Source: Pseudorhodobacter sp. PARRP1
GTDB lineage: Bacteria; Pseudomonadota; Alphaproteobacteria; Rhodobacterales; Rhodobacteraceae
Assembly: GCA_002256245.1 (NCBI GenBank)
Contig: NKIU01000001.1
Coordinates: forward strand, 248,001-312,000
DNA length: 64,000 nucleotides
Direction of reading: 5' to 3'
The position numbers were made by a program, and so were the translations under genes. Below the pieces are notes generated by a model that did not search any database, was not told the origin of the DNA, and saw only the letters and a list, made by a program, of their open reading frames with translations. Every line of letters starts with the position of its first letter. Position 1 is the stretch's first letter. Below are positions 1-64,000 of the stretch, one piece after another.

Positions 1-88
1 GCAGAAGTTGCAAGGCTTGCGACACTGAGTCCTCGGCGGTGACGGCTGGGCACTGGCCCTTCAGATTTCTCCTGCTAGATTGAGCGCC

Positions 89-1132
89 ATGCAAGCTGTA
101 ACCTTTCGCCCCGTCCCCATGGCGCTGTTCGCGCTGGCCGCCCTGCTGCCCTTGGCGCTGTTTGGCGCGGGCGCGATTTGGGGCGGTTGGTGGGGGTTGG
201 CGGGGCTGATCTACATGACCGGATTTGCGGCCTGCCTCGATCAGATCAATGGCTGGTTTCAGGGCGATGCACCGGAGGGGGCAGAGTTTCCGGCGGCTGA
301 TGGTTTGCTGGTGGCGGTGGCGCTGGGCGCGTTGGGCCTGATGCCCTTGGCCGTTTGGGCGGTGGCGGGCCAGTCTGGGCTTTCGATCTGGGCACGGCTG
401 GCGGTATTTGCCGGTGCGGGGCTGTGGCTGGGTCAGGTCGCCAATCCGGCAGCGCATGAGTTGATCCACCGACCGGGGCGCGGGTTGTTCCGCTTGGGCG
501 CGTTGGTGTATTGCTGGCTGCTGTTCGGCCATCACACCTCGGCGCACCGTTTGGTGCATCACCGTCATGCGGCAAGTGCGCAAGACCCGAACACCGCGCG
601 CTCGGGTGAGGGGTATTACGCCTTTCTGATCCGGGCATGGGGCGGCAGTTTCCGTCGCGGCTGGGCGGCAGAGGACGCGTTGCGCGCCAAGGGCAAAAAG
701 GGGGTGCATCCTTACGCCGCCTATATCGGGATGGCGCTGGTCTGTCTTGGGCTTGGGTATGCGATTGCCGGGGTTTGGGGCGCATTGGTCTGGGCAGCCC
801 TTGCCGCCCATGCGCAAAGCCAGCTGATGCTGTCGGATTACGTGCAGCATTACGGCCTGACGCGGGCCTTGCGCCCCGATGGGCGGCTGGAGCCTGTTGC
901 CGCCCGCCACAGCTGGAACGCACCGCATTGGTTCTCGGCGGCGTTCATGCTGAACGCGCCGCGCCATTCGGATCATCATGCGCATCCGTCCCGGCCCTAC
1001 CCCGCTCTGCGCCTGCCCGCACCCGAAGACGCGCCGATGCTTCCGTGGCCGCTGCCCGCCGCCTGCCTGATCGCGCTGTGCCCACCACTGTGGAAACGCG
1101 CGATCCGGCCTCATCTGAAGCCTTGGCTTTAA
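89..1132 (+). CDS. AlkB-like membrane di-iron alkane/fatty-acyl hydroxylase
   Basis: Predicted alkane 1-monooxygenase-type protein of the membrane fatty-acid-desaturase/hydroxylase superfamily, about 347 residues. The di-iron histidine clusters are visible in order: HELIHR near residue 123, HHTSAHRLVHH near 148 and NAPRHSDHH near 289. Hydrophobic segments lie between them, as expected for an inner-membrane enzyme that adds oxygen to a terminal methyl group. The first ATG (89) is chosen over the in-frame TTG at 80 because neither has a convincing Shine-Dalgarno sequence. Known AlkB enzymes take electrons from rubredoxin; no rubredoxin or reductase gene is nearby, so the electron donor must lie elsewhere. 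The family is clear, but the substrate (alkane or another lipid) cannot be told from sequence. Confidence 0.85.
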   Translation: MQAVTFRPVPMALFALAALLPLALFGAGAIWGGWWGLAGLIYMTGFAACLDQINGWFQGDAPEGAEFPAADGLLVAVALGALGLMPLAVWAVAGQSGLSIWARLAVFAGAGLWLGQVANPAAHELIHRPGRGLFRLGALVYCWLLFGHHTSAHRLVHHRHAASAQDPNTARSGEGYYAFLIRAWGGSFRRGWAAEDALRAKGKKGVHPYAAYIGMALVCLGLGYAIAGVWGALVWAALAAHAQSQLMLSDYVQHYGLTRALRPDGRLEPVAARHSWNAPHWFSAAFMLNAPRHSDHHAHPSRPYPALRLPAPEDAPMLPWPLPAACLIALCPPLWKRAIRPHLKPWL

Positions 1133-1215
1133 CGCACACGAAGCTGTCACTGGCGTTTTGCGCAAGCTGACGCCAGAATTGCACCTTGGGATGTTTGCCG
1201 GATGGGAGACCAGCG

Positions 1216-1641
1216 ATGCGCCACCGACTCAGCCTTGCCTTGATCGCCGTTGCCGCTCCGCTTTGGGCCGAGGAACCTGCGCCGTTGGCTCCGCCGATGA
1301 CCCCGATGACAGGGGCGGCGTTTGAGGCCTATGTCACCGGCAAAACCCTGACCTATGCCAGTGGCGGGGTGATCTATGGCACCGAGCAATACAAGCCGCA
1401 GCGCAAGGTGGTCTGGGCCTTTACCGAGGATGAGTGTCGCGAGGGGTATTGGTATGAACAGGGCCCGCAAATCTGCTTTGTCTATGAAGACCCCAATGAT
1501 CCGCAATGCTGGCTGTTCTTCATGGGGGTGGCGGGGATGAAGGCCGAATTCATGGGCGACGGTGGCAGCGGTGCAGACCTATCAGAAGTGGCGCAGTCGG
1601 CAGGACCGATGGCGTGCATGGGGCCTCAGGTGGGCGTCTGA
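1216..1641 (+). CDS. Small exported protein of unknown function
   Basis: A 141-residue protein with a classic N-terminal signal peptide (basic MRHR, hydrophobic LSLALIAVAAPLWA, cleavage before EEP). The mature part is about 120 residues and has four cysteines (in DECRE, QICFV, PQCWL and MACMG) that could form disulfides in the periplasm. The start is ATG 1216, preceded by GGGAGA at 1204-1209; a TTG start at 1186 would spoil the signal peptide. It follows the AlkB-like gene by about 80 bases and may be co-transcribed. I do not recognise a named family. Confidence 0.75.
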   Translation: MRHRLSLALIAVAAPLWAEEPAPLAPPMTPMTGAAFEAYVTGKTLTYASGGVIYGTEQYKPQRKVVWAFTEDECREGYWYEQGPQICFVYEDPNDPQCWLFFMGVAGMKAEFMGDGGSGADLSEVAQSAGPMACMGPQVGV

Positions 1642-1736
1642 CCAAAGGGTAGTGCCGCCTTGGGTGGCATCGAGCCACCACGCGGCGGCGCTGCCGGGAT
1701 CATGTCCTGCAGCGCGGGGTTAAGCGAAATCTGTTG

Positions 1737-1824
1737 ATTTCACCTGTTCTTAAATATCCCCGCCGGAGGCTTCCGAAGCCGGCCACAGGAGCCTCCGGCG
1801 GGGATATTTAAGAACGGGTGAAAT
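1737..1824. repeat. Large intergenic inverted repeat between convergent genes
   Basis: Two 34-base arms (1737-1770 and 1791-1824) are inverted copies with one mismatch, separated by 20 bases. They contain CCCCGCCGGAGGC and its complement and end in ATATTTAAGAACGG. The repeat sits where the small exported-protein gene and xseA converge, so a bidirectional transcription terminator is likely. A near copy lies at 28849-28932, and single-arm relatives at about 18959 and 36450. Confidence 0.8.
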
Positions 1825-1834
1825 GCGAAGGCGC

Positions 1835-3394
1835 TTAGAACAGGCTGCCTTGAGCGGCGGTGGCGGGTTTGGACTTTTTCGCCGGGCGCGGGCCAAGGTT
1901 CAGGTTGCCATCGGCGAATTCGATTTCCAGCGTCTGCGCTTTTTCGGCCGATGCTTTGCTGGTCACGACATGCCCGTCGCCGCGCACAACCGCATAGCCG
2001 CGTTTCAGGGTTTCGGCATAGCCAAGGGTGGTTCGGGTGCGGTCCAGCGCCTCTAGCCGTTGCGCAAGGCTGCGCAGGCGTTGTGCGGGGGCGGCTTGCA
2101 GGCGCGCATCAAGCGCGGCAAGTTTGGCGCGCCCGTCGGCGGTTTTCCGGCTGGCATCGCCGATCAACCGGGTGAGAGCCGAGGGCAGACGCGACGCCCA
2201 TTTGTCGAAGTTCGCATGTTTGCGCTCGGCCATCCGGGCCATGCGGTCACCAAGCCGCAGGTTCGCGGCCTCCAGTGCCTCGTGGCGGCGCGTAAGCAGG
2301 ATCAGCAGCGCCTCGGGGCGCAGGCGTGATGCGATGGTCGCATAAGCGCCGCGCTTTTTCGCAGCCGCCATGCCAAGCGCGCCTCCAAGGCGTTGGCCTG
2401 CGGTATCAAGGCGTTGGCGGGGCGTTGCCAGCAGGCTTTCCAGCCGTGGCAGGGCGCGTGCCAGATCGCGCAGGCGTTGGTCGCGGCGTTGCAGGGTTTG
2501 CGCGACGCCGCGCGATTGGCGGGCGGTGAGCGCGTCAAGCGTGGCGATCAGGTCAAGGCGGACGGGCACGGCGAGTTCGGCGGCGGCGGTGGGGGTTGGC
2601 GCGCGCAAATCCGACGCGTAGTCGATCAGCGTGGTGTCGGTTTCATGGCCCACCGCCGAGATCAGGGGGATATCGCTGGCGGCGGCGGCGCGGACCACGA
2701 TTTCCTCGTTAAAGCCCCAAAGGTCTTCCAAGCTGCCACCGCCCCTTGCCACGATGATCAGATCCGGGCGCGGGATCGGGCCGCCGGGTTGCAGGGCGTT
2801 GAAGCCCTTGATCGCGGCGGCGACTTCCGACGCGCAGTTCTGGCCCTGCACGGCCACAGGCCAGATCAGCACATGGCGCGGAAAGCGGTCGCGCAGGCGG
2901 TGCAGGATGTCGCGGATCACGGCACCCGAGGGCGAGGTGACGACGCCGATCACTTGCGGCAGATAGGGGATCGGTTTTTTGCGGGCGGGGTCGAACAGGC
3001 CCTCGGCCCCAAGTGCTGCCTTGCGTTTCTCCAGCATTGCCATAAGCGCGCCAGCCCCTGCGGGGGCGACATCATCGACGATCAGTTGATATTTCGACTG
3101 ACCGGGGAAAGTGGTCATCCGCCCGGTGGCGATCACCTCCATCCCCTCCTCGGGGCGGACCTGCATCTTGGCGACCTGGCCCTTCCACGACACCGCATCA
3201 AGGCTGGCGCGGTCATCCTTCAGCGCGAAATAGAGGTGGCCCGAGGCGGGACGGCTGACCCGGCCAACCTCGCCGCGCACCCGGACAAGGCCGAATTCAC
3301 CCTCGATCACCTTCTTCACCGCGCCGGAGAGTTCCGAGACGGTGAATTCGGGGGAGTTGGAGGGCGCAGGGGTGTCTTCGAACATATCGGTCAT
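1835..3394 (-). CDS. xseA: Exodeoxyribonuclease VII large subunit
   Basis: XseA, 519 residues, is the catalytic large subunit of exonuclease VII, which with XseB degrades single-stranded DNA in the cytoplasm. The protein opens with MTDMFEDTPAPS, followed by an OB-fold nucleic-acid-binding domain (roughly residues 20-115, containing the typical GEVGRVSRPASGHLYF stretch). The catalytic domain carries RGGGSLEDLWGFNEE and SAVGHETDTTLIDYASDLRAPTPTAAA, and a long helical C-terminus follows. The start at 3394 overlaps the stop of the upstream gene as ATGA, so the two are translationally coupled. An upstream in-frame extension exists but only reads through the neighbouring gene. The small subunit xseB is not in this window. 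Confidence 0.95.
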   Translation of the reverse strand: MTDMFEDTPAPSNSPEFTVSELSGAVKKVIEGEFGLVRVRGEVGRVSRPASGHLYFALKDDRASLDAVSWKGQVAKMQVRPEEGMEVIATGRMTTFPGQSKYQLIVDDVAPAGAGALMAMLEKRKAALGAEGLFDPARKKPIPYLPQVIGVVTSPSGAVIRDILHRLRDRFPRHVLIWPVAVQGQNCASEVAAAIKGFNALQPGGPIPRPDLIIVARGGGSLEDLWGFNEEIVVRAAAASDIPLISAVGHETDTTLIDYASDLRAPTPTAAAELAVPVRLDLIATLDALTARQSRGVAQTLQRRDQRLRDLARALPRLESLLATPRQRLDTAGQRLGGALGMAAAKKRGAYATIASRLRPEALLILLTRRHEALEAANLRLGDRMARMAERKHANFDKWASRLPSALTRLIGDASRKTADGRAKLAALDARLQAAPAQRLRSLAQRLEALDRTRTTLGYAETLKRGYAVVRGDGHVVTSKASAEKAQTLEIEFADGNLNLGPRPAKKSKPATAAQGSLF

Positions 3395-3975
3395 GGGACA
3401 AGCTTTGCCACAAATCCCTTCCGAAAGGGAAGGTTCTTCGGCCACGGGCCTTCCGTAAACCAAAGAAATCCGCCCACCAACAGCAAGATCACAGAAACAG
3501 CCGTGGTCGCAAAGCCTGAACGGGCGGCAATGCCAAAGGCGATACCGGCGGCCAATGCGCTCCAACCAAGCAGTTGCAGTTTCAGTGAAAATGGTTGCGG
3601 CCAAATATGCTCGGGGTCCGCCGCACCAAATTCCATTGCACGCAATTCCAAAGCCCGACGATAGCCTTCCCATAGGACGGCAGGCAGTCTTGTTGGCGTC
3701 AACAACATGCGGCGCTGGCCAATCGTTTGAGAAAGCGTAGTCAAGGGTAGCGGGCGCAAGCAATGGAGGGCCAGCGCAACAAAGTGACTGGGAACCAATG
3801 CTTCATTGCTGACGGCCAAGAGGTAAAGAAAACGTCTTAGTTCCTCAATGATCGCTAGCTTTACATGGCCGGACAGCGGTTTCCCGCCAAAAAGCCGTGA
3901 TGCTGGCAGGATAAGATCGTCAACATTGAGCAAATCGACAGCCTGCAACCGTGCCCACAAGGTTTCGTCACGCAT
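3391..3975 (-). CDS. Hypothetical protein with two C-terminal membrane helices
   Basis: A 194-residue protein of unrecognised family. The first 120 residues look soluble and partly helical. Residues about 135-170 form two hydrophobic helices (LLGWSALAAGIAFGIAA and TAVSVILLLVGGFLWF), and a short basic tail follows. A perfect AGGAGG ribosome site precedes ATG 3975. Its stop overlaps the xseA start by four bases, so it is the first gene of an operon with xseA. purD starts 63 bases away on the opposite strand, so the two share a short divergent promoter region. Confidence 0.75.
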   Translation of the reverse strand: MRDETLWARLQAVDLLNVDDLILPASRLFGGKPLSGHVKLAIIEELRRFLYLLAVSNEALVPSHFVALALHCLRPLPLTTLSQTIGQRRMLLTPTRLPAVLWEGYRRALELRAMEFGAADPEHIWPQPFSLKLQLLGWSALAAGIAFGIAARSGFATTAVSVILLLVGGFLWFTEGPWPKNLPFRKGFVAKLVP

Positions 3976-4038
3976 CCTTGCCTCCTGTTGGTGCAGACCT
4001 TATGACGGCGCTATCCATAATCCAAGCCGGGGGCGCGC

Positions 4039-5301
4039 ATGAACATCCTTATTCTCGGGTCGGGCGGGCGCGAACATGCTTTGGCTTGGGCGGTGAAGCA
4101 GAACCCGAAGACGGATCGGTTGATCGTGGCGCCGGGCAATGCGGGCATTGCGATGCTGGCGGAATGCGCGGATTTTGACATTCTGGACGGTGCTGCGGTG
4201 GTGGCATTTTGCGAGGGCAATGCGATTGATTTCGTGATTGTGGGGCCAGAGGCTCCGCTGGCGGCTGGGGTTGCGGATGCTGCGCGGGCGGCAGGGTTTC
4301 TGACCTTTGGGCCGAGTGCCGAGGCGGCCAAGCTGGAGGCGTCAAAGGGCTTTACCAAGGAAATCTGCGACGCCTGTGGGGCACCGACGGCGGCTTATGC
4401 GCGGTTTACCCAAGCTGCTGCGGCGAAGGATTATATCCGGGCGCAGGGTGCGCCGATTGTGGTCAAGGCCGATGGCTTGGCGGCGGGCAAGGGCGTGATC
4501 GTGGCTGCGACCGAGGCCGAGGCTTTGGCCGCGATTGACGACATGTTCGGCGGTGAGTTTGGCGCGGCTGGCGCGGAAGTGGTGATTGAGGAATTCATGA
4601 CTGGCGAAGAGGCCAGTTTCTTCGTGCTGACCGACGGCGTGCATGCCCTGCCAATCGGCACTGCGCAGGATCACAAGCGGGTGGGCGATGGTGATACCGG
4701 GCCGAACACTGGTGGGATGGGGGCATACTCGCCTGCTCCGGTCTTGACCGATGCGATTGCGCAAAGGGCGATGACTGAGATCGTTCTGCCGACGATTGCC
4801 GAGATGGCGCGGCGCGGCACGCCCTATCAGGGGGTGCTGTATGCGGGCCTGATGATCAAGGATGGTCAGGGGCGTCTGGTGGAATACAACGCGCGGTTTG
4901 GTGATCCGGAAACGCAGGTGCTGATGATGCGCTTGGGCGCGCAGGCATTGGATTTGCTGCTGGCCTGTGCCGAGGGGCGGCTGGACAAAGCGCAGGTCAA
5001 CTGGGCCGATGATCACGCGATTACCGTTGTGATGGCGGCAAATGGCTATCCCGGCGCTTACCAGAAGGGCTCGGTCATCGACGGGCTGGAGCGGATGCCC
5101 GAAGACAGCCGTCACATGGTATTTCACGCAGGCACCGCGCTGAAGGATGGCCAGATCACCGCCAACGGCGGCCGGGTGCTGAACATCACCGCGCGCGGCG
5201 ACAGCCTGGCCGATGCCCGCAACCGTGCCTATGCGATGATTGATCTTTTGCACTGGCCCGAAGGCTTCTGCCGATCTGACATCGGCTGGCGGGCGCTGTA
5301 A
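4039..5301 (+). CDS. purD: Phosphoribosylamine--glycine ligase
   Basis: PurD (GARS), 420 residues, the usual length for the monofunctional bacterial enzyme. It joins glycine to 5-phosphoribosylamine using ATP in the second step of purine synthesis. Visible features are the N-terminal Rossmann-like motif [14 protein letters not shown], the ATP-grasp core ([30 protein letters not shown]), the family signature [14 protein letters not shown] and a C-terminal [17 protein letters not shown] segment. It is transcribed alone. Another purine gene, purC, lies 21 kb downstream, so the pathway genes are scattered. Confidence 0.96.
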
Positions 5302-5373
5302 GCGAATTCCGATGCGGAATTCGGCACGGAATTCGCGCGAATTCCGGCTTGGTGCCTGCGATGGCGCGAATTC
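5302..5373. repeat. Cluster of five GAATTC palindromes after purD
   Basis: Five GAATTC hexamers occur at 5304, 5317, 5329, 5339 and 5368. The first two form a perfect 8-base-pair hairpin (GAATTCCG, three-base loop, CGGAATTC). The third and fourth lie in the 18-base perfect palindrome GGAATTCGCGCGAATTCC at 5328-5345. The block starts at the purD stop and may fold as a terminator, although no T-run follows. Confidence 0.7.
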
Positions 5374-5519
5374 AAGCTAAATTGCACCGATGCGCATTTT
5401 CTGCCATAGTCGGCAGATTAAACCTCGGGGGCCTGCGTTGGGCTGGCATCCCGTTGCGCTAAGTCGGTTGCCTCTGCGTTGATATCAGCATTGGCATCGC
5501 GTCATTGAAGGAGAGCGGC

Positions 5520-7508
5520 TTGGCCGACCCAAGCATCACACGCACGGCGACGGGAACCATTGGTGCCGATGTGATGACGGTGCGACAGATGTTCCTCGCG
5601 GGCGAGTTGATCGCAACGGGCGCAATCCGCACCTATGTCACCACGCTGAAAGGCGCATCGGGAAACGACACGATCACAGGCTGGCAGGGCCCGTCAAACT
5701 GGCCTGCGTTTTTCAACGGCGCATTGTCGTCCGAGACGCTGACAATCCGCTCGGTGCTTTCGGGGGGCGATGGTCAGGATACGTTGATCTCCTCGAGGCG
5801 CTTGCCCGGACTGAGCCCGGCACAACAGGCAGCCTACCAGCTGGCCGAAACCTTGGCGGGTGGCCTTGGCAATGACACCTATCAACTTAACCACACCGAT
5901 GCCCGCATCGTGGATGTCACGGGTGGCGGCACCGACAGGGTTTACGTCACGCCGACATATCTGCTGTGCGCCGCAGCGTTGGGGATCAAAAGCATCAGCA
6001 TGGTGCCGATGGCCTTTGTCGAAAACCTGTTCCTGCAAGGGACCAGCAATTTTGATGTCACAGGGTCTGACCTTGCAAACACCATCACCGGCAACATAGG
6101 GGCCAACCGCATTCTCGGCGGGCTGGGCGATGACACGACATATGGTGGTGGCGGGGCCGACAAGCTGTATGGCGACCGCGCCAACGCCTTGGTCAGCGGG
6201 GGCAATGATCGCCTGTTCGGTGGCGACGGAACCGACACGCTATACGGTGAAGCGGGCGATGACTATCTTGACGGGGGCAATGATGCGGATGGGCTTTACG
6301 GCGGCACCGGCAACGATAATCTGATTGGCGGCTTGGGCGCAGACAGCCTGCTTGGCGGCTTAGGCGACGATGCGTTGAATGGCGCGAGCGGGTCGGATCT
6401 GCTCAACGGCGACTTCGGCAACGATCGGCTTTTCGGCGGAAGCGATGCCGACAGCCTTGTGGGCGGCGACGGCGACGATGCCATCTATGGTGGCACCGAG
6501 GATGACACCATAAATGCAGGCGCAGGCAATGATTTGCTGGTGGGCGACGGCGGCAACGATCTTATGACCGGCGGTGCGGGCGACGATATCTATCTGGTGG
6601 ACTGTATCACCGACGAGGTCATCGAACTTTCGGGCGAAGGCGTTGACACCGTCCGATCCAGCGTGATCGCCCTTAGTGGCGGAGACTTCACCGAAATCGA
6701 GGTTTTGCAGCTTCTGGGCACGCAAAATCTGGATCTGTGGGGGGGCGGGCAGGTGCTGCGGCTGATCGGCAATGCCGGAGAAAACACCCTGACCGCCGGC
6801 GGGGTTGACGGCGAAGGGCTCTATGGCGGTGCCGGCAATGACGTGTTGCTGGCGCTGACCGCCTTCAACCGGATCGACCTTTATGGCGGCAGCGGCGATG
6901 ACCGGTTTTACCTCTATGACCCGTTGCTCGACATTGTGCACGAGACAGCAGGTCAGGGTTTTGACGTGGTCGAGACCGACAGCGCCTCGCTGGATGCCAG
7001 CACAGGTGCCGGCTACGGCCAGAATATCGAAGTGCTGCGCTTGCTGGGTGGGGCGATGCTGGATCTGACCGGCGGCGGCACGGTGCAGCGTCTGGAGGGA
7101 AATGCCGGAGCCAACCGCCTGACCGGCATGACCAATGCCGAACTGATCACCGGGGGCGCAGGCAATGACACGCTGGACGGTGGCACCGGAAACGACACAC
7201 TTTGCGGCGGCGCAGATATCGACGAACTGCACGGCGGCACGGGCAGCGACCACTTCGTTTTCGATCTGATCGGCGCGGGCGACATCGACTATCTGGACGA
7301 TTTCGAGGCAGGCGATGTGCTTGACCTGCACGCAGCCGCATTGGCGGCTGGCCCCGGCGTGCCGTTGCTGGGCGCAAGCCTTGGCACCTTCAACGCGATG
7401 ACGGTGCACCTTTACAGCTTTGACTTTAACGGCGACGGCACCACCGATCTGGCGTTCTATTCGCGCAATGAAATCGGGCTGAGCGATCTGCTGGCAGGCT
7501 TCGGCTAG
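5520..7508 (+). CDS. RTX-type calcium-binding protein (first paralog)
   Basis: A secreted RTX (hemolysin-type) protein of about 662 residues. It has no signal peptide, as expected for type I secretion, in which a C-terminal signal is used. Residues 1-190 form a unique N-terminal region. Repeated GGxGxD nonapeptides that coil around calcium fill residues about 195-360 and recur near 440-470 and 545-590. Between them are two copies of a roughly 100-residue module ending in LDLxGGGxVxRLxGNAGxNxLT. The start is taken as TTG 5520 because AGGAG sits at 5509-5513; the TTG at 5505 has no ribosome site. No ABC exporter or membrane-fusion gene is adjacent. The N-terminal half resembles the second RTX protein at 9703. 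Confidence 0.85.
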   Translation: MADPSITRTATGTIGADVMTVRQMFLAGELIATGAIRTYVTTLKGASGNDTITGWQGPSNWPAFFNGALSSETLTIRSVLSGGDGQDTLISSRRLPGLSPAQQAAYQLAETLAGGLGNDTYQLNHTDARIVDVTGGGTDRVYVTPTYLLCAAALGIKSISMVPMAFVENLFLQGTSNFDVTGSDLANTITGNIGANRILGGLGDDTTYGGGGADKLYGDRANALVSGGNDRLFGGDGTDTLYGEAGDDYLDGGNDADGLYGGTGNDNLIGGLGADSLLGGLGDDALNGASGSDLLNGDFGNDRLFGGSDADSLVGGDGDDAIYGGTEDDTINAGAGNDLLVGDGGNDLMTGGAGDDIYLVDCITDEVIELSGEGVDTVRSSVIALSGGDFTEIEVLQLLGTQNLDLWGGGQVLRLIGNAGENTLTAGGVDGEGLYGGAGNDVLLALTAFNRIDLYGGSGDDRFYLYDPLLDIVHETAGQGFDVVETDSASLDASTGAGYGQNIEVLRLLGGAMLDLTGGGTVQRLEGNAGANRLTGMTNAELITGGAGNDTLDGGTGNDTLCGGADIDELHGGTGSDHFVFDLIGAGDIDYLDDFEAGDVLDLHAAALAAGPGVPLLGASLGTFNAMTVHLYSFDFNGDGTTDLAFYSRNEIGLSDLLAGFG

Positions 7509-7587
7509 GCCTGGCCATCGCTGGCCTTGCCCTTGCGGGCGCTTCTGTTATGAAGCCCGCGATTTGAATGGCAGGAAAAGGCGCATC

Positions 7588-8844
7588 ATGCCGCTTCTGG
7601 TGATGAAATTTGGCGGCACCTCGGTGGCCGACCTCGCGCGGATCGAAAATGCCGCGAAAAAGGTGCAGGCCGAGGTGGCGCGCGGCTATGACGTGATCGT
7701 CATCGTCTCGGCGATGTCGGGCGAGACCAACAAGATGGTTGGTTTTGTCGAAGGCACCTCAAAGCTCTATGACGCCCGCGAATATGACGCCGTGGTGTCG
7801 AGTGGTGAGAATGTCACCGCTGGCCTGATGGCGCTGCGGTTGCAGGAAATGGGCATTGCGGCGCGGTCGTGGCAGGGTTGGCAGGTGCCGATCAACACCA
7901 CTTCGGCGCATTCCAGCGCCCGTTTTGTCAGCATCCCGCGTGACAATATCGACGCGAAGTTTGCCGAAGGCTTCAAGGTGGCCGTGGTGGCAGGCTTCCA
8001 AGGCGTGTCCGCCGAAGGCCGGGTGACGACCCTGGGCCGTGGCGGATCAGACACCACCGCCGTGGCCTTTGCGGCGGCGTTTGGGGCAGAGCGTTGCGAT
8101 ATCTACACCGATGTCGATGGCGTCTATACCACCGATCCGCGCATCACCAACAAAGCCCGCAAGCTGGACAAGATCGCGTTCGAGGAAATGCTGGAACTGG
8201 CCTCGCTGGGGGCCAAAGTGCTGCAAACCCGCTCGGTCGAACTGGCGATGCGCTACAAGGTGCGGCTGCGGGTGTTGTCCTCGTTTGAGGAAACCGACGA
8301 AAATTCTGGAACGCTGGTCTGCGACGAGGATGAGATCATGGAATCGAAAGTTGTGTCGGGCGTGGCCTACAGCCGCGATGAAGCCAAAGTGACACTGGTG
8401 CGGGTTGAAGATCGCCCCGGCATCGCCGCCGCAATCTTCGGGCCTTTGGCCGAGGCGGGCGTCAACGTCGATATGATCGTGCAGAACATCTCCGAGGTTG
8501 AGGTGGGCAGCAGCAAGGGGGCTACCACCGACATGACCTTCTCGTGCCCGACCAATCAGGTGGCGCGCGCGCAAAAGGCAATGGAGGATGCGGTCGCGGC
8601 CGGGATGATCACCTATGATGGCATCGTGGTCGATAGTGACGTGGCCAAGATTTCCGTGGTCGGCATCGGGATGCGGAGCCACGCGGGCGTGGCCGCGACG
8701 ATGTTCAAGGCGCTGTCGAAAGAGAACGTGAATATCAAGGTGATCGCCACGTCCGAGATCAAAATCTCGGTGCTGATCGACCGGAAATATATGGAACTGG
8801 CGGTGCAGGCTTTGCACGATGCGTTCGAGCTTGAGAAGGCCTGA
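7588..8844 (+). CDS. lysC: Aspartate kinase
   Basis: Aspartokinase, 418 residues, phosphorylates aspartate in the first step toward lysine, methionine and threonine. The kinase domain starts with VMKFGGTSVAD and carries TLGRGGSDTTAVAFAAA and the DVDGVYTTDPR nucleotide/aspartate-binding loop. Residues about 265-418 are two ACT regulatory domains (VRVEDRPGIAAAIFG and VVGIGMRSHAGVAATMF), so allosteric control by lysine or threonine is expected. The ATG at 7588 follows AGGAAAAG with good spacing; an upstream TTG at 7564 is rejected. The gene sits between two RTX genes with no functional link evident. Confidence 0.96.
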   Translation: MPLLVMKFGGTSVADLARIENAAKKVQAEVARGYDVIVIVSAMSGETNKMVGFVEGTSKLYDAREYDAVVSSGENVTAGLMALRLQEMGIAARSWQGWQVPINTTSAHSSARFVSIPRDNIDAKFAEGFKVAVVAGFQGVSAEGRVTTLGRGGSDTTAVAFAAAFGAERCDIYTDVDGVYTTDPRITNKARKLDKIAFEEMLELASLGAKVLQTRSVELAMRYKVRLRVLSSFEETDENSGTLVCDEDEIMESKVVSGVAYSRDEAKVTLVRVEDRPGIAAAIFGPLAEAGVNVDMIVQNISEVEVGSSKGATTDMTFSCPTNQVARAQKAMEDAVAAGMITYDGIVVDSDVAKISVVGIGMRSHAGVAATMFKALSKENVNIKVIATSEIKISVLIDRKYMELAVQALHDAFELEKA

Positions 8845-8869
8845 GGCGGTTTTTCGGCCCAACAATTTG

Positions 8870-8900
8870 ACGCCGGGTGGCTTGGCTGTCCGGCGTTTTC
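8870..8900 (+). terminator. Rho-independent terminator after lysC
   Basis: Inverted repeat ACGCCGG (8870-8876) and CCGGCGT (8890-8896), with a 13-base loop and a T-rich tail (TTTTC). It lies 26 bases past the lysC stop. Confidence 0.7.
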
Positions 8901-8974
8901 TTATGCTGTCCACGCGTGGACCGGGTGCATATTTGTTTGATATCAGGTAGTTGAGATCTGGGGTTAGCGATTTG

Positions 8975-9346
8975 TTAACCCCTGCCCCGCCACACAAACC
9001 GACCCGGTCCGGTGCTGGCCAAAATCAGCAAGCCCCCCGCGATAGACCAGTTTTTCACCATGATCGTCACCTGCCACGGGTCGGCGCGCAGTTGCCAGTG
9101 AAAATAGCTGGTGAAAATGCAATAGCCCGCCAGCACCAGCGCCCAGCCCCGCACGCCGGGGCCAAAGATCAGGCCAAGTGCTGCAATCAGGTTGAAAGCG
9201 GCGGTCGGCCAGACCAGCCAAGTGGGCAAACCGATTGAGGCGATCATATCGCTGACCGGCACGGGGTCGCCCAGTTTCTGCGCCGCGCCGCCAAGGAACA
9301 GCACGGCAATCAGGATGCGGCCTGCAAGGTTAAGCGCGTCGTTCAT
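8975..9346 (-). CDS. DoxX family membrane protein
   Basis: A 123-residue DoxX-type protein with four predicted membrane helices. N-terminal MNDALNLAGRILIAVLFLGGAAQKLGD is typical of the family, and the pattern continues with FNLIAALGLIFG, GWALVLAGYCIFTSYFHWQL and a final helix GGLLILAST. DoxX relatives are linked to thiol or quinone redox stress, but the role here is unknown. The ATG at 9346 is preferred over an upstream in-frame start that would add 80 residues with no family similarity. Bases 9347-9702, up to the next gene, are AT-rich and hold no gene; they probably carry the promoters of both divergent genes. Confidence 0.85.
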   Translation of the reverse strand: MNDALNLAGRILIAVLFLGGAAQKLGDPVPVSDMIASIGLPTWLVWPTAAFNLIAALGLIFGPGVRGWALVLAGYCIFTSYFHWQLRADPWQVTIMVKNWSIAGGLLILASTGPGRFVWRGRG

Positions 9347-9702
9347 CGCGTCAAAGTGGCAGGTTCTGGCGGCCTGGGCAAGCGGGGATGGCCCGATCTC
9401 GATGCGCGTGATCACAAGGGCGCGCAGGCTTGGCGATCTGGCATCTGATACAAGGGATAAACCCGTTTTGGCCAAGGGCGCCCAATATCTGTCGTCGTTC
9501 AAGGCCCCCCCGGCCCGTTGGGGCTGACATACAATCGGGGCGGGCACGGATGCGATGGAGCCGCCGCATTTTCTTATAGAAATCAAAGTTAACGCAAGAA
9601 TAACTGTAGATTATATACATCTTTAATGGCATCCCCTGCCCAGTGTGGGACGCTATGCTGCCTTTGGACACGGCAGCCACTATGATGGATTTTGGGAGAA
9701 AA

Positions 9703-11322
9703 ATGGGACTTGTTCTAAATACGCTTACGCGCACCTTGGACGGCGGCGACGAGACCAATGATGTGTTGCGGGCCCCGAGGCAGACGGCCAATGGCACCTA
9801 TCAACGCTATGAGTTCAACGTAAATGGCTTGGGCGGCGACGATCGGCTGTTTGGCAGCAATGGCCCGTGGAACTGGGCGCGGTATGGCTTGGCCCATCCG
9901 ACCGAGGTGGTGGAGGTTGTGAACAACCTGCACGGCGGGTCTGGCAACGACGTCATTTTTTCAACGATTGGCCTGACGAACCTCGACCCTTCCATTGCCG
10001 CAAACTACTCTCTGACAGATATCCTGACAGGCGGTGAAGGCGACGATACCTTTGTGCTGCGCAGCAGCAACGTCACCCTGAATGAACGTGCCGGTGTCCT
10101 GGGCGGAATTGATACTGTGGTGCTGACCACGCAGGCGCTCGCCGCGTTTGGCGCGACCTTCTCACTGGGCCTGTCACAGAGCATTGAAAACATCCGTGTG
10201 CAGGCGACCGCGCGTTATTCGGATGTGCAGATCATCGGTAACTTGGCGAATAACACCATCTGGGACAATGCTGCCAATGGCCATGTGTTCGGCGGAGATG
10301 GTGCTGACACGATTTATGGCGCAGCAGGCAACGATGTTCTCGAAGGTGAGAACGGAGCCGATCTGTTGCGGGGCGGGGCCGGTTTGGACACCCTTAACGG
10401 CGGCGATGGCGACGACCGGTTGCTTGGAGGAGCGGGCGACGACAGTCTTTCGGGCGGTTTGGGCCACGACTTTCTCAGCGGTGGCGGCGACAACAACTTG
10501 CTTTACGGTGACGAAGGCAATGACACGCTGTTCGGTAATACGGGCTTGGATAGCCTTTACGGTGGCGATGACGACGACCGGTTGATCGGACAAGCGGGCG
10601 AAGACAGTCTTTCGGGCGGGTCGGGCCATGATTTGCTGATTGGCGGCAGCGAAAGCGACGTGCTTTACGGTGGCATTGGCAATGACACGCTGCTTGGTGG
10701 TGCAGGCATAGACAACATGTTCGGCGGCGAGGGTGATGACTCTTTCAGCGTGGATGACTTGTTTGACGAGGTGTTCGAAACTAGCACGGGCGGCTTTGAT
10801 ACCGTGGCTTCGGCTACATTCACCCTGAGGGAAAGCAGCTATTCAAACATCGAAGCATTGAAGCTGGGCGGCACGCTGAACCTTGATCTTTACGGTGGTG
10901 ACAACGGCATGACCCTGACGGGGAATGACGGTGACAACCGCATCTATGGTGGCACAGGCAACGACATCATCAGCGGCGGTGCCGGAAACGACCGCATCGT
11001 CGGCGGCATTGGGGCGGACACGTTAACCGGTGGTGATGGCGCGGATGTGTTTGTGTTCAACCTAGCCTCATATGCACAAGACGCGACCGACTTAGCGTAT
11101 AGCAGCGTGACTATTCTCGACTTTGGGGTTGGCGACGATAAAATCGACGTCAGCTCAACGAGTTGGTCGCAGCTAAGTCCCAATTCTTACTATGACTACG
11201 TTGCAGACCTATTATTGGAGATCAATGGGAACTCTTTCACCTTGTCCTTCGGTAATGATGCGCAGATGACATTCGTCACGAATGAGGCACTTTCTTCAGC
11301 CGACTTCCTGTTTTACGACTGA
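9703..11322 (+). CDS. RTX-type calcium-binding protein (second paralog)
   Basis: A protein of 539 residues with RTX repeats (GGDGADTIYG, GGAGLDTLNGG and many more, residues about 195-360 and 405-450). The C-terminal 60 residues are low in charge and end in an aspartate-containing hydrophobic tail, as in type I secretion substrates. The ATG at 9703 is preceded by GGGAG at 9694; an upstream GTG start would add 20 residues. The N-terminal 190 residues align by eye with the protein at 5520: an NGPxNW motif, a GGxGND turn, then a proline-containing linker before AANYSLTDILTGGEGDDTF. A strong terminator follows the gene. Confidence 0.85.
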   Translation: MGLVLNTLTRTLDGGDETNDVLRAPRQTANGTYQRYEFNVNGLGGDDRLFGSNGPWNWARYGLAHPTEVVEVVNNLHGGSGNDVIFSTIGLTNLDPSIAANYSLTDILTGGEGDDTFVLRSSNVTLNERAGVLGGIDTVVLTTQALAAFGATFSLGLSQSIENIRVQATARYSDVQIIGNLANNTIWDNAANGHVFGGDGADTIYGAAGNDVLEGENGADLLRGGAGLDTLNGGDGDDRLLGGAGDDSLSGGLGHDFLSGGGDNNLLYGDEGNDTLFGNTGLDSLYGGDDDDRLIGQAGEDSLSGGSGHDLLIGGSESDVLYGGIGNDTLLGGAGIDNMFGGEGDDSFSVDDLFDEVFETSTGGFDTVASATFTLRESSYSNIEALKLGGTLNLDLYGGDNGMTLTGNDGDNRIYGGTGNDIISGGAGNDRIVGGIGADTLTGGDGADVFVFNLASYAQDATDLAYSSVTILDFGVGDDKIDVSSTSWSQLSPNSYYDYVADLLLEINGNSFTLSFGNDAQMTFVTNEALSSADFLFYD

Positions 11323-11354
11323 TCTGGTCGAACAGCACACCTGAACGATAAATC

Positions 11355-11384
11355 AAACGCCGGGGATTTTTCCCCGGCGTTTGT
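11355..11384 (+). terminator. Strong Rho-independent terminator after the second RTX gene
   Basis: A perfect 12-base-pair stem, AAACGCCGGGGA (11355-11366) and TCCCCGGCGTTT (11371-11382), with a TTTT loop. It may serve both the RTX gene and the convergent L,D-transpeptidase gene. Confidence 0.85.
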
Positions 11385-11423
11385 GTTCCAAGGCTTTGTG
11401 CGCGTCCAACTAACGGTCGGCAA

Positions 11424-12107
11424 TCAATACGGCACCTCAAAGGTGTGATTGCGCACCGAAGGCAGCACCACCACCTTTGCCCCATCCTGCACGCGGTCGT
11501 GCAGGTCGATCACGTCTTGATCCAGCATCCGGATGCAGCCGGAAGACACGGATTTGCCCAAATATTTCGGCTCGCAAGCGCCATGGATACGGTAGAGCGT
11601 GTCCTTGCCATCCTGAAACAAATACAGCGCCCGCGCGCCAAGCGGGTTGCCGGGGCCGCCGGGCATACCGCCGTTGGCCACCGAATAGGGCGCAAATTCG
11701 GGGCGGCGCGCGATCATTTCATCCGGGGCTTTCCACACCGGCCACTTGCGGCGGAACTGCACCTTTGCGTCACCATTCCAGCCATAGCCCGCCGCGCCCA
11801 CGCTGACGCCGTAGCGCAAGGCACGGTCGGGGGCCGTGACAAGGTGCAGGAAGGCCGCATCGGGATCGACGATGATGGTGCCCGTGGTCTCAAATGGGAA
11901 GGGGTTTTCAACCTCTTGCCGCCATAGCCGTGCATCGACAATCCCATCGGGGATCGCCGGGACAGGATGCGGCTCGGTATAGATCGCGCCGTAACGGGCG
12001 GGCATCGGCGGCGGTGGCGGCGGGGGTGCTGCCTCGGGTGGCTTGGCGGCACAGGCGGACAGCGATGCGGCCGAGGCCGCAGCCATAAAGGCGCGTCGGG
12101 TGAACAT
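11424..12107 (-). CDS. L,D-transpeptidase (YkuD domain) lipoprotein
   Basis: A 227-residue envelope enzyme that makes 3-3 peptidoglycan cross-links or anchors proteins to peptidoglycan. The N-terminus MFTRRAFMAAASAASLSAC combines a twin-arginine-like start with a lipobox (LSAC), so the mature protein is probably lipidated. A proline-rich linker follows. The YkuD domain ends in the signature HGACEPKYLG...SSGCIRM, with the catalytic cysteine near residue 191 and the conserved histidine 18 residues before it. The ATG at 12107 follows an AAGGAT ribosome site; an upstream in-frame extension has no signal peptide. Confidence 0.93.
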   Translation of the reverse strand: MFTRRAFMAAASAASLSACAAKPPEAAPPPPPPPMPARYGAIYTEPHPVPAIPDGIVDARLWRQEVENPFPFETTGTIIVDPDAAFLHLVTAPDRALRYGVSVGAAGYGWNGDAKVQFRRKWPVWKAPDEMIARRPEFAPYSVANGGMPGGPGNPLGARALYLFQDGKDTLYRIHGACEPKYLGKSVSSGCIRMLDQDVIDLHDRVQDGAKVVVLPSVRNHTFEVPY

Positions 12108-12168
12108 GGGGATATCCTTATCGGCTGAGGAATTTGGCAGAACGGGGCCGCAGGCGCGGCAGGCGCGT

Positions 12169-12519
12169 TCAGGCAAGCCTTGGCGGGTCAAGCGGTAACG
12201 GCGGGGTCTGGCCTGGCTTTGCCCGCCATGCCGCAGGGTGCAGCAGGGTCGCCGACGGATGGAACGCCAGCGTCAGCACCTCGGGCCACGCCGCAAGCGC
12301 GGGGTTGCACGGCGACCCCGGCAACGCCGTGCCTTTGCAGCGGCTTTGCACCGCAGCAAACGCCTGTTCTGACGCAATCGGCGCGCTGATGCTTTCATCC
12401 AACTGCGCCGAAATCACCGCCGCAATGCGCGGAGCCGTGCCAAACTTTGCGTTGAAGCTGCCAAACGGCAGCAACGCAAGCACGGCCAGCAGCAAGACAA
12501 GGCGGGACATCATCGACAT
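12169..12519 (-). CDS. Small exported hypothetical protein
   Basis: A protein of about 116 residues that opens with MSMMSRLVLLLAVLALLPFGSFNA, a signal peptide or membrane anchor. The remainder has two cysteines (SRCKG and SPCNP) and no family I recognise. It ends 61 bases upstream of the L,D-transpeptidase start on the same strand, so the two may be co-transcribed and both act in the envelope. The start at 12519 gives a clean signal sequence; the longer in-frame reading does not. Confidence 0.6.
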   Translation of the reverse strand: MSMMSRLVLLLAVLALLPFGSFNAKFGTAPRIAAVISAQLDESISAPIASEQAFAAVQSRCKGTALPGSPCNPALAAWPEVLTLAFHPSATLLHPAAWRAKPGQTPPLPLDPPRLA

Positions 12520-12771
12520 TGGCTTTACCTGCCATGCGAGGCTTTGGGTGTCGAGAGACCGGGGCAGCGATCGGTTGCCGATGCCGATCACCACTTGTCA
12601 CATGGCTGTGACGACAGCGCCCTCTGCGCATATTTCTGCCGCATACCCCGCCATTCAGGGGCTTTTCTGCGCAACGGCGCGATAAACTCTGCCATCGCAT
12701 CGGTTTGCCCACTGACTTTTGTCTTACAACTCGCCTATAGAGAGCAGATTGGATGTGATCGGATTACGACG

Positions 12772-15021
12772 ATGCCCGCAGAGCGCACTGACAGTGACAG
12801 CCGCAAACTTCTCCGCCGCCTGCGCGATGTGCTGGGCACCAAGGCGAAGGGGCAGGAAAGACTTGACCAGATCACCCATCTGATCGCGGATTCCATCGGG
12901 GCCGAGGTGTGCTCGATCTACCTGTTCCGCGACGCCGAAACGCTGGAGCTTTGCGCCACCGAAGGCCTGCGCAAGACCGCCGTTCACAAGACGCGGATGA
13001 AGCTGGGCGAGGGTCTGGTGGGCCGGGTGGCGCGCACGGGGCTGCCGGTGAACACCGCCGATGCGCCGTCTGAAAAAGGGTTTCGGTTTATGCCGGAAAC
13101 CGGCGAGGAGTTGTATTCCGCATTCCTGGGCGTGCCGATTCAGCGCGTGGGCGAAAAGCTGGGCGTGCTGGTGGTGCAGTCGAAACTGGCGCGCGCTTAC
13201 ACCGAAGATGACATCTACGCGTTGGAAGTTGTCGCCATGGTGCTGGCCGAGATGACCGAACTTGGCGCGTTCTCGGGCGAGGGCGTGGGCGGTATGGGCG
13301 CGCTGCACAAGCAACCGGTGCTGTTTCGCGGCGCGAGCGGTCAGGAAGGCGCGTCCGAAGGCCGGGTCTGGCTGCACGAACCGCGCGTGGTTGTCACCAA
13401 CCCGGTGGCCGACGATCCCCTGACCGAGATTGACCGCATCCGCGAGGCGGTGGGCGTGCTGCGGGTATCGGTGGACGATCTGCTGGCGGCGGAAAGCCTT
13501 GATAAAGATCAGAAAGCCGTGCTGGAAGCCTACCGCATGTTCGCCCATTCACGTGGCTGGCTGCGGCGGATGGAAGAGGATATTTCGTCGGGCCTTTCTG
13601 CCGAAGCCGCGGTCGAGAAAGAGCAATCGGCGGCACGCTCGCGTCTTAGCCAGGTGCCCGATGCCTATTTGCGCGAACGCCTGCAGGATCTGGATGACCT
13701 TTCCAACCGTTTGCTGCGCATCCTGACCGGGCAAGGCAAGGATACCGGGGCGGAAATGCCGGAAAACCCGGTGCTGGTCGCGCGCAACATTGGCCCTGCG
13801 GAATTGCTGGAATATGGCCGCAAACTGAAGGGCTTGGTGCTGGAAGAAGGCTCGGTCGGCAGCCACGCCGCGATTGTGGCGCGGGCCTTGATGATCCCGA
13901 TGGTGATCCACGCCGAACGCATTACCAACGAGGCGCTGAACGGCGATGCCATTCTGGTCGATGGTGATCAGGGCATCGTGCACCTGCGTCCCGAAGAAAC
14001 CGTGGCGCGGTCATTCCGGGGCACGATGGCGATGCAGGCCAAAGCGCAAGAGCGTTACGCGTCGCTGCGCGATCTGCCCGCGACCACGACAGATGGCGTG
14101 ACGATTGCGCTGCACATGAACGCAGGCCTGATGGCGGATTTGCCGTCGCTTGTGGGGTCGGGGGCCGAAGGTGTGGGGCTGTTTCGCACCGAGTTGCAGT
14201 TTCTGGTGCGCAATTACATGCCGCGCCGCGAGGAACTGGCGGCACTCTATACCCGGGTGATCGAGGCCGCCAAGGGCCGCCCCGTCGCGTTCCGCACACT
14301 CGATATCGGCTCGGACAAAGTGCTGCCCTATATGAAGCCGCAGGACGAACCCAACCCCGCGATGGGCTGGCGCGCAATCCGTGTGGGGTTGGACAAGCCG
14401 GGTGTGCTGCGGATGCAGTTGCAGGCGCTGATCCGTGCGTCGGCGGGCCGCCCCTTGGCGGTGATGTTCCCCTTCGTGTCCGAACATGCCGAATTCGTCA
14501 ACGCCCGCGCCCATGTGCTGCGCGAGTTGCACCGCGAGAAATCCTTGGGCCATGCCGTGCCCTCCGCGCTGGAGGTGGGGGCGATGCTGGAAATGCCCAG
14601 CCTTGCCTACGCGCCCGATGCGTTCTTCGAGATGGCCGATTTCATCTCGATCGGCGGCAATGATCTGAAACAGTTTTTCTTTGCGGCGGATCGCGAGAAT
14701 GAACGGGTGCGCAAACGCTATGACACGCTGAATGCGTCGTTCCTGACCTTCCTGCAATTCATTGTGGCGCGCTGTGCGGCGGCGGGGACCAAGCTGTCAT
14801 TCTGCGGCGAAGACGCAGGCCGCCCCGTTGAGGCGGTGGCGTTCGCGGCGATTGGGTTGCGCAACCTGTCGATGCGCCCCGCGTCCATCGGCCCGGTGAA
14901 GGCGCTGCTGCGGCGGGTGGATCTGGCCGAGGCGCGCAAGGTGATCGACCGCGCGCGCAGTGAAGGGGCCGAGACGATTAGGCCTGCGCTGATGGCGTAT
15001 CTGGAGCGTGTGGGGGAGTGA
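12772..15021 (+). CDS. ptsP: Phosphoenolpyruvate--protein phosphotransferase of the nitrogen PTS (EI-Ntr)
   Basis: PtsP, 749 residues, moves phosphate from PEP to NPr and starts a regulatory phosphorelay that senses nitrogen and carbon status. The N-terminal GAF domain (about residues 15-165) is the mark of EI-Ntr against sugar-PTS EI. A helical linker and the swivelling domain with active-site histidine near 365 (EEGSVGSHAAIVARA) follow. The C-terminal PEP-binding barrel has GLFRTELQFL, SIGGNDLKQF and the catalytic cysteine near 678 (SFCGEDAGRP). The start at ATG 12772 gives the expected length; the reading frame is open upstream but lacks family sequence. Confidence 0.95.
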   Translation: MPAERTDSDSRKLLRRLRDVLGTKAKGQERLDQITHLIADSIGAEVCSIYLFRDAETLELCATEGLRKTAVHKTRMKLGEGLVGRVARTGLPVNTADAPSEKGFRFMPETGEELYSAFLGVPIQRVGEKLGVLVVQSKLARAYTEDDIYALEVVAMVLAEMTELGAFSGEGVGGMGALHKQPVLFRGASGQEGASEGRVWLHEPRVVVTNPVADDPLTEIDRIREAVGVLRVSVDDLLAAESLDKDQKAVLEAYRMFAHSRGWLRRMEEDISSGLSAEAAVEKEQSAARSRLSQVPDAYLRERLQDLDDLSNRLLRILTGQGKDTGAEMPENPVLVARNIGPAELLEYGRKLKGLVLEEGSVGSHAAIVARALMIPMVIHAERITNEALNGDAILVDGDQGIVHLRPEETVARSFRGTMAMQAKAQERYASLRDLPATTTDGVTIALHMNAGLMADLPSLVGSGAEGVGLFRTELQFLVRNYMPRREELAALYTRVIEAAKGRPVAFRTLDIGSDKVLPYMKPQDEPNPAMGWRAIRVGLDKPGVLRMQLQALIRASAGRPLAVMFPFVSEHAEFVNARAHVLRELHREKSLGHAVPSALEVGAMLEMPSLAYAPDAFFEMADFISIGGNDLKQFFFAADRENERVRKRYDTLNASFLTFLQFIVARCAAAGTKLSFCGEDAGRPVEAVAFAAIGLRNLSMRPASIGPVKALLRRVDLAEARKVIDRARSEGAETIRPALMAYLERVGE

Positions 15022-15067
15022 GGGGGGCGAGACAGCTGACCGTGGCGAGGTGAAAGTTGCCATCGGT

Positions 15068-15415
15068 TCACGCGAAACGCCCCTGTTCGTCGGGCCAAGT
15101 CCAGATTTCTTGATCGGCCAGAACGGCAGATACCACTGCTTCGGCACGTTTTTTTGTTGTTGGCCCTTCTCCCATACCCATGTGCTGGGCTTCGATTTTG
15201 ACAAGATAATCGATAACGATTTCTAGTGGTGCGCCTTGGCGAAGCTGAGATGCCGCAGAAGTCATGTAGCGGTCATATTCATCTGCAAACGGTTTATTTG
15301 CATCATCTGACCATTTCGATCCAGCTAAGAGCAATCCAATCGGGTCCCAGATCTCCCATCCGATATCGCGCAGCCTAGACAGTTTTAATCTTGGCTGAGG
15401 TGAAAATTCAAACAT
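15068..15415 (-). CDS. Hypothetical small cytoplasmic protein, possibly DUF1871-like
   Basis: A 115-residue soluble protein that begins MFEFSPQPRLKLSRLRDIGW. The pattern (IGWEIWDPIGL, then FADEYDRYM, then LRQGAPLEIVIDYLVKIEAQHMGM) recalls the small helical DUF1871 domain, but this is from memory and uncertain. The ATG at 15415 is preferred to one seven codons upstream. It is convergent with ptsP (47 bases between stops). Codon use is less GC-biased than in its neighbours, which may mean recent acquisition. Confidence 0.6.
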   Translation of the reverse strand: MFEFSPQPRLKLSRLRDIGWEIWDPIGLLLAGSKWSDDANKPFADEYDRYMTSAASQLRQGAPLEIVIDYLVKIEAQHMGMGEGPTTKKRAEAVVSAVLADQEIWTWPDEQGRFA

Positions 15416-15611
15416 CGCAAACCTCAAAAGTCGCACACACCATCATTGCTACGCTTCAGCGCAAAAATTGCAAAGGGTGCAATCACACGCCGCCCAAATA
15501 CACCACATCACATAGGGCAGCGCCTGACCGCCGGGTGGGCGCGGCAACCGCGATTCTAGGCGGTTTATGTCTCAACAAATCCCACAGATTTTCTAAGCGA
15601 GACAGCACAGA

Positions 15612-15710
15612 AGCGCCCGCCCGAGGGGGGTGATGAGCGATCAGAAATCCTCCAGTGGAGGATTTCCGCGAAGAACGCCCGGCCCGTGGCCGGGCCGGGA
15701 GGCGGGCGCT
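15612..15710. repeat. Three-stem structured intergenic element
   Basis: Outer arms AGCGCCCGCC (15612-15621) and GGCGGGCGCT (15701-15710) enclose two further perfect hairpins. These are GAAATCCTCCA/TGGAGGATTTC (15644-15666) and GCCCGGCC-CGT-GGCCGGGC (15677-15695). The whole could fold as a three-way junction on either strand. It lies in the roughly 350-base gap between 15416 and 15769, which otherwise holds no gene that I can support. It may be a repeated genomic element, a terminator pair or a small RNA. Confidence 0.65.
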
Positions 15711-15769
15711 GCCCGGCGGCGCTAAAGCGCCTTGATTCCGGGCGGGTTGTTTGCTTGAAAGGATGCCGT

Positions 15770-16171
15770 TTAGTCCTCGGAGCGGCCATTGCTGGGGCGA
15801 TCCTGCGCGTGGTGTTTGACCGCAAACTCCGGCAACCAAGCCTCGCGGCGGATGGTCCATAACTCGTAGGTCGGGGTGAATTGGCTCGGGGCGTCCAGCG
15901 TGCCAATGTAAACTTCAACCTCGTCACCGCTGCGCGCAAACACCGGCGAGCCGCAGGTGGGGCAGAAATGGCGGCCTTGATATACGCCGAACGCGCCGCT
16001 GACCGTCACGGCGGCTTCTGGAAAGACGGCAGAGGCATGAAACAGCGCGCCGTGGTGTTTGCGGCAATCAAGGCAATGGCAGAGGCCGGTGCGGTAAGGC
16101 AGGCCCGTGGCGGTGATCCGCAATTGCCCGCACAGGCAACCGCCGGTCACGATCTCGACACCTCCAGACAT
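15770..16171 (-). CDS. GFA (glutathione-dependent formaldehyde-activating enzyme-like) family protein
   Basis: A 133-residue zinc protein of the GFA/CENP-V fold. The cysteine pairs are visible: GGCLCGQLRI near residues 10-19, CHCLDCRKHHGALF near 31-44 and FCPTCGSPVFAR near 69-80. The founding member was proposed to speed formation of S-hydroxymethylglutathione from formaldehyde, but most relatives have no proven activity, so only the family is claimed. It is the last gene of a same-strand run after a GNAT and an EcsC-family gene. Its start codon lies within a small tandem repeat. Confidence 0.88.
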   Translation of the reverse strand: MSGGVEIVTGGCLCGQLRITATGLPYRTGLCHCLDCRKHHGALFHASAVFPEAAVTVSGAFGVYQGRHFCPTCGSPVFARSGDEVEVYIGTLDAPSQFTPTYELWTIRREAWLPEFAVKHHAQDRPSNGRSED

Positions 16172-16211
16172 CCTAAACCCCTGAGATCCTAAACCCCTGA
16201 CACCCTAAACC
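16170..16211. repeat. 16-base tandem repeat spanning a stop/start junction
   Basis: Two nearly identical 16-base units (ATCCTAAACCCCTGAG at 16170 and ATCCTAAACCCCTGAC at 16186) plus a partial third run across the end of the EcsC-family gene and the start of the GFA gene. On the coding strand each unit holds a TAG and a purine-rich stretch that could act as a ribosome site. Confidence 0.75.
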
Positions 16212-16963
16212 TTGGTGATCTTTGGCGGCTGCGTCGCCTTGGCGAAGGCCGCAACCACCGCCTCGCCGCCCTGCACCTCGGCCAGCCGCATCAGCGCGAA
16301 ACGGATGCGGGCCATTTCGCGGTAATAGGACAGGAAAGCGGCATTCAGCGCAGCACCCGACACCGCCCCCAGCACGGGCACAGCTTGAGCTGCCAGTTTC
16401 TGGCCCAAGGTGGCCGCCACCCGTGGGGCGACCGTGGCGATCAGTTTCTGGATCGCAGGGCCGGTCAGGGTCATCCGCGCCGACAGAAATGCCGCGTTGA
16501 CGCCATCATCGCCTTGCAGCGGGGTGCCTGCGGCGAAAACCTCAAGGCAAGCGGCGCGGATGCCGGGTTCGGATGGATCAAAGCCCGCGCGGATCGCCTC
16601 GGCCCGGATGGTGTGCAGCATCAACGTGATGGTGACGGGCAATTCGGCCATCGAGGTCAGCAAGCCCCCTGCCCCGCCCGCAGCCCCGGTCGCCATCGCG
16701 GCCAAGGTGCTGGCCCGCCCGCCCATCTTCGGCCCCTGATCGGCAAGCCCTGCCACCCCATGCGCCGCCGTCAGCGCGCGGATCACCACTTGCTCGATCT
16801 GGCCACGCAGCGCATCGGGGATCAAGGCGGCCTGCTTTTCCAGCCCGCCGCCGATCTTGTTGACCAAAGTCATCAAAGGGCCATTCGCGCGCTTGTAGGC
16901 GCGGGCGAGTTCGGCGATTTCGGTGTCAGCAGCGGGGGCGCGCAGGGCGGGAAGTTGGGTCAT
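16205..16963 (-). CDS. EcsC family protein
   Basis: About 252 residues with the EcsC-family pattern. The glycine- and alanine-rich middle (MATGAAGGAGGLLTSMAELPVTITLMLHTI) matches the membrane-associating core, and residues about 180-230 contain GAVSGAALNAAFLSYYREMARIRFALMRL. EcsC is named after a Bacillus protein linked to ABC export and secretion, but its biochemical role is unknown. The ATG at 16963 is chosen; upstream codons in frame lack similarity. It ends 33 bases before the GFA start and is probably co-transcribed with it. Confidence 0.85.
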   Translation of the reverse strand: MTQLPALRAPAADTEIAELARAYKRANGPLMTLVNKIGGGLEKQAALIPDALRGQIEQVVIRALTAAHGVAGLADQGPKMGGRASTLAAMATGAAGGAGGLLTSMAELPVTITLMLHTIRAEAIRAGFDPSEPGIRAACLEVFAAGTPLQGDDGVNAAFLSARMTLTGPAIQKLIATVAPRVAATLGQKLAAQAVPVLGAVSGAALNAAFLSYYREMARIRFALMRLAEVQGGEAVVAAFAKATQPPKITKV

Positions 16964-17007
16964 AGGCCCAATGTGGGGCGTTTGGCGCGCTTCGGCAAGG
17001 GCGCTGA

Positions 17008-17532
17008 TCAGGCTTGCGGCAGGGTCGCGCCGCTGGCCTTCACCACATGGCCCCTGATGCCCGCCCATGCGCCCTTTTTAAGCTCCAGCCCCAGCACGCG
17101 GTCGGGGTTGGTCGGCGGCGGCATCACCACGCCCTCCAGCTTTTGAAAGCCGAACCGGCTGTAATAGGGCGCATCCCCCACCAAGAGCACCCGCTCCCAT
17201 CCCAGACGCCGTGCCTCGGACAGGCTTTCGTTGATCAACAAACCGCCCAAGCCCTCGCCTTGCCGGGTCGGGTGCACGGCGACAGGCCCCAGCAGCAGCA
17301 CATCTTCGCCATCCTCGCCATCGCCCTCGTCGATCTCGGCAGGCCAGAAGCGGATCGCAGCGGCCAAAGTGCCGTCCTCATCGCGCAGGGTCAGGCACAA
17401 GGCTGCGACGGTCGGGACACCATCGCGCAGCCGGTAAGACGACAAGGCGGTGCGACCGGGAGAGAAGCACAGATCATACAGTGCCTCGACTTCCCACCAG
17501 TCGGCCTCGACTTCTTCTTCCAGCTGATACAC
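17008..17532 (-). CDS. GNAT family N-acetyltransferase
   Basis: A 174-residue acetyltransferase of the YhbS-like group, predicted to move acetyl from acetyl-CoA to an amine. The core acetyl-CoA-binding stretch LLGPVAVHPTRQGEGLGGLLINESL (the QxxGxG/A motif) lies near residues 80-104. The later VLLVGDAPYYSRFGFQKL is typical of YhbS-like proteins. No ATG is available, so GTG 17532 is used as start. It is 44 bases upstream of the EcsC-family gene on the same strand. The substrate is unknown. Confidence 0.88.
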   Translation of the reverse strand: MYQLEEEVEADWWEVEALYDLCFSPGRTALSSYRLRDGVPTVAALCLTLRDEDGTLAAAIRFWPAEIDEGDGEDGEDVLLLGPVAVHPTRQGEGLGGLLINESLSEARRLGWERVLLVGDAPYYSRFGFQKLEGVVMPPPTNPDRVLGLELKKGAWAGIRGHVVKASGATLPQA

Positions 17533-17609
17533 GCCGCTGCCCTTCCAGAATCATCTGGAAACGCGGGTAGCATGGGCTAGGTGTGGGATCAAATCAGAAG
17601 GGGATGGCG

Positions 17610-18206
17610 ATGTTTTATAACCCGAATGATGCGGACAGCCCGCGCAATGGCGGGCTGCCGTTCAACCCGTTCAAGGCGATTGTCGCACCGCGTCCGATTG
17701 GCTGGATTTCAACGCGCGGCGCCATGGGCGACAATCTGGCGCCCTATTCGTTCTTCAACGCGGTGAATGATGCACCGATGCAGGTGATGTTTGCAGGCGG
17801 GCTGAAGGATTCGATTTCCAACCTGCGGGATTCGGGGGTGTTCGCGGTGAATGTGGTGGCCGAGGCGATGGTGCACCAGATGAACGCCAGTTCCGAAACC
17901 GTCGCGCGCGGGGTCGATGAATTTGCGCTGGCGGGGGTGGAAAAGGCCGAATGTGTGCAGATTGATTGCCCGAGGGTGGCACAGGCCCCCGCGACGCTGG
18001 AATGTCGGGTGGCGCATGTGCTGGAACTGGCGGGCGAGAACTGGATGGCCGTGGGCGATGTTGTGGGCGTGCATATCCGCGACGCATACCTGCGCGACGG
18101 TCGCTTTGATCTGGCGCTGGTGCGGCCCGTCGCAAGGTTAGGCTATAAGGATTACGCGGTGATTGCCGCGCCGTTCGAACTGGCGCGGCCTGACGCGTTG
18201 CGTTGA
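17610..18206 (+). CDS. Flavin reductase family (FMN-binding split-barrel) protein
   Basis: A 198-residue protein of the flavin-reductase-like FMN-binding split barrel. It begins MFYNPNDADSPRNGG and carries the family pattern IVAPRPIGWISTRGAMGDNLAPYSFFNAV (residues about 22-50) and SISNLRDSGVFAVNV. Members reduce flavin with NAD(P)H or bind FMN in oxidoreductases. AAGGGG at 17598-17603 is well spaced for ATG 17610 and too close for ATG 17604. It stands alone, divergent from the GNAT gene. The specific partner is unknown. Confidence 0.87.
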   Translation: MFYNPNDADSPRNGGLPFNPFKAIVAPRPIGWISTRGAMGDNLAPYSFFNAVNDAPMQVMFAGGLKDSISNLRDSGVFAVNVVAEAMVHQMNASSETVARGVDEFALAGVEKAECVQIDCPRVAQAPATLECRVAHVLELAGENWMAVGDVVGVHIRDAYLRDGRFDLALVRPVARLGYKDYAVIAAPFELARPDALR

Positions 18207-18224
18207 CGCCCGCCAAATGCACCC

Positions 18225-18294
18225 CGCCGCCCCGGACTTGATCCGGGGCCTCTTGGCTTGACGGTGAGGCCCCGGCGCGGGGGCCGGGGCGGCG
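18225..18294. repeat. REP-like GC-rich intergenic palindrome (copy 1)
   Basis: Nested inverted repeats: outer arms CGCCGCCCCGG (18225-18235) and CCGGGGCGGCG (18284-18294), inner arms CCGGGGCCTC (18243-18252) and GAGGCCCCGG (18266-18275). A very similar structure lies at 41911-41976. GCCCCGGxxTTGAxCCGGGGC palindromes are common between genes in alphaproteobacteria. Confidence 0.8.
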
Positions 18295-18305
18295 TGGTTA
18301 CGGCG

Positions 18306-18521
18306 TCAATCGCGCGGCAGTGGGCAGGTCGGCGGCAATTCAGGCAGGCCGATGTCGCGCCGCAAATGGTTCGACAGCAGGACCGCTGGCGGCGGTTTGG
18401 CTGGCCGTTGCCGCAGCGCTTTCAGCAGTGCAAGCAAGGTCGCAATTGACCCGTGTTCAGCGATCAGGTCTTGCAGAGCGGGCAACAGCGCGGCCCGTCC
18501 GACGTTCGGGGTGGCATTCAT
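18306..18521 (-). CDS. Small hypothetical protein, 71 residues
   Basis: A short gene with a plausible amphipathic N-terminus (LLPALQDLIAEHGSIATLLALLKAL) and a C-terminus LLSNHLRRDIGLPELPP. The ending resembles the LSxxxLRDIGL tail of small DUF1127-like proteins. It starts at ATG 18521. It lies between the repeat at 18225 and a gene-free stretch. The similarity is slight and recalled, so this call is tentative. Confidence 0.45.
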   Translation of the reverse strand: MNATPNVGRAALLPALQDLIAEHGSIATLLALLKALRQRPAKPPPAVLLSNHLRRDIGLPELPPTCPLPRD

Positions 18522-19018
18522 TTTGGCACATCACCAGCCACCTGCGCGGTCTGGTCCTATGTTGAAATCAGATGGATGACCCAAACGCACGGCATGCAGA
18601 CGCCGGGTTGGATTGGGTCGTGCGAGGGTGGAGTTGGTCAGGCTTGGGCCTGAAGCGCAGAGGCGATTGCTTTATCCGGCGTCAGCCGCGATAGCGCGAT
18701 CCGCCAGTGCAACGCCATGCAGCAGCCGAGACGGCGGCGGTTGTGTAATTCAACATCTGACGCCTCCCTGATCTGTGCGTGGTGCACCGTGTGTCGCACA
18801 GCTTTGTGGATTTGCAAAACGCCATGATCACGTGGGCGTGACATAGGGGCGCGGCTGTGGCCTTAGCGTTACAGGGGGGGGGCTTGTGGCCAACCACCGG
18901 GGGCTCGCCCCCCGCTACGAAGTTTCTTCGCTCCTTCGTAGCAAACTTCTGCGCACCCGAGGATACTTAAAAACGGATGAAAAATTTTAGATGAATTTTA
19001 GATGAATTTTAGAGGGGG
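18522..19018. other. Gene-free stretch with a hairpin and an AT-rich direct repeat
   Basis: I see no supportable gene here. A hairpin, GCTACGAAG (18914-18922) with CTTCGTAGC (18934-18942), is followed by GGATACTTAAAAACGGATGAAA, a single arm of the repeat family at 1737. After that comes an 11-base direct repeat, ATTTTAGATGA, in about 2.7 copies (18983-19013). This block lies just past the tadA stop and may be its terminator region. Confidence 0.6.
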
Positions 19019-19462
19019 TTAGCGGCGATCTGCGAAGAAGGTCTTCAGCAGGGTTTCGGCCTCGGCGGCGTTGATGCCGTCGTAGATTTCGGGGGCGTGG
19101 TGGCATTGCGGGTGGCTGAACACGCGCGCGCCGTGGACGGTGCCGCCGGATTTGGGATCAGCAGCGCCGTAATACAGCCGCGCGATGCGGGCGGCGGAAA
19201 TGGTGCCTGCGCAGATCGGGCAAGGCTCTAGCGTCACATAGAGATCGTGGCCGGGCAGGCGTTCGGAACTGGCAAGCTGGCAGGCGGCGCGGATGGCAAG
19301 GACTTCTGCATGGGCGGTGGGGTCGCACAACTCGCGCGTGCGGTTGCCAGCGGCGGCGATGATTTGGCCGTCTTTCACCACCACAGCACCAATCGGCACT
19401 TCACCGCGCGCAGCCGCCATCCGGGCTTGGTCTAAAGCGGCGTCCATGAAGGTTTTGAACAC
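19019..19462 (-). CDS. tadA: tRNA-specific adenosine(34) deaminase
   Basis: TadA deaminates A34 to inosine in the tRNA-Arg anticodon. The zinc/catalytic motifs are visible: PTAHAEVLAIRAAC (HAE with the proton-shuttling glutamate) and LEPCPICAGTISAARI (PCxxC), then the usual YYGAADPKSGG. The length is about 147 residues from GTG 19462; that start gives the family-like opening FKTFMDAALDQAR. ATG 19447 is an alternative. It is divergent from rluB, an arrangement I recall from other Rhodobacteraceae. Confidence 0.93.
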   Translation of the reverse strand: MFKTFMDAALDQARMAAARGEVPIGAVVVKDGQIIAAAGNRTRELCDPTAHAEVLAIRAACQLASSERLPGHDLYVTLEPCPICAGTISAARIARLYYGAADPKSGGTVHGARVFSHPQCHHAPEIYDGINAAEAETLLKTFFADRR

Positions 19463-19561
19463 CCGATTATTCCTTGGCGCTTGCCGCGTGGCGGTTGAAA
19501 GATTAGTCTGACCCATCGCCCGCGATGATCGCGCGCAACGCCCGTTGAAGGATAAAAGAAC

Positions 19562-20752
19562 ATGGCCGAGAATACAAATCCCCCGAAAATCGCCAAGGTT
19601 GCCGGCCCGAAGGTTGAGGGGCCGAGGGCGGAGGGTAAGGCGGTTGAACGCAAGTCGGCCGTGGCAGCAAAGCCTGCGGCGGGCACGCCCGAAGGCGACC
19701 GGATTGCCAAGGTTCTGTCGCGCGCGGGCGTGGCCTCGCGCCGGGAAGCCGAGCGGATGATCGAATTGGGCGAGGTTTCGGTCAATGGCAAGGTGATTAC
19801 CTCGCCCGCGCTGAACGTGACGTCCAAGGATAAGATCGTCGCGCGTGGCGTGGTGGTGGGCGAGCCAGAGCAGGCGCGGCTATGGCTGTATTACAAGCCC
19901 GATGGTCTGGTGACATCCGAATCCGACGAGAAGGGCCGTGAGACGGTGTTCGACAATCTGCCCGCCGAATTGCCGCGGGTGATGTCGGTGGGGCGGCTGG
20001 ATTTGAACTCGGAAGGCCTTTTGCTGCTGACCAATGACGGCGCGTTGAAGCGGCGGTTGGAACTGCCGTCAACCGGTTGGCTGCGCAAATATCGCGTGCG
20101 GGTGAATGGCAATCCGCTGGACCCGGATCTGGAACCCTTGCGCAAGGGGATTGTGGTGGAGGGTGAGCGGTTTCAGCCGATGATCGTGGTGATTGACCGG
20201 ATTCAGGGCGCGAATGCCTGGCTGACGGTGGGTCTGCGCGAGGGCAAGAACCGCGAAATCCGCCGCGCTATGGCGGCGATCAACCTGACGGTGAACCGGT
20301 TGATCCGCATCAGCTACGGGCCGTTCCGGCTGAACGACCTGCAACCCGGCGAGGTTGAGGAGGTCAAGGGCAAGGTCTTGCGCGATCAGTTGGGGCAAGG
20401 AGCGACGGTGGATGACGACGCGCCCAAGCGCACACGGGCACCACGGCCTGCGTCACGGACGACAACGGGCAAGGCCGAGGGCGCAAGTTCGGGCAAGCGG
20501 TTGAAGGCGGGTGAAGGGCTGAAGCAGTTGTCCGACGCCTGGGGAGAGGCTACCAAACCCCGCCGCTTCGGCACCGCCGCGGCCAAGGCCGATGCCCCCG
20601 CAGACAAGCCGCGCAGCTTTGGCACGGCGGCGAAAAAGGCCGAAACCGCCGCCCCGCGCGCGCCTAAACCCCCCGTGAAACGCGCAAGCCCCACGCGGGG
20701 CGCGCCAACCGGGCCAAAGCCTGCCGGTGGGCGGCCCAAACGTGGCGCGTAA
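19562..20752 (+). CDS. rluB: 23S rRNA pseudouridine synthase, RsuA/RluB family
   Basis: A 396-residue pseudouridine synthase. After a basic lead, residues 46-105 form an S4 RNA-binding domain (RIAKVLSRAGVASRREAERMIELGEVSVNG). The catalytic domain has the active-site motif VGRLDLNSEGLLLLTNDG (aspartate near 145) and REGKNREIRRAM. The last 120 residues are a long, low-complexity, lysine- and alanine-rich tail typical of alphaproteobacterial RluB and likely RNA-binding. RluB modifies 23S rRNA near position 2605; close relatives RluE and RsuA cannot be excluded by eye. Confidence 0.92.
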   Translation: MAENTNPPKIAKVAGPKVEGPRAEGKAVERKSAVAAKPAAGTPEGDRIAKVLSRAGVASRREAERMIELGEVSVNGKVITSPALNVTSKDKIVARGVVVGEPEQARLWLYYKPDGLVTSESDEKGRETVFDNLPAELPRVMSVGRLDLNSEGLLLLTNDGALKRRLELPSTGWLRKYRVRVNGNPLDPDLEPLRKGIVVEGERFQPMIVVIDRIQGANAWLTVGLREGKNREIRRAMAAINLTVNRLIRISYGPFRLNDLQPGEVEEVKGKVLRDQLGQGATVDDDAPKRTRAPRPASRTTTGKAEGASSGKRLKAGEGLKQLSDAWGEATKPRRFGTAAAKADAPADKPRSFGTAAKKAETAAPRAPKPPVKRASPTRGAPTGPKPAGGRPKRGA

Positions 20753-20841
20753 GGGCTGCAATTCCCCGCTTTTGCCCTCTGGCACGACGCCGCGGCTGTG
20801 CCTATAGTCTAGGGGTTCGCGTTGTGCGAAATGGAGGCGTG

Positions 20842-20928
20842 ATGTCTGCCAAGGGTTTGGAATCGGGCGCGTTTATGTTGCTGCTGGCGTTGATGGTCTA
20901 TGTGGCCATCCTCGGCGCGCAAGGCTGA
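20842..20928 (+). CDS. 28-residue single-helix membrane peptide
   Basis: A very short gene, MSAKGLESGAF then MLLLALMVYVAILGAQG, with a GGAGG ribosome site at 20833-20837 four bases before the ATG. The product is one hydrophobic helix of about 16 residues with a short polar N-terminus. It ends 10 bases before the XpaC-like gene and is probably translated as the first gene of the XpaC/TelA locus. The function is unknown; it could be a small regulator or an assembly factor of that membrane system. Confidence 0.55.
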   Translation: MSAKGLESGAFMLLLALMVYVAILGAQG

Positions 20929-20938
20929 GGGCGCGGAT

Positions 20939-21811
20939 ATGGCAGAACGGTTTGGCGGCAAATACTCGCCTGAAAATTCCAGAACCGAAGGCGCGCTGGG
21001 GGCCGCACCCGCGCCAGGTATGCCTGCGCGATCCAAATCGGCAGGCCGGGCCCGCGCGCTTTTCCTGCCACCCTTCCTGTTTGCAGCGCTCGCCTTCAAG
21101 GGCGAGCCGCGCACCTTGATCATGGGGCTGGCGGCCTGCGGCATCCTGCTGCTTGCGGCTTGGCTGACCCAGCAAGGGGCTGTCGCGCAAGACGCCTATG
21201 ACGCGCGCAAAGTGGCGCGGCGTCCGGCTATTCCGCGCAAGGCGTTCGGGGCGGTGCTGATGGGTGTGGGCCTGTGCGTGGGGGCCTTGGTTGCACAACC
21301 GCCGCTTTACGCGATCTTGCTGGGCCTTGCCGGCCTGATCCTGCATGTCGGCGCGTTCGGGCTGGACCCGATGCGCGACAAGGGGATGGAGGGCGTGGAC
21401 AGCTTTCAGGTTGAACGCGTCGCCAAAGCCGTGGATGAGGCCGAGGGTCTGCTGGCTGGCATGAAAGACGCGATTTTGCGCGCGCGCGACAGCGCCTTGG
21501 AAGCCCGTGTTGCAAAGTTCAGCGGCGTGGCGCGCGGGCTGTTCCGCTCGGTTGAAAGTGATCCGGGCGATCTGACGGCGGCGCGCAAGTATCTGTCGGT
21601 CTATCTGATGGGCGCGCGCGATGCGACGGTGAAGTTCGCCGATGCCTATGCGCAGGGCCGCGATCCGAAAATCCGCGCCGATTATGAGCAGTTGCTGGGC
21701 GAGTTGGAAACCACCTTTGCCGCCCGCACCCAAAGCCTGCTGCAAGGTGATCACTCCGATCTGGATGTTGAAATTCAGGTGTTACGTGATCGCCTGAAAC
21801 TGGAAACCTGA
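20939..21811 (+). CDS. XpaC-like (5-bromo-4-chloroindolyl phosphate hydrolysis) family membrane protein
   Basis: A 290-residue protein whose layout fits the XpaC family. A polar N-terminus of about 60 residues is followed by hydrophobic helices near 65-85 (LIMGLAACGILLLAAWL) and 105-140. The C-terminus (residues 150-290) is helical and cytoplasmic, with SFQVERVAKAVDEAEGLL and ARKYLSVYLMGARDATVKFADAY. The family name comes from a Bacillus phenotype, not a proven hydrolase. XpaC and TelA genes often sit side by side, as here. The ATG at 20939 is chosen over an upstream start that would overlap the small peptide gene. Confidence 0.8.
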   Translation: MAERFGGKYSPENSRTEGALGAAPAPGMPARSKSAGRARALFLPPFLFAALAFKGEPRTLIMGLAACGILLLAAWLTQQGAVAQDAYDARKVARRPAIPRKAFGAVLMGVGLCVGALVAQPPLYAILLGLAGLILHVGAFGLDPMRDKGMEGVDSFQVERVAKAVDEAEGLLAGMKDAILRARDSALEARVAKFSGVARGLFRSVESDPGDLTAARKYLSVYLMGARDATVKFADAYAQGRDPKIRADYEQLLGELETTFAARTQSLLQGDHSDLDVEIQVLRDRLKLET

Positions 21812-21879
21812 ACCCTTACACCCGCCCCGCTGCGGGGTTTTGCCAATCCGCGCAATCGCGCCCTGAACGAGTGAGAGCC

Positions 21880-23064
21880 ATGACCGAAGATATCCGCGCC
21901 GCTGCCGCCACATCCCTCGCCGAAGTAGAAAAGGTGACGGCTGTCATCCTTCCAGAACCCGGGCGTGAGATTGTGGCCTTGGAGGCCGCCCCTGCCCCGG
22001 TGGCCGAAGATATCCGCAAGCGCATGGCGGAACTGGATATGAGCAACACCCAGTCGATCATCTCGTTCGGATCGGGGGCGCAGGCGGAATTGCAGGTGAT
22101 TTCGCAGGAAATGCTGCAAGGCGTGAAGAACAAGGATGTCGGGCCTGCTGGGGATTCCTTGCGCGAAATCGTCACCACCATTCGCGGCTTTTCGGGTGAA
22201 GAACTCGACGTCAACCGCAAGCAAAGCTGGTGGGAATGGCTGACCGGCCACGCCGCCCCCTTGGCGGAATTTGTCGCGCGCTATGAGCAGGTGCAGACCC
22301 AGATCGACAAAGTCACCGAAAACCTGTTGGTGCATGAGACGACTTTGCTGAAAGATATCAAATCGTTGGATATCCTGTATGGCAAAACCCTGACCTTCTA
22401 TAATGAGTTGGGCCTCTACATCGCGGCGGGCGAGGCCAAGCTGAAAGACCTCGACGCCACCGACATTCCGGCGCGCGAGGCTGCAGTGAAAGCCGCCCCC
22501 GAGGCCGATCAGATGATGAAGGCGCAGGAACTTCGCGATCTGCGCGCCGCGCGCGATGATCTGGAACGCCGGGTTTATGATCTGAAGCTGACGCGTCAGG
22601 TCACGATGCAATCGCTGCCCTCGATCCGGCTGGTGCAGGAAAACGACAAGTCCTTGGTCGGCAAGATCAACTCGACCCTGATGAACACCGTGCCGCTGTG
22701 GGAAACCCAACTGGCGCAGGCGGTGACGATCCAGCGCAGCAAAGAGGCGGCCGAGGCGATCAAGGACGCCAATGATCTGACGAATGAACTGCTGACCGCC
22801 AACGCCAACAACCTGCAAGAAGCCAACAAGGTGGTGCGCACCGAGATGGAGCGTGGGGTGTTTGATATTGAGGCCGTGCAGAAGGCCAACGCGACGCTGG
22901 TCGCCACCATCGAGGAAAGCCTTGCGATTGCCGACGAAGGCAAGGCACGCCGGGCCGCTGCCGAGGTGGAACTGGTCAAGATGGAAGGCGAGTTGCGCGA
23001 CACGCTGGCTTCGGCGCGCGCCCGCAACACCGCCAGCGGTGCCAACATCGGCAGCGCAGTCTGA
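21880..23064 (+). CDS. TelA family (toxic anion resistance) protein
   Basis: A 394-residue, strongly helical soluble protein of the TelA family. Family-like stretches include MDMSNTQSIISFGSGAQ-type sequence near residue 45, LLVHETTLLKDIKSLDILY near 150 and QVTMQSLPSIRLVQENDKSL near 245. A long coiled-coil C-terminus follows. TelA is named for tellurite resistance, but homologs are tied more broadly to envelope and antimicrobial stress; tellurite is not implied here. It lies 68 bases after the XpaC-like gene in the same operon. Confidence 0.88.
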   Translation: MTEDIRAAAATSLAEVEKVTAVILPEPGREIVALEAAPAPVAEDIRKRMAELDMSNTQSIISFGSGAQAELQVISQEMLQGVKNKDVGPAGDSLREIVTTIRGFSGEELDVNRKQSWWEWLTGHAAPLAEFVARYEQVQTQIDKVTENLLVHETTLLKDIKSLDILYGKTLTFYNELGLYIAAGEAKLKDLDATDIPAREAAVKAAPEADQMMKAQELRDLRAARDDLERRVYDLKLTRQVTMQSLPSIRLVQENDKSLVGKINSTLMNTVPLWETQLAQAVTIQRSKEAAEAIKDANDLTNELLTANANNLQEANKVVRTEMERGVFDIEAVQKANATLVATIEESLAIADEGKARRAAAEVELVKMEGELRDTLASARARNTASGANIGSAV

Positions 23065-23066
23065 TC

Positions 23067-24050
23067 ATGGTGCAGGCACGGCCCATCATGCGAAAACGCT
23101 CGGTCGGCCTGATGGCCGCACTGGCGCTGATGGGCTGTGTCGAGGCCCCGATGCCGCAGGTGAAACCCGCGACGCGCCCTGTGGTGGCGGTGCAGCCTGC
23201 CCCCGTCGCAGCCCCCGAAACCCCGGCCAGTGCCGCCGCGCGCGCCTATTACGCCGAGGTGCAGCGCGGCCTGCTGGCCCAGGGCCTGCTGCGCACCGAT
23301 GGCGGTGGCCCCGATACGCCCTATACCGACCGGATGCTGGCCGATAACTTCGTCCGTATCGCACTTTACGACGAATACGACCGCTCGGGCAGCAGCACGG
23401 TGCAGCGCCAGACCACCTCGGCGTTGCGGCGCTGGCAGCAGCCGGTGCGCGTGGGCCTGCGGTTTGGAGCGTCCGTTTCGGCGCAGATGCGGGCGACCGA
23501 TACCGCGCGGGTCGGGTCTTATCTGCAACGTTTGCAGGGGCTTACCGGGCACTCGATCCGGCTGGACGACAACCGCCCGAATTTCTGGGTCTATATCGTG
23601 TCGGAAGATGAACGCGCCGCACTTAGCCCCACCCTGCGCGCCGCGATGCCGGGGCTGACGGCCAATGACGTCAGCGGCATCACCGCCATGCAACGCTCCA
23701 CCTATTGCATCGTTTATGCGCAGTCGGCGGGGGCCTCCGGCGTCTATACCGGGGCCTTCGCGGTGATCCGCGCCGAACACCCCGACCTTCTGCGCTTGTC
23801 CTGCATCCATGAGGAAATCGCCCAAGCCTTGGGCCTGCCCAACGATAGCCCCAAGGCCCGCCCCTCGATCTTCAACGATGACGAGGAATTCGCCCTGCTG
23901 ACCACGCAGGACGAGAAGATGCTGCAAATGCTCTACAACCCCGCGTTGCGCCCCGGCATGACCGAAGCCGAAGCGCGCCCGATCATAGAAACGCTTGCCC
24001 GTCGCCTGACGGGTGGCGACAGCTACGCCCTTGCGGGCATTGAGGAGTAA
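23067..24050 (+). CDS. DUF2927-domain lipoprotein
   Basis: A 327-residue exported protein. The N-terminus MRKRSVGLMAALALMGC is a lipoprotein signal (lipobox LMGC), followed by a proline- and alanine-rich linker to about residue 50. The folded part matches DUF2927, with NFVRIALYDEY near 92 and a zinc-protease-like segment LSCIHEEIAQALGLPND near 248 (HExxQxLG). That HE pair is suggestive but does not prove catalysis. The start is two bases after the TelA stop, so translation is coupled. ATG 23088 is an alternative start. Confidence 0.8.
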   Translation: MVQARPIMRKRSVGLMAALALMGCVEAPMPQVKPATRPVVAVQPAPVAAPETPASAAARAYYAEVQRGLLAQGLLRTDGGGPDTPYTDRMLADNFVRIALYDEYDRSGSSTVQRQTTSALRRWQQPVRVGLRFGASVSAQMRATDTARVGSYLQRLQGLTGHSIRLDDNRPNFWVYIVSEDERAALSPTLRAAMPGLTANDVSGITAMQRSTYCIVYAQSAGASGVYTGAFAVIRAEHPDLLRLSCIHEEIAQALGLPNDSPKARPSIFNDDEEFALLTTQDEKMLQMLYNPALRPGMTEAEARPIIETLARRLTGGDSYALAGIEE

Positions 24051-24053
24051 GTC

Positions 24054-25142
24054 ATGGTTTTCGGATTTCTGAAGGGCGAGTTCATCGACGTCATCACCTG
24101 GCTGGATGACACCCGCGACACGATGGTCTGGCGGTTTGAACGGCAGGGCAATGCGATCAAATACGGCGCCAAGCTGACCGTGCGTGAAGGGCAAGCGGCG
24201 GTGTTTGTGCATGAAGGCCAGTTGGCCGACGTGTTCGGCCCCGGCATGTATCAGTTGGAAACCAACAACATGCCGATCATGACGACGCTGCAAAGCTGGG
24301 ACCATGGTTTTGATAGCCCGTTCAAATCGGAGGTGTATTTCATCAACACCACCCGGTTCAACGATCAGAAATGGGGCACCAAAAACCCGATCATGTGCCG
24401 CGACCCGGAATTCGGCCCGGTCCGCCTGCGCGCCTTTGGCACCTATTCGATGCGGGTGGCAGATCCTTCGGTGTTCCTGCGCGAAATCGTCGGCACCGAT
24501 GGCGAGTTCACCTCGGATGAGATCAGCAACCAGATTCGCAACGTGATCTTGCAGGAAGTGTCTCAGGTGCTGGCGAAATCCGGCATCCCGGTGCTGGATA
24601 TGGCCGCCAACACCGCCGATCTGGGCAAACTGGTCGCCACCGCGATTTCACCCAAGATCACCGAATACGGCCTGTCGATCCCGGAATTCTACATTGAAAA
24701 CATCAGCTTGCCGGAAGAAGTCGAGAAGGTGCTGGACAAGCGCACCTCGATGGGCGTGGCGGGCGATCTGAACAAATACATGCAGTTCAACGCCGCCGAA
24801 GGCATGGCGCAACCCGGCAATGGCATGGGCGCGATGGTGGGCGCTGGCATGGCGGCAGGCATGGGGATGAACATGGCCAGCGGGGCCGGGCCTTGGGGGG
24901 CAGCCCCTGCGGCGGCACCGCCGCCCCCGCCGCCGCCTGCGGGCAAGGCGTGGCATGTGGCCGAAAACGGCGCGACCAAGGGGCCGTTCAGCGAAAGCGA
25001 CCTTGCCAGCATGGCGGCCTCTGGCACCCTCAGCCGCGCGTCCCAAGTCTGGACCGCCGGTCAAGACGGCTGGAAAGCCGCGAATGACACCGAACTGGCA
25101 AAACTGTTCGCGATGGTGCCGCCACCACCCCCGGCAGGCTGA
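24054..25142 (+). CDS. SPFH/Band 7 domain protein with C-terminal GYF-like domain
   Basis: A 362-residue protein of the YdjI-like SPFH group. Residues 1-235 hold the SPFH domain (MVFGFLKGEFIDVITWLDDTRD opening, VREGQAAVFVHEGQLADVFGPGMYQLET, then ISLPEEVEKVLDKRTSMG). A glycine/methionine/alanine-rich linker and a proline run follow. The last 60 residues (AWHVAENGATKGPFSESDLASMA) are a GYF_2-type protein-interaction domain. SPFH proteins scaffold membrane microdomains. It is three bases after the DUF2927 gene and belongs to the XpaC/TelA operon. Confidence 0.88.
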   Translation: MVFGFLKGEFIDVITWLDDTRDTMVWRFERQGNAIKYGAKLTVREGQAAVFVHEGQLADVFGPGMYQLETNNMPIMTTLQSWDHGFDSPFKSEVYFINTTRFNDQKWGTKNPIMCRDPEFGPVRLRAFGTYSMRVADPSVFLREIVGTDGEFTSDEISNQIRNVILQEVSQVLAKSGIPVLDMAANTADLGKLVATAISPKITEYGLSIPEFYIENISLPEEVEKVLDKRTSMGVAGDLNKYMQFNAAEGMAQPGNGMGAMVGAGMAAGMGMNMASGAGPWGAAPAAAPPPPPPPAGKAWHVAENGATKGPFSESDLASMAASGTLSRASQVWTAGQDGWKAANDTELAKLFAMVPPPPPAG

Positions 25143-25148
25143 CGCATC

Positions 25149-26288
25149 ATGGCCGTGATGGAAGCAAACCACTGGCCCTGCGCGCAATGCGGGGCCGACC
25201 TGCGCTATGCGCCGGGTCAGACCGAGTTGAAATGTGACCATTGCGGCTTTGTCCAAGCCATCCCCGCCAAAGCCCCGCGCCAAAAGGCCAGCGCGCTGAT
25301 AGAACACCCCCTCGCCAAGGGGCTGTCCGATGATCTGCCCGATGCGGCATCCGAAGACGTCCGCTCTACCACCTGCCCGAATTGCGGCGCGGTGGTGGAG
25401 TTTCAGGGCGCCAATCACGCCAGCCAATGCCCGTTTTGCGCCACCCCCGTGGTGGTCGATACCGGCAGCCATCGCCGGATCAAACCGCAAGCCCTTGTGC
25501 CGTTCGAGTTGACGGAATCGCAGGCCCGCACCGCGCTGAAAAGCTGGCTGGGTGGGCTGTGGTTTGCGCCCAATTCCCTGCTGGAATACACCCGCGCGGG
25601 CCGCGCCATGGATGGCATCTACGCGCCGTTCTGGACCTTCGACGCCGACACCGACAGCCGCTATCGCGGCCAGCGCGGCGATTATTACTATGAAACAGAA
25701 TGGGTTAACGTCACCGTCAACGGCAAGACCGAACGCCGTCAGGAACAGGTGCGCAAAACCCGCTGGTCTGCCACATCGGGCCGGGTTACCCGCGATTTCG
25801 ACGATGTGCTGGTGATGGCCTCCAGCAGCCTGCCCGCGCGGCTGGGCAATGATCTGACCCCGTGGGATCTGACCAAGCTGCAACCCTATTCGCCAGACTA
25901 TCTCGCCGGTTTTCAGGCCGAAGGCTACACGGTTGGCCTTGCTGATGGCTGGGGCCGCGCCCAAGCCGTGATGGCCGATGTGATTGAAGACGACGTGCGC
26001 CGCGACATCGGCGGCGATGAGCAGCGCGTGGACACGGTGAATACCGATTACAGTGCCGAGACCTTCAAGCACATCCTGCTGCCAATCTGGATGGCCGCCT
26101 ACAAATACGGCGGCAAAAGCTATCGCTTTCTGGTCAACGGCCAGACCGGCGAGGTGCAGGGCGAGCGGCCTTACAGCGTCTGGAAGATCACCTTTGCGGT
26201 GCTGGGCGCTGTGGTTATCGCGGCAGGGGCGGCCTATCTTTACGATCCGTCGATCTTTGGGCTGCCACGGCCTGATTGGATGAACTGA
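25149..26288 (+). CDS. Zinc-ribbon membrane protein of the SPFH-linked locus
   Basis: A 379-residue protein. It has two zinc ribbons near the N-terminus: CAQCGADLRYAPGQTELKCDHCG (residues 11-33) and CPNCGAVVEF...CPFCATPVV (about 76-99). A large conserved region follows (LVPFELTESQARTALKSWL, YAPFWTFDADTDSRYRGQRG). One membrane helix lies near the C-terminus (ITFAVLGAVVIAAGAAYLY). Such proteins are sometimes mis-annotated as PriA-like helicases, but no helicase motif is present. It sits six bases after the SPFH gene and is the last gene of the operon. Confidence 0.8.
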   Translation: MAVMEANHWPCAQCGADLRYAPGQTELKCDHCGFVQAIPAKAPRQKASALIEHPLAKGLSDDLPDAASEDVRSTTCPNCGAVVEFQGANHASQCPFCATPVVVDTGSHRRIKPQALVPFELTESQARTALKSWLGGLWFAPNSLLEYTRAGRAMDGIYAPFWTFDADTDSRYRGQRGDYYYETEWVNVTVNGKTERRQEQVRKTRWSATSGRVTRDFDDVLVMASSSLPARLGNDLTPWDLTKLQPYSPDYLAGFQAEGYTVGLADGWGRAQAVMADVIEDDVRRDIGGDEQRVDTVNTDYSAETFKHILLPIWMAAYKYGGKSYRFLVNGQTGEVQGERPYSVWKITFAVLGAVVIAAGAAYLYDPSIFGLPRPDWMN

Positions 26289-26366
26289 TCTTGTGGGCTG
26301 GTTGACTCTGGCCCGCCTGCGCGCGATGACGCGACACAGCATTCTGGGCAGCTTGGGGGCCAATCC

Positions 26367-27338
26367 GTGACCGATCTTTCCCGCGTTCTTGACCATGCCC
26401 GCATTGCCGAACTGCCGAACCCCTATTTCGGCAAGGTGCGCGATTGCTACGACCTGCCCGCCACCGCCGATCAGCCCGCGCGACGTATCCTGATCTCCTC
26501 CGACCGGATTTCCGCGTTCGACCGCATCCTCGCCGCGATCCCCTTCAAGGGGCAGGTGCTGACGCAAATGGCGCGGTTCTGGTTTGACCACACCGCCGAC
26601 ATCTGCCCCAATCATGTGCTGGCCTACCCCGACCCCAACGTGGTGATCGGCAAGCATGTGAGCATCCTTCCCGTTGAAATCGTGGTGCGCGGCTATCTGG
26701 CGGGCACCACATCAACTTCCGTGCTGACCCAGTATAAAAACGGCATCCGCACCATGTATGGCCACACCCTGCCCGATGGCTTGCGCGACAACCAGGTGCT
26801 GCCCACCCCGATCATCACCCCCACGTCGAAAGCCTTCGACGGCGGCCATGACGAGCCTTTGACGCCCGCCGAGATCATTGCCCAAGGCCTGCTGACCCCC
26901 GCGCAATGGGCCGATGTATCCGCCAAGGCGCTGGCCCTGTTCGCCCGCGGCCAAAAGATGGCGGCAGAGCGGGGGTTGATTTTGGTCGATACCAAATACG
27001 AATTCGGCCTTGATGGCGATGGTAACATCCTGATCGCCGATGAAATTCACACCCCCGACTCCAGCCGCTACTGGATCGCCAGCGGCTATCAGGCGGCATT
27101 TGAGGCAGGCACCCGCCCGCCCAGCTTCGACAAGGATGTGATCCGCTCGTGGGTCAATGCCCGCTGCAATCCATACGTCGATGCGATCCCGGAAATCCCG
27201 GCCGACATCATTCTCGCGACCTCTAAAGTATATATCGAGGCTTACGAGGCGATCACCGGCCAGCCCTTCGTGCCCGATCTGACAGGCGCCACGCCGCTGG
27301 ACCGCGTCCGCGCCAATCTGGCCGCCTATTTCGTCTAA
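26367..27338 (+). CDS. purC: Phosphoribosylaminoimidazole-succinocarboxamide synthase
   Basis: PurC (SAICAR synthetase), 323 residues, of the longer ADE1-like type. It joins aspartate to CAIR with ATP in purine synthesis. Signatures visible are GKVRDCYDL near 22, [13 protein letters not shown] near 45, [15 protein letters not shown] near 100, [11 protein letters not shown] near 207 and [14 protein letters not shown] near 223. It uses GTG at 26367. It lies 78 bases after the zinc-ribbon gene, so it may be read from that operon, but the functions are unrelated. Confidence 0.95.
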
Positions 27339-27401
27339 GCGGCTGTTTGCGCTAACTTCGGCCAATCGTGTAATGTCGCCCAAACGCCAACGGAGGCCAT
27401 T

Positions 27402-28325
27402 ATGATTCTGTCCTGTGGGGAAGCCCTGATCGACATGCTGCCGCGCACCACCACGCTGGGCGAGGCCGCCTTCGCGCCCTATGCCGGCGGGGCGGTGTTC
27501 AACACGGCGATGGCTTTGGGCCGGTTGGGCGCGCCTTCGGGGTTTTTCTCGGGCCTCTCGAACGACATGCTGGGCGAGATTCTGGCAGATACGCTGAAGG
27601 CCTCAAACGTCGATATCACCCATTGCGCGCGCTCGGACCGGCCTACCACGGTGGCTTTTGTCAAGCTGGTGAACGGTCAGGCCACCTATGCCTTCTATGA
27701 TGAAGCCACCGCCGGCCGGATGCTGGCGCTGGATGATCTGCCGCAGTTGGGCGCGGATATCGCCGCCCTGTTCGTCGGCGGGATCTCCCTTGTCAACGAC
27801 CCCGCCGCCAGCACCTATGAAACGCTTCAGGCGCGCGAGGCGGCAAGCCGTGTGACGATGATCGACCCCAACATCCGCCCCGGCTTCATCGCCGGAAAAG
27901 AGGCCGAATACCGCGCCCGGATTGAGCGTATGGTCGCGCGGGCGGATATTGTGAAGCTGTCGGATGAAGACCTGCATTGGCTGGAAGGTGCGGGCGATCT
28001 GGTGGCCCTGGCGCGCGGGATTCTGGCGAAGGGCCCGAAGGTGGTGTTCATCACCGAGGGCGCGGCAGGCGCGCGGGCTGTGACGGCGTCGCAGGAGCGG
28101 TTTGTGGCCGCGACCAGGGTTGAGGTCGTGGATACCGTCGGCGCGGGCGATACGTTCAACGCCGGGGTTCTCGCGGCCTTGCATCAGGCGGGGGCGCTGA
28201 GCAAGGCAAGCGTGGCAGCCCTTTCGGATGCAGAACTGGACGCGGCCCTGTCGCTCGGCACCCGAGCGGCAGCGGTGACGGTTTCGCGTGCGGGCGCGAA
28301 CCCGCCTTGGGCGCGCGAGCTTTGA
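27402..28325 (+). CDS. PfkB-family carbohydrate kinase, fructokinase-like
   Basis: A 307-residue sugar kinase of the ribokinase/PfkB family. The N-terminal [15 protein letters not shown] and [21 protein letters not shown] are typical of fructokinases. The C-terminal catalytic signature [17 protein letters not shown] (residues about 246-262) contains the base aspartate. It probably phosphorylates fructose or a related sugar. It overlaps dtd by four bases (TTGA), so the two are translationally coupled. Confidence 0.9.
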
Positions 28326-28765
28326 GGGCGCTGCTGCAGCGGGTTTCGCGGGCCTCGGTTTCGGTGGACGGGGCTGTGGTGGGCGAGATCGGCGCGGGGC
28401 TTTTGATCCTGATCTGCGCGATGCAGGGCGATACGGCGGCGCAGGCGGACAAGCTTGCCAGCAAGATCGCCAAGCTGCGGATCTTCAAGGATGCGGCGGG
28501 CAAGATGAACCTGTCGGTGAAGGATGCAGGTGGCGCGGCGCTGGTGGTGTCGCAGTTCACCCTTGCCGCCGATCTGCGCGGCAACCGGCCGGGGTTTTCC
28601 TATGCTGCCCCCCCGGAGGAGGGGCGGCGGCTTTATGAATACTTCTCGGGCCAGATCGCGGCAGAGGGCATCCCTGTCGCCCGCGGGATTTTCGGCGCGG
28701 ATATGGATGTGTCCTTGAACAATGACGGGCCGGTCACGATCTGGATGGATACGGCTGATATGTGA
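28322..28765 (+). CDS. dtd: D-aminoacyl-tRNA deacylase
   Basis: Dtd, 147 residues, removes D-amino acids mischarged on tRNA. The protein reads [17 protein letters not shown] from TTG 28322, the canonical family N-terminus, so this rare start is preferred to TTG 28307. The active-site motifs are visible: [25 protein letters not shown] (SQFTL) and the C-terminal [23 protein letters not shown] (NxGPV). Its start overlaps the stop of the pfkB-like gene as TTGA. Confidence 0.95.
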
Positions 28766-28848
28766 TGGTCCCAACTCGGGACCAAAAATAGACACGCCTT
28801 TTCAATGGCTTGACCCTGTCGATTTAACACTAAATTAACCTTTGGCCA

Positions 28849-28932
28849 TTCACCTGTTTCTAAATATCCCCGCCGGAGGCTTCCGTCATACGCCGCAGAA
28901 GCCTCCGGCGGGGATATTTAAGAACGGGTGAA
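28849..28932. repeat. Large intergenic inverted repeat (second copy)
   Basis: Arms at 28849-28880 and 28901-28932 pair with three mismatches and extend inward through GGCTTC/GAAGCC. The sequence is almost the same as at 1737-1824, including GCCTCCGGCGGGGATATTTA. It lies between dtd and a convergent hypothetical gene, again in a bidirectional terminator position. The rest of the 28766-29052 gap shows no gene. Confidence 0.8.
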
Positions 28933-29052
28933 ACACCCGTCAGCGGCCAAGACCCGAAGGGGCGAGGCCGCTGGTCGCGGGACGCAAATCTTATCTGGCG
29001 CGTCAAAGCGCGCTGCCCCGAAAGGCCTTGCACCTGCGCGCAAGCACCGCGC

Positions 29053-29556
29053 TTAGTTCAACGCATCGGCACATTCGATGAGAGCCGACATCGACGCCTT
29101 GGAGCCTGCCAGCGGGTAGTCGCGCACGCCGTCGCCGTTCTCGTCGCGCAGATGCGCGGTGCGACCTTCGGCGACTTCGACAAGGAAATTCGCCGCCTTG
29201 TCGCTGTCGGGCAGATCAAACAGCGCCGAATTTCCGGTGAGGGTGGCGTTGCTCAGGCTCCATTCGCCGCGACGATCCACTTCCACGCGCAGATCAGCGG
29301 TGTCGCCTTCGGTGAAATCCCAATCGGTCGAGTAAAATTGCAGGCGGATCGACTGATCCTGAAACACCCAGATGGTGAAGCTTTCCGCGCCTTCATCGAC
29401 AGCGGCCTGACAGGCGACCGAGCCGTCGTCAAAGCTGTTCACCGCCACCATCCAGTTCTTGTGCTGAAACAGCACCTCTTGATCGGCCTGCGCCAGACCG
29501 GGGGCCATGCTCGCGGCCAACACAACTGCACCCATTGCCATTCGCCAGATTTTCAC
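29053..29556 (-). CDS. Periplasmic hypothetical protein
   Basis: A 167-residue exported protein. The signal peptide is KIWRMAMGAVVLAASMAPGLAQA with cleavage before DQEV. The mature part (QHKNWMVAVNSFDDGSVACQAAVD, then IRLQFYSTDWDF) suggests a small beta-sandwich. The two cysteines (VACQ and IECA) could form a disulfide. GGGAG six bases before GTG 29556 decides that start; a GTG at 29571 lacks a ribosome site. I do not recognise a named family. Confidence 0.7.
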   Translation of the reverse strand: MKIWRMAMGAVVLAASMAPGLAQADQEVLFQHKNWMVAVNSFDDGSVACQAAVDEGAESFTIWVFQDQSIRLQFYSTDWDFTEGDTADLRVEVDRRGEWSLSNATLTGNSALFDLPDSDKAANFLVEVAEGRTAHLRDENGDGVRDYPLAGSKASMSALIECADALN

Positions 29557-29661
29557 GGTGATCTCCCTCACGTTGTCGCGAGGAAGATCGGCGAGAATCC
29601 GCCGTTTCGCAAATGAAATAGGCTGTCATGAAGCCAAAACGCGCAGTTTCAACCTGTGGTT

Positions 29662-31560
29662 TCAGGGTTTGGCTTGCCAATCCCAGCCTTGGGTGAAGGC
29701 CCCCAGCACCGCCGCCACCGCTTCGGTTGAGGTCGGGCTGGAGGCCACGAGTTTGGCAACCAGGCCGCGCTTTTTATCCTCGACCACTTCGGCCACGGTC
29801 ACCGGCAGCTTCGCCTCGGCCAAGGCGGCGTTGTAGGTGCGGGTGATGGCCATGCGGCGCAGATCGGGTTTGAACACCTTGCCGACGGCGGTTTTCGGCA
29901 ATTCGGGCAGGATTTCGATGTATTTCGGTTGCGCCGCGCGTTCGGTGATGTGGGTTTTGGCGTAATCCATCAGTTGATCGACGGTCAGCGTCGCGCCCTT
30001 GCCCAGTTCGACATAGGCGCAGGGCAATTCACCCGAATGCGCGTCGGGCTGGCCGATGGCACCGACAAAACCGACGCCTTCGCAGCCCATCAAAGCCTCT
30101 TCGATGATGGCGGGGTCGATGTTATGGCCGCCGCGGATGATCAGATCCTTGGCGCGCCCGGTGATGAACAGATAGCCATCGCCGTCCAGCCGGCCCAGAT
30201 CGCCGGTGCGCAGGAAGATGCCATCAGCGAACAGATCGCGGTTTTTATCGACCTCGGTATAGGTCGAGCCCGGCAGCACGCCGGGGTTCGACACACAGAT
30301 TTCGCCGACCTCATCGGTGTCGCAGATGCGGAAGCCGTCGGGGGTTTTTTGCAGGATGCGGATTTCGGTATAGGGGAAGGCAAGCCCGACCGAGCCGATT
30401 TTCTTTGCGCCATCGGGTGGGTTGACGGCGACAAGGCAGGTGCATTCGGTAAGGCCGTAGCCTTCGACGATCTGGACGCCAGTGATGTTCTGGAAGCGGT
30501 TGAACAGCTCGACCGGCAGCGGGGCCGAGCCCGAGAACGCACCGCGCAAGCTGTCGATTTTCGCGTTGACCGGGCGTTGCAGCAGCGCCGACAGCGCGGT
30601 GGGCACGGTGACAAGATAGGTCGCCTGCCAGCGTTCGATCAGCTTCCACAGGTTATCAAACACGCCCTCGCCGCGGTAACCTGCCGGGGTGGGGAACACC
30701 ACATGTGCGCCGGATGCGATCATCGACATCAAGATCGGGTAGGCCGCGAAGACGTGAAACAAGGGCAGCGGGCACATCACGGTATCGGTTTCGCGAAACA
30801 GCAACTGGCCGCCAAGCCAGCCGTTGTAGATCATCCCCGAGGCGCGGTGCTGGGCGACCTTGGGCATGCCCGTGGTGCCGCCGGTGTGGAAATAGGCGGC
30901 CGTGTGATCGGCGTGGCGGTCGGCGAAGGTCAGTCTGTCGGCGGGTTGGCGGGCACATTCGGCGTTGAAATTCTTGATATTGGCGCTGTGGTGGTGCGGG
31001 TTTTTCGGGCGCACGAAGGGCACGATCCAGCTTTTGGGCGGGCTGAGGTAGCGGTTCAGATCAACCTCGAGCACGGTTTTGACGTTTGGGGCATGGGCCA
31101 CAGCCTCGGCCACCTTTTGCGCAAGGTCGGTCTTGGGGAAGGGTTTCAGAGTGACGACAACTTTCGCGCCGGTTTCGCGCAGGATGGCCGAGATTTGCGC
31201 AGGCTCCAGCAGTGGGTTGATCGGGTTGACGATGCCAGCGGTGGCCCCGGCCAGCAGGGTGATTGCGGTTTCCAGCGCGTTGGGCAGCACGTAGGCCACC
31301 ACGTCGGCGGGGCCGATGCCAAGGCTGCGGAACAGGTTGGCGGCTTGGGTGACGCAGCCGTGCAGTTCATTCCACGTCAGGGTTTGCGCAGGGTCGGTCG
31401 GGCCGGACAAAAGCTGATAGCTGATCGCGGGCCGCGCGCCATGTTTGGCGCGGGTGCGCGAGAGGAAATCATAGATCGAATGGGCAATGTCGCGGTTTTC
31501 CCACGAGGATTCGGCCTCGATGGCTTTGAGATCGGCGCGAGATGCGAAGCCGCCTGTCAT
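29662..31560 (-). CDS. Acyl-CoA synthetase (AMP-forming)
   Basis: A 632-residue member of the ANL superfamily that activates a carboxylic acid to its adenylate and then the CoA thioester. Motifs in order: the AMP-binding P-loop AAYFHTGGTTGMPKVAQH near 220, VEGYGLTECTC near 365, LRTGDLGRLDGDGYLFITGRAKDLIIRGG near 455 and the catalytic lysine region ELPKTAVGKVFKPDLRR near 560. The length and the ELHGCVTQAANLF segment fit synthetases acting on medium or long acyl chains, but the substrate is not readable. Strong GGGAGG ribosome site before ATG 31560. Confidence 0.92.
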   Translation of the reverse strand: MTGGFASRADLKAIEAESSWENRDIAHSIYDFLSRTRAKHGARPAISYQLLSGPTDPAQTLTWNELHGCVTQAANLFRSLGIGPADVVAYVLPNALETAITLLAGATAGIVNPINPLLEPAQISAILRETGAKVVVTLKPFPKTDLAQKVAEAVAHAPNVKTVLEVDLNRYLSPPKSWIVPFVRPKNPHHHSANIKNFNAECARQPADRLTFADRHADHTAAYFHTGGTTGMPKVAQHRASGMIYNGWLGGQLLFRETDTVMCPLPLFHVFAAYPILMSMIASGAHVVFPTPAGYRGEGVFDNLWKLIERWQATYLVTVPTALSALLQRPVNAKIDSLRGAFSGSAPLPVELFNRFQNITGVQIVEGYGLTECTCLVAVNPPDGAKKIGSVGLAFPYTEIRILQKTPDGFRICDTDEVGEICVSNPGVLPGSTYTEVDKNRDLFADGIFLRTGDLGRLDGDGYLFITGRAKDLIIRGGHNIDPAIIEEALMGCEGVGFVGAIGQPDAHSGELPCAYVELGKGATLTVDQLMDYAKTHITERAAQPKYIEILPELPKTAVGKVFKPDLRRMAITRTYNAALAEAKLPVTVAEVVEDKKRGLVAKLVASSPTSTEAVAAVLGAFTQGWDWQAKP

Positions 31561-31684
31561 GGTAATCCTCCCGTTTGGTCTTATCGTTCCGGGCCGTTCT
31601 GCGGCGGCCTCGGGTGGGGTCAAGATGGGGAAGATTGCGGGCTGGGGCAAGGAAAAGCGGCGCAGAAAACGCAACGTCAGGGGT

Positions 31685-33475
31685 TTAGGCGGCACCGTCG
31701 GTGAATTGCAGGCGGGCGAGGCGGGCGTAGAGGCCGCCTGCCGCCACCAGTTCGTCATGGCTGCCGATAGCGGCGATGCGGCCTTGGTCCAGCACCACAA
31801 TACGGTCGGCGCGTTTGACGGTGGCCAAGCGGTGGGCGACGACGATGGTGGTGCGGCCTTTGGCCAGGTGATCCACCGCCGCCTGCACGGCACGCTCGGA
31901 TTCCGCATCCAGCGCCGAGGTGGCTTCATCCAGCAGCAGCACCGGCGCGTCGCGCAGGATGGCGCGGGCGATGGCGATGCGTTGCTTCTGGCCGCCCGAC
32001 AGCATGACGCCACGCTCGCCCAGATAGGTGTCATAGCCGTTTGGCAAGGCCATGATGAAATCATGCGCTGCGGCGGCGCGGGCGGCGGATTGCACTTCGG
32101 CAAGGCTGGCGTCGGGGCGGCCGAAGCGGATGTTTTCCATGGCCGAGGTGGCAAAGATCACCGGATCTTGCGGCACCAGCGCCATGGCGCTGCGGAAATC
32201 GGCGCGGGCAAGGCTGCGCAGGTCGTGGCCGTCGATGCAGATGCTGCCCGATTGCGGATCGTAAAACCGCATCAGCAGTTGCAGCACGGTGGATTTGCCC
32301 GCCCCCGAGGGGCCGACGAGGGCGATGGTCTCGCCGGGTTGCACCGCAAGGCTCAGGCCGTGCAGGGCGGGGGCATTCGGGCGGGCGGGGTAGTTGAACA
32401 CCACGTTATCAAGCGTGATCGCCCCTTTGACCGGGCGCGGCAGGGTGGCGGGGTTTGCGGGTTCGGCGACGGGGTCGGTGGCATCCAGCATCTCGACCAG
32501 ACGCTCGGTTGCCCCGGCGGCGCGTTGCAACTCGCCCCAGATTTCGGACAGCGAGCCTACGGCTCCGGCGACCAGCACCGCGTAGATCACGAATTGCACC
32601 AGCTGGCCGGGGGTCATGGTGCCATCACGCACATCGCGCGCGCCCATCCACAACACACCGACAACGCCTGCGAAGACGAGGAAAATCACGATCACTGTCA
32701 TGGCGGCACGGGTGGCCATGCGGGTTTTGGCGGAGGTGAAGGATTGCTCGGAGACTGCGGCGAAATCGGCGCGGGTCAGGGATTCGTGGGTGAAGGATTG
32801 CACGGTCTGCACGGCAGAAAGCGCCTCGGAGGCCTTGCCAGAGCTTTGCGCGATCCAATCCTGATTCTCGCGGCTTTGGTTGCGCAGGCGGCGGCCAAGG
32901 ATCACGATGGGGATGATGATGGCAGGCACGATCAGCAGCACAAGGCCGGTGAGTTTGAACGACGTGAGGCTCATCAGAACCATGCCACCCAGCACGGTCA
33001 GGCTGTTGCGCAGCGCCACGGAAACCGACGAGCCGATCACCGACAGGATCAGCGTGGTGTCGGTGGTGATGCGGCTAAGCACCTCGCCCGTCAGGATTTT
33101 CTCGAAATACGCGGGGCTCATCCCCATCACGCGGTCAAACAAAGCGCGGCGGATGTCGGTGACAACACGCTCGCCCAGACGGGTGACGAAGTAATAGCGG
33201 ATGCCGGTGCCAATCGCCAAGGCGGCGGCGATCAACAGGGCGGCGCCGAAGTATTTATCAACAAGGCTGAGGTCGCCCGCGTTGAAATTGTCGATCACGC
33301 GGCGGACGGCCATGGGCAGGATCAGGCTGACCGAGGCAGTCAACACCAAGGCCAGTGCGGCGGTGATCATCATCGGGCGGTAGGGGCGCAGGAAAGGCCA
33401 GAGGCCGCGCAGGGCACCGACTTTTTTCGATTTTGCGCGTTGTTCGGTGGTGGTGTCGGCCATGTGATCGCCCAT
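31685..33475 (-). CDS. MsbA-type ABC exporter (fused permease and ATPase)
   Basis: A 596-residue half-transporter that would act as a homodimer. Residues about 30-330 hold six membrane helices (MMITAALALVLTASVSLILPMAV and later segments). The ATPase follows, with Walker A GPSGAGKSTVLQLL near 385, signature LSGGQKQRIAIARA near 488, Walker B VLLLDEATSALDAES and the H-loop VAHRLATV. It resembles lipid A/lipid or multidrug exporters. The start is ATG 33475, with ATG 33463 as an alternative. It lies 124 bases upstream of the acyl-CoA synthetase on the same strand, so a joint lipid role is possible but not shown. Confidence 0.92.
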   Translation of the reverse strand: MGDHMADTTTEQRAKSKKVGALRGLWPFLRPYRPMMITAALALVLTASVSLILPMAVRRVIDNFNAGDLSLVDKYFGAALLIAAALAIGTGIRYYFVTRLGERVVTDIRRALFDRVMGMSPAYFEKILTGEVLSRITTDTTLILSVIGSSVSVALRNSLTVLGGMVLMSLTSFKLTGLVLLIVPAIIIPIVILGRRLRNQSRENQDWIAQSSGKASEALSAVQTVQSFTHESLTRADFAAVSEQSFTSAKTRMATRAAMTVIVIFLVFAGVVGVLWMGARDVRDGTMTPGQLVQFVIYAVLVAGAVGSLSEIWGELQRAAGATERLVEMLDATDPVAEPANPATLPRPVKGAITLDNVVFNYPARPNAPALHGLSLAVQPGETIALVGPSGAGKSTVLQLLMRFYDPQSGSICIDGHDLRSLARADFRSAMALVPQDPVIFATSAMENIRFGRPDASLAEVQSAARAAAAHDFIMALPNGYDTYLGERGVMLSGGQKQRIAIARAILRDAPVLLLDEATSALDAESERAVQAAVDHLAKGRTTIVVAHRLATVKRADRIVVLDQGRIAAIGSHDELVAAGGLYARLARLQFTDGAA

Positions 33476-33560
33476 GATTGCTTGCGGTTGCGTCTAATCC
33501 TGTGCGCGGATGGCTGCAAGCGGCGCTGTGTCGCGCCGGGCTTTGGTCTGAGGGTGGGGC

Positions 33561-33751
33561 GAACCGAAAACAAACTCTGCGGGGCAGAGTTTGTCGGTTC
33601 GTTGCTTGTAAGGCTGAAAGCCGTCAAGCAAGGGGCGTTGTGCCACAAACCGCCCGCTTGGAAATCGGGGCGCGCCTGCCTGGGCTGGCGCGGTAACGCG
33701 CCTGCCGGGGGCAGGCAGGCGCGGCCCGATTTGTTTTCGAACAAATCGGGC
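33561..33751. repeat. Multi-hairpin intergenic element
   Basis: Three strong inverted repeats fill much of the 348-base gap between the ABC exporter and the hydrolase gene. They are GAACCG..ACAAACTCTGC / GCAGAGTTTGT CGGTTC (33561-33600), a GC-rich GCGCCTGCCTG / CAGGCAGGCGC pair spanning about 33670-33720, and GCCCGATTTGTT-TTCG-AACAAATCGGGC (33724-33751). The last has a perfect 12-base-pair stem and a stable TTCG loop. No gene is supported here. Confidence 0.7.
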
Positions 33752-33823
33752 AAGGGGGCCAGTGTTGCGCCCTTTTGTATTTGGGGCGGGCATGGCAGTT
33801 TGGCCCTGATAACGGAGGCGGAT

Positions 33824-34660
33824 ATGGTTGATTTCTTCGCGGGCCCGGATGGGGCAAAGCTGGCTTACACCGACGAGGGCACGGGCTTGCCGCTTTTGTG
33901 CCTTGCGGGGCTGACCCGCACGATGGCGGATTTCGACTATCTGCGCCCGCATCTGCCGCCCCTGCGCCTGATCCGGATGGATTATCGCGGGCGGGGGCAA
34001 AGTGATTGGACCGGCGCTGCCAGCTATACCGTGCTGCAAGAGGCGCAGGATGCGCTGGCGCTGCTGGATCATCTGGGGGTGGCGCGGGCGGCGGTGCTGG
34101 GCACCTCTCGCGGTGGGCTGATCGGGATGTTGCTTGCGATGATCGCCAAGGATCGGCTGACGGGCCTGTGTCTGAACGACATCGGCCCGGTGATCGAGCG
34201 CAAGGGGCTGGAGCGGATTTTCGACTACGTTGGCCGCAATCCGTTCGTGAAAACCCATGCCGCACTGGCCGAGCGTTTGCCAAGCGCGATGCCGGGCTTT
34301 GTGGTGCCGCCCGAACGGTGGCTGGCCGAGGCGCAGTTGCACTACCGCGAGGGGCCGGAGGGGTTGCGGATTACCTATGACCCTGCCCTGCGGGAAAGCT
34401 TTATCGCGGGGTTTGAAGGGCCTGCGGTGGACGCCTGGCCCTTGTTTGATGCGCTGGCGGGGCTGCCGCTGGCGCTGATCCGGGGCGCGAACTCGGATCT
34501 GTTGTCGCTGGAAACGGTGGCCGCAATGCAGGCGCGCAGGCCGGATATGATGTTTGCCCAAGTGCCCGACCGCGCCCATATCCCGTTTCTGGACGAGCCG
34601 GAAAGTCTGGCAGTGATCGCGGCGTTTCTGGAGGCTTGTGAGCGGAAGGTGGGCCAATGA
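33824..34660 (+). CDS. Alpha/beta-fold hydrolase
   Basis: A 278-residue serine hydrolase. The nucleophile elbow is GTSRGG near residue 93 (serine at its centre), after the oxyanion region LCLAGLTRTMADFDYL. The acid lies in the late GANSDLL segment and the histidine in DRAHIPFLDEPE near 256. GGAGG at 33814-33818 supports ATG 33824. A much longer frame runs upstream but only crosses the opposite-strand ABC exporter. It overlaps the next gene as ATGA and starts a three-gene operon. The substrate is unknown. Confidence 0.88.
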   Translation: MVDFFAGPDGAKLAYTDEGTGLPLLCLAGLTRTMADFDYLRPHLPPLRLIRMDYRGRGQSDWTGAASYTVLQEAQDALALLDHLGVARAAVLGTSRGGLIGMLLAMIAKDRLTGLCLNDIGPVIERKGLERIFDYVGRNPFVKTHAALAERLPSAMPGFVVPPERWLAEAQLHYREGPEGLRITYDPALRESFIAGFEGPAVDAWPLFDALAGLPLALIRGANSDLLSLETVAAMQARRPDMMFAQVPDRAHIPFLDEPESLAVIAAFLEACERKVGQ

Positions 34661-35592
34661 ATATCGAGATGATCCACACGGCGGCGCGGCGGCTGGAAGG
34701 CCATGCGCGGGTGACGCCGCTGCTGAACGCGCCGTTGTTGGACCGCATTGCCGGGCGGCGGGTGCTGGTGAAGGCGGAATGTCTGCAATGGACCGGCAGC
34801 TTCAAATATCGCGGCGCTTGGGCGGCGGTATCGGCGTTGCAAGGCGCGCGCGGGGTGATTGCGTTTTCCTCGGGCAACCATGCGCAGGGGGTGGCGCTGG
34901 CCGCCCGTCAGCACGGGTTGCCGGCGGTGATCGTGATGCCAAAGGATGCGCCGCAGGTGAAAATCGACAACACGCGGGCTTATGGGGCCGAGGTGGTTTT
35001 GTATGACCGCGCGACCGAGGACCGCGATGCGATTGGCGCAAGCCTGGCCGAAGCGCGCGGTCTGGTTCTGGTGAAACCCTATGACGAGCCGGAAGTGATC
35101 GCCGGGCAAGCCTCGGTTGGTTTAGAGATTGTGCAGCAATTTCAGGGCGATGCCGAAATATTGGTGTGCTGCGGCGGCGGCGGGTTGTCCAGCGGGGTGG
35201 CGCTGGCCTGCGAGGGGCGGTTTCGCGTGCGCACGGTCGAGCCTGCCGGGTTCGACGATGTGGCGCGGTCTTTGGCGGCGGGGGTGCGGCTGCGGAATGA
35301 AGCTTTGGCGGGGTCGATCTGCGATGCGATTGTGACGCCGACGCCGGGGGAGATTACGTTTCCGATCCTGCAACGGCTGTGTGGGCCGGGGCTGGTGGTC
35401 AGCGACGATCAGGCGTTGCAGGCGATGGTGCTGGCGTTTCAGCACCTGCGCATCGTGCTGGAGCCGGGCGGTGCGGTGGCGCTGGCGGCGGCGTTGTTTC
35501 ACAAGGACTTGCCCGACACAGTGGTGGCCGTGGCCTCGGGTGGCAATGTCGATCCGGCGGTGTTTGCGCAAGCCATGGCGCGGTTTGGCTGA
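34657..35592 (+). CDS. Threonine/serine dehydratase (PLP-dependent)
   Basis: A 311-residue fold-type II PLP enzyme. The PLP lysine is in WTGSFKYRGAWAA near residue 49. Cofactor- and substrate-binding loops are IAFSSGNHAQGVALAA near 68-83 and CCGGGGLSSG near 170. EPGGAVALAA and VASGGN close the domain. It lacks the C-terminal ACT domain of biosynthetic IlvA, so a catabolic dehydratase or racemase-like role is likelier. ATGA overlap with the upstream hydrolase, and TGATG overlap with the downstream one, show tight coupling. Confidence 0.88.
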   Translation: MNIEMIHTAARRLEGHARVTPLLNAPLLDRIAGRRVLVKAECLQWTGSFKYRGAWAAVSALQGARGVIAFSSGNHAQGVALAARQHGLPAVIVMPKDAPQVKIDNTRAYGAEVVLYDRATEDRDAIGASLAEARGLVLVKPYDEPEVIAGQASVGLEIVQQFQGDAEILVCCGGGGLSSGVALACEGRFRVRTVEPAGFDDVARSLAAGVRLRNEALAGSICDAIVTPTPGEITFPILQRLCGPGLVVSDDQALQAMVLAFQHLRIVLEPGGAVALAAALFHKDLPDTVVAVASGGNVDPAVFAQAMARFG

Positions 35593-36377
35593 TGCTGGTT
35601 TATCTGGATGATATCCGGCTGAACGCCGAAGTCTCGGGGCCAGTTGGCGGGCCTGCGGTGGTGCTGTTGCACGCCTTGGGCACCAATTTGACAATCTGGG
35701 ATCAGGTGGTGCCGCTGCTGCCTGCAAGCTGCCGGGTGTTGCGGTTTGATCAGCGCGGGCATGGGGCGTCGGATGTGCCAGAGCCGCCCTATGCGATGGG
35801 TGCGTTGATCCGCGATGCCGAGCGGATGATGGCGCATTTCGGCATGAAGGACGCGGTGGTGGTGGGGCTGTCGCTGGGCGGTCTGGTGGCGCAGGGGTTG
35901 GCCGTGAAGCGGCTGGATCTGGTGCGGGGCATGGTGCTGAGCAGTACGGCGGCCAAGATCGGCTCGGCCGAGATGTGGGGCGCGCGGGTGGCGCAGGTGC
36001 AGGCGCGCGGGCTGGCCGATTATGCCTGCGGCGCGATGGAGCGGATGTTCGGGCGGCGCTGGCAGGACGTGGCGGGGATGCCAAGGGTGCGGGCGATGCT
36101 GGAGGGCATGGACCCGCGCGGCTGGGTGGGCTGTGCATCGGCGATTGCGGGCACGGATTTTTACACGCCAACGGCGGGGGTGACCTTGCCGACTTTGGCG
36201 ATTGCCGGGGCGTTGGATGGGACCACCCCGCCCGATCTGGTGCGCGAGACTGCGGATTTGATTTTGGGCAGCCGGTTTCATCTGATGCGGGGGGCGGGGC
36301 ATTTGCCGATGGTGGAAAAGCCCGCGGAATATGCGGCGGTGGTGGCGGAGTTTCTGGCATCTGTCGGGCAGGTTTGA
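35592..36377 (+). CDS. Alpha/beta hydrolase resembling 3-oxoadipate enol-lactonase
   Basis: A 261-residue hydrolase of the PcaD-like group. It has HALGTNLTIWDQVVPLL near 27, RFDQRGHGASDVP near 54 and the nucleophile elbow VGLSLGGLVAQGLA near 96. The acid is in AGALDGTTPP and the histidine in GAGHLPMVEKP near 236. PcaD hydrolyses 3-oxoadipate enol-lactone, but no other beta-ketoadipate gene is nearby, so the specific activity is uncertain. It is the last gene of the hydrolase/dehydratase/hydrolase operon, sharing one base with the previous stop. Confidence 0.85.
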   Translation: MLVYLDDIRLNAEVSGPVGGPAVVLLHALGTNLTIWDQVVPLLPASCRVLRFDQRGHGASDVPEPPYAMGALIRDAERMMAHFGMKDAVVVGLSLGGLVAQGLAVKRLDLVRGMVLSSTAAKIGSAEMWGARVAQVQARGLADYACGAMERMFGRRWQDVAGMPRVRAMLEGMDPRGWVGCASAIAGTDFYTPTAGVTLPTLAIAGALDGTTPPDLVRETADLILGSRFHLMRGAGHLPMVEKPAEYAAVVAEFLASVGQV

Positions 36378-36403
36378 CGCGCGGACCGGGGGCCAGCCCA
36401 CCA

Positions 36404-36472
36404 AGCCATTGGTTTCTCGGACCAATGGCGAAACCAATGGCTAACCCCCGGGATATTTAAGAACGGATGAAA
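36404..36472. repeat. Hairpin plus single-arm ATATTTAAGAACGG module
   Basis: Perfect 13-base arms AGCCATTGGTTTC (36404-36416) and GAAACCAATGGCT (36430-36442) are followed by GGGATATTTAAGAACGGATG at 36450. The latter is a single copy of the arm seen at 1791 and 28901. It lies past the hydrolase stop and is a likely terminator region. Confidence 0.75.
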
Positions 36473-36523
36473 CAATTTTAGTCGAATTGTTTGCAAATGG
36501 CGGGGCGGAGTTAGGGGAATGTT

Positions 36524-37741
36524 ATGTTTGCGCGCGGCAATCTAAGTTTGTTGTTCATTCTGTTCACGGTGGCGCTGGATGCGATCGGGATCGGGCTGAT
36601 CTTTCCGGTGATGCCGGATCTGATGGAGGATGTTACCCACGCTGGATTGGGTGGGGCGGCGCTGTGGGGCGGGGTTTTGGCGGCCTCTTTCGCGGTGATG
36701 CAGTTTCTGTGCGGCCCACTGGTGGGCAATCTGTCGGATCGGTTTGGGCGCAGGCCGGTGTTGTTGGTGTCTTTGGCGGTGATGGCGCTGGATTATGTCG
36801 TGATGGCGCTGGCGCATACGGTTTGGCTGTTGCTGGTGGCGCGAATTGTGGCGGGGGTGGCGGCGGCAACCCATGCCACGGCGAATGCCTATGTCGCCGA
36901 TATCTCGACCCCGGATCAGCGGGCGAAACGCTTTGGGCTGCTTGGTGCGGGCTTTGGCATTGGTTTTGTGGCGGGGCCGATGCTGGGCGGCGTGCTGGCG
37001 GGGGTTGATGTGCGCGCGCCGTTTTGGGTGGCGGCGGGGCTGGCTTTGGCCAATCTGGTCTTCGGCTGGTTTGTGATGCCCGAGAGTTTGAGTTTGGCGA
37101 ACCGCCGCAGCTTTACACTGGCGCGGGCCAATCCCTTGGCCTCGTTGCGGGCGGTGCGGCGGTTGCCGGGGTTGCAGCGGTTGTTGCTGGTGACGTTTCT
37201 TTATGCGGTGACGTTCAACGTCTGGCCTGCGATCTGGGCCTATTATGGCAAGGCCGCGTTTGGCTGGAATGCGCAATGGATCGGCCTTGGGCTGGCCGCG
37301 TTCGGCGTCTGCATGGCGCTCACGCAGGCCTTGCTGCTGGGGCCGATGATCCGCCGGCTTGGAGAGCGGCGCACGGCTGCGGTCGGCATGGGGCTGGAGG
37401 TGGTGTCGTATGGCTTTTACGGTCTGGCGACCTCGGGGTTCTGGGCGCTGCTGTTCACGCCGGTTGCGGCTTTGGGTGGGGTGACGGGGCCAAGTTTGCA
37501 GGCGATGATGTCGCGCGCGGTGCCGGAAAACCAACAGGGCGAGTTGCAGGGGGTGAATTCATCGCTGAACGCCTTGGCGACGATCATCTCGCCTTTGGTG
37601 ATGACTTGGGTGTTTGACCTGTTCACGTCAGACAAGGTGCCGTTCCATCTGCCGGGCGCGCCGTTTCTGCTGTCTGCGACACTTATGGTCGCGGTTGTTA
37701 TACTCTTTGTCGCGGGAACGCGCGAAACGGCACGGCCCTGA
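36524..37741 (+). CDS. TCR/Tet-type MFS drug efflux transporter
   Basis: A 405-residue major facilitator with 12 predicted helices, similar in layout to TetA-class proton antiporters. Motif A between helices 2 and 3 is GNLSDRFGRRPVLLVS. Motif C is the glycine-rich LGAGFGIGFVAGPMLGG in helix 5, typical of drug/H+ antiporters. The N-terminal helix LLFILFTVALDAIGIGLIFPVMPDL has the conserved aspartate. The drug is unknown, and tetracycline resistance should not be assumed. No regulator is adjacent. Confidence 0.9.
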   Translation: MFARGNLSLLFILFTVALDAIGIGLIFPVMPDLMEDVTHAGLGGAALWGGVLAASFAVMQFLCGPLVGNLSDRFGRRPVLLVSLAVMALDYVVMALAHTVWLLLVARIVAGVAAATHATANAYVADISTPDQRAKRFGLLGAGFGIGFVAGPMLGGVLAGVDVRAPFWVAAGLALANLVFGWFVMPESLSLANRRSFTLARANPLASLRAVRRLPGLQRLLLVTFLYAVTFNVWPAIWAYYGKAAFGWNAQWIGLGLAAFGVCMALTQALLLGPMIRRLGERRTAAVGMGLEVVSYGFYGLATSGFWALLFTPVAALGGVTGPSLQAMMSRAVPENQQGELQGVNSSLNALATIISPLVMTWVFDLFTSDKVPFHLPGAPFLLSATLMVAVVILFVAGTRETARP

Positions 37742-37771
37742 TCTAGCCTGACGGCAAATTGGGGGTGCCTT

Positions 37772-39013
37772 ATGAAGCTGCGCGATCTTGAGATTTTTAC
37801 CGTGGCCCCGCCTGCACCGGGTTGGGGCGGGCGCTATTGGACCTTTGTGAAGCTGACCACCGACAACGGCATTGTCGGCTACGGCGAGTGTTATGCCTCG
37901 ACCGTGGGCCCCCGCGCCATGGGGGCGGTGATTGAGGATGTGTTTGAGCGGCATATGCTGGGGGAAAACCCGGAAAACATCGAGCTGATGTATCGCCGGG
38001 CCTATTCGGCGGGCTTCACGCAGCGGCCTGACCCGACGGTGATGGGGGCGTTTTCGGGGCTGGAGATTGCCTGCTGGGATATCTTGGGCAAGGCGCGGGA
38101 TCGTCCGGTTTGGGCGCTTTTGGGCGGGATGATGAATGAGAAGGTGCGCTCTTACACCTATCTTTACCCCGAGGAAGGCGAGATTCCGGCGGATTTCTGG
38201 GTGAACCCGGATATGGCGGCCGAGGCTGCGGCGCGTTGTGTCAAGCAGGGTTTCACAGCCGTTAAATTCGATCCGGCTGGCCCCTATACCATTCGCGGCG
38301 GGCACGAGCCTGCGATGTCGGATATCTCGCGCTCGGTGGCGTTTTGTGCGAAAATCCGCGAGGCGGTGGGCGACAAGGCCGACCTGTTGTTCGGCACGCA
38401 TGGCCAGTTTACCACACCCGGCGCGATCCGGTTGGGGGTGGCGATCGAGCCCTATAACCCCCTGTGGTATGAAGAGCCGATCCCGCCGGACAATCTGGCC
38501 GAGTTCGCCGAAGTGGCGCGCCATGTGCGGGTGCCGCTGGCGACGGGCGAGCGTTTGACGACGAAGGCCGAGTTTGGCGCGTTGCTGCGGCATGGCGGGG
38601 TGAAGATCTTGCAGCCCGCGCTGGGGCGTGTGGGCGGCATCTGGGAGGCCAAGAAGATCGCAGCGATGGCCGAGGTTTATAACGCCGAGATGGCGCCGCA
38701 TCTGTATGCAGGACCGGTGGAATGGGCAGCGAATGTGCATTTTGCGGTGTCGATCCCGAATATCCTGATGGCCGAGACGATCCAGACCGGCGGCGCGTTC
38801 CATCTGAAGCTGATCAAGCATTCTCTGAAATGGGAGGATGGCTATATCCTGCCGCCGACGGCTCCGGGTTTGGGTATTGAGTTTGACGAGGATGTCGCAC
38901 GCGCGCATCCCTATACTGGCACAGCGTTGCATTTGCAGATGCAGGAAGCGCCCTGCGATTATCTGCATGGCAACCGCTTTGAGGGGGGCGCGCCCGCGCC
39001 GACCTCGATTTAA
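37772..39013 (+). CDS. Mandelate racemase/muconate lactonizing enzyme family protein
   Basis: A 413-residue enolase-superfamily enzyme, probably a sugar-acid dehydratase or cycloisomerase. The capping domain ends near residue 125. In the barrel, AVKFDPAGPYT (lysine region) lies near 165, and metal ligands are expected in LLFGTHGQF, WYEEPIPPDN near 230 and ATGERL near 256. The late APHLYAGPVEWAANVHF near 311 supplies the general-base histidine of the MR subgroup. It is transcribed alone and ends at a good terminator. The exact sugar acid cannot be told. Confidence 0.88.
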   Translation: MKLRDLEIFTVAPPAPGWGGRYWTFVKLTTDNGIVGYGECYASTVGPRAMGAVIEDVFERHMLGENPENIELMYRRAYSAGFTQRPDPTVMGAFSGLEIACWDILGKARDRPVWALLGGMMNEKVRSYTYLYPEEGEIPADFWVNPDMAAEAAARCVKQGFTAVKFDPAGPYTIRGGHEPAMSDISRSVAFCAKIREAVGDKADLLFGTHGQFTTPGAIRLGVAIEPYNPLWYEEPIPPDNLAEFAEVARHVRVPLATGERLTTKAEFGALLRHGGVKILQPALGRVGGIWEAKKIAAMAEVYNAEMAPHLYAGPVEWAANVHFAVSIPNILMAETIQTGGAFHLKLIKHSLKWEDGYILPPTAPGLGIEFDEDVARAHPYTGTALHLQMQEAPCDYLHGNRFEGGAPAPTSI

Positions 39014-39019
39014 GGCACA

Positions 39020-39052
39020 CCCCCGCAATGCTATATATTGCGGGGGATTTTT
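39020..39052 (+). terminator. Rho-independent terminator after the enolase-superfamily gene
   Basis: CCCCCGCAAT (39020-39029) pairs perfectly with ATTGCGGGGG (39037-39046) across a seven-base loop, then ATTTTT. It lies seven bases past the stop. Confidence 0.85.
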
Positions 39053-39076
39053 CCAAAACCACAAGCGATAGAGATT

Positions 39077-39158
39077 TGTCCCCGCGGGGACACTTCAAGC
39101 AGACAATTTTACCCCCGCCAAGACACCGCACACAGGTGGCTTTGTCCCCGCGGGGACA
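39077..39158. repeat. Two copies of the 16-base palindrome TGTCCCCGCGGGGACA
   Basis: Exact copies at 39077-39092 and 39143-39158, 66 bases apart, each preceded by a T. They lie in the 355-base gap before the KefB-like gene. They could be protein-binding sites for that promoter or copies of a dispersed palindrome. Nothing else is recognisable in 39159-39368 beyond a run of T residues near 39299. Confidence 0.8.
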
Positions 39159-39368
39159 GGCCAGGCAGGGTTAGACCAAAGCTGGCCGAAGCGCCGTCAT
39201 CGCCAATATCTTTCGCAGGGCGCAGAACAGCCATCGTCACTTCGCCCGCAGGAACGCCCGCAAACTGCGCGCCGGTGCCGCGATGCCAACCCCGCTTTTT
39301 TTCTGCGAATCCGGCTGTTGGCGGCGGCGGTTTTCGCGTAGAACATGCCACCCCAAAAGGATTTGCGC

Positions 39369-41318
39369 ATGACCGATTTTCTGCTGTTGGCTTTTGTTTT
39401 CCTTGTAGCCGGCGTGCTGACGGTGCCGATTGCGGCGCGGTTGGGCTTAGGCTCGGTCTTGGGCTATCTGATTGCGGGGATTTTGATCAGCCCGGTGCTG
39501 GCGGTGTTGCAGGTGGATGTGGCCTCGATCCAGCATTTCGCCGAGTTTGGCGTGGTGATGATGCTGTTTCTGGTCGGGCTGGAGTTGGAGCCGGAAACCC
39601 TGTGGGCGATGCGGGCGCGTTTGCTGGGTTTGGGCGGCGGTCAGGTGGTGCTGACGGTGCTGGCGGTGATGGGCGTTGCGATGGCGCTGGGGCAGGTCTG
39701 GTCGGTGGCGCTGGCGGTGGGGCTGGTGTTCTCGCTGTCGTCCACCGCGATCGTGTTGCAGACGCTGGGCGAGAAGGGGTTGATGAAAAGCGACGCGGGG
39801 CAGGCAAGCTTTGCGGTGCTGTTGACGCAGGATATCGCGGTGATCCCGATGTTGGCGCTGATCCCGCTGCTGGCCCTGCCAGAGTTGCAGGGCGGCCATT
39901 CGGTGACGGACCATGCCGATGCGTTCACGCTGGTGGCGGGGCTGCCGGGTTGGCAGGTGGCGTTGGTGAACATCGCGGCGATCATTGGCGTGGTGCTGGG
40001 CGGCAGTTACCTGACGCGCCCGGTGTTCCGGTTTGTGGCCTCGGCGCAGTTGCACGAGTTGTTCACGGCGACGGCGCTGATGATGGTGATTGGCATTGCG
40101 CTGTTGATGACGCTGGTGGGCCTGTCGCCCGCTTTGGGCACGTTTCTGGCCGGCGTAGTGCTGGCCAACAGCGAGTATCGGCACGAGTTGGAATCCGACA
40201 TCAATCCGTTCAAGGCGCTGCTGCTGGGGCTGTTTTTCATGACGGTGGGGGCGGGGATCAACTTTGTGCTGCTGTGGGGCAACCTTGGGCAGATCATCGC
40301 GCTGACGCTGGGGCTGATTGTGGTGAAAGTGCTGGTTTTGCTGGTGCTGGGGCGGATTTTCCGGCTGGGGACGCTTGATAAGTGGCTGTTCGGTCTGGGT
40401 CTGGCGCAGGCGGGCGAGTTCGGGTTTGTGCTGATCTCGCTGATGGTGTCGTCGGCGGTGCTGCCCGCCGAGATTGCCGACAAGATGCTGTTGGTGGTGG
40501 CATTGTCGATGCTGCTGACGCCGGGGTTGTTCATCCTTTACGACCGGGTGATTGCCCCGCGTTTTGCTGAACCCATGCAGCGCGAGGCGGATGAAATCAC
40601 CGACCCCAGCCATATCATCATCGCAGGCATTGGCCGGGTGGGCGGGTTGGTCAACCGGATGCTGCGGGCTGCGGGCTATCATACCACCGTGATCGACTTT
40701 AGCAGCAAGCAGTTGGAGATGATGGCGAAATTCGGCATCAAGGCCTATTTCGGCGATGCCACCCGGCCCGATATGCTGCACTCGGCGGGGATTGCCGAGG
40801 CCAAGCTGTTGGTGATCGCGATTGATGACCGCGACCAGATCACCGAGATGGTGCGCCATGCGGTGGCTGCCTATCCGAACTTGCATGTGATCGCGCGGGC
40901 GGTGGATCGCAACCATGTCTATGATCTGTGGGCGGCGGGGTGCCGTGACATCATCCGCGAGACCTATGACAGCTCGATCCGGATGGGCCGCTCGGCGTTT
41001 CAGGCCTTGGGCGCGACACCCGAGCAGGCCGAGGCGATGCGGCAGGTTTATCACGAGGCCGATCAGAAGATCATGCGCGCGATGGCCGATCATTACGACC
41101 CGAACATTCCGAACTTTGAAAATCCTGCCTATGTGGCGCGGGCGCGCGAGTTGTCGAGCAAGGTCGAGCAAAAGCTGATCGTGAAATTTGCCGAGATCCT
41201 TGGCAAACCGGCGTTTGAAACCTTGCTGCCGTCGGGGGTGCGCGAAAGCTATGAGGCCGCCGGTGAATTGCCGGTTGAACTGCCCACCGAGCCTTCGGAA
41301 TCCGAAGTTTCGGTCTAG
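39369..41318 (+). CDS. KefB/KefC-type CPA2 potassium/proton antiporter
   Basis: A 649-residue CPA2 antiporter. About 12 membrane helices fill residues 1-385; they include LIAGILISPVLAVLQVD and the ion-path motif LVFSLSSTAIVLQTLGEKG, followed by FAVLLTQDIAVIPMLAL (conserved QD). A Rossmann-type RCK/TrkA-N domain starts near 410 (HIIIAGIGRVGGLVNRML). The C-terminal 90 residues are charged. Kef systems export K+ under electrophile stress and are held shut by glutathione. AAGGA before ATG 39369 decides the start. Its stop is three bases from the stop of the convergent MarR gene. Confidence 0.9.
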   Translation: MTDFLLLAFVFLVAGVLTVPIAARLGLGSVLGYLIAGILISPVLAVLQVDVASIQHFAEFGVVMMLFLVGLELEPETLWAMRARLLGLGGGQVVLTVLAVMGVAMALGQVWSVALAVGLVFSLSSTAIVLQTLGEKGLMKSDAGQASFAVLLTQDIAVIPMLALIPLLALPELQGGHSVTDHADAFTLVAGLPGWQVALVNIAAIIGVVLGGSYLTRPVFRFVASAQLHELFTATALMMVIGIALLMTLVGLSPALGTFLAGVVLANSEYRHELESDINPFKALLLGLFFMTVGAGINFVLLWGNLGQIIALTLGLIVVKVLVLLVLGRIFRLGTLDKWLFGLGLAQAGEFGFVLISLMVSSAVLPAEIADKMLLVVALSMLLTPGLFILYDRVIAPRFAEPMQREADEITDPSHIIIAGIGRVGGLVNRMLRAAGYHTTVIDFSSKQLEMMAKFGIKAYFGDATRPDMLHSAGIAEAKLLVIAIDDRDQITEMVRHAVAAYPNLHVIARAVDRNHVYDLWAAGCRDIIRETYDSSIRMGRSAFQALGATPEQAEAMRQVYHEADQKIMRAMADHYDPNIPNFENPAYVARARELSSKVEQKLIVKFAEILGKPAFETLLPSGVRESYEAAGELPVELPTEPSESEVSV

Positions 41319-41321
41319 GCT

Positions 41322-41765
41322 TTAGCCCAGTTGCCACAGGATCTGCGCGAGGCCGGTGGCATCCGTGCCGGTCATTTCGGCATGCAGCTTGGCGTGTTCG
41401 GCGCGCCAAAGCGGCACCGCTTGTGCCACCAAAGCGCGCCCGGCTTCGGTCAGGATCGGGCGGCGGGCGCGGGCATCCGTCTCGTCGGCGATCAACTGCA
41501 CCAACCCGCGCTTTTCCAAGGTTTTCGCGGCGGCGGTCATGGTGGTGGCATCCATCGCCAGAAAATCGGCCAACGCCCCCAAGCGCGGGGCCCACTGACC
41601 CGACAGCGCCACCAGCATCGAAAACTGGCCGTTGGTCAGCCCCAAAGGCGCGAACAAACGGTCAAACCGCCGCGCCAGTTTGCGCGCCGCGCGCTGGGTG
41701 GCAAGGCACAGGCATTCATCGCGGATCTGCAGGACGGTGTGGAGGGGCAGGCTCGATTGGGTCAT
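41322..41765 (-). CDS. MarR family transcriptional regulator
   Basis: A 147-residue winged-helix regulator. The dimer helices flank the DNA-binding core LTNGQFSMLVALSGQWAPRLGALADFLAMDATTMTAAAKTLEKRGLV (residues about 43-89) with wing DETDARARRPILTEAGRALV. It lies tail to tail with the antiporter gene, so it need not regulate it. No operator is obvious in the upstream 41766-41910 region. Confidence 0.9.
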   Translation of the reverse strand: MTQSSLPLHTVLQIRDECLCLATQRAARKLARRFDRLFAPLGLTNGQFSMLVALSGQWAPRLGALADFLAMDATTMTAAAKTLEKRGLVQLIADETDARARRPILTEAGRALVAQAVPLWRAEHAKLHAEMTGTDATGLAQILWQLG

Positions 41766-41910
41766 TCTATATTGATATCAAACCAATACAAACGGGACAA
41801 GCGACGGCTTGTCGCAGCGGGCGGGCGGCGTGGCGGATTTGATCTGGAGGGTGTGGCCAAGGTCACTGGCACACCCGCTGACGCGCAGCGTGCCGGCCTG
41901 AACATTTCCA

Positions 41911-41976
41911 CGCCGCCCCGGCCTTGAGCCGGGGCCTCGTTGCTGGGGGAAGGCCCCGGATCAAGTCCGGGGCGGC
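41911..41976. repeat. REP-like GC-rich palindrome (copy 2)
   Basis: CGCCGCCCCGG (41911) pairs with CCGGGGCGGC (41967-41976), and an inner CCGGGGCCT/AGGCCCCGG pair lies within. It is close in sequence and layout to 18225-18294. It sits just past the stop of the sugar ABC ATPase gene, where it could end that operon. Confidence 0.8.
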
Positions 41977-41987
41977 TTGGGGCGCGG

Positions 41988-42746
41988 TTAAACCTCTACC
42001 CCGCCTTTGACGCCGGTGATGTAGCTGACGATGTCGTTGCCGTCGGTTTCATCGCGGCGCAAGCTGGCGACGATGCGACCCCGGCGGAACACCACGATAC
42101 GGTCAACCAGATCAAACACCTGCCGCAGGTTGTGGCTGACCAAGATCAGCGGCACGCCGCGCTCTTTCAAACCCCGGATGATGTTTTCGACCTGAGCGGT
42201 TTCCTGCACGCCCAAGGCTGCGGTGGGTTCGTCCATGATCACCAGTTTGGAGGCAAATGCCGCCGTGCGGGCGATGGAAACACACTGACGCTGGCCGCCC
42301 GACATGTTGCGGATCGGGTTATCGACGTTGGGGATTTTGACGGCCGTGGTCTTCAGCGCCTCCATCGTCTTTTCGCGCATCGCTTTGCGGTCAAGGATCG
42401 AGAACGGGCCGAGTTTGAATTTGAACAACTCGCGCCCCAGAAACAGGTTCGAGGGCACGTCGAGATCATCGGCCAAGGCGAGGGTTTGGAACACGGTTTC
42501 AATGCCGGATTCGCGGGCTTGCAGGGGCCCGGCGAAGTTGACAGGTGCGCCGTCGAAGATCACGTCGCCCGCCGTGCGCTGCTCCACGGCGGTGATCTGG
42601 CGCACGAAGGTCGATTTGCCGGCACCATTGTCGCCCACCACCGCGACATGCTCGCCGTGGCGCAGGGTGAAATTGGCATCCTCCAGCGCGTGAACGCCGC
42701 CGTAGCGCTTGGTCAGGCCACGGGTTTCCAGAATGAAATCGCTCAT
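41988..42746 (-). CDS. Sugar ABC transporter ATP-binding protein (single-domain, FrcA-like)
   Basis: A 252-residue ATPase with one nucleotide-binding domain: Walker A GDNGAGKSTFVRQI near 39, signature MSGGQRQCVSIARTAAF near 150 and Walker B LVIMDEPTAALGVQE. Most sugar (ribose/xylose-type) importers use a double-length ATPase; the single domain resembles the fructose-type FrcA. The start ATG 42746 overlaps the permease stop as ATGA. It is the last gene of the import operon. Confidence 0.9.
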   Translation of the reverse strand: MSDFILETRGLTKRYGGVHALEDANFTLRHGEHVAVVGDNGAGKSTFVRQITAVEQRTAGDVIFDGAPVNFAGPLQARESGIETVFQTLALADDLDVPSNLFLGRELFKFKLGPFSILDRKAMREKTMEALKTTAVKIPNVDNPIRNMSGGQRQCVSIARTAAFASKLVIMDEPTAALGVQETAQVENIIRGLKERGVPLILVSHNLRQVFDLVDRIVVFRRGRIVASLRRDETDGNDIVSYITGVKGGVEV

Positions 42747-43831
42747 ACCCGTGCTCCCCGGCTTTTCTGCCGCCATTGATCCAGCACAACCGCGCCAACG
42801 ATGATCACGCCCTTGACCATTTCCTGATAGTAGGCGTCGAGTTTCAGGAAGGTGAAGCCCGAGATGATCACCCCGAAAATCAGCGCGCCGATCACCGTGC
42901 CGATGATGGAACCACGCCCGCCTTGCAGGGAAATCCCGCCGATCACCGCCATGGCGATAGCGTCAAGTTCATACATCACCCCCATATTCGCCTGCGCGGT
43001 CTGACCCTTGGACGACACCACGATGGCGGCGATGGAGGCCAGCATCGCAGCGATGACATAGACCAGCACCTTGTGGCGATCGACGTTGATGCCCGACATC
43101 CGCGTGGCTTGTTCATTGGAACCAATGGCATAGCTGTGCTTGCCGTATTTGGTATAGGTCATGATCAGGTGGAACAGCACCGCCAAGGCGATGAAGATGA
43201 ACACCGGGCGCATGCCGGAACCGATGGCGTTGTAGCTTTCGGTGGGGAAAGAAATCGGGTTGCCGGTGGACCACCAGCGGGCAAACCCACGCGCCGACAC
43301 CATCATGCCCAGCGTGGCGATGAAGGGCGGGATTTTGGTGTAAGCCACAAGCGCGCCATTGATCAGACCGGCGATCAGACCGCAGCCAAGGCCGACAAGG
43401 ATTGGCACGAAGATCGGCAAATCCATCGCCCAGTCGCCAAAGATCGCTTTCGGGTTTGGGTTGCCGTTGACAAGGGCGGTTTGCGCGAAACTCATCGCGA
43501 CCATGGCGGTGGCGCCGACGACCGAGCCTGAGGACAGATCAATGCCGCCGGTGATGATCACCTGCGTCACGCCGATGGCGATGATGCCGACGGTGGCGAC
43601 TTGCAGGATGATGATCGACAGGCGCTGGGTGTTGAACAGGCCCTCGGTGCCCTCACGCGTGTTGAACAAAAAGCTTTCGCCCATGATCAGGCGGCCCAGA
43701 ATTTCGAACGCCGCAACGATGATGAGGAACGCGATGAACACGTTCAACTCTTGCGGGCGGGCTTTCTTCGATGGGTCGTATTTCAGGCCACCAAGGCCAT
43801 GCGCAGGCTCTGCCACGGGTCTCTCCCCCAT
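42743..43831 (-). CDS. Sugar ABC transporter permease
   Basis: A 362-residue inner-membrane permease of the RbsC/FrcC family with about ten hydrophobic helices. The family motif VTQVIITGGIDLSSGSVVG (residues about 85-105) and IPPFIATLGMMVSARGFARW (about 168-187) are clear. DAIAMAVIGGISLQGGRGSIIGT near 292 is the EAA-like ATPase-contact region. It would carry a monosaccharide or cyclitol delivered by the adjacent binding protein. It overlaps the ATPase gene by four bases. Confidence 0.92.
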   Translation of the reverse strand: MGERPVAEPAHGLGGLKYDPSKKARPQELNVFIAFLIIVAAFEILGRLIMGESFLFNTREGTEGLFNTQRLSIIILQVATVGIIAIGVTQVIITGGIDLSSGSVVGATAMVAMSFAQTALVNGNPNPKAIFGDWAMDLPIFVPILVGLGCGLIAGLINGALVAYTKIPPFIATLGMMVSARGFARWWSTGNPISFPTESYNAIGSGMRPVFIFIALAVLFHLIMTYTKYGKHSYAIGSNEQATRMSGINVDRHKVLVYVIAAMLASIAAIVVSSKGQTAQANMGVMYELDAIAMAVIGGISLQGGRGSIIGTVIGALIFGVIISGFTFLKLDAYYQEMVKGVIIVGAVVLDQWRQKSRGARV

Positions 43832-43882
43832 ATGTCACATTAAAACCGTCTAAACCCTGCGATTCCCCGCGCCGGGTAAGAC

Positions 43883-43910
43883 AAAGGGCGACGCCGGAGC
43901 GCCGCCCTTT
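43883..43910 (-). promoter_or_regulatory. Intercistronic hairpin between binding-protein and permease genes
   Basis: AAAGGGCG (43883-43890) and CGCCCTTT (43903-43910) form an 8-base-pair stem with inner pairing. In many import operons such hairpins lower expression of downstream genes or protect the binding-protein mRNA. Confidence 0.6.
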
Positions 43911-43923
43911 CCCCAAATCGGGA

Positions 43924-44865
43924 TCAGTTCTTGGCGAGGAAATCGCCGATGTTCGCCGGGGTCACCAGCTGGAACGGGATATAGACTTTCTGCTCAACCG
44001 CTTCGCCCTTCGACAGCTTGATCGCCGCATCCAAAGCACCTGCGCCCTGCCCTGCCGCGTCCTGGAACACGGTTGCGTCCAACTCGCCGGCCTGCATTGC
44101 GGCCAGAGCGTCTTGGGTGGCATCAATGCCCGCCACGACCACCGAAGCCATATCGACGTTGGCGGCTTTCAACGCCTGAATAGCGCCGATGGCCGATTCG
44201 TCGTTGTTGGCGATCACACCGTCAAAGGCGGTGCCGGTTGACAACCAGTTGGTCATCAGGTTTTGCGCCTCATCACGCGACCAGTTCGAGGTTTGCTCGT
44301 CGATCACGGTGATCTTGACGCCGCAATCCGGGCCACCGATCACGTCATGGATGTCTTTGGTGCGCTGGACTGCGGCTTGGTTGGAAAGCTCGCCCATGAT
44401 GACATAGACGCTGGCTTCGGTCTTGCCAGCTTCCTTGAACAGACGGCAGACTTCTTTGGTTTCCAGCGTGCCGCTGTCCACTTCGTTCGAGGCGACGAAC
44501 GCCTGGTTGTCTGGCAGGGTATCGACGTTGATCGGCTCGCGGTTGACGTAAACCAGCGGGATGTTGGCGGCAGCAGCCGCGTCCGACATCGCTTGGGTGG
44601 CCGAGGTGTCAACCGGGTTGACGATGATCGACGACACGCCCGAGGCGATGAAGTTGTTGATCTGGTCCAACTGCTTGGCCACATCGTTCTGCGCATCTTC
44701 GATTTGCAGCCCGACGCCAAGTTCCTTGGCTTTGGCATCCATACCGTTGCGCAGAACGGTCAGGAAGTTGTCGTCAAACTTCGCCATCGACACGCCGATG
44801 CCATCCGCCATCGCGCTGGTGCCCATCAGGGCCGCAAAACCAGCGATCAAAAGGGTCTTTTTCAT
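43924..44865 (-). CDS. Sugar/cyclitol ABC transporter periplasmic binding protein
   Basis: About 313 residues of the RbsB-like (Peripla_BP_4) family. The signal peptide is MKKTLLIAGFAALMGTSAMA, cleaved before DGIGV. The two-lobed body shows ASGVSSIIVNPVDTSATQAM near 80, LVYVNREPINV near 108 and NNDESAIGAIQALKAANV near 222. GGAGGAGAG precedes ATG 44865. It delivers its ligand to the permease encoded 92 bases downstream. The TIM-barrel and moc-like neighbours suggest an inositol-type ligand, but that is an inference. Confidence 0.9.
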   Translation of the reverse strand: MKKTLLIAGFAALMGTSAMADGIGVSMAKFDDNFLTVLRNGMDAKAKELGVGLQIEDAQNDVAKQLDQINNFIASGVSSIIVNPVDTSATQAMSDAAAAANIPLVYVNREPINVDTLPDNQAFVASNEVDSGTLETKEVCRLFKEAGKTEASVYVIMGELSNQAAVQRTKDIHDVIGGPDCGVKITVIDEQTSNWSRDEAQNLMTNWLSTGTAFDGVIANNDESAIGAIQALKAANVDMASVVVAGIDATQDALAAMQAGELDATVFQDAAGQGAGALDAAIKLSKGEAVEQKVYIPFQLVTPANIGDFLAKN

Positions 44866-44912
44866 GTGTCTCTCCTCCACAAGTTGGTGTCCGGCACACC
44901 GTTTTTGGCCGG

Positions 44913-44934
44913 ACCGCCCTCTCCCAAGGGCGGT
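44913..44934 (-). promoter_or_regulatory. Hairpin upstream of the binding-protein gene
   Basis: ACCGCCCT (44913-44920) pairs with AGGGCGGT (44927-44934) across six bases, in the 81-base gap between the TIM-barrel stop and the binding-protein start. It may be an RNA processing or attenuation site. Confidence 0.5.
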
Positions 44935-44946
44935 ATTCTGTCCGGG

Positions 44947-45753
44947 TCAGGCAGCGATGCCTGTGCGGATGAATTCGATTGAAGCCGCAAGCGCCGGTTT
45001 TGGGTCGGCCAGATTGTGCACGCTTGGGGCAAAGGGTTCGTAGCTGACAGCGCCTGTGTAACCTGCGCTGCGCAGCGCGCGGATTTGGGCGACGTTGCCC
45101 AAAAGGTCATCGGCATCGACCAGAACGCGGTGCGGGTCGCGCATGTCGTTGACGTAGATGCTGTCCTTGACGCCCGAGACATGCACGATCCCGGTCAGGT
45201 CGGGATAGATCGGGCCGCCGCCTGCAAGCGCGTGGTGGAAGGTGTCGTGCACCATGTAGTAGGTGCCTTTGCCGCCGACAGCTTCGATCACATCGGCCAG
45301 AACGTCCTTATAGCGCAGCGAGCAGACCTCGAACCCCAGCGGTTCAACCATCGCCTTGAGGCCGTAGGATTGCAGCATCGGCAGCAGCGCGCGCAAAGCG
45401 GTTTCGGTGACTTGGCGGCTTTCGGCGCGGCTGGTGGCGACGTTGTCATTGCGTGGGATCAGGCTGATGGCTTCGGCACCGCAGGCCACCGCGATTTTCA
45501 TCAGCGCCTCGGCCTCGGCGCGTTTGGCATCCGACCAATCGTTGAACATCTTGACCTCGGCCAAGGCAAGGATGCGCAGGCCAGCGGCGAGGGCGGCGCG
45601 GCCCACTTCGGCGGGGTCGGCACCGTCAAACAGTGGCGTTTGAAAATCGTTGCGGAATTCGACGCCGACACAGCCCAGCGACTGCGCAAGATCAAGGAAA
45701 GCCAACCAGCCAAGTTTTGGGGTGGTCATGTGGTTTAGGGCAAACGGCAGCAT
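44947..45753 (-). CDS. IolI-like TIM-barrel sugar isomerase/epimerase
   Basis: A 268-residue xylose-isomerase-like TIM barrel. Likely metal ligands are in MVEPLGFEVCSLRY (glutamate near 138), YYMVHDTFHHALAGG (near 170) and GAVSYEPFAPSVHN (near 241). The overall pattern recalls IolI (2-keto-myo-inositol isomerase) and rhizopine-catabolism MocC-like proteins. It is the first transport-operon gene after lacI. The proposed job is to isomerise the imported and oxidised cyclitol; the specific substrate is unproven. Confidence 0.82.
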   Translation of the reverse strand: MLPFALNHMTTPKLGWLAFLDLAQSLGCVGVEFRNDFQTPLFDGADPAEVGRAALAAGLRILALAEVKMFNDWSDAKRAEAEALMKIAVACGAEAISLIPRNDNVATSRAESRQVTETALRALLPMLQSYGLKAMVEPLGFEVCSLRYKDVLADVIEAVGGKGTYYMVHDTFHHALAGGGPIYPDLTGIVHVSGVKDSIYVNDMRDPHRVLVDADDLLGNVAQIRALRSAGYTGAVSYEPFAPSVHNLADPKPALAASIEFIRTGIAA

Positions 45754-45808
45754 GGTGGAAATTCCTCGACTCGAGGCCCCTCCTCGGGCCTGTGGTTCAA
45801 CTGTCTTG

Positions 45809-45895
45809 GAATTGATATTCTATTTCAAGCAACAATTCATACCGGGGTTCTAATTCTGCGGCTTGATTTTGACGATTTTTGACGAGAATTGTTGC
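45809..45895. promoter_or_regulatory. Promoter/operator region upstream of the TIM-barrel operon
   Basis: This AT-rich gap between lacI and the TIM-barrel gene holds GAATTGATATTC (45809). It also has a perfect 10-base inverted pair GCAACAATTC (45829-45838) / GAATTGTTGC (45886-45895), and a tandem TTTTGACGA direct repeat (45867-45885). These are candidate binding sites for the adjacent LacI-type regulator. Confidence 0.45.
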
Positions 45896-45939
45896 GGCGG
45901 CTGCGGCAGAGCTTGCAAAACGCGCGCAAATGCAGCGGC

Positions 45940-46965
45940 TTAGATGGATTCGGCCACATGCAGGTCGGGTGGCAGAAAATGCTGCACTCCGCCGGGGCCA
46001 CGGGCATCGGTTGTGGCGCGGGCCATAGTGGCCATCAAATCACGGCAAAGTTTTTCCAGCGGCGTGTCGATGGTAAGGGTGATCAAGCCCTCGGCCAAGC
46101 CCGCGCGCGACTCTGGTGTGAGGGCCGAGACCACAAGGGCAACGGGCTGCGCCATGCGGGCTTCGCGCAGGGCGGCAATCGCGCCCTCCATCCCGCCACC
46201 TGCCACATAGATGCCGCGCAGATCGGGCTGACGCGCCAGCAGGTTGAGGGTGGCCTCGTAGGTCAACTGGCGGGTTTCAAGGTTCACCAACGTATCCAGC
46301 ACCGTCAGATGCGGCGCACATTCGCGCAGGTAGCCGCGAAATCCGGTCTCACGCAACTCGTGCCCGTGCCAGCGGTGCCCGCCGACAAAAAGCGCCATCG
46401 TGCCGGGGTTGCGGATGGTTTGGTGCATGAACCACGCGGCGGTGCGCCCGACCTTGAGATTGTTCAGCCCAAGATAGCCCGCGCGCGCGCCTTGGGCGAA
46501 ATCGGACAGCAGGGAAAACACCGCGATGCCCTTGCTGGAAAGCGCTTCCACCGCAGCCGTCACCTCGGGGTGGTTGACGGCTGTGCCCGCCAGAACATCG
46601 CAGCGCCCCGCCATCGCGCGCAGGGCGGATGCCATCTCGCCGGGGGCCTGACTGGAGGAAAACTCGAGCACCAGACGGCCGCGCACACCGGGCACCTGTG
46701 CGACAGCGCGGTGCAAGGCCTCGGCGAAGGCTTTGTAGAAATCCTGCCCCTGCTTGTGCAGCACCACACCGAAGCGGATCTCGCGCAACTCGGCCGCCTG
46801 CGGTGAGAGGCGGCGCGCGGCGGGGTGGCCGATACGCTCGGCCGCAGCGATGATCTGCGCGCGGGTGTCTTCGCGCACAGGCTCTCGCCCGTTCAGCACG
46901 CGGTCCACCGTGGCCACGGAAACGCCCGCCGCACGCGCCAAATCTGCCATGCCCAACCGCTTCAT
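45940..46965 (-). CDS. LacI family transcriptional regulator
   Basis: A 341-residue regulator. The N-terminal helix-turn-helix and hinge helix are clear: MADLARAAGVSVATVDRVLNGREPVREDTRAQIIAAAERIG. Residues 65-341 form a periplasmic-binding-protein-like effector domain of the type found with sugar and cyclitol systems (VVLHKQGQDFYKAFAEAL near 72, GIAVFSLLSDF near 150). It lies between the import operon on its own strand and the divergent moc-like operon, so it probably represses both in response to the imported compound. Confidence 0.92.
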   Translation of the reverse strand: MKRLGMADLARAAGVSVATVDRVLNGREPVREDTRAQIIAAAERIGHPAARRLSPQAAELREIRFGVVLHKQGQDFYKAFAEALHRAVAQVPGVRGRLVLEFSSSQAPGEMASALRAMAGRCDVLAGTAVNHPEVTAAVEALSSKGIAVFSLLSDFAQGARAGYLGLNNLKVGRTAAWFMHQTIRNPGTMALFVGGHRWHGHELRETGFRGYLRECAPHLTVLDTLVNLETRQLTYEATLNLLARQPDLRGIYVAGGGMEGAIAALREARMAQPVALVVSALTPESRAGLAEGLITLTIDTPLEKLCRDLMATMARATTDARGPGGVQHFLPPDLHVAESI

Positions 46966-46979
46966 CGCATCCTCCAGCC

Positions 46980-47036
46980 AAAAGCCTGACGGCTTTTCAT
47001 CACCGATCTGCGTATTCTGACGAAATTTGATGATAA
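46980..47036. promoter_or_regulatory. Divergent lacI/mocD-like promoter region with dyads
   Basis: A perfect inverted repeat AAAAGCC-TGAC-GGCTTTT (46980-46997) lies 15 bases before the lacI start. TTCTGACGAAAT near 47017 shares TGACGA with the repeats at 45867. These could be operators for the LacI protein. Confidence 0.4.
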
Positions 47037-47118
47037 CCGCCAGAGGTTCGCTTGGCTAAAATGGAATATATCTTCTATCCTTCGCGTAAGTGGCGACAAT
47101 TTTGGGGAGAGAATCCAG

Positions 47119-48207
47119 ATGAGCAAGCGCGATTACTCGCTGTTGGGCCCGGATGGCGCCCGTGCGGTGGCAACCGGGCTGGCGGCTGCGGAATGGTATC
47201 ACACGGATGTGCCGCGCAAAGAGATGAAGGCGTTGATGCAGCGCAGCGACGCTCCGGCGATCCGCGACACGCTGCTGTTGTTTGGCCTGATGGCAGGCTT
47301 TGCCGGGATCGGGATTTATCTGTGGCCGTCGTGGTATAGCGCGCCGTTCTGGCTGGCTTACGGGGTGTTATACGGTTCGGCCAGCGACAGCCGCTGGCAT
47401 GAGGCGGGGCACGGCACCGCGTTCAAGACGCCGTGGATGAACAACGCGCTTTATGAAGTCGCAAGCTTCATGATCATGCGCAACTCGGCCACATGGCGGT
47501 GGAGCCATGCGCGCCACCACACCGACACCTATATCGTTGGCCGCGACCCCGAGATTGCGATCATGCGCCCCCCGGCCTTTGCCAAACTGATCGCCGCGTT
47601 TTTTGGCCTGCCCGATGTGGCGGCGTTCTTTCCCCGGATGCTGTATAATGCCTTCATCGGCGTGCATCCCAGCGAGAAAACCTTCGTTCCCGAAAGTGAA
47701 TGGCCGAAAGTGGTGCGGGTGGCGCGGATTTCGACTGCGATTTACGCCGCGACCTTTGCGCTGGCGCTGTGGATGGGGTCGATCCTGCCGCTGATGGTGA
47801 TTGGCCTGCCCCGGCTTTATGGCGCGTGGCATCATGTGATGACGGGGCTGTTGCAGCACGGCGGTCTGGCCGACAATGTGATCGACCACCGGTTGAACTC
47901 GCGCACCGTTTACATGAACCCGGTCAGCCGCTTTATCTATTGGAACATGAATTACCATGTCGAGCACCACATGTTCCCGATGGTGCCCTATCACGCCCTG
48001 CCCCGGCTGCATGCGGCGATCAAGCACGATCTGCCCGCGCCGAACACCTCGATTGCGCAGGCGTTTGCCGAGATGTGGCCGGCGTTAAAGCGGCAACTGG
48101 CGTCGGAGGAGTATTTTCTGAAGCGCGATTTGCCCGCCACCGCCAAACCCTACCGTGAAGATTTTCATCTGGCCGCCCTTGGGGCCGCCCCTGCTGCTGC
48201 GGAGTAG
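47119..48207 (+). CDS. MocD-like fatty-acid-desaturase-family di-iron oxygenase
   Basis: A 362-residue integral-membrane di-iron enzyme. The three histidine boxes are visible: HEAGHG near 94, HARHH near 130 and HVEHH near 280, with four predicted helices. Its immediate partner is a MocE-like ferredoxin, and the pairing matches the rhizopine-catabolism genes mocD and mocE of rhizobia, where MocD is described as a hydrocarbon-oxygenase-like protein. It would hydroxylate or oxidatively demethylate its substrate. GGGGAGAG precedes ATG 47119. A lipid desaturase is the alternative, but the ferredoxin and sugar-uptake context argue otherwise. Confidence 0.85.
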   Translation: MSKRDYSLLGPDGARAVATGLAAAEWYHTDVPRKEMKALMQRSDAPAIRDTLLLFGLMAGFAGIGIYLWPSWYSAPFWLAYGVLYGSASDSRWHEAGHGTAFKTPWMNNALYEVASFMIMRNSATWRWSHARHHTDTYIVGRDPEIAIMRPPAFAKLIAAFFGLPDVAAFFPRMLYNAFIGVHPSEKTFVPESEWPKVVRVARISTAIYAATFALALWMGSILPLMVIGLPRLYGAWHHVMTGLLQHGGLADNVIDHRLNSRTVYMNPVSRFIYWNMNYHVEHHMFPMVPYHALPRLHAAIKHDLPAPNTSIAQAFAEMWPALKRQLASEEYFLKRDLPATAKPYREDFHLAALGAAPAAAE

Positions 48208-48210
48208 AAC

Positions 48211-48525
48211 ATGACCGAATGGATTGACGCTTGCGCCACTGACGACATCGACGCCGAAGACCTGATCCGCTTTGATCACGGCGGGGCCACCTATGCGATC
48301 TACCACGCGCCCGATGGGGATTTCTTTGCCACGGCGGGTAAATGCACGCATGAGGACGTGCATTTGTCGAACGGGCTGGTGATGGATTATGTGATCGAAT
48401 GCCCCAAGCACAACGGCCAGTTCGACTATCGCACCGGCGAGGCGAAACGTGCGCCGGTTTGTGTGAACCTGAAAACCTATCCGGTGAAGGTTGAGGGCGG
48501 TCGCGTCTTCATTCAGGTGGCTTGA
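48211..48525 (+). CDS. MocE-like Rieske 2Fe-2S ferredoxin
   Basis: A 104-residue Rieske-type ferredoxin. The cluster ligands are Cys45-x-His47 (KCTHEDVHLSNG) and Cys64-x2-His67 (ECPKHNGQFDY), the standard spacing for bacterial Rieske ferredoxins. It should pass electrons to the MocD-like oxygenase encoded four bases upstream. The flavin reductase that would be the third component (MocF in rhizobia) is not found next to it; a gene beyond the insertion-sequence junction may have been lost. Confidence 0.9.
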   Translation: MTEWIDACATDDIDAEDLIRFDHGGATYAIYHAPDGDFFATAGKCTHEDVHLSNGLVMDYVIECPKHNGQFDYRTGEAKRAPVCVNLKTYPVKVEGGRVFIQVA

Positions 48526-49323
48526 ATGGCGCGCTTGACGGTCAACGATTTGCTGGATGCGCGCGGCAAGCACCCGTTTGCCATGCTGCGGGTGGAAACG
48601 CTGGAGGAAGCAGAGGCTGCGGAAAAGGCCGGGGTCGAGTTGCTGTCGATCCCGCCTGCGATGATCCATGATCGGCAGTTTCGCGATGCCGCGCCCAATG
48701 CCTTCGCGTTTCCGGGCGATAATTTCTATGAAATCGGCGATACGGCGGATTTTCTGAAATGGGCGTTTCCGCTGTATAAGGCGGGCGCGGATGGGTTTTA
48801 TTGCTCGGGCTCGTTGCAGACGGTGAAGGCGATGGCGGATCATGGCTTGCCGGTGTGCGGCCATGTTGGGCTGATCCCGTCCAAGCGCACCTGGACGGGT
48901 GGCTTCAAAGCGGTGGGCAAGACTTTGGCCACGGCGCAACTGGTCTATCAGCAATGCTGCGCCCTAGAGGCTGCGGGCGCGTTTGCCGTTGAGATTGAGG
49001 TGGTGCCGCACGCGATCACGCAGGCGATTGCCGAGAAAACCGGGCTGTTCCTGATCTCGATGGGCGCCGGGCCTGCGGGGCATGCGCAATATTTGTTCAG
49101 CGATGATGTGCTGGGGCAAACCGTGGGACATGTGCCGCGCCATGCCAAACGCTATGCGGATTTTGCCAGCGAATACGCGCGGTTGCAGCAGATGCGGGTG
49201 GCTGCGATGACGGCCTATGCCGCGGATGTGCACGACGGCAGCTACCCCGCGCCTCAGCATCTGGTGGACAGCGATGCCGAGGTGGTGGCACAGTTTTGTG
49301 ATTGGCTGGAGCGGCAGGGTTAA
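48526..49323 (+). CDS. Divergent PanB-like (ketopantoate hydroxymethyltransferase family) protein
   Basis: A 265-residue TIM barrel of the PanB family. Recognisable are VCGHVGLIPSKRTWTGGFKAVGK (the histidine-glycine loop, residues 105-127), AALEAAG-type ALEAAGAFAVEIEVVPHAI with the active-site glutamate, ISMGAGPAGHAQYLFSDDVLG and GHVPRHAKRY. The N-terminal metal-binding motif VGDS of true PanB is replaced by LSIPPAM, so magnesium binding is probably altered. It begins directly at the mocE-like stop. PanB enzymes handle a one-carbon unit from methylene-tetrahydrofolate; here it may take up a one-carbon unit or cleave a hydroxymethyl group. Confidence 0.8.
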   Translation: MARLTVNDLLDARGKHPFAMLRVETLEEAEAAEKAGVELLSIPPAMIHDRQFRDAAPNAFAFPGDNFYEIGDTADFLKWAFPLYKAGADGFYCSGSLQTVKAMADHGLPVCGHVGLIPSKRTWTGGFKAVGKTLATAQLVYQQCCALEAAGAFAVEIEVVPHAITQAIAEKTGLFLISMGAGPAGHAQYLFSDDVLGQTVGHVPRHAKRYADFASEYARLQQMRVAAMTAYAADVHDGSYPAPQHLVDSDAEVVAQFCDWLERQG

Positions 49324-49388
49324 GTCAGGGCCGGAACGAAAATGCGGTCGGCGGGTTGTCAGTGGTGTATTTTGAAGTGAGAAACACC

Positions 49389-49548
49389 ATGTCAACGCGC
49401 ATCTGTCTGGCCATCATCGCGGCACTGTCCAGCACCCCCGTGCATGCTGCAACGCCGGATTATACCGATGATCGCTCTACCCCGCTGGCGGTGGTGGCAT
49501 CGCTTTATAACGCGCTGAACCGGCAGGAATATTGTAAGCGGTGCATAC
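49389..49548 (+). pseudogene. Exported-protein gene truncated by an insertion sequence
   Basis: The reading frame begins MSTRICLAIIAALSSTPVHA, a clear signal peptide, then TPDYTDDRSTPLAVVASLYNALNRQEY. It is cut at residue about 53 where the IS left end begins (49549); a few IS-encoded residues precede a stop at 49577. The intact homologs that I recall are exported proteins of unknown function. The missing 3' part is not found on the far side of the element, so the gene is broken, not merely interrupted. Confidence 0.75.
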
Positions 49549-49628
49549 TGAGCTACCCCCCGAAAATCGGACAGTGACGGAAGCTACGATCTGAGGTCTG
49601 CTGATCCCCAAGACGAGGAGATCAGAAC

Positions 49629-49931
49629 ATGTCGAAACGCAGGAACCATGACGCGGCGTTCAAGGCGCGGGTGGCGTTGGAGGCGCTGAAGGGCGAGCGC
49701 GCGGTGTCGGAACTGGTGACCGCGTATGAGGTCCATCCGACGATGATCCATCAGTGGAAGAAGGCGCTGCTGGAAGGTGCCGCGGGCATTTTCGAGCGTG
49801 GCGGTCAGGCTGCTGCCACCGCCGAGATTGCCGAGGAAACGGTCCGTGATCTGCATGCCAAGATCGGAGAACTGGCCGTCGCCAACGATTTTTTGTCACG
49901 AAAGCTCAAGCCCTGGATCGGGAAGTGGTGA
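49629..49931 (+). CDS. IS3-family transposase OrfA (helix-turn-helix protein)
   Basis: A 100-residue DNA-binding subunit, MSKRRNHDAAFKARVALEAL opening, then helix-turn-helix AVSELVTAYEVHPTMIHQWKKALLEG and a leucine-rich C-terminus (VRDLHAKIGELAVANDFLSRKL). It has a good ribosome site (GAGGAGAT) before ATG 49629. In active IS3 elements OrfA joins OrfB by a -1 ribosomal frameshift. Here OrfB lies in the same frame after a TGA, so that mechanism looks broken. Confidence 0.92.
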   Translation: MSKRRNHDAAFKARVALEALKGERAVSELVTAYEVHPTMIHQWKKALLEGAAGIFERGGQAAATAEIAEETVRDLHAKIGELAVANDFLSRKLKPWIGKW

Positions 49932-49937
49932 GGGATC

Positions 49938-50852
49938 GTGCCGCCACCGGTTCGAGGCCGATCCCGAACGGGCATGATCGAGCGAACCCATCCCAAGCTG
50001 TCGGTCGGGGCGCAGTGCCAGTTGCTCTCGATCTCGCGGTCGTCGTTTTACTACGCACCGCAGGGCGAGACGGCGCTGAACCTTGACCTCATGTTGCTGG
50101 TCGACAAGCAGTTCCTGGACACGCCGTTTTACGGCGTCCGGCAGATGACGTGGCACTTGCAGAACGAGGGGCATGCTGTGAACGAAAAGCGCATCCGGCG
50201 GCTGATGCGCCTTATGCGACTGATGCCGATCTACCAAAAACCCAACACAAGCAAGCCCGCGAAGGGGCACAAGACATACCCCTACCTGCTCGGTGGGCTG
50301 CGGATCGACAGACCAAACCAGGTCTGGTGCGCCGACACCACCTATTTGCCGATGCGGAAAGGCTTTCTGTATCTGGTGGCCATCATGGACTGGTTCACCC
50401 GCAAGGTGCTGGCCTGGCGGATATCGAACACGCTGGAGGCCGAGTTCTGCCTCGAGGCACTGAACGAAGCCATCCACAAGTTCGGTCCGCCAGAGATTAT
50501 GAACACCGACCAGGGCAGTCAGTTCACTTCGTTCGATTGGACCGACCGGCTGAAGCGGGCAAAGACCAGGATATCGATGGATGGCAAAGCCCGATACCTC
50601 GACAACCCTCGGGCAATCCCTCGGACCAATGGCGGGAATGCCCTCGACATGTCACGCCTCTGGCGGTCCCTCAAATACGAATGCGTCTATCTGCACGCCT
50701 GGGAAACCGGGTCACAGGCCAAGGCCGGAGTCGGACGCTGGATCACTTTCTACAATCACCAGCGGCCCCATGCCGCCCATGGCGGTCAACCGCCCGCCGT
50801 GGTCTACTTCAACGCAACCCAAACCGATCAGCAGGTGCAGGCATTAGCCTAA
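49938..50852 (+). CDS. IS3-family transposase OrfB with a disrupted DDE catalytic domain
   Basis: About 304 residues, with an rve integrase core. The first aspartate is in VWCADTTYL and the second in MNTDQGSQFTSFDW. The region that should hold the catalytic glutamate (family pattern DN-IFxE-RLWRSLK) reads DNPRAIPRTNGGNALDMS before RLWRSLKYECVYLHAW. It is a net gain of about 12 residues with serine in place of glutamate. The protein is therefore probably inactive. The start may be GTG 49938 or ATG 49974. Confidence 0.85.
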   Translation: MPPPVRGRSRTGMIERTHPKLSVGAQCQLLSISRSSFYYAPQGETALNLDLMLLVDKQFLDTPFYGVRQMTWHLQNEGHAVNEKRIRRLMRLMRLMPIYQKPNTSKPAKGHKTYPYLLGGLRIDRPNQVWCADTTYLPMRKGFLYLVAIMDWFTRKVLAWRISNTLEAEFCLEALNEAIHKFGPPEIMNTDQGSQFTSFDWTDRLKRAKTRISMDGKARYLDNPRAIPRTNGGNALDMSRLWRSLKYECVYLHAWETGSQAKAGVGRWITFYNHQRPHAAHGGQPPAVVYFNATQTDQQVQALA

Positions 50853-50891
50853 CTCAGCCAGAAATCTGTCCAAGAGTCGGGGGGTAGCTCA

Positions 50892-51155
50892 CCGGCCATC
50901 AGTTGGATCGGCGTGGCGAACGATCCAACCGTCGCGCTCGAGCCGTGTCAAGGTTGTGCCAACTGTTGCCGCCTCTACGCCACGGGTCTCAATTATTGCC
51001 TTTTGCGAGACCTCGCCTTGTCGCCAAAGAAGTTCCAAAACCTCAAGCTGGGCGACTGTCAGCTGAAAGGGCCTCAGCACCTCTCCCAAGGCTTTTGTGA
51101 CCATCCGCCCCGCCTCGGGAATCGCTTCAACCATCCGCATTTCAATGTCAGACAT
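50892..51155 (-). pseudogene. MarR-family regulator gene, 3' end removed by the insertion sequence
   Basis: Reads MSDIEMRMVEAIPEAGRMV, then the MarR winged-helix core LTVAQLEVLELLWRQGEVSQKAIIETRGVEAATVGTTLTRLERDGWIVRHADPTDGR. It stops there, because the IS right end supplies a TGA at 50889-50891. About 50 C-terminal residues (end of the wing and the last dimer helix) are missing. DNA-binding residues are mostly present, but stable dimerisation is doubtful. Candidate operators lie just upstream. Confidence 0.82.
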
Positions 51156-51215
51156 GCTATTCCCTGTTCGATTTTGGTTCGTCAGTAGTATGTGTATCCG
51201 CCCTTCTCAACAAAT

Positions 51216-51353
51216 AATGCGCCCGCATTACCGGAAGATGCTTGTCTGGCCCCGCATCCCCGCAAAATGACAATCAACAAATAATAATGCGACAACACTC
51301 ATTTTTTTGGCGCCCATCATCGACAACCTTATCTTGTTAATGCAGCCACATTA
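51216..51353. promoter_or_regulatory. Candidate MarR operators in the marR/hydrolase intergenic region
   Basis: The perfect palindrome TAATGCG-CC-CGCATTA (51216-51231) lies 61 bases before the truncated marR start. A half site, AATAATGCG, is at 51284, and the dyad TAATG-N6-CATTA at 51338-51353. MarR proteins usually bind such dyads to control themselves and a divergent gene. The rest of 51156-51556 is AT-rich and carries no gene. Confidence 0.5.
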
Positions 51354-51556
51354 TCAAGATATGACATGCAAATTGGACACCACTTCCGATCGCCCATTGG
51401 CCAGACAACGCGCAAGTGCAAAGCAACTTTTGCGCAGTGGTGCTTTATGACACGGCGTTTGGGGTAAATTCTTTCCAAACCAGCAAGAAATTTGGAAGAT
51501 TAAATCACGATATATTTGATAGATTAATGTTGTGAAACCACGCAGCAGAGGGTGCC

Positions 51557-52135
51557 ATGGTCAGAACATTGCTCGTGCCAGGTCTGGACGGATCACCTGC
51601 GCCGCATTGGCAGGACTGGTGGGCCGCGACGGATTCGTCGGCGCTGATGGTCGAATTGACAGACCCGCAAAATCCCAACCCGCAACGCTGGGAATCGGAA
51701 CTGGCCGGTGCCATCCTGCGCCACCCTGATGCGGTTTTGGTTGGCCACAGCCTTGGTGCGGTGCTGATCAGCCGAGTGCTGACGGCCTGGCCGCAGTTGC
51801 AGGTTTGCGGTGCTCTGCTGGTAGCCCCCGCCGAACCGGAGGGCTGCGACCGCATCCACCGCTTTGCGCCGCTGCATGAAGCGGCGCTACATGTGCCCGC
51901 AACCGTGGTGGCCAGCCGCAATGATCCTTGGATGAGCTTCAACCGCGCCCGGCAACTCGCGAAATCCTGGCGCGCCGATCTGATTGACCTTGGCTTTGCC
52001 GGGCATATCAATGTGGCCTCGGGCTTTGGGCCCTGGCCTGCGGGCAAACTGCTGCGCACTGATCTTCTGGCGCAAATTCAGGTGCAACACCCGGTGTCGC
52101 GCCACGCTTTCCAACCACTTTCCAAACGTCAATAG
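51557..52135 (+). CDS. RBBP9/YdeN-type alpha/beta hydrolase
   Basis: A 192-residue small serine hydrolase. The start VRTLLVPGLDGSPAPHWQDWW, the nucleophile elbow VGHSLGAVLIS near 63, the acid region SRNDPWMSFNRARQLA near 117 and GHINVASGFGPWPAGKLL near 142 (histidine) follow the YdeN/RBBP9 pattern. The substrate is unknown. GAGGG upstream supports ATG 51557. It heads a three-gene run with a small membrane protein and a YdhS-like protein. Confidence 0.88.
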   Translation: MVRTLLVPGLDGSPAPHWQDWWAATDSSALMVELTDPQNPNPQRWESELAGAILRHPDAVLVGHSLGAVLISRVLTAWPQLQVCGALLVAPAEPEGCDRIHRFAPLHEAALHVPATVVASRNDPWMSFNRARQLAKSWRADLIDLGFAGHINVASGFGPWPAGKLLRTDLLAQIQVQHPVSRHAFQPLSKRQ

Positions 52136-52145
52136 GGAGACGACC

Positions 52146-52301
52146 ATGTTCTATTGCGGATTTGATCCCGGCTTTGAAGCCTATCTTGCCAGCCAAAATC
52201 TTGAGCAAGATCCTGCGCCGGTAACAGCGGGCTATGTTGCAGGATCGATTGTCTTGTTCCTGTTGATCTTGCTGGGAATATGCACCGGAGGGCTGTCGTG
52301 A
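52146..52301 (+). CDS. Small single-pass membrane protein, 51 residues
   Basis: MFYCGFDPGFEAYLASQNLEQ followed by a hydrophobic helix YVAGSIVLFLLILLGICTGG. GGGAG lies upstream of ATG 52146, 10 bases after the hydrolase stop. Its stop overlaps the GTG start of the next gene (GTGA), so translation of all three looks coupled. No family is recognised. Confidence 0.7.
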   Translation: MFYCGFDPGFEAYLASQNLEQDPAPVTAGYVAGSIVLFLLILLGICTGGLS

Positions 52302-53698
52302 AGGATGGTCTGGACCCGCCCGCAGACAGTGGGCGCGAAACTGGTACCGGGCGGCATGTTGCAGTCATCGGCGGCGGGGCCAGTGGGGTGCTGATGGGAC
52401 TGCACCTGCTGCGACAACCCGGAGATTTGCGTGTCACCTTGATCGAAGGGCAAGGCCCGATGGGGCTGGGCATCGCTTACGCCACCACTGACCCTGAACA
52501 CCTGCTGAACACCCGTGTCCACAACATGAGCGCCTTCCATGATGATCCGCACCACTTTCACCGCTGGCTAGAACAGCGGGCTGATGGGGCAAAGGTAAGC
52601 GATCAGGGCTTTGTCAGCCGCGCCACTTATGGGGCCTATCTGGGTGCGTTGCTGGCGGAAAATGATGATAACCCGCGCCTGCACCGCCTGTTTCAGGCCG
52701 TCGTCGGACTGCAGGAAACCGATACCGGCGTAAACGTGCAACTGGCCGACGGTCAAAGCCTTGACGTGGATCGCGCCGTGCTGGCAACCGGTCACGCCAC
52801 GCCGGACAAGGCTCGGCAATGGCCGATCGTCGGGGCATGGCAGCCGCATGTCGCCTCCGACCCACAGGGGCTGATCATTCTGATCGGCTCGGGCCTATCG
52901 ATGGTGGATCAGGTGTTGTCGATCCTGAAGTCGGGGCATGAGGGGCCGATCCTGTCGTTTTCCCGGCGTGGGCTTTTGCCGCGCAACCACACCAATACCG
53001 CGCCGCTGAAGGTGCAGGCGGCAGAGCTGCCGCTGGGCGCATCGGTGGCCAGCCTGTTACGTTGGGCGCGGAGTCTGGCGCGGTTGGCTGAGGCCTCGGG
53101 CGGCACTTGGCGCGATGCCGTCGATGGCATCCGCCCACATGTCCGCACAATCTGGAGGGCATTGCCGCAGGTCGAGCGCGCCCGCTTTCTGCGCCATGCC
53201 GCAACCTGGTGGGATGTGCATCGCCACCGCATTCCGCCGCAGTCGCAGATCGTGCTGGATCAGGCTGTTCTGGATGGCCAACTGACCATCCGCAAAGCGA
53301 CGTTTCAGGAAGCACGAACGCGACCGGATGGCTTGGTCGACGCGGTTATCCGCCCCTTCCGCCGCTCGCAAACCGAGGTGCTGACTGCCCTGCGCATCGT
53401 CGATTGCCGGGGCATCCGCCGCGACCCGGAAACCCATGCGTCGCCACTGGTTGCAGGTCTTCTGAGTGCGGGCACAGCAAGGATTGATCCTTTGCGCATA
53501 GGGCTAGAGGTGGATGATCACGGCCGCCTGATCCGCGCCGACAGCACGATCACGCCCGCTATATACGCGATTGGTCCCGCATCCCGCGCCGCGTTCTGGG
53601 AGATCACCGCGATCCCCGACATCCGTGAGCAGGTGGCCCGACTGGCTGCCACCCTCGCAACACAACCGGCATTTCACCGCGCGACTACCTTGAAATGA
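52298..53698 (+). CDS. YdhS-like FAD/NAD(P)-binding protein
   Basis: A 466-residue flavoprotein. The N-terminal dinucleotide-binding motif is VAVIGGGASGVLMGLHLL with acidic end LIEGQ. The family block GLGIAYATTDPEHLLNTRVHNMSAF near 58 is typical of NAD_binding_9/YdhS proteins. A second nucleotide-binding loop ILIGSGLSMVDQVLSIL lies near 190, and the C-terminus ends YAIGPASRAAFWEITAIPDIREQ. GGAGG at 52287-52291 supports GTG 52298; an ATG at 52280 is less well placed. Its reaction is unknown. A paralog is cut by the window's right edge. Confidence 0.87.
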   Translation: MKDGLDPPADSGRETGTGRHVAVIGGGASGVLMGLHLLRQPGDLRVTLIEGQGPMGLGIAYATTDPEHLLNTRVHNMSAFHDDPHHFHRWLEQRADGAKVSDQGFVSRATYGAYLGALLAENDDNPRLHRLFQAVVGLQETDTGVNVQLADGQSLDVDRAVLATGHATPDKARQWPIVGAWQPHVASDPQGLIILIGSGLSMVDQVLSILKSGHEGPILSFSRRGLLPRNHTNTAPLKVQAAELPLGASVASLLRWARSLARLAEASGGTWRDAVDGIRPHVRTIWRALPQVERARFLRHAATWWDVHRHRIPPQSQIVLDQAVLDGQLTIRKATFQEARTRPDGLVDAVIRPFRRSQTEVLTALRIVDCRGIRRDPETHASPLVAGLLSAGTARIDPLRIGLEVDDHGRLIRADSTITPAIYAIGPASRAAFWEITAIPDIREQVARLAATLATQPAFHRATTLK

Positions 53699-53721
53699 CC
53701 CCGACCTAAAGGAACAAACTG

Positions 53722-54176
53722 ATGTCTTTTACCCGGATTGGTTTGGCCGACAGTGCCGAGCGCCGCTCACCCGAACGCGCCTCGGTCAGGCTGCCGTCAA
53801 TCTGGTCGCCACACGGTCTGCCCTGACCACCGCAGTGTTGAAGCTTTCTGGTATCGGCCCCTCGCTGGTGCCGGCTGCAAAACCCGAAGACCTGTCCTAT
53901 TTCTCGCGCGCGGCAATCAAGGCGATCCGATCGGCAGATGCGTTGATCCTTGACCGCGCGGTGAGAACCTGGTGGTTCTTACTGCGTTCCCAACAGCTTC
54001 TGGCCATTCTAGGTCCAGCACTGCTGACGAGGATTCCGGCGTTGACGCTAGCGCCACAGACCTATTCATCCGAATAATTGGGTCAAACACCCGTCGCAGT
54101 CAGCTTGCAACGCTGGATGGACAAGACCATGCAGCGCCATGCGCCTGCGCAACCTGCCCGCGCAATCGCCGCCTGA
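53722..54176 (+). pseudogene. Degenerate gene with several frameshifts
   Basis: Protein-like sequence appears in successive frames. MSFTRIGLADSAERRSPERA (from ATG 53722) is followed in a shifted frame by TRLGQAAVNLVATRSALTT and DRAVRTWWFL. After another shift comes GQTPVAVSLQRWMDK ending at a TGA near 54176. No single frame is open throughout. It follows the YdhS-like gene by 23 bases and may be a former member of that operon. I cannot name the family. Confidence 0.45.
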
Positions 54177-54185
54177 CGCGTCTGC

Positions 54186-54839
54186 CTACCGGTGGTCGAT
54201 CTTGCGCGCTATCCAGTCACCAAAAGCCTGCAGGCCGCAGACCATGATGATCAACACTATGACCACCGCCACCATCACCGCCGTTTCGAACCGTTGGTAG
54301 CCGTAGCGGATCGCGATATCGCCCAAGCCTCCAGCCCCAACGGCGCCCGCCATGGCCGATGCGCCGATCAGCGTCACGAGCGTGACGGTAAAGCCTGACA
54401 CAATGCCAGGCAGAGCCTCGGGCACCAAAACTTCGCGCAGGATGGTCCAGCGCGTGGCCCCCATCGCACGGGCGGCGTCGATCAGGCCGCGATCAATCTC
54501 GCGCAGGGACACCTCGGCGATGCGTGCGAAATAGGGGGTGGCGGCGATGGTCAGCGGCACGATCGCGGCGGCGATCCCGATGGCAGAACCCACCAGCAGC
54601 CGGGTAATGGGGATCACCGCCACCAGCAGGATGATAAACGGCACCGACCGCAGCGCGTTGACGATACCGCCAAGGATGCGGTTGACGCTCAGGTTCTCAA
54701 AGATGCCACCGCGATCTGTCGTCACCAACACAAGCGCCAGCGGTAATCCGAAGAAGAAAGACAAAGCACCGGAGACGGCTGTCATCACGGCTGTTTCCCA
54801 CAAGCCTTTCAGCAGCAGTTCAAACATCGCTTGCGACAT
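54186..54839 (-). CDS. metI: D-methionine ABC transporter permease
   Basis: MetI, 217 residues, five predicted helices. The ATPase-contact loop is AARAMGATRWTILREVLVPEALPGI near 130, the MetI-type EAA motif. The N-terminus MSQAMFELLLKGLWETAVMTAVSGALSF is typical. GGAGG upstream favours ATG 54839, so the gene overlaps metN by 20 bases. It forms the membrane channel for methionine uptake with MetN and MetQ. Confidence 0.93.
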   Translation of the reverse strand: MSQAMFELLLKGLWETAVMTAVSGALSFFFGLPLALVLVTTDRGGIFENLSVNRILGGIVNALRSVPFIILLVAVIPITRLLVGSAIGIAAAIVPLTIAATPYFARIAEVSLREIDRGLIDAARAMGATRWTILREVLVPEALPGIVSGFTVTLVTLIGASAMAGAVGAGGLGDIAIRYGYQRFETAVMVAVVIVLIIMVCGLQAFGDWIARKIDHR

Positions 54840-55878
54840 AGCCAAGCACCTCCAGACCAACGGAAATCGGGGTAAGCGCGGCGATCACCTGCGCCAGTTT
54901 TGCAGCGTCATGGGTGCCGAGTGCGATGAACATGCGGCCATAGGGTTCGCCCTGAACATCGTTCAGTCCGCCATGCAACAAGCGGGCCGGGTGGCCCGTG
55001 ATGTCGGATATCTGCGACAGGATCGGCAGACGCGCTGACGCGCCATATACATCCACCCGCAAGACGGCCTGCGCGCCTTGCGGCTGGATCTGTGCTGCAA
55101 GATCGGCTGGCAAACTGGGCGACAGTCCGCGCACCAAGGCGCGCGTGATCTCGGTCTGGGGCGAGGCCAACACCCGCGCCACGGGTCCCTGTTCGACCAC
55201 CCGGCCGCCATCCAGCACTACAACCCGATGCGCGATCTGGCGCACCACCTCAATCTCATGCGTGATCATTAGCACGGTCAGCCCAAGATCACGGTTGACC
55301 CGCGCCAGCAGGTCCAGAATGGCCCCGGTGGTTTCCGGATCGAGCGCCGAGGTCGCCTCATCGGACAGCAGCAGCACCGGATCAGGAGCCAACGCGCGGG
55401 CGATGCCGACGCGTTGCTTTTGCCCGCCCGAAAGCTGTGCCGGATAGGCGTGCGCCTTGTCCGCGAGACCAACCAGATCAAGCAGTTCCAGCACCCGCTT
55501 GCGGCGTTGTTCTGGCCGCTGCCCTGCGATCTTCAGTGGCAAAGCCACGTTCTCGGCCACGGTCTTGGCAGAAAGCAGGTTGAAATGTTGAAAGATCATG
55601 CCAATCCGTCGGCGGATCGGCTGCAAGGCCTGTTCGTCCAGATCGGTGATATCCTGCCCGCTGATCACCACTTGGCCTGATTGCGGTTTATCTAATCCGT
55701 TCAGAATACGGATCAGCGTCGATTTTCCAGCGCCCGAGCGTCCGATCAGCCCGACAATTTCGCCGCGTTTGATTGACAGGGTGATGTCGTGCAGCGCTAC
55801 CGATGTGCCAAAGCTGCGGCTGATGCCGTGCAGTCCAACGCTTTCGGGCAGGTGGGCGATCAGGTTTGGGGCATTCAT
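54820..55878 (-). CDS. metN: Methionine ABC transporter ATP-binding protein
   Basis: MetN, 352 residues. Walker A is GRSGAGKSTLIRIL near 49, followed by FNLLSAKTVAENVALPL, signature LSGGQKQRVGIARALA near 149 and Walker B LLLSDEATSALDPE. The C-terminal 100 residues form the NIL regulatory domain that binds methionine and inhibits transport, which confirms a methionine system. It is the middle gene of metQ-metN-metI. Confidence 0.95.
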   Translation of the reverse strand: MNAPNLIAHLPESVGLHGISRSFGTSVALHDITLSIKRGEIVGLIGRSGAGKSTLIRILNGLDKPQSGQVVISGQDITDLDEQALQPIRRRIGMIFQHFNLLSAKTVAENVALPLKIAGQRPEQRRKRVLELLDLVGLADKAHAYPAQLSGGQKQRVGIARALAPDPVLLLSDEATSALDPETTGAILDLLARVNRDLGLTVLMITHEIEVVRQIAHRVVVLDGGRVVEQGPVARVLASPQTEITRALVRGLSPSLPADLAAQIQPQGAQAVLRVDVYGASARLPILSQISDITGHPARLLHGGLNDVQGEPYGRMFIALGTHDAAKLAQVIAALTPISVGLEVLGYVASDV

Positions 55879-55943
55879 TCTGGTATTCCAAAAAACAAAG
55901 GACGGGGCGCGATCTGCACCCCGCCACAGAGATGTAAGGTGGT

Positions 55944-56762
55944 TTAGTAGGCCGAGATGCCGGTGCCTTTATAGACCTTGTCGAACTCGGCTTTGACGGT
56001 GTCGTTCTGATAGGATGCCACCAGATCCTTGACCCATGCCTCGTCTTTGCGGTCGGTCTTGACGGCGATGAAGTTGTTGTAGGGATTGTCCTTTACTGCT
56101 TCCTGCGCGATGCGGTCGGTTTCGGGCACCAGACCTGATTTCAGCGCCCAGTCGGTGTTGACCACCGCCGCATCCAGATCCTCAATCGCGCGGCCGACCA
56201 CGCCTGCATCAAGTTCCTTGATCTCAAGGTTCTTCGGGTTTTCGGTGATATCAGCCGCTGTCGCCAAAATCCCTGCGCCGTCTTTCAGCTTGATCAGCCC
56301 CTGTGCCGCCAGCACGTTCAGAGCTCGACCCGCGTTAGCAGGGTCGTTCGGGATGCCGACAATCGCACCATCCGGCAGTTCGGCCACCGTGTGATATTTC
56401 TTCGAATACAGCCCAATCGGCCACACCGCCGTCAATCCGACGGGGGTTATCGTATAGGCATGCGCGGCGATTTGCGCATCCAGATAGGACTGGTGCTGGA
56501 AGGCATTGGCGTCCACTTCGCCGTTCTGCAGCGCCTCATTCGGTTGGGTGTAGTCGTTGAACACCACCAATTCCAGATCAAGGCCCTTGGCCTTTGCCTG
56601 TTCGGCGGCGACGGCCCAGACAGCCTCGTCCTCGCCGCCGATAATGCCGAGTTTCACCTTGGTGTTCTCGGCAAAGGCCGCTGTGCTCAGCAACCCGGCC
56701 ATCGCCGCACTCGAAAGAGCCAAAGCGGCGCGGCGGGTCAGTTTCGACAAGTTCAACGACAT
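55944..56762 (-). CDS. metQ: Methionine ABC transporter substrate-binding protein
   Basis: MetQ/NlpA family, 272 residues. The signal peptide MSLNLSKLTRRAALALSSAAMAGLLSTAAFA is a type I signal with no lipobox, so the protein should be free in the periplasm. The mature part has the family core VKLGIIGGEDEAVW, DYTQPNEALQNGEVDANAFQHQSYLDA and NPYNNFIAVKTDR. GGAG seven bases before ATG 56762 decides the start over an in-frame ATG at 56789. The gene stands first of the met transporter genes, with a possible regulatory dyad upstream. Confidence 0.94.
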   Translation of the reverse strand: MSLNLSKLTRRAALALSSAAMAGLLSTAAFAENTKVKLGIIGGEDEAVWAVAAEQAKAKGLDLELVVFNDYTQPNEALQNGEVDANAFQHQSYLDAQIAAHAYTITPVGLTAVWPIGLYSKKYHTVAELPDGAIVGIPNDPANAGRALNVLAAQGLIKLKDGAGILATAADITENPKNLEIKELDAGVVGRAIEDLDAAVVNTDWALKSGLVPETDRIAQEAVKDNPYNNFIAVKTDRKDEAWVKDLVASYQNDTVKAEFDKVYKGTGISAY

Positions 56763-56821
56763 AATCTTCTCCGAGGGTATTGATTTCATTTCGCTTTCGG
56801 CTTCTGCCAAGGCGATGTCAT

Positions 56822-56846
56822 AATATCTACTAAAGTTGTCGATATT
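56822..56846. promoter_or_regulatory. Dyad upstream of metQ sharing AATATCTACTAA with the ssuA promoter
   Basis: AATATC (56822-56827) and GATATT (56841-56846) are inverted across 13 bases, 60 bases before the metQ start. The 12-base word AATATCTACTAA recurs exactly at 60707-60718 before the sulfonate transporter. It could be a shared sulfur-regulator site. Confidence 0.4.
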
Positions 56847-56946
56847 CACAAGGTCCTGAGGGAGAAGGCTTTGGCTGATTTTCGGGCGCAAAAAGAACAC
56901 GGCTACTGCTCTTTGCCGCAGCGCAGAAAAATGCCCTGGACCCGCC

Positions 56947-57906
56947 TTACGCCGATATCCGAACCACCTGCGGTGCCACCCCGCTGAGTCGGGCTTGCGA
57001 CACCGTGGCTCCTGCTGGCACATCCTCGATGATCCAGACGTTGCCACCGATGACCGCGCCTTGGCCTATTGTGACGCGGCCCAGAATGGTCGCCCCGGAA
57101 TAGATCACCACATCGTCCTCGACAATCGGATGCCGCGGCAGGCCCTTGATCGCGGCCCCAGTGGCATCGGTCGGAAAGCTTTTGGCACCTAAGGTCACGG
57201 CCTGGAACAGCTGCACCCGTTCGCCGATGATGGCGGTTGCACCGATCACCACACCGGTGCCGTGATCGACAAAAAAGCTGCCGCCGATCTGCGCGCCGGG
57301 GTGAATGTCGATGCCGGTGGCGCTGTGCGCAAGCTCGGCAATCATCCGAGCGATCAGCGGGGCGCCCAAGCGATGCAGGCGGTGCACGATGCGGTGATGG
57401 ATCATGCATTGGATGCCGGGATAGCACAGCAGCACCTCGTCCGCACTGCGTGCAGCGGGGTCAGCGGCGAAGGCGGCAACGATGTCGCTGTCAAGCAGCC
57501 GACGGATATCGACCAATGCATTGGCAAAACTGCGGGTGATGCGCAGCGCCTCGGCATCCGGATCGGGCAGGTCTTGCCCAATATGCCGCACCGCCCATTG
57601 CAGCTCTAGCTTGACCTGCGCCAACAGGTCTTGCAGCACGGTGTCGAGCGTGTGGCCGACGTAGTAATTTTCCGTCTCGGGGCGCAGATCGGGCGGCCCC
57701 AGCCGCATCGGAAACAACGCGCCACGCAGGCCGTCCAGGATGCTGGCGACCTGCACGCGCGACGGCAACTCCCGCCCGCCCGCCTCTGCGGTGCCGCCCT
57801 GGCTGCGCCGCCAATCGCTGCGCACCTCGGCCAGTTCAGCCACGATCTCGTGGAGATCAATAAGCGCAGCATCCTGCGCCTCCAACACTACAACGTCGCC
57901 CGTCAT
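56947..57906 (-). CDS. epsC: Serine O-acetyltransferase (EpsC type)
   Basis: A 319-residue serine acetyltransferase, the first step of cysteine synthesis. The N-terminal helical half (residues 1-180) leads to the catalytic left-handed beta-helix: IDIHPGAQIGGSFFVDHGTGVVIGATAIIG near 205-235, GAKSFPTDATGAAIKGLPRHPIVEDDVVIYSGATILG and IGGNVWIIEDVPAGATV. The HPGAQIG histidine and the DHGTG pair are the active-site residues in this family. It is longer than CysE, as expected for the EpsC type. It lies upstream of metQ on the same strand and fits a sulfur theme. Confidence 0.92.
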   Translation of the reverse strand: MTGDVVVLEAQDAALIDLHEIVAELAEVRSDWRRSQGGTAEAGGRELPSRVQVASILDGLRGALFPMRLGPPDLRPETENYYVGHTLDTVLQDLLAQVKLELQWAVRHIGQDLPDPDAEALRITRSFANALVDIRRLLDSDIVAAFAADPAARSADEVLLCYPGIQCMIHHRIVHRLHRLGAPLIARMIAELAHSATGIDIHPGAQIGGSFFVDHGTGVVIGATAIIGERVQLFQAVTLGAKSFPTDATGAAIKGLPRHPIVEDDVVIYSGATILGRVTIGQGAVIGGNVWIIEDVPAGATVSQARLSGVAPQVVRISA

Positions 57907-58343
57907 TTGTACGCCTCTCAGCCACTTTTGCGCACAATAGCGCCAACGATAACTTGCAAAAGCTGTCGTAGGTGCAGGCGCAGCCATGCTGACAAAAACG
58001 CAATGCAGCACCTGAAAAAGCCACTGAAACAACAGCTTTCTTCTAGGCCACTGGTTCAGACTGAGTCTGCACAAGCGTGCGTGTGGCGCTATTTGGCGGG
58101 CGCGATACTCAGCCCAACCAAGCGAGCGCGCGCAATCGGCTACCTTGCTCTCGGCAGGCCCAGAGGCTACTTCGAGCGGCTACAGTGCCACACAGTGCTT
58201 TTTTCCCTTTGGCTACGCGCCAACAGGTTGGGCCTCCTGCAAATACGATAAAACTTAGAATTCACCTTGGCGCAGCAAAGGCGCAGATTAAAGGCGATGA
58301 TATAAGTCGTGTAAATGCAACAGCAGCCCTTGTGGAATCCCCA
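57907..58343. other. Gene-free divergent stretch between epsC and the next gene
   Basis: I see no supportable gene in these 437 bases. It should hold the promoters for epsC on the minus strand and the small plus-strand gene. AT-rich segments occur near 58250-58320, but no clear -35/-10 pair stands out. Confidence 0.5.
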
Positions 58344-58808
58344 ATGACGTATCTGGTCGTGACCCATCGCCATTTCGCAAGCATTTCCGCGGCGCAGGTT
58401 TCTGTTGACGACAGTTTGCCACGGCTCACCTGCCACGCTGCCGCCGCATTGGCGGGGCTGGCGTTGATCACCCTGCAATCCCAATACGATATGGCGGCGT
58501 TCCGGTTGCGCGGACTGCTGCAACAGATGGACAAACAGCTCACGGCAGACTTGCCATCGCTCGCTGACGATACCGCAACCTTGCTGTGGCGCTTGCAGGT
58601 TTTCGATGCCCATTGCGACACGCACTTTCTGACCGGGCTGCGGAATTTACAGAGTTGGATACGTTGGTTGCGCGCACATAACATCCTTCCAAGCGTAGGC
58701 GCATCGGCCGCAGTCGCGCGTTTTCTGGAGCAGCAGCGCAGTCTGGCCGGCCTGCTGACCAATCCGCAACGCAGTCAAGCCTGGGACCCGGTCTGCAAAG
58801 CCACCTAG
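58344..58808 (+). CDS. Hypothetical soluble helical protein
   Basis: A 154-residue protein starting MTYLVVTHRHFASISAAQVS. It is mainly helical, with RLTCHAAAALAGLALITLQSQYDMAAFRLRGLL in the middle and a histidine- and cysteine-bearing stretch FDAHCDTHFLTGLRNLQSWIRWL. No family is recognised. ATG 58344 is chosen because the longer frame upstream crosses a low-complexity, promoter-like region. It ends 69 bases before the GMC gene and may be co-transcribed. Confidence 0.5.
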   Translation: MTYLVVTHRHFASISAAQVSVDDSLPRLTCHAAAALAGLALITLQSQYDMAAFRLRGLLQQMDKQLTADLPSLADDTATLLWRLQVFDAHCDTHFLTGLRNLQSWIRWLRAHNILPSVGASAAVARFLEQQRSLAGLLTNPQRSQAWDPVCKAT

Positions 58809-58877
58809 TCAACGGCCCAGAATCCATGCAGCATTGTGCAATATGCCCTGCAATCTGTGAGATGCGCCGTGGATGAT

Positions 58878-60464
58878 ATGACAGCCGATTACATCATCGT
58901 CGGCGCGGGCTCTGCCGGTTGCGTGATTGCCAACCGGTTGAGCGCCGATCCCAACAACAGCGTCATTTTACTCGAAGCGGGCGGACGCGATTGGAACCCG
59001 TGGATACACATTCCCGTCGGCTATTTCAAAACCATGCACAACCCCAGCACCGATTGGTGTTATCGCACCGAGGCTGATCCGGGCCTGAACGGGCGGCAGC
59101 TGGCATGGCCGCGCGGAAAGGTTCTGGGCGGATCATCCTCGATCAACGGGCTGCTTTATGTGCGCGGCCAACCGCAGGACTACGACCACTGGCGGCAACT
59201 GGGAAATGCGGGCTGGGGCTGGGAAGACGTCAAACCGCTGTTTTTGCGGGCAGAAAAGCAACAGCGTGGTGCCGATGCCTATCACGGAACGGCTGGCACG
59301 CTTTCCGTCTCAGATCCGCAACTGTCGCGGCCGATTGTCGATGCCTGGGTCAAGGCAGCGCAGGCGGCGGGCTATCCCTACAACCGCGATTTCAATGGGG
59401 AAACGCAAGAAGGTGTCGGCTATTTCCAACTGACCGCGCAGAACGGACGCCGATGTAGTGCCGCCACCGCATTCCTGAAGCCTGTGCGGCACCGACCCAA
59501 TTTGCGCATCGTCACCCGCGCCCAAGTGCAGCGGCTGGCGTTGGAAAACCGACGCGCCATAGGTGTGCACTACCGCAATGCCGCTGGTGCAGACCGTCTG
59601 TTGCGGGCCAACCGCGAGGTGATCCTGAGCGCGGGGGCCATCGGCTCGCCGCAACTGCTGATGCTGTCGGGTGTGGGAGAGGCCGCGCATCTGCGTGACC
59701 TCGGTATCCCCGTGGTGGCCGACCTGCCCGGTGTAGGCCGCAATCTGCAAGACCACCTTCAAGCCCGCCTTGTGTTCACCTGCCATCAGCCGACGCTCAA
59801 TGACGAGGCCCGCAATCCGCTGCGCAAGCTGGCAATGGCTGCGCAATACGCATGGAACCGCACCGGGCCGATGGCAATGGCCGCCAGCCTTGCCGCCGGG
59901 TTCTTGCGCACATCACCGCATCTGGAGACCCCCGACATCCAATTTCACATTCAGCCATGGTCCGCCGATAGCCCCGGTGAAGGCGTACATCCTTTTTCGG
60001 CATTCACCATGTCGGTCTGCCAGTTGCGCCCGGAAAGCCGTGGTGAAATCAGGTTGAAATCGGCGGACCCGTTTGCGCATCCACTGATCCGCCCAAACTA
60101 TCTGGCAACCCAAAGCGATCAGCAAACCCTTGTCGCCGGTATCAAAATCGCCCGTGCTATCGCCGGTTTTGATCCGCTGCGCGGCTGTATCTCGGGCGAG
60201 TTGCGCCCCGGCCCCGCCACCTCGGACGACGGCCTGCTTGAATGGGCGCGCAACTCGGCGACCACGATCTATCATCCGGTCGGCACCTGCAAGATGGGCG
60301 CAGGACCCGAAGCAGTGGTCAACCACCGACTGCAGGTTCAAGGCATCGAGGGGCTGCGAATCGCGGATTGCTCGATCATGCCCAGCATCATCTCGGGCAA
60401 TACCAACGCACCAGCGATGATGATCGGTGAAAAGTTAAGCGATCTTCTGCGCTCGGGGCAATGA
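58878..60464 (+). CDS. GMC family oxidoreductase (choline dehydrogenase-like)
   Basis: A 528-residue FAD-dependent alcohol dehydrogenase. The FAD-binding motif IIVGAGSAGCVIANRLS is at residue 6 with LLEAGG after it. The GMC signatures RGKVLGGSSSINGLLYVRG (near 80) and GAIGSPQLLMLSGVG (near 255) are clear. The catalytic C-terminal histidine/asparagine pair is in YHPVGTCKMG (near 470) and SGNTNAPAMMIGEK. It oxidises a primary alcohol. The adjacent sulfonate transporter makes a sulfonated or similar alcohol a reasonable guess. Confidence 0.9.
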   Translation: MTADYIIVGAGSAGCVIANRLSADPNNSVILLEAGGRDWNPWIHIPVGYFKTMHNPSTDWCYRTEADPGLNGRQLAWPRGKVLGGSSSINGLLYVRGQPQDYDHWRQLGNAGWGWEDVKPLFLRAEKQQRGADAYHGTAGTLSVSDPQLSRPIVDAWVKAAQAAGYPYNRDFNGETQEGVGYFQLTAQNGRRCSAATAFLKPVRHRPNLRIVTRAQVQRLALENRRAIGVHYRNAAGADRLLRANREVILSAGAIGSPQLLMLSGVGEAAHLRDLGIPVVADLPGVGRNLQDHLQARLVFTCHQPTLNDEARNPLRKLAMAAQYAWNRTGPMAMAASLAAGFLRTSPHLETPDIQFHIQPWSADSPGEGVHPFSAFTMSVCQLRPESRGEIRLKSADPFAHPLIRPNYLATQSDQQTLVAGIKIARAIAGFDPLRGCISGELRPGPATSDDGLLEWARNSATTIYHPVGTCKMGAGPEAVVNHRLQVQGIEGLRIADCSIMPSIISGNTNAPAMMIGEKLSDLLRSGQ

Positions 60465-60793
60465 GGCTGTGAAGACCGCCTGCCAAAGTTTACTGGAAAA
60501 CAGAATTGGATGCGGCGTTTGGCGTCGGACTTTAGAATAAGGTTCTCCTGCCCCTGCCACCACGACCGTGTATCTCTGCAATGTAAAGGCAGCCTTCTCC
60601 TGAATAATCGTTATATTTCAATTTGTTATGACGAAAGTGCTGGCGAATGGACGTTGATACTGGATCAAGCCTAACTTTTTAGAACGGTGAAATCAGCACA
60701 ATTGACAATATCTACTAATCTAATCGAGATTTAGCGCATCGAACAACTCACCAGCCGCGCCACGCTGAGGTGCAGGGCTTAGGAGACCGCAAG
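60465..60793 (+). promoter_or_regulatory. Leader of the sulfonate transporter operon with TTGACA and a shared motif
   Basis: No gene lies in this 329-base AT-rich stretch. TTGACA at 60702-60707 could be a -35 box, with only a weak -10 (GAGATT at 60726). It overlaps AATATCTACTAA (60707-60718), the same word as before metQ. AGGAG at 60781-60785 is the ssuA ribosome site. Confidence 0.45.
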
Positions 60794-61750
60794 ATGTTGC
60801 TTACCAGACGGACTTTTGGCGCAGCCGCCCTGCTGCTGACCACCGCATTCGCGTTTTCGGCACATGCTGAAAAGGTCGCCACGTTGAAGATTGGCTATCA
60901 GAAAACCAACCTTCCAGTGATCGCAAAGCAGCTGGGCTTGATCGAAAAAGTCCTTGAGCCGCAGGGTGTTGCGGTGGAATGGGTGGAATTCCCCGCAGGC
61001 CCGCCGCTGGTCGAGGCGCTGAACGTGGGGGCCATTCAGGTCGGCTGGACGGGAGACGCGCCGCCGATCTTCGGGCAATCGGCAGGATCGGCGATCGTCT
61101 ATCTGGCGGCATTGCCATCAAATGGCGAAGGCGAGGCGGTGTTCACCAAACCTGACAGTGGCATCAAGACCATTGCCGATCTGAAAGGCAAAAAGGTGGG
61201 CGTCGGCAAAGGCACCAGCGCGCACAATCTGTTGGTCGCAGCCTTGGAAGCCAATGGGCTGAAGCTTTCGGACATCGAGGTTGTCTATCTAAGCCCTGCG
61301 GATGCAGCGGCGGCTTTTGCGTCGGATAACATCGTGGCCTGGGCGGTTTGGGACCCCTTCTTTGCGGTGGCGGAAACCAAATATCAGCCGACTATTCTGG
61401 CGCGGTCGTCGGATGTGCTGAAGGTCAATACCTATTTCTTGGCGAACCGCGACTTTGCGGCGGATGCCGACAATGCTCCTGTCATCACCGCAACCATTAC
61501 GGCCTTGGGCGAGGCTGCGGGTTGGGCGGATGCTAACCGTGACAAGGTGGCCACTGCCGTGGCTGAAGTTACCGGGGTGCCGATCGAGGCGCAGACTTTG
61601 GCCGTCAACCGGGCAAAATTCGCGATCTACCCAATCACCCCCGAGATCATCGCGGGTCAGCAGGCCACGGCGGATCGGTTCTTTGACCTTGGGCTGATCC
61701 CGAATGCGGTGAAAATCTCGGATGCAGTCTGGGCAGCCCCTGCCAACTGA
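60794..61750 (+). CDS. ssuA: Aliphatic sulfonate ABC transporter substrate-binding protein
   Basis: A 318-residue SsuA/TauA-like periplasmic protein. The signal peptide TRRTFGAAALLLTTAFAFSAHA has a twin-arginine-like start. The mature part shows LKIGYQKTNLPVIAKQLGLIEK, EFPAGPPLVEALNVGAIQVGWTGDAPPIF and LKGKKVGVGKGTSAHNLLVAALE, all standard for the SsuA group. AGGAG eight bases before ATG 60794 decides the start. Family members bind alkanesulfonates; nitrate- and taurine-type ligands are close alternatives. Confidence 0.88.
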   Translation: MLLTRRTFGAAALLLTTAFAFSAHAEKVATLKIGYQKTNLPVIAKQLGLIEKVLEPQGVAVEWVEFPAGPPLVEALNVGAIQVGWTGDAPPIFGQSAGSAIVYLAALPSNGEGEAVFTKPDSGIKTIADLKGKKVGVGKGTSAHNLLVAALEANGLKLSDIEVVYLSPADAAAAFASDNIVAWAVWDPFFAVAETKYQPTILARSSDVLKVNTYFLANRDFAADADNAPVITATITALGEAAGWADANRDKVATAVAEVTGVPIEAQTLAVNRAKFAIYPITPEIIAGQQATADRFFDLGLIPNAVKISDAVWAAPAN

Positions 61751-61834
61751 CCTTGAAACCAATCCTCGGCGGTTTAGCCTTTGCTGGCCAGGCCGCCCTT
61801 TTTGTGAGGGCTGTTCGATGACGGGATCGACGTT

Positions 61835-62620
61835 ATGACTGCGCAGTTCAACCGCTTTGGTGCGGCCGTAGGCTGGCTGCTGCCCGTCGTGATCTTGCTG
61901 GCGTGGGAGGCGATGTCACGGCTTGGGGTGATCACTGAAAACGTGCTGCCGGCGCCGACCGAGGTGTTTGCGGCATTCCTTCGCGTGCTGCAATCCGGCG
62001 ATCTTGCCCGCAACATCGGGGTCAGTTCGTGGCGGGCGCTGACCGGGTTGGCCATCGGGGGCAGCATCGGCTTTGCCTTGGGACTTGCCAATGGCTTGTC
62101 GCTATTTTCGCGCAACATCACTGACACCACGCTGCAAATGGTGCGCAATGTGCCGCATCTGGCGTTGATCCCGTTGGTGATCCTGTGGTTTGGCATTGAT
62201 GAGGGCGCCAAGCTGTTTCTGGTGGCGCTCGGGGTGTTCTTTCCGATCTATGTCAACACGCTGCTGGGGATTCAGACGGTGGACCCACAGTTGATCGAGA
62301 TGGGGCGCACCTATGGCATGGACCGCCGTGCGCTGTTTTTGCGGGTCATCCTGCCGGGCGCGCTACCGTCGATCTTTGTGGGTCTGCGCTATGCTTTGGG
62401 CATCATGTGGCTGACGTTGATCGTGGCCGAGACGATCTCGGCCTCGTCAGGCTTGGGCTATATGGCGATGCAGGCGCGTGAGTTTCTGATGATTGATGTC
62501 GTGGTGCTGTCGATCCTGATCTATGCGCTTTTGGGCAAGCTGGCTGACAGTTTTGTGCGGCTGCTGGAGCGGGTTTGTCTGCAATGGCATCCGGCGTTTC
62601 AAAAAACGGTAAGGACGTAA
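61835..62620 (+). CDS. ssuC: Aliphatic sulfonate ABC transporter permease
   Basis: A 261-residue permease with six predicted helices. It begins RFGAAVGWLLPVVILLAWEAMSRLG and has the SsuC-type EAA loop IEMGRTYGMDRRALFLRVILPGALPSIF near 154-181 and the LGYMAMQAREF tail. It is 84 bases after ssuA and three bases before ssuB, so the three form one operon. Confidence 0.9.
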   Translation: MTAQFNRFGAAVGWLLPVVILLAWEAMSRLGVITENVLPAPTEVFAAFLRVLQSGDLARNIGVSSWRALTGLAIGGSIGFALGLANGLSLFSRNITDTTLQMVRNVPHLALIPLVILWFGIDEGAKLFLVALGVFFPIYVNTLLGIQTVDPQLIEMGRTYGMDRRALFLRVILPGALPSIFVGLRYALGIMWLTLIVAETISASSGLGYMAMQAREFLMIDVVVLSILIYALLGKLADSFVRLLERVCLQWHPAFQKTVRT

Positions 62621-62623
62621 GCA

Positions 62624-63400
62624 ATGGCAAAGCCCCAGTTGCGCAGTATCGACACGGCCATAGCCCCTGCACCGCCTGCCTTCAGCTTTCAGGGTGTCAG
62701 CCGGAATTTCGGTGCAAAATCGGTGCTGTCGAACATCGACCTGAGCGTGCCGCAGGGCCAGTTCGTGGCGATCATCGGCAAAAGTGGTTGCGGCAAAAGC
62801 ACCCTGTTGCGGCTGCTGGCCGGGTTGGATCAGCCCGATGGTGGCACGATCAGCAGGGCCGAGGCCGAGCCGGGGCAATCAGGCATCCGCATCATGTTTC
62901 AGGAACCACGCCTGCTGCCTTGGGCGCGGGTGGTGGACAACGTGGCGGTGGGGTTGACCGGGCTTGCGGGCAAAGCCGAGGCGAAGGCCCGCGCGCATGA
63001 TCTGCTGGCGAGGGTCGGTCTTGCAGGGCGCGATGGGGAATGGCCATCGGTGCTGTCGGGTGGGCAGCGGCAGCGGGTGGCGCTGGCGCGCGCGCTGATC
63101 GGGCAACCGAGCGTGCTGGCACTGGATGAGCCGCTTGGCGCGTTGGATGCGTTGACGCGGATCGAGATGCAGCATCTGCTTGGCCGGATCTGGCAGACCC
63201 AAGGCTTCACCGCAGTTCTGGTGACACATGATGTGGCGGAAGCGGTGATTTTGGCCGACCGGGTGATTGTGCTGGATGCGGGCAAAGTGGCGCTTGATCT
63301 GGCGATCCCGCTGCCTCGGCCCCGGCGACACGGCCACCCCGATCTGGCGGTATATGAGCAGAAAATTCTGGCGCAACTGTTCGGGGACGAGGCCGTTTAG
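62624..63400 (+). CDS. ssuB: Aliphatic sulfonate ABC transporter ATP-binding protein
   Basis: A 258-residue ATPase: Walker [15 protein letters not shown] near 52, the [18 protein letters not shown]-loop typical of nitrate/sulfonate/taurine importers, signature [16 protein letters not shown] near 146 and Walker [16 protein letters not shown] with H-loop VTHDVAEAV. The order ssuA-ssuC-ssuB is found in several alphaproteobacteria. No SsuD or SsuE monooxygenase gene is in the window, so desulfonation must occur elsewhere. Confidence 0.92.
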
Positions 63401-63549
63401 GGCGATAGCCCGGGTTTGATCTGCGGGTTCGGCAAGGCCAAGAACCTTCCCTGCTGGGAGAGACTTGTGGTTTTGCAATGTTTGAAGGCCGAATTACACA
63501 ACATGTGGTGTGTGATGCCTTGTCAGGCTCTCGCCCCGGCGCGGCAAGG

Positions 63550-64000
63550 CTATTGCGCCGCAACCAAACCCCGGCGTGCGTTGATCTGTCCGGTTACTTC
63601 ACGGGCGATATGTTCGGCCCAGGTGATTACCTCGGGCACCCCCATCAACTCTCCCACCGCAGCACGGGCAAGCGGGCCTGCGACCAGCAGGCTGCCGTCA
63701 GGGGGGCCGGATAACGGCACGGCTTGGCCGTTTGCTGCCGTCAGCAATCCGAGGCCCAGCGGATCGGGCTGCAACAGCCCCAATGTGGCCAGATCGGCCA
63801 GTGCGGGGGTGGATTTGATCACGCTGCCATGCGCGGGGCCGGTGGCCAGGATCACCTGATCCACCGCGATGGTGAAGCGCGTGCCATTGTGGCGGGCCTG
63901 CAAGCCGAGTTTGATCGGGCTGCCCGGCGTCGCCGTGACAATCCGCGCGGCGAGGCTGACCAACCGCCCCAGCCGCTGCATCTGCTGGTTCGCCTCGTAG
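63550..64000 (-). CDS. YdhS-like FAD/NAD(P)-binding protein, C-terminal part (cut by window edge)
   Basis: The frame is open to base 64000, so the gene's 5' part lies outside. The visible 149 or so residues contain VDQVILATGPAHGSVIKSTPALADLATLGLLQPDPLGLGLL and end VAGPLARAAVGELMGVPEVITWAEHIAREV. This parallels the C-terminus of the YdhS-like protein at 52298. It converges on ssuB; the 149 bases between hold no gene. Confidence 0.8.
   Translation of the reverse strand, partial: YEANQQMQRLGRLVSLAARIVTATPGSPIKLGLQARHNGTRFTIAVDQVILATGPAHGSVIKSTPALADLATLGLLQPDPLGLGLLTAANGQAVPLSGPPDGSLLVAGPLARAAVGELMGVPEVITWAEHIAREVTGQINARRGLVAAQ

Follow-up and report, generated by a model that had tools for sequence, protein, structure and literature searches.

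The locus described here, from the alphaproteobacterium Pseudorhodobacter sp. PARRP1, probably serves the uptake of an O-methylated cyclitol, its demethylation by a MocD-like oxygenase and the capture of the resulting formaldehyde on tetrahydrofolate (THF) by a PanB-like protein. Among possible substrates, a methyl-inositol (for instance pinitol or ononitol) seems the most likely. We infer the demethylation step, the exact substrate and the chemistry of the PanB-like protein from sequence comparisons, whilst the gene arrangement itself and its palindromes are directly visible in the DNA.

Organisation of the locus

Throughout, the window is the whole 64,000-nucleotide stretch that was analysed, taken from contig 24 of the 4.35-Mb PARRP1 genome. 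Three closely packed ORFs on the plus strand encode a MocD-like membrane di-iron oxygenase and proposed O-demethylase (47119..48207, 362 aa), a MocE-family Rieske [2Fe-2S] ferredoxin (48211..48525, 104 aa) and a PanB-like protein of a non-canonical subfamily that may act as a formaldehyde/THF one-carbon enzyme (48526..49323, 265 aa). The oxygenase and ferredoxin genes are separated by 3 bases and the ATG of the PanB-like gene directly follows the ferredoxin stop codon. Divergent from this trio, on the minus strand, are genes for a LacI-family regulator (45940..46965; PF00356, 45 bits; PF13407, 111 bits) that by synteny is placed like the rhizobial FixV homologues described in PMC3538637, a TIM-barrel isomerase/epimerase-like protein of the AP_endonuc_2 type (44947..45753; PF01261, 74.2 bits) and the three parts of a sugar ABC importer, namely the substrate-binding protein (43924..44880; PF13407, 173.4 bits), the permease (42743..43831; PF02653, 156.4 bits) and a 262 aa ATPase with one ABC domain (41988..42776; PF00005, 97.6 bits).

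The oxygenase matches PF00487 (FA_desaturase) with 130.7 bits (Pfam cut-off 29.7) and shares 72% identity with the MocD protein of a moc-type locus in Rhizobium leguminosarum Vaf-46 (L104, discussed below). Its nine histidines (H94, H98, H130, H133, H134, H247, H280, H283 and H284) are conserved in all 122 aligned sequences. The ferredoxin exceeds the threshold of the MocE_fam_FeS model TIGR02377 (168 bits, cut-off 136.15) and has a Pfam Rieske match of 66.9 bits, whilst the PanB-like protein matches PF02548 (Pantoate_transf; 124.3 bits, cut-off 28.7). The trio named in the original prediction, comprising an oxygenase with three histidine boxes, a ferredoxin of the MocE type and a PanB-like protein, is therefore real, and the LacI regulator, TIM barrel and complete sugar ABC importer said to lie opposite are likewise all matched by family models.

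The barrel had also been called IolI-like. The fold stands, but the likeness to IolI is weak, with 22.8 bits against the IolI structure 1i60 compared to about 94 bits against 4hgx and 2q02. IolI converts a D-chiro-inositol ketone; were the distantly IolI-like barrel of the window to act on that compound, pinitol would be favoured as the substrate. The binding protein of the importer, which we take to be CUT2-like, scores 42 bits against the rhizopine substrate-binding protein model NF052284, for which the cut-off is 420.

An inositol-type palindrome upstream of the importer operon

What argues most strongly for a cyclitol substrate, and does so independently of the reasoning behind the original prediction, is a palindrome shared with inositol genes elsewhere in the genome. 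Two palindromes are common to the aligned homologous promoters. In Rhodobacteraceae-type loci, TGGAA-N6-TTCYA is found in exact form in 15/32 mocD promoters and 15/26 barrel promoters; 30 mononucleotide shuffles gave means of 0.0 and 0.03, respectively. The other, TGAYG-N6-CRTCA, is present in 19/32 mocD and 8/26 barrel promoters; its copy in the window (46987..47002) is a possible LacI operator, the match in the window alone being not significant (one match was reached in 30 of 100 shuffles).

The 16-bp form of the first palindrome, TGGAAT-N4-ATTCYA, matches exactly upstream of the barrel/importer operon (45807..45822, TGGAATTGATATTCTA). Just three places in the 4.35-Mb genome carry it (reversed control, 0): upstream of iolCDEB on contig 17, upstream of iolG on contig 28 and upstream of the importer operon of the window. 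The proteins of the contig 17 operon exceed the NCBIfam cut-offs for IolC/aldolase, IolD, IolE and IolB, and the contig 28 gene that for IolG. The palindrome also fits the published inositol motif GGAA-N6-TTCC, reported upstream of inositol genes and importers in several alphaproteobacteria (PMC2597717); in the Caulobacter iolC promoter, mutation of one of two such sites raised expression and mutation of the other had no effect (PMC2597717). That iolCDEB, iolG and the importer operon share this element supports the view that the locus is of the cyclitol type.

A looser copy lies in the mocD promoter (47062..47077, TGGAATATATCTTCTA). The loose form, including this site, gives 17 matches over both strands of the genome, at 11 distinct places, compared to 11 matches for the reversed control, so that the case for the mocD site depends on its conservation. 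None of the 54 Rhizobiaceae mocD promoters carries the inositol-type palindrome. A loose GGAA-N6-TTCC lies beside importer genes in six of the 12 rhizobial loci scanned (L063, L066, L067, L086, L101 and L114), a count made without a shuffle control.

Conservation of the locus

A scan of named genomes yielded further loci, of which the best 80 are considered here; more exist. Among these, 24 are of Rhodobacteraceae type, with PanB-like proteins 74–90% identical to that of the window (90% in Cypionkella psychrotolerans, L033), and 20 of the 24 possess the ATPase, permease, binding protein, barrel, LacI regulator, MocD, MocE and PanB-like genes together. As all the components recur in this way, the arrangement is not due to chance. 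Four loci are incomplete: L039, L046 and L055 start at a contig end, near the genes that are missing, and L052 is without a barrel match. The remaining 56 loci are of Rhizobiaceae type (PanB-like identity about 52–57%). MocD is encoded in 54 of these, an FAD ferredoxin reductase in 52 and LacI in 50; the barrel is found in 40, and purU and folD in 10 and five, respectively. A homologous importer permease adjoins the cluster in only 7/56 of them, compared to the 20/24 above, and thus the proposal that the importer accompanies the trio holds for the Rhodobacteraceae-type loci but not for those of Rhizobiaceae type.

The reverse test started from 85 MocD-like places, down to 55% identity, together with the best PanB-like places of a longer list. 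A PanB-like gene lies within 8 kb in 44 of the 85 places at ≥55% identity and in 19 of 30 at ≥70%; the places without one (41/85 and 11/30, respectively) include some at contig ends. With such a gene nearby in 44/85, the PanB-like protein often accompanies MocD but is not an obligate subunit. Across 295 genomes of the family, 40 encode both proteins, 31 MocD only, 10 the PanB-like protein only and 214 neither (Fisher p 8e-21, with kinship ignored). Twenty MocD loci without a PanB-like gene were compared with the query set and six of these were examined more closely: no known formaldehyde-capturing enzyme was found near MocD by Pfam among 10 proteins from six loci, or by NCBIfam among six proteins from four loci. 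In one MocD locus of this kind (L264), formate dehydrogenase genes are found near mocDE.

A PanB-like subfamily associated with oxygenases

The third gene of the trio had been assigned to the PanB family. This is correct as far as PF02548 membership goes but does not extend to a normal PanB: the protein falls below the threshold of the panB equivalog TIGR00222 (97.9 bits, cut-off 207.55) and its active-site residues are changed. In alignments numbered according to structure 1m3u, P44, G64, Y92 and S94 of the window protein occupy the positions of PanB D45, D84, K112 and E114, which we take to be the metal/ketoacid residues, whilst H113 and E158 correspond to H136 and E181, presumably the catalytic residues. 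D84, K112 and E114 are changed in all 140 core members of the group and D45 in 130 of them; all four are present in 20/20 true PanB proteins. H136 and E181, by contrast, are retained in 140/140 core and 10/10 outer PanB-like members. By these alignments the PanB-like proteins are a subfamily distinct from normal PanB. An ordinary role in pantothenate synthesis was considered and rejected, as the active site differs and a true PanB is encoded elsewhere in the PARRP1 genome.

When 398 genomes of the phylum were searched with a profile, the matches listed fell into two groups: high scores (at least 187 bits, together with one truncated match at 152 bits and one at 127 bits), all from genomes of the taxonomic class to which PARRP1 belongs, and scores of at most 118 bits from other genomes.

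To describe the gene neighbourhood we used 150 PanB-like ORFs in 146 loci (80 named loci, six plasmid loci and 60 places selected from a longer list) and 20 selected true-PanB controls; together these are loci L033–L178 and L220–L239. A MocE or oxygenase gene lies within 6 kb of 143/150 PanB-like genes compared to 0/20 true panB genes, many of the rhizobial rows being close relatives and so not independent. The oxygenases concerned are of three kinds, namely MocD, FA_hydroxylase-type enzymes and Rieske alpha subunits. The association with oxygenases is supported, as is, in a minority, one with one-carbon genes: purU, folD or formate dehydrogenase genes are found near 15/150 PanB-like genes and 1/20 true panB genes. 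Seven PanB-like genes have no oxygenase or MocE gene nearby (L077, L075, L153, L169, L171, L174 and L175). That of L077 is at a contig end, that of L075 is accompanied by purU and folD with homogentisate-pathway genes upstream, and those of L169, L171, L174 and L175 are distant members (187–223 bits).

Links to moc-type loci and one-carbon metabolism

The mocDEF genes take part in the catabolism of rhizopine (PMC10107442), an O-methyl inosamine (PMC3538637), and PanB-like genes are found in loci of this type. On a plasmid of Sinorhizobium meliloti RCAM1115 (L113), a gene exceeding the threshold of the rhizopine MocR model (756.5 bits, cut-off 650) is followed by mocD, MocE, reductase, PanB-like and purU genes, mocD being split across two frames and unannotated. 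The Vaf-46 locus (L104) has the same order with an intact MocD and with folD after purU, as well as mocC/A/B-like genes and a MocR-like regulator that shares 87% identity with that of L113. In L113, L115 and L118, purU comes directly after the PanB-like gene, and the latter two also have folD. In R. mesoamericanum, expression of mocDEF homologues and of iol genes increases on exposure to Mimosa exudate; pinitol is the most concentrated component of this root exudate, and the authors took the increase to reflect rhizopine use (PMC5789663).

The PARRP1 genome encodes FolD and Fhs in one cluster and a MocF-like reductase (43% identity). No PurU scores over the cut-off in this genome, and thus formate could be reached only via reversed Fhs, or else the one-carbon unit would be used for synthesis. 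Formaldehyde is reported to condense with THF too slowly on its own to contribute to growth on C1 compounds (PMC7073904). The same paper weighed E. coli PanB as a possible promiscuous catalyst, and deletion of panB and ltaE left growth unchanged (PMC7073904).

Proposed pathway and alternatives

In the pathway that we favour, the importer would bring an O-methylated cyclitol into the inositol pathway. MocD, supplied with electrons by MocE and by a reductase whose gene lies elsewhere, would hydroxylate the O-methyl group, and the hemiacetal would collapse to free inositol and formaldehyde. The ring would be broken down by IolG, perhaps the TIM barrel, and IolE/D/B/C. The PanB-like protein would place the formaldehyde (or a hydroxymethyl group) on THF to give 5,10-methylene-THF, which may then be oxidised towards formate by FolD and, where present, PurU. 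A bolder and tentative suggestion, which we rate as possible but doubtful, is that the subfamily as a whole is a THF-dependent formaldehyde-activating enzyme, a hydroxymethyltransferase that would have lost its ketoacid/metal site, kept its one-carbon chemistry and been recruited as C1 partner of oxygenative demethylases. Counting against the favoured pathway are the MocD-like places without a PanB-like gene (41/85, and 11/30 even at ≥70% identity), the low frequency of one-carbon neighbours (15/150), the absence of a PurU over the cut-off, the missing palindrome in the 54 Rhizobiaceae mocD promoters, the reversed-control matches to its loose form, and the PanB-like genes of L153 and of four distant relatives, near which no oxygenase was seen.

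Several other readings share part of this evidence. The oxygenase might hydroxylate or dehydrogenate the cyclitol ring, the substrate being unmethylated or carrying some other substituent, and the PanB-like protein would then be an aldolase or lyase for a keto compound derived from the ring rather than for a free one-carbon unit. PanB is a member of an aldol-type family, the distant relatives in L171 and L174 have sugar kinase and transporter genes but no oxygenase genes as neighbours, and many MocD-like genes have no PanB-like neighbour; yet the loss of the ketoacid residues in every core member, the company that the subfamily keeps with several types of oxygenase and the one-carbon genes near 15/150 members make ring oxidation unlikely. 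Alternatively, the PanB-like protein could deliver formaldehyde to a different carrier from THF, or only buffer it, leaving the work to glutathione-linked oxidation. That PARRP1 lacks a PurU over the cut-off and that the gene is dispensable beside MocD in many genomes would both fit, but the C1 neighbours, where present, are the folate genes purU and folD, and we regard this as distinctly improbable.

Rhizopine (3-O-methyl-scyllo-inosamine) catabolism proper would explain the homology of MocD and MocE and the occurrence of the PanB-like gene in the moc-type loci L104 and L113. The regulator of this locus is, however, LacI rather than MocR and its binding protein scores 42 bits against 420 for NF052284 (the L113 binding protein is likewise unmatched at 1e-40), making this reading very improbable for PARRP1. 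The least credible reading is that the oxygenase is a membrane lipid desaturase in incidental surroundings, as membership of PF00487, the fatty-acid desaturase family, might suggest. In many genomes it is encoded in a conserved operon with the ferredoxin and PanB-like genes facing a sugar importer, the inositol-type palindrome is common to the loci of many genomes and the top desaturase model gives 41.8 bits against a cut-off of 500; we rejected this identity on grounds of synteny and regulation.

Should the O-methyl-cyclitol pathway be correct, the locus would provide genes for the use of O-methyl-inositols, which are common plant compounds, and a candidate enzyme linking formaldehyde to folate. 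A gene routinely annotated as '3-methyl-2-oxobutanoate hydroxymethyltransferase' would become a marker of oxygenative demethylation operons. There would also be a hint as to what FixV-type regulators sense; in Mesorhizobium loti, one of these switches on nifA2 for nitrogen fixation (PMC3538637).

Comparison with known systems

The gene combination had been thought undescribed. This is only partly so: a rhizobial cluster of FixV (LacI), the Msi119 barrel and divergent mocDEF was described in 2013, with an inositol derivative as the suggested inducer (PMC3538637), but neither panB nor purU is named in the main text of that paper. For the PanB-like protein, no description as a partner of demethylation was found in the open-licence literature searched. 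The locus shares with those clusters a LacI gene divergent from mocD and a barrel gene behind LacI, and differs in lying outside the rhizobia and in being joined to an importer. With the mocDEF system of Sinorhizobium and Rhizobium it has in common the oxygenase, the ferredoxin and an inositol-derivative pathway, and in L104 and L113 the PanB-like and purU genes lie downstream; it differs from mocDEF in that LacI replaces MocR, the operon lacks a reductase gene, the binding protein is a different one and both promoters carry the inositol-type palindrome. In the GGAA-N6-TTCC inositol module (PMC2597717) the palindrome likewise precedes iol genes and an ABC importer operon, whereas in the window it also precedes the oxygenase operon. 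PanB, the ketopantoate hydroxymethyltransferase, shares PF02548, H136 and E181 with the window protein, but D84, K112 and E114 are changed in 140/140 PanB-like core members and D45 in 130/140. Finally, the formaldehyde-activating enzyme Fae offers a parallel to the proposed role of the PanB-like protein, in that it catalyses the joining of formaldehyde to a C1 carrier; the carrier used by Fae is tetrahydromethanopterin (PMC7073904).

On the window, the gene cluster is flanked by further features at both ends. Close to its importer end lies a gene for an enolase-superfamily sugar-acid dehydratase (window 37772-39013), the product of which scores 251.3 bits against the galactonate dehydratase model, below the cut-off of 311. 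A short way downstream of the PanB-like gene is an insertion sequence-type element with two transposase-like ORFs (49549-50891), the 26 nt inverted ends of which are 85% complementary and which we take to be IS3-like. A small secreted-protein ORF starting at ~49390 may have been truncated by this element.

Some of the compared loci carry more than one PanB-like gene. At locus L150 (genome G178, ~3300-9800) two PanB-like clusters adjoin one another. One of them includes MocD; its neighbour includes MocE, an ORF of the FA_hydroxylase cluster and different ABC genes. Tandem PanB-like paralogues are present at L154 and at L177, with 33-44% and 33-35% identity, respectively, to the window PanB-like protein. 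A search of plasmid records with the PanB-like query gave matches in 105 Enterococcus and 21 Escherichia records.

In L169 and L175, the loci of two distant PanB-like proteins, HlyD-type genes adjoin the PanB-like gene (with an AcrB-type gene also in L169) and no oxygenase was seen among the neighbouring genes inspected. Formate dehydrogenase genes lie near mocE or mocD at L122, L130, L143 and L264, whether a PanB-like gene is present or absent.

Among the rhizobial moc-type loci, mocD of S. meliloti RCAM1115 (L113, ~9220-10308) is recorded as a gene split between two reading frames, and L104 has an unbroken relative.
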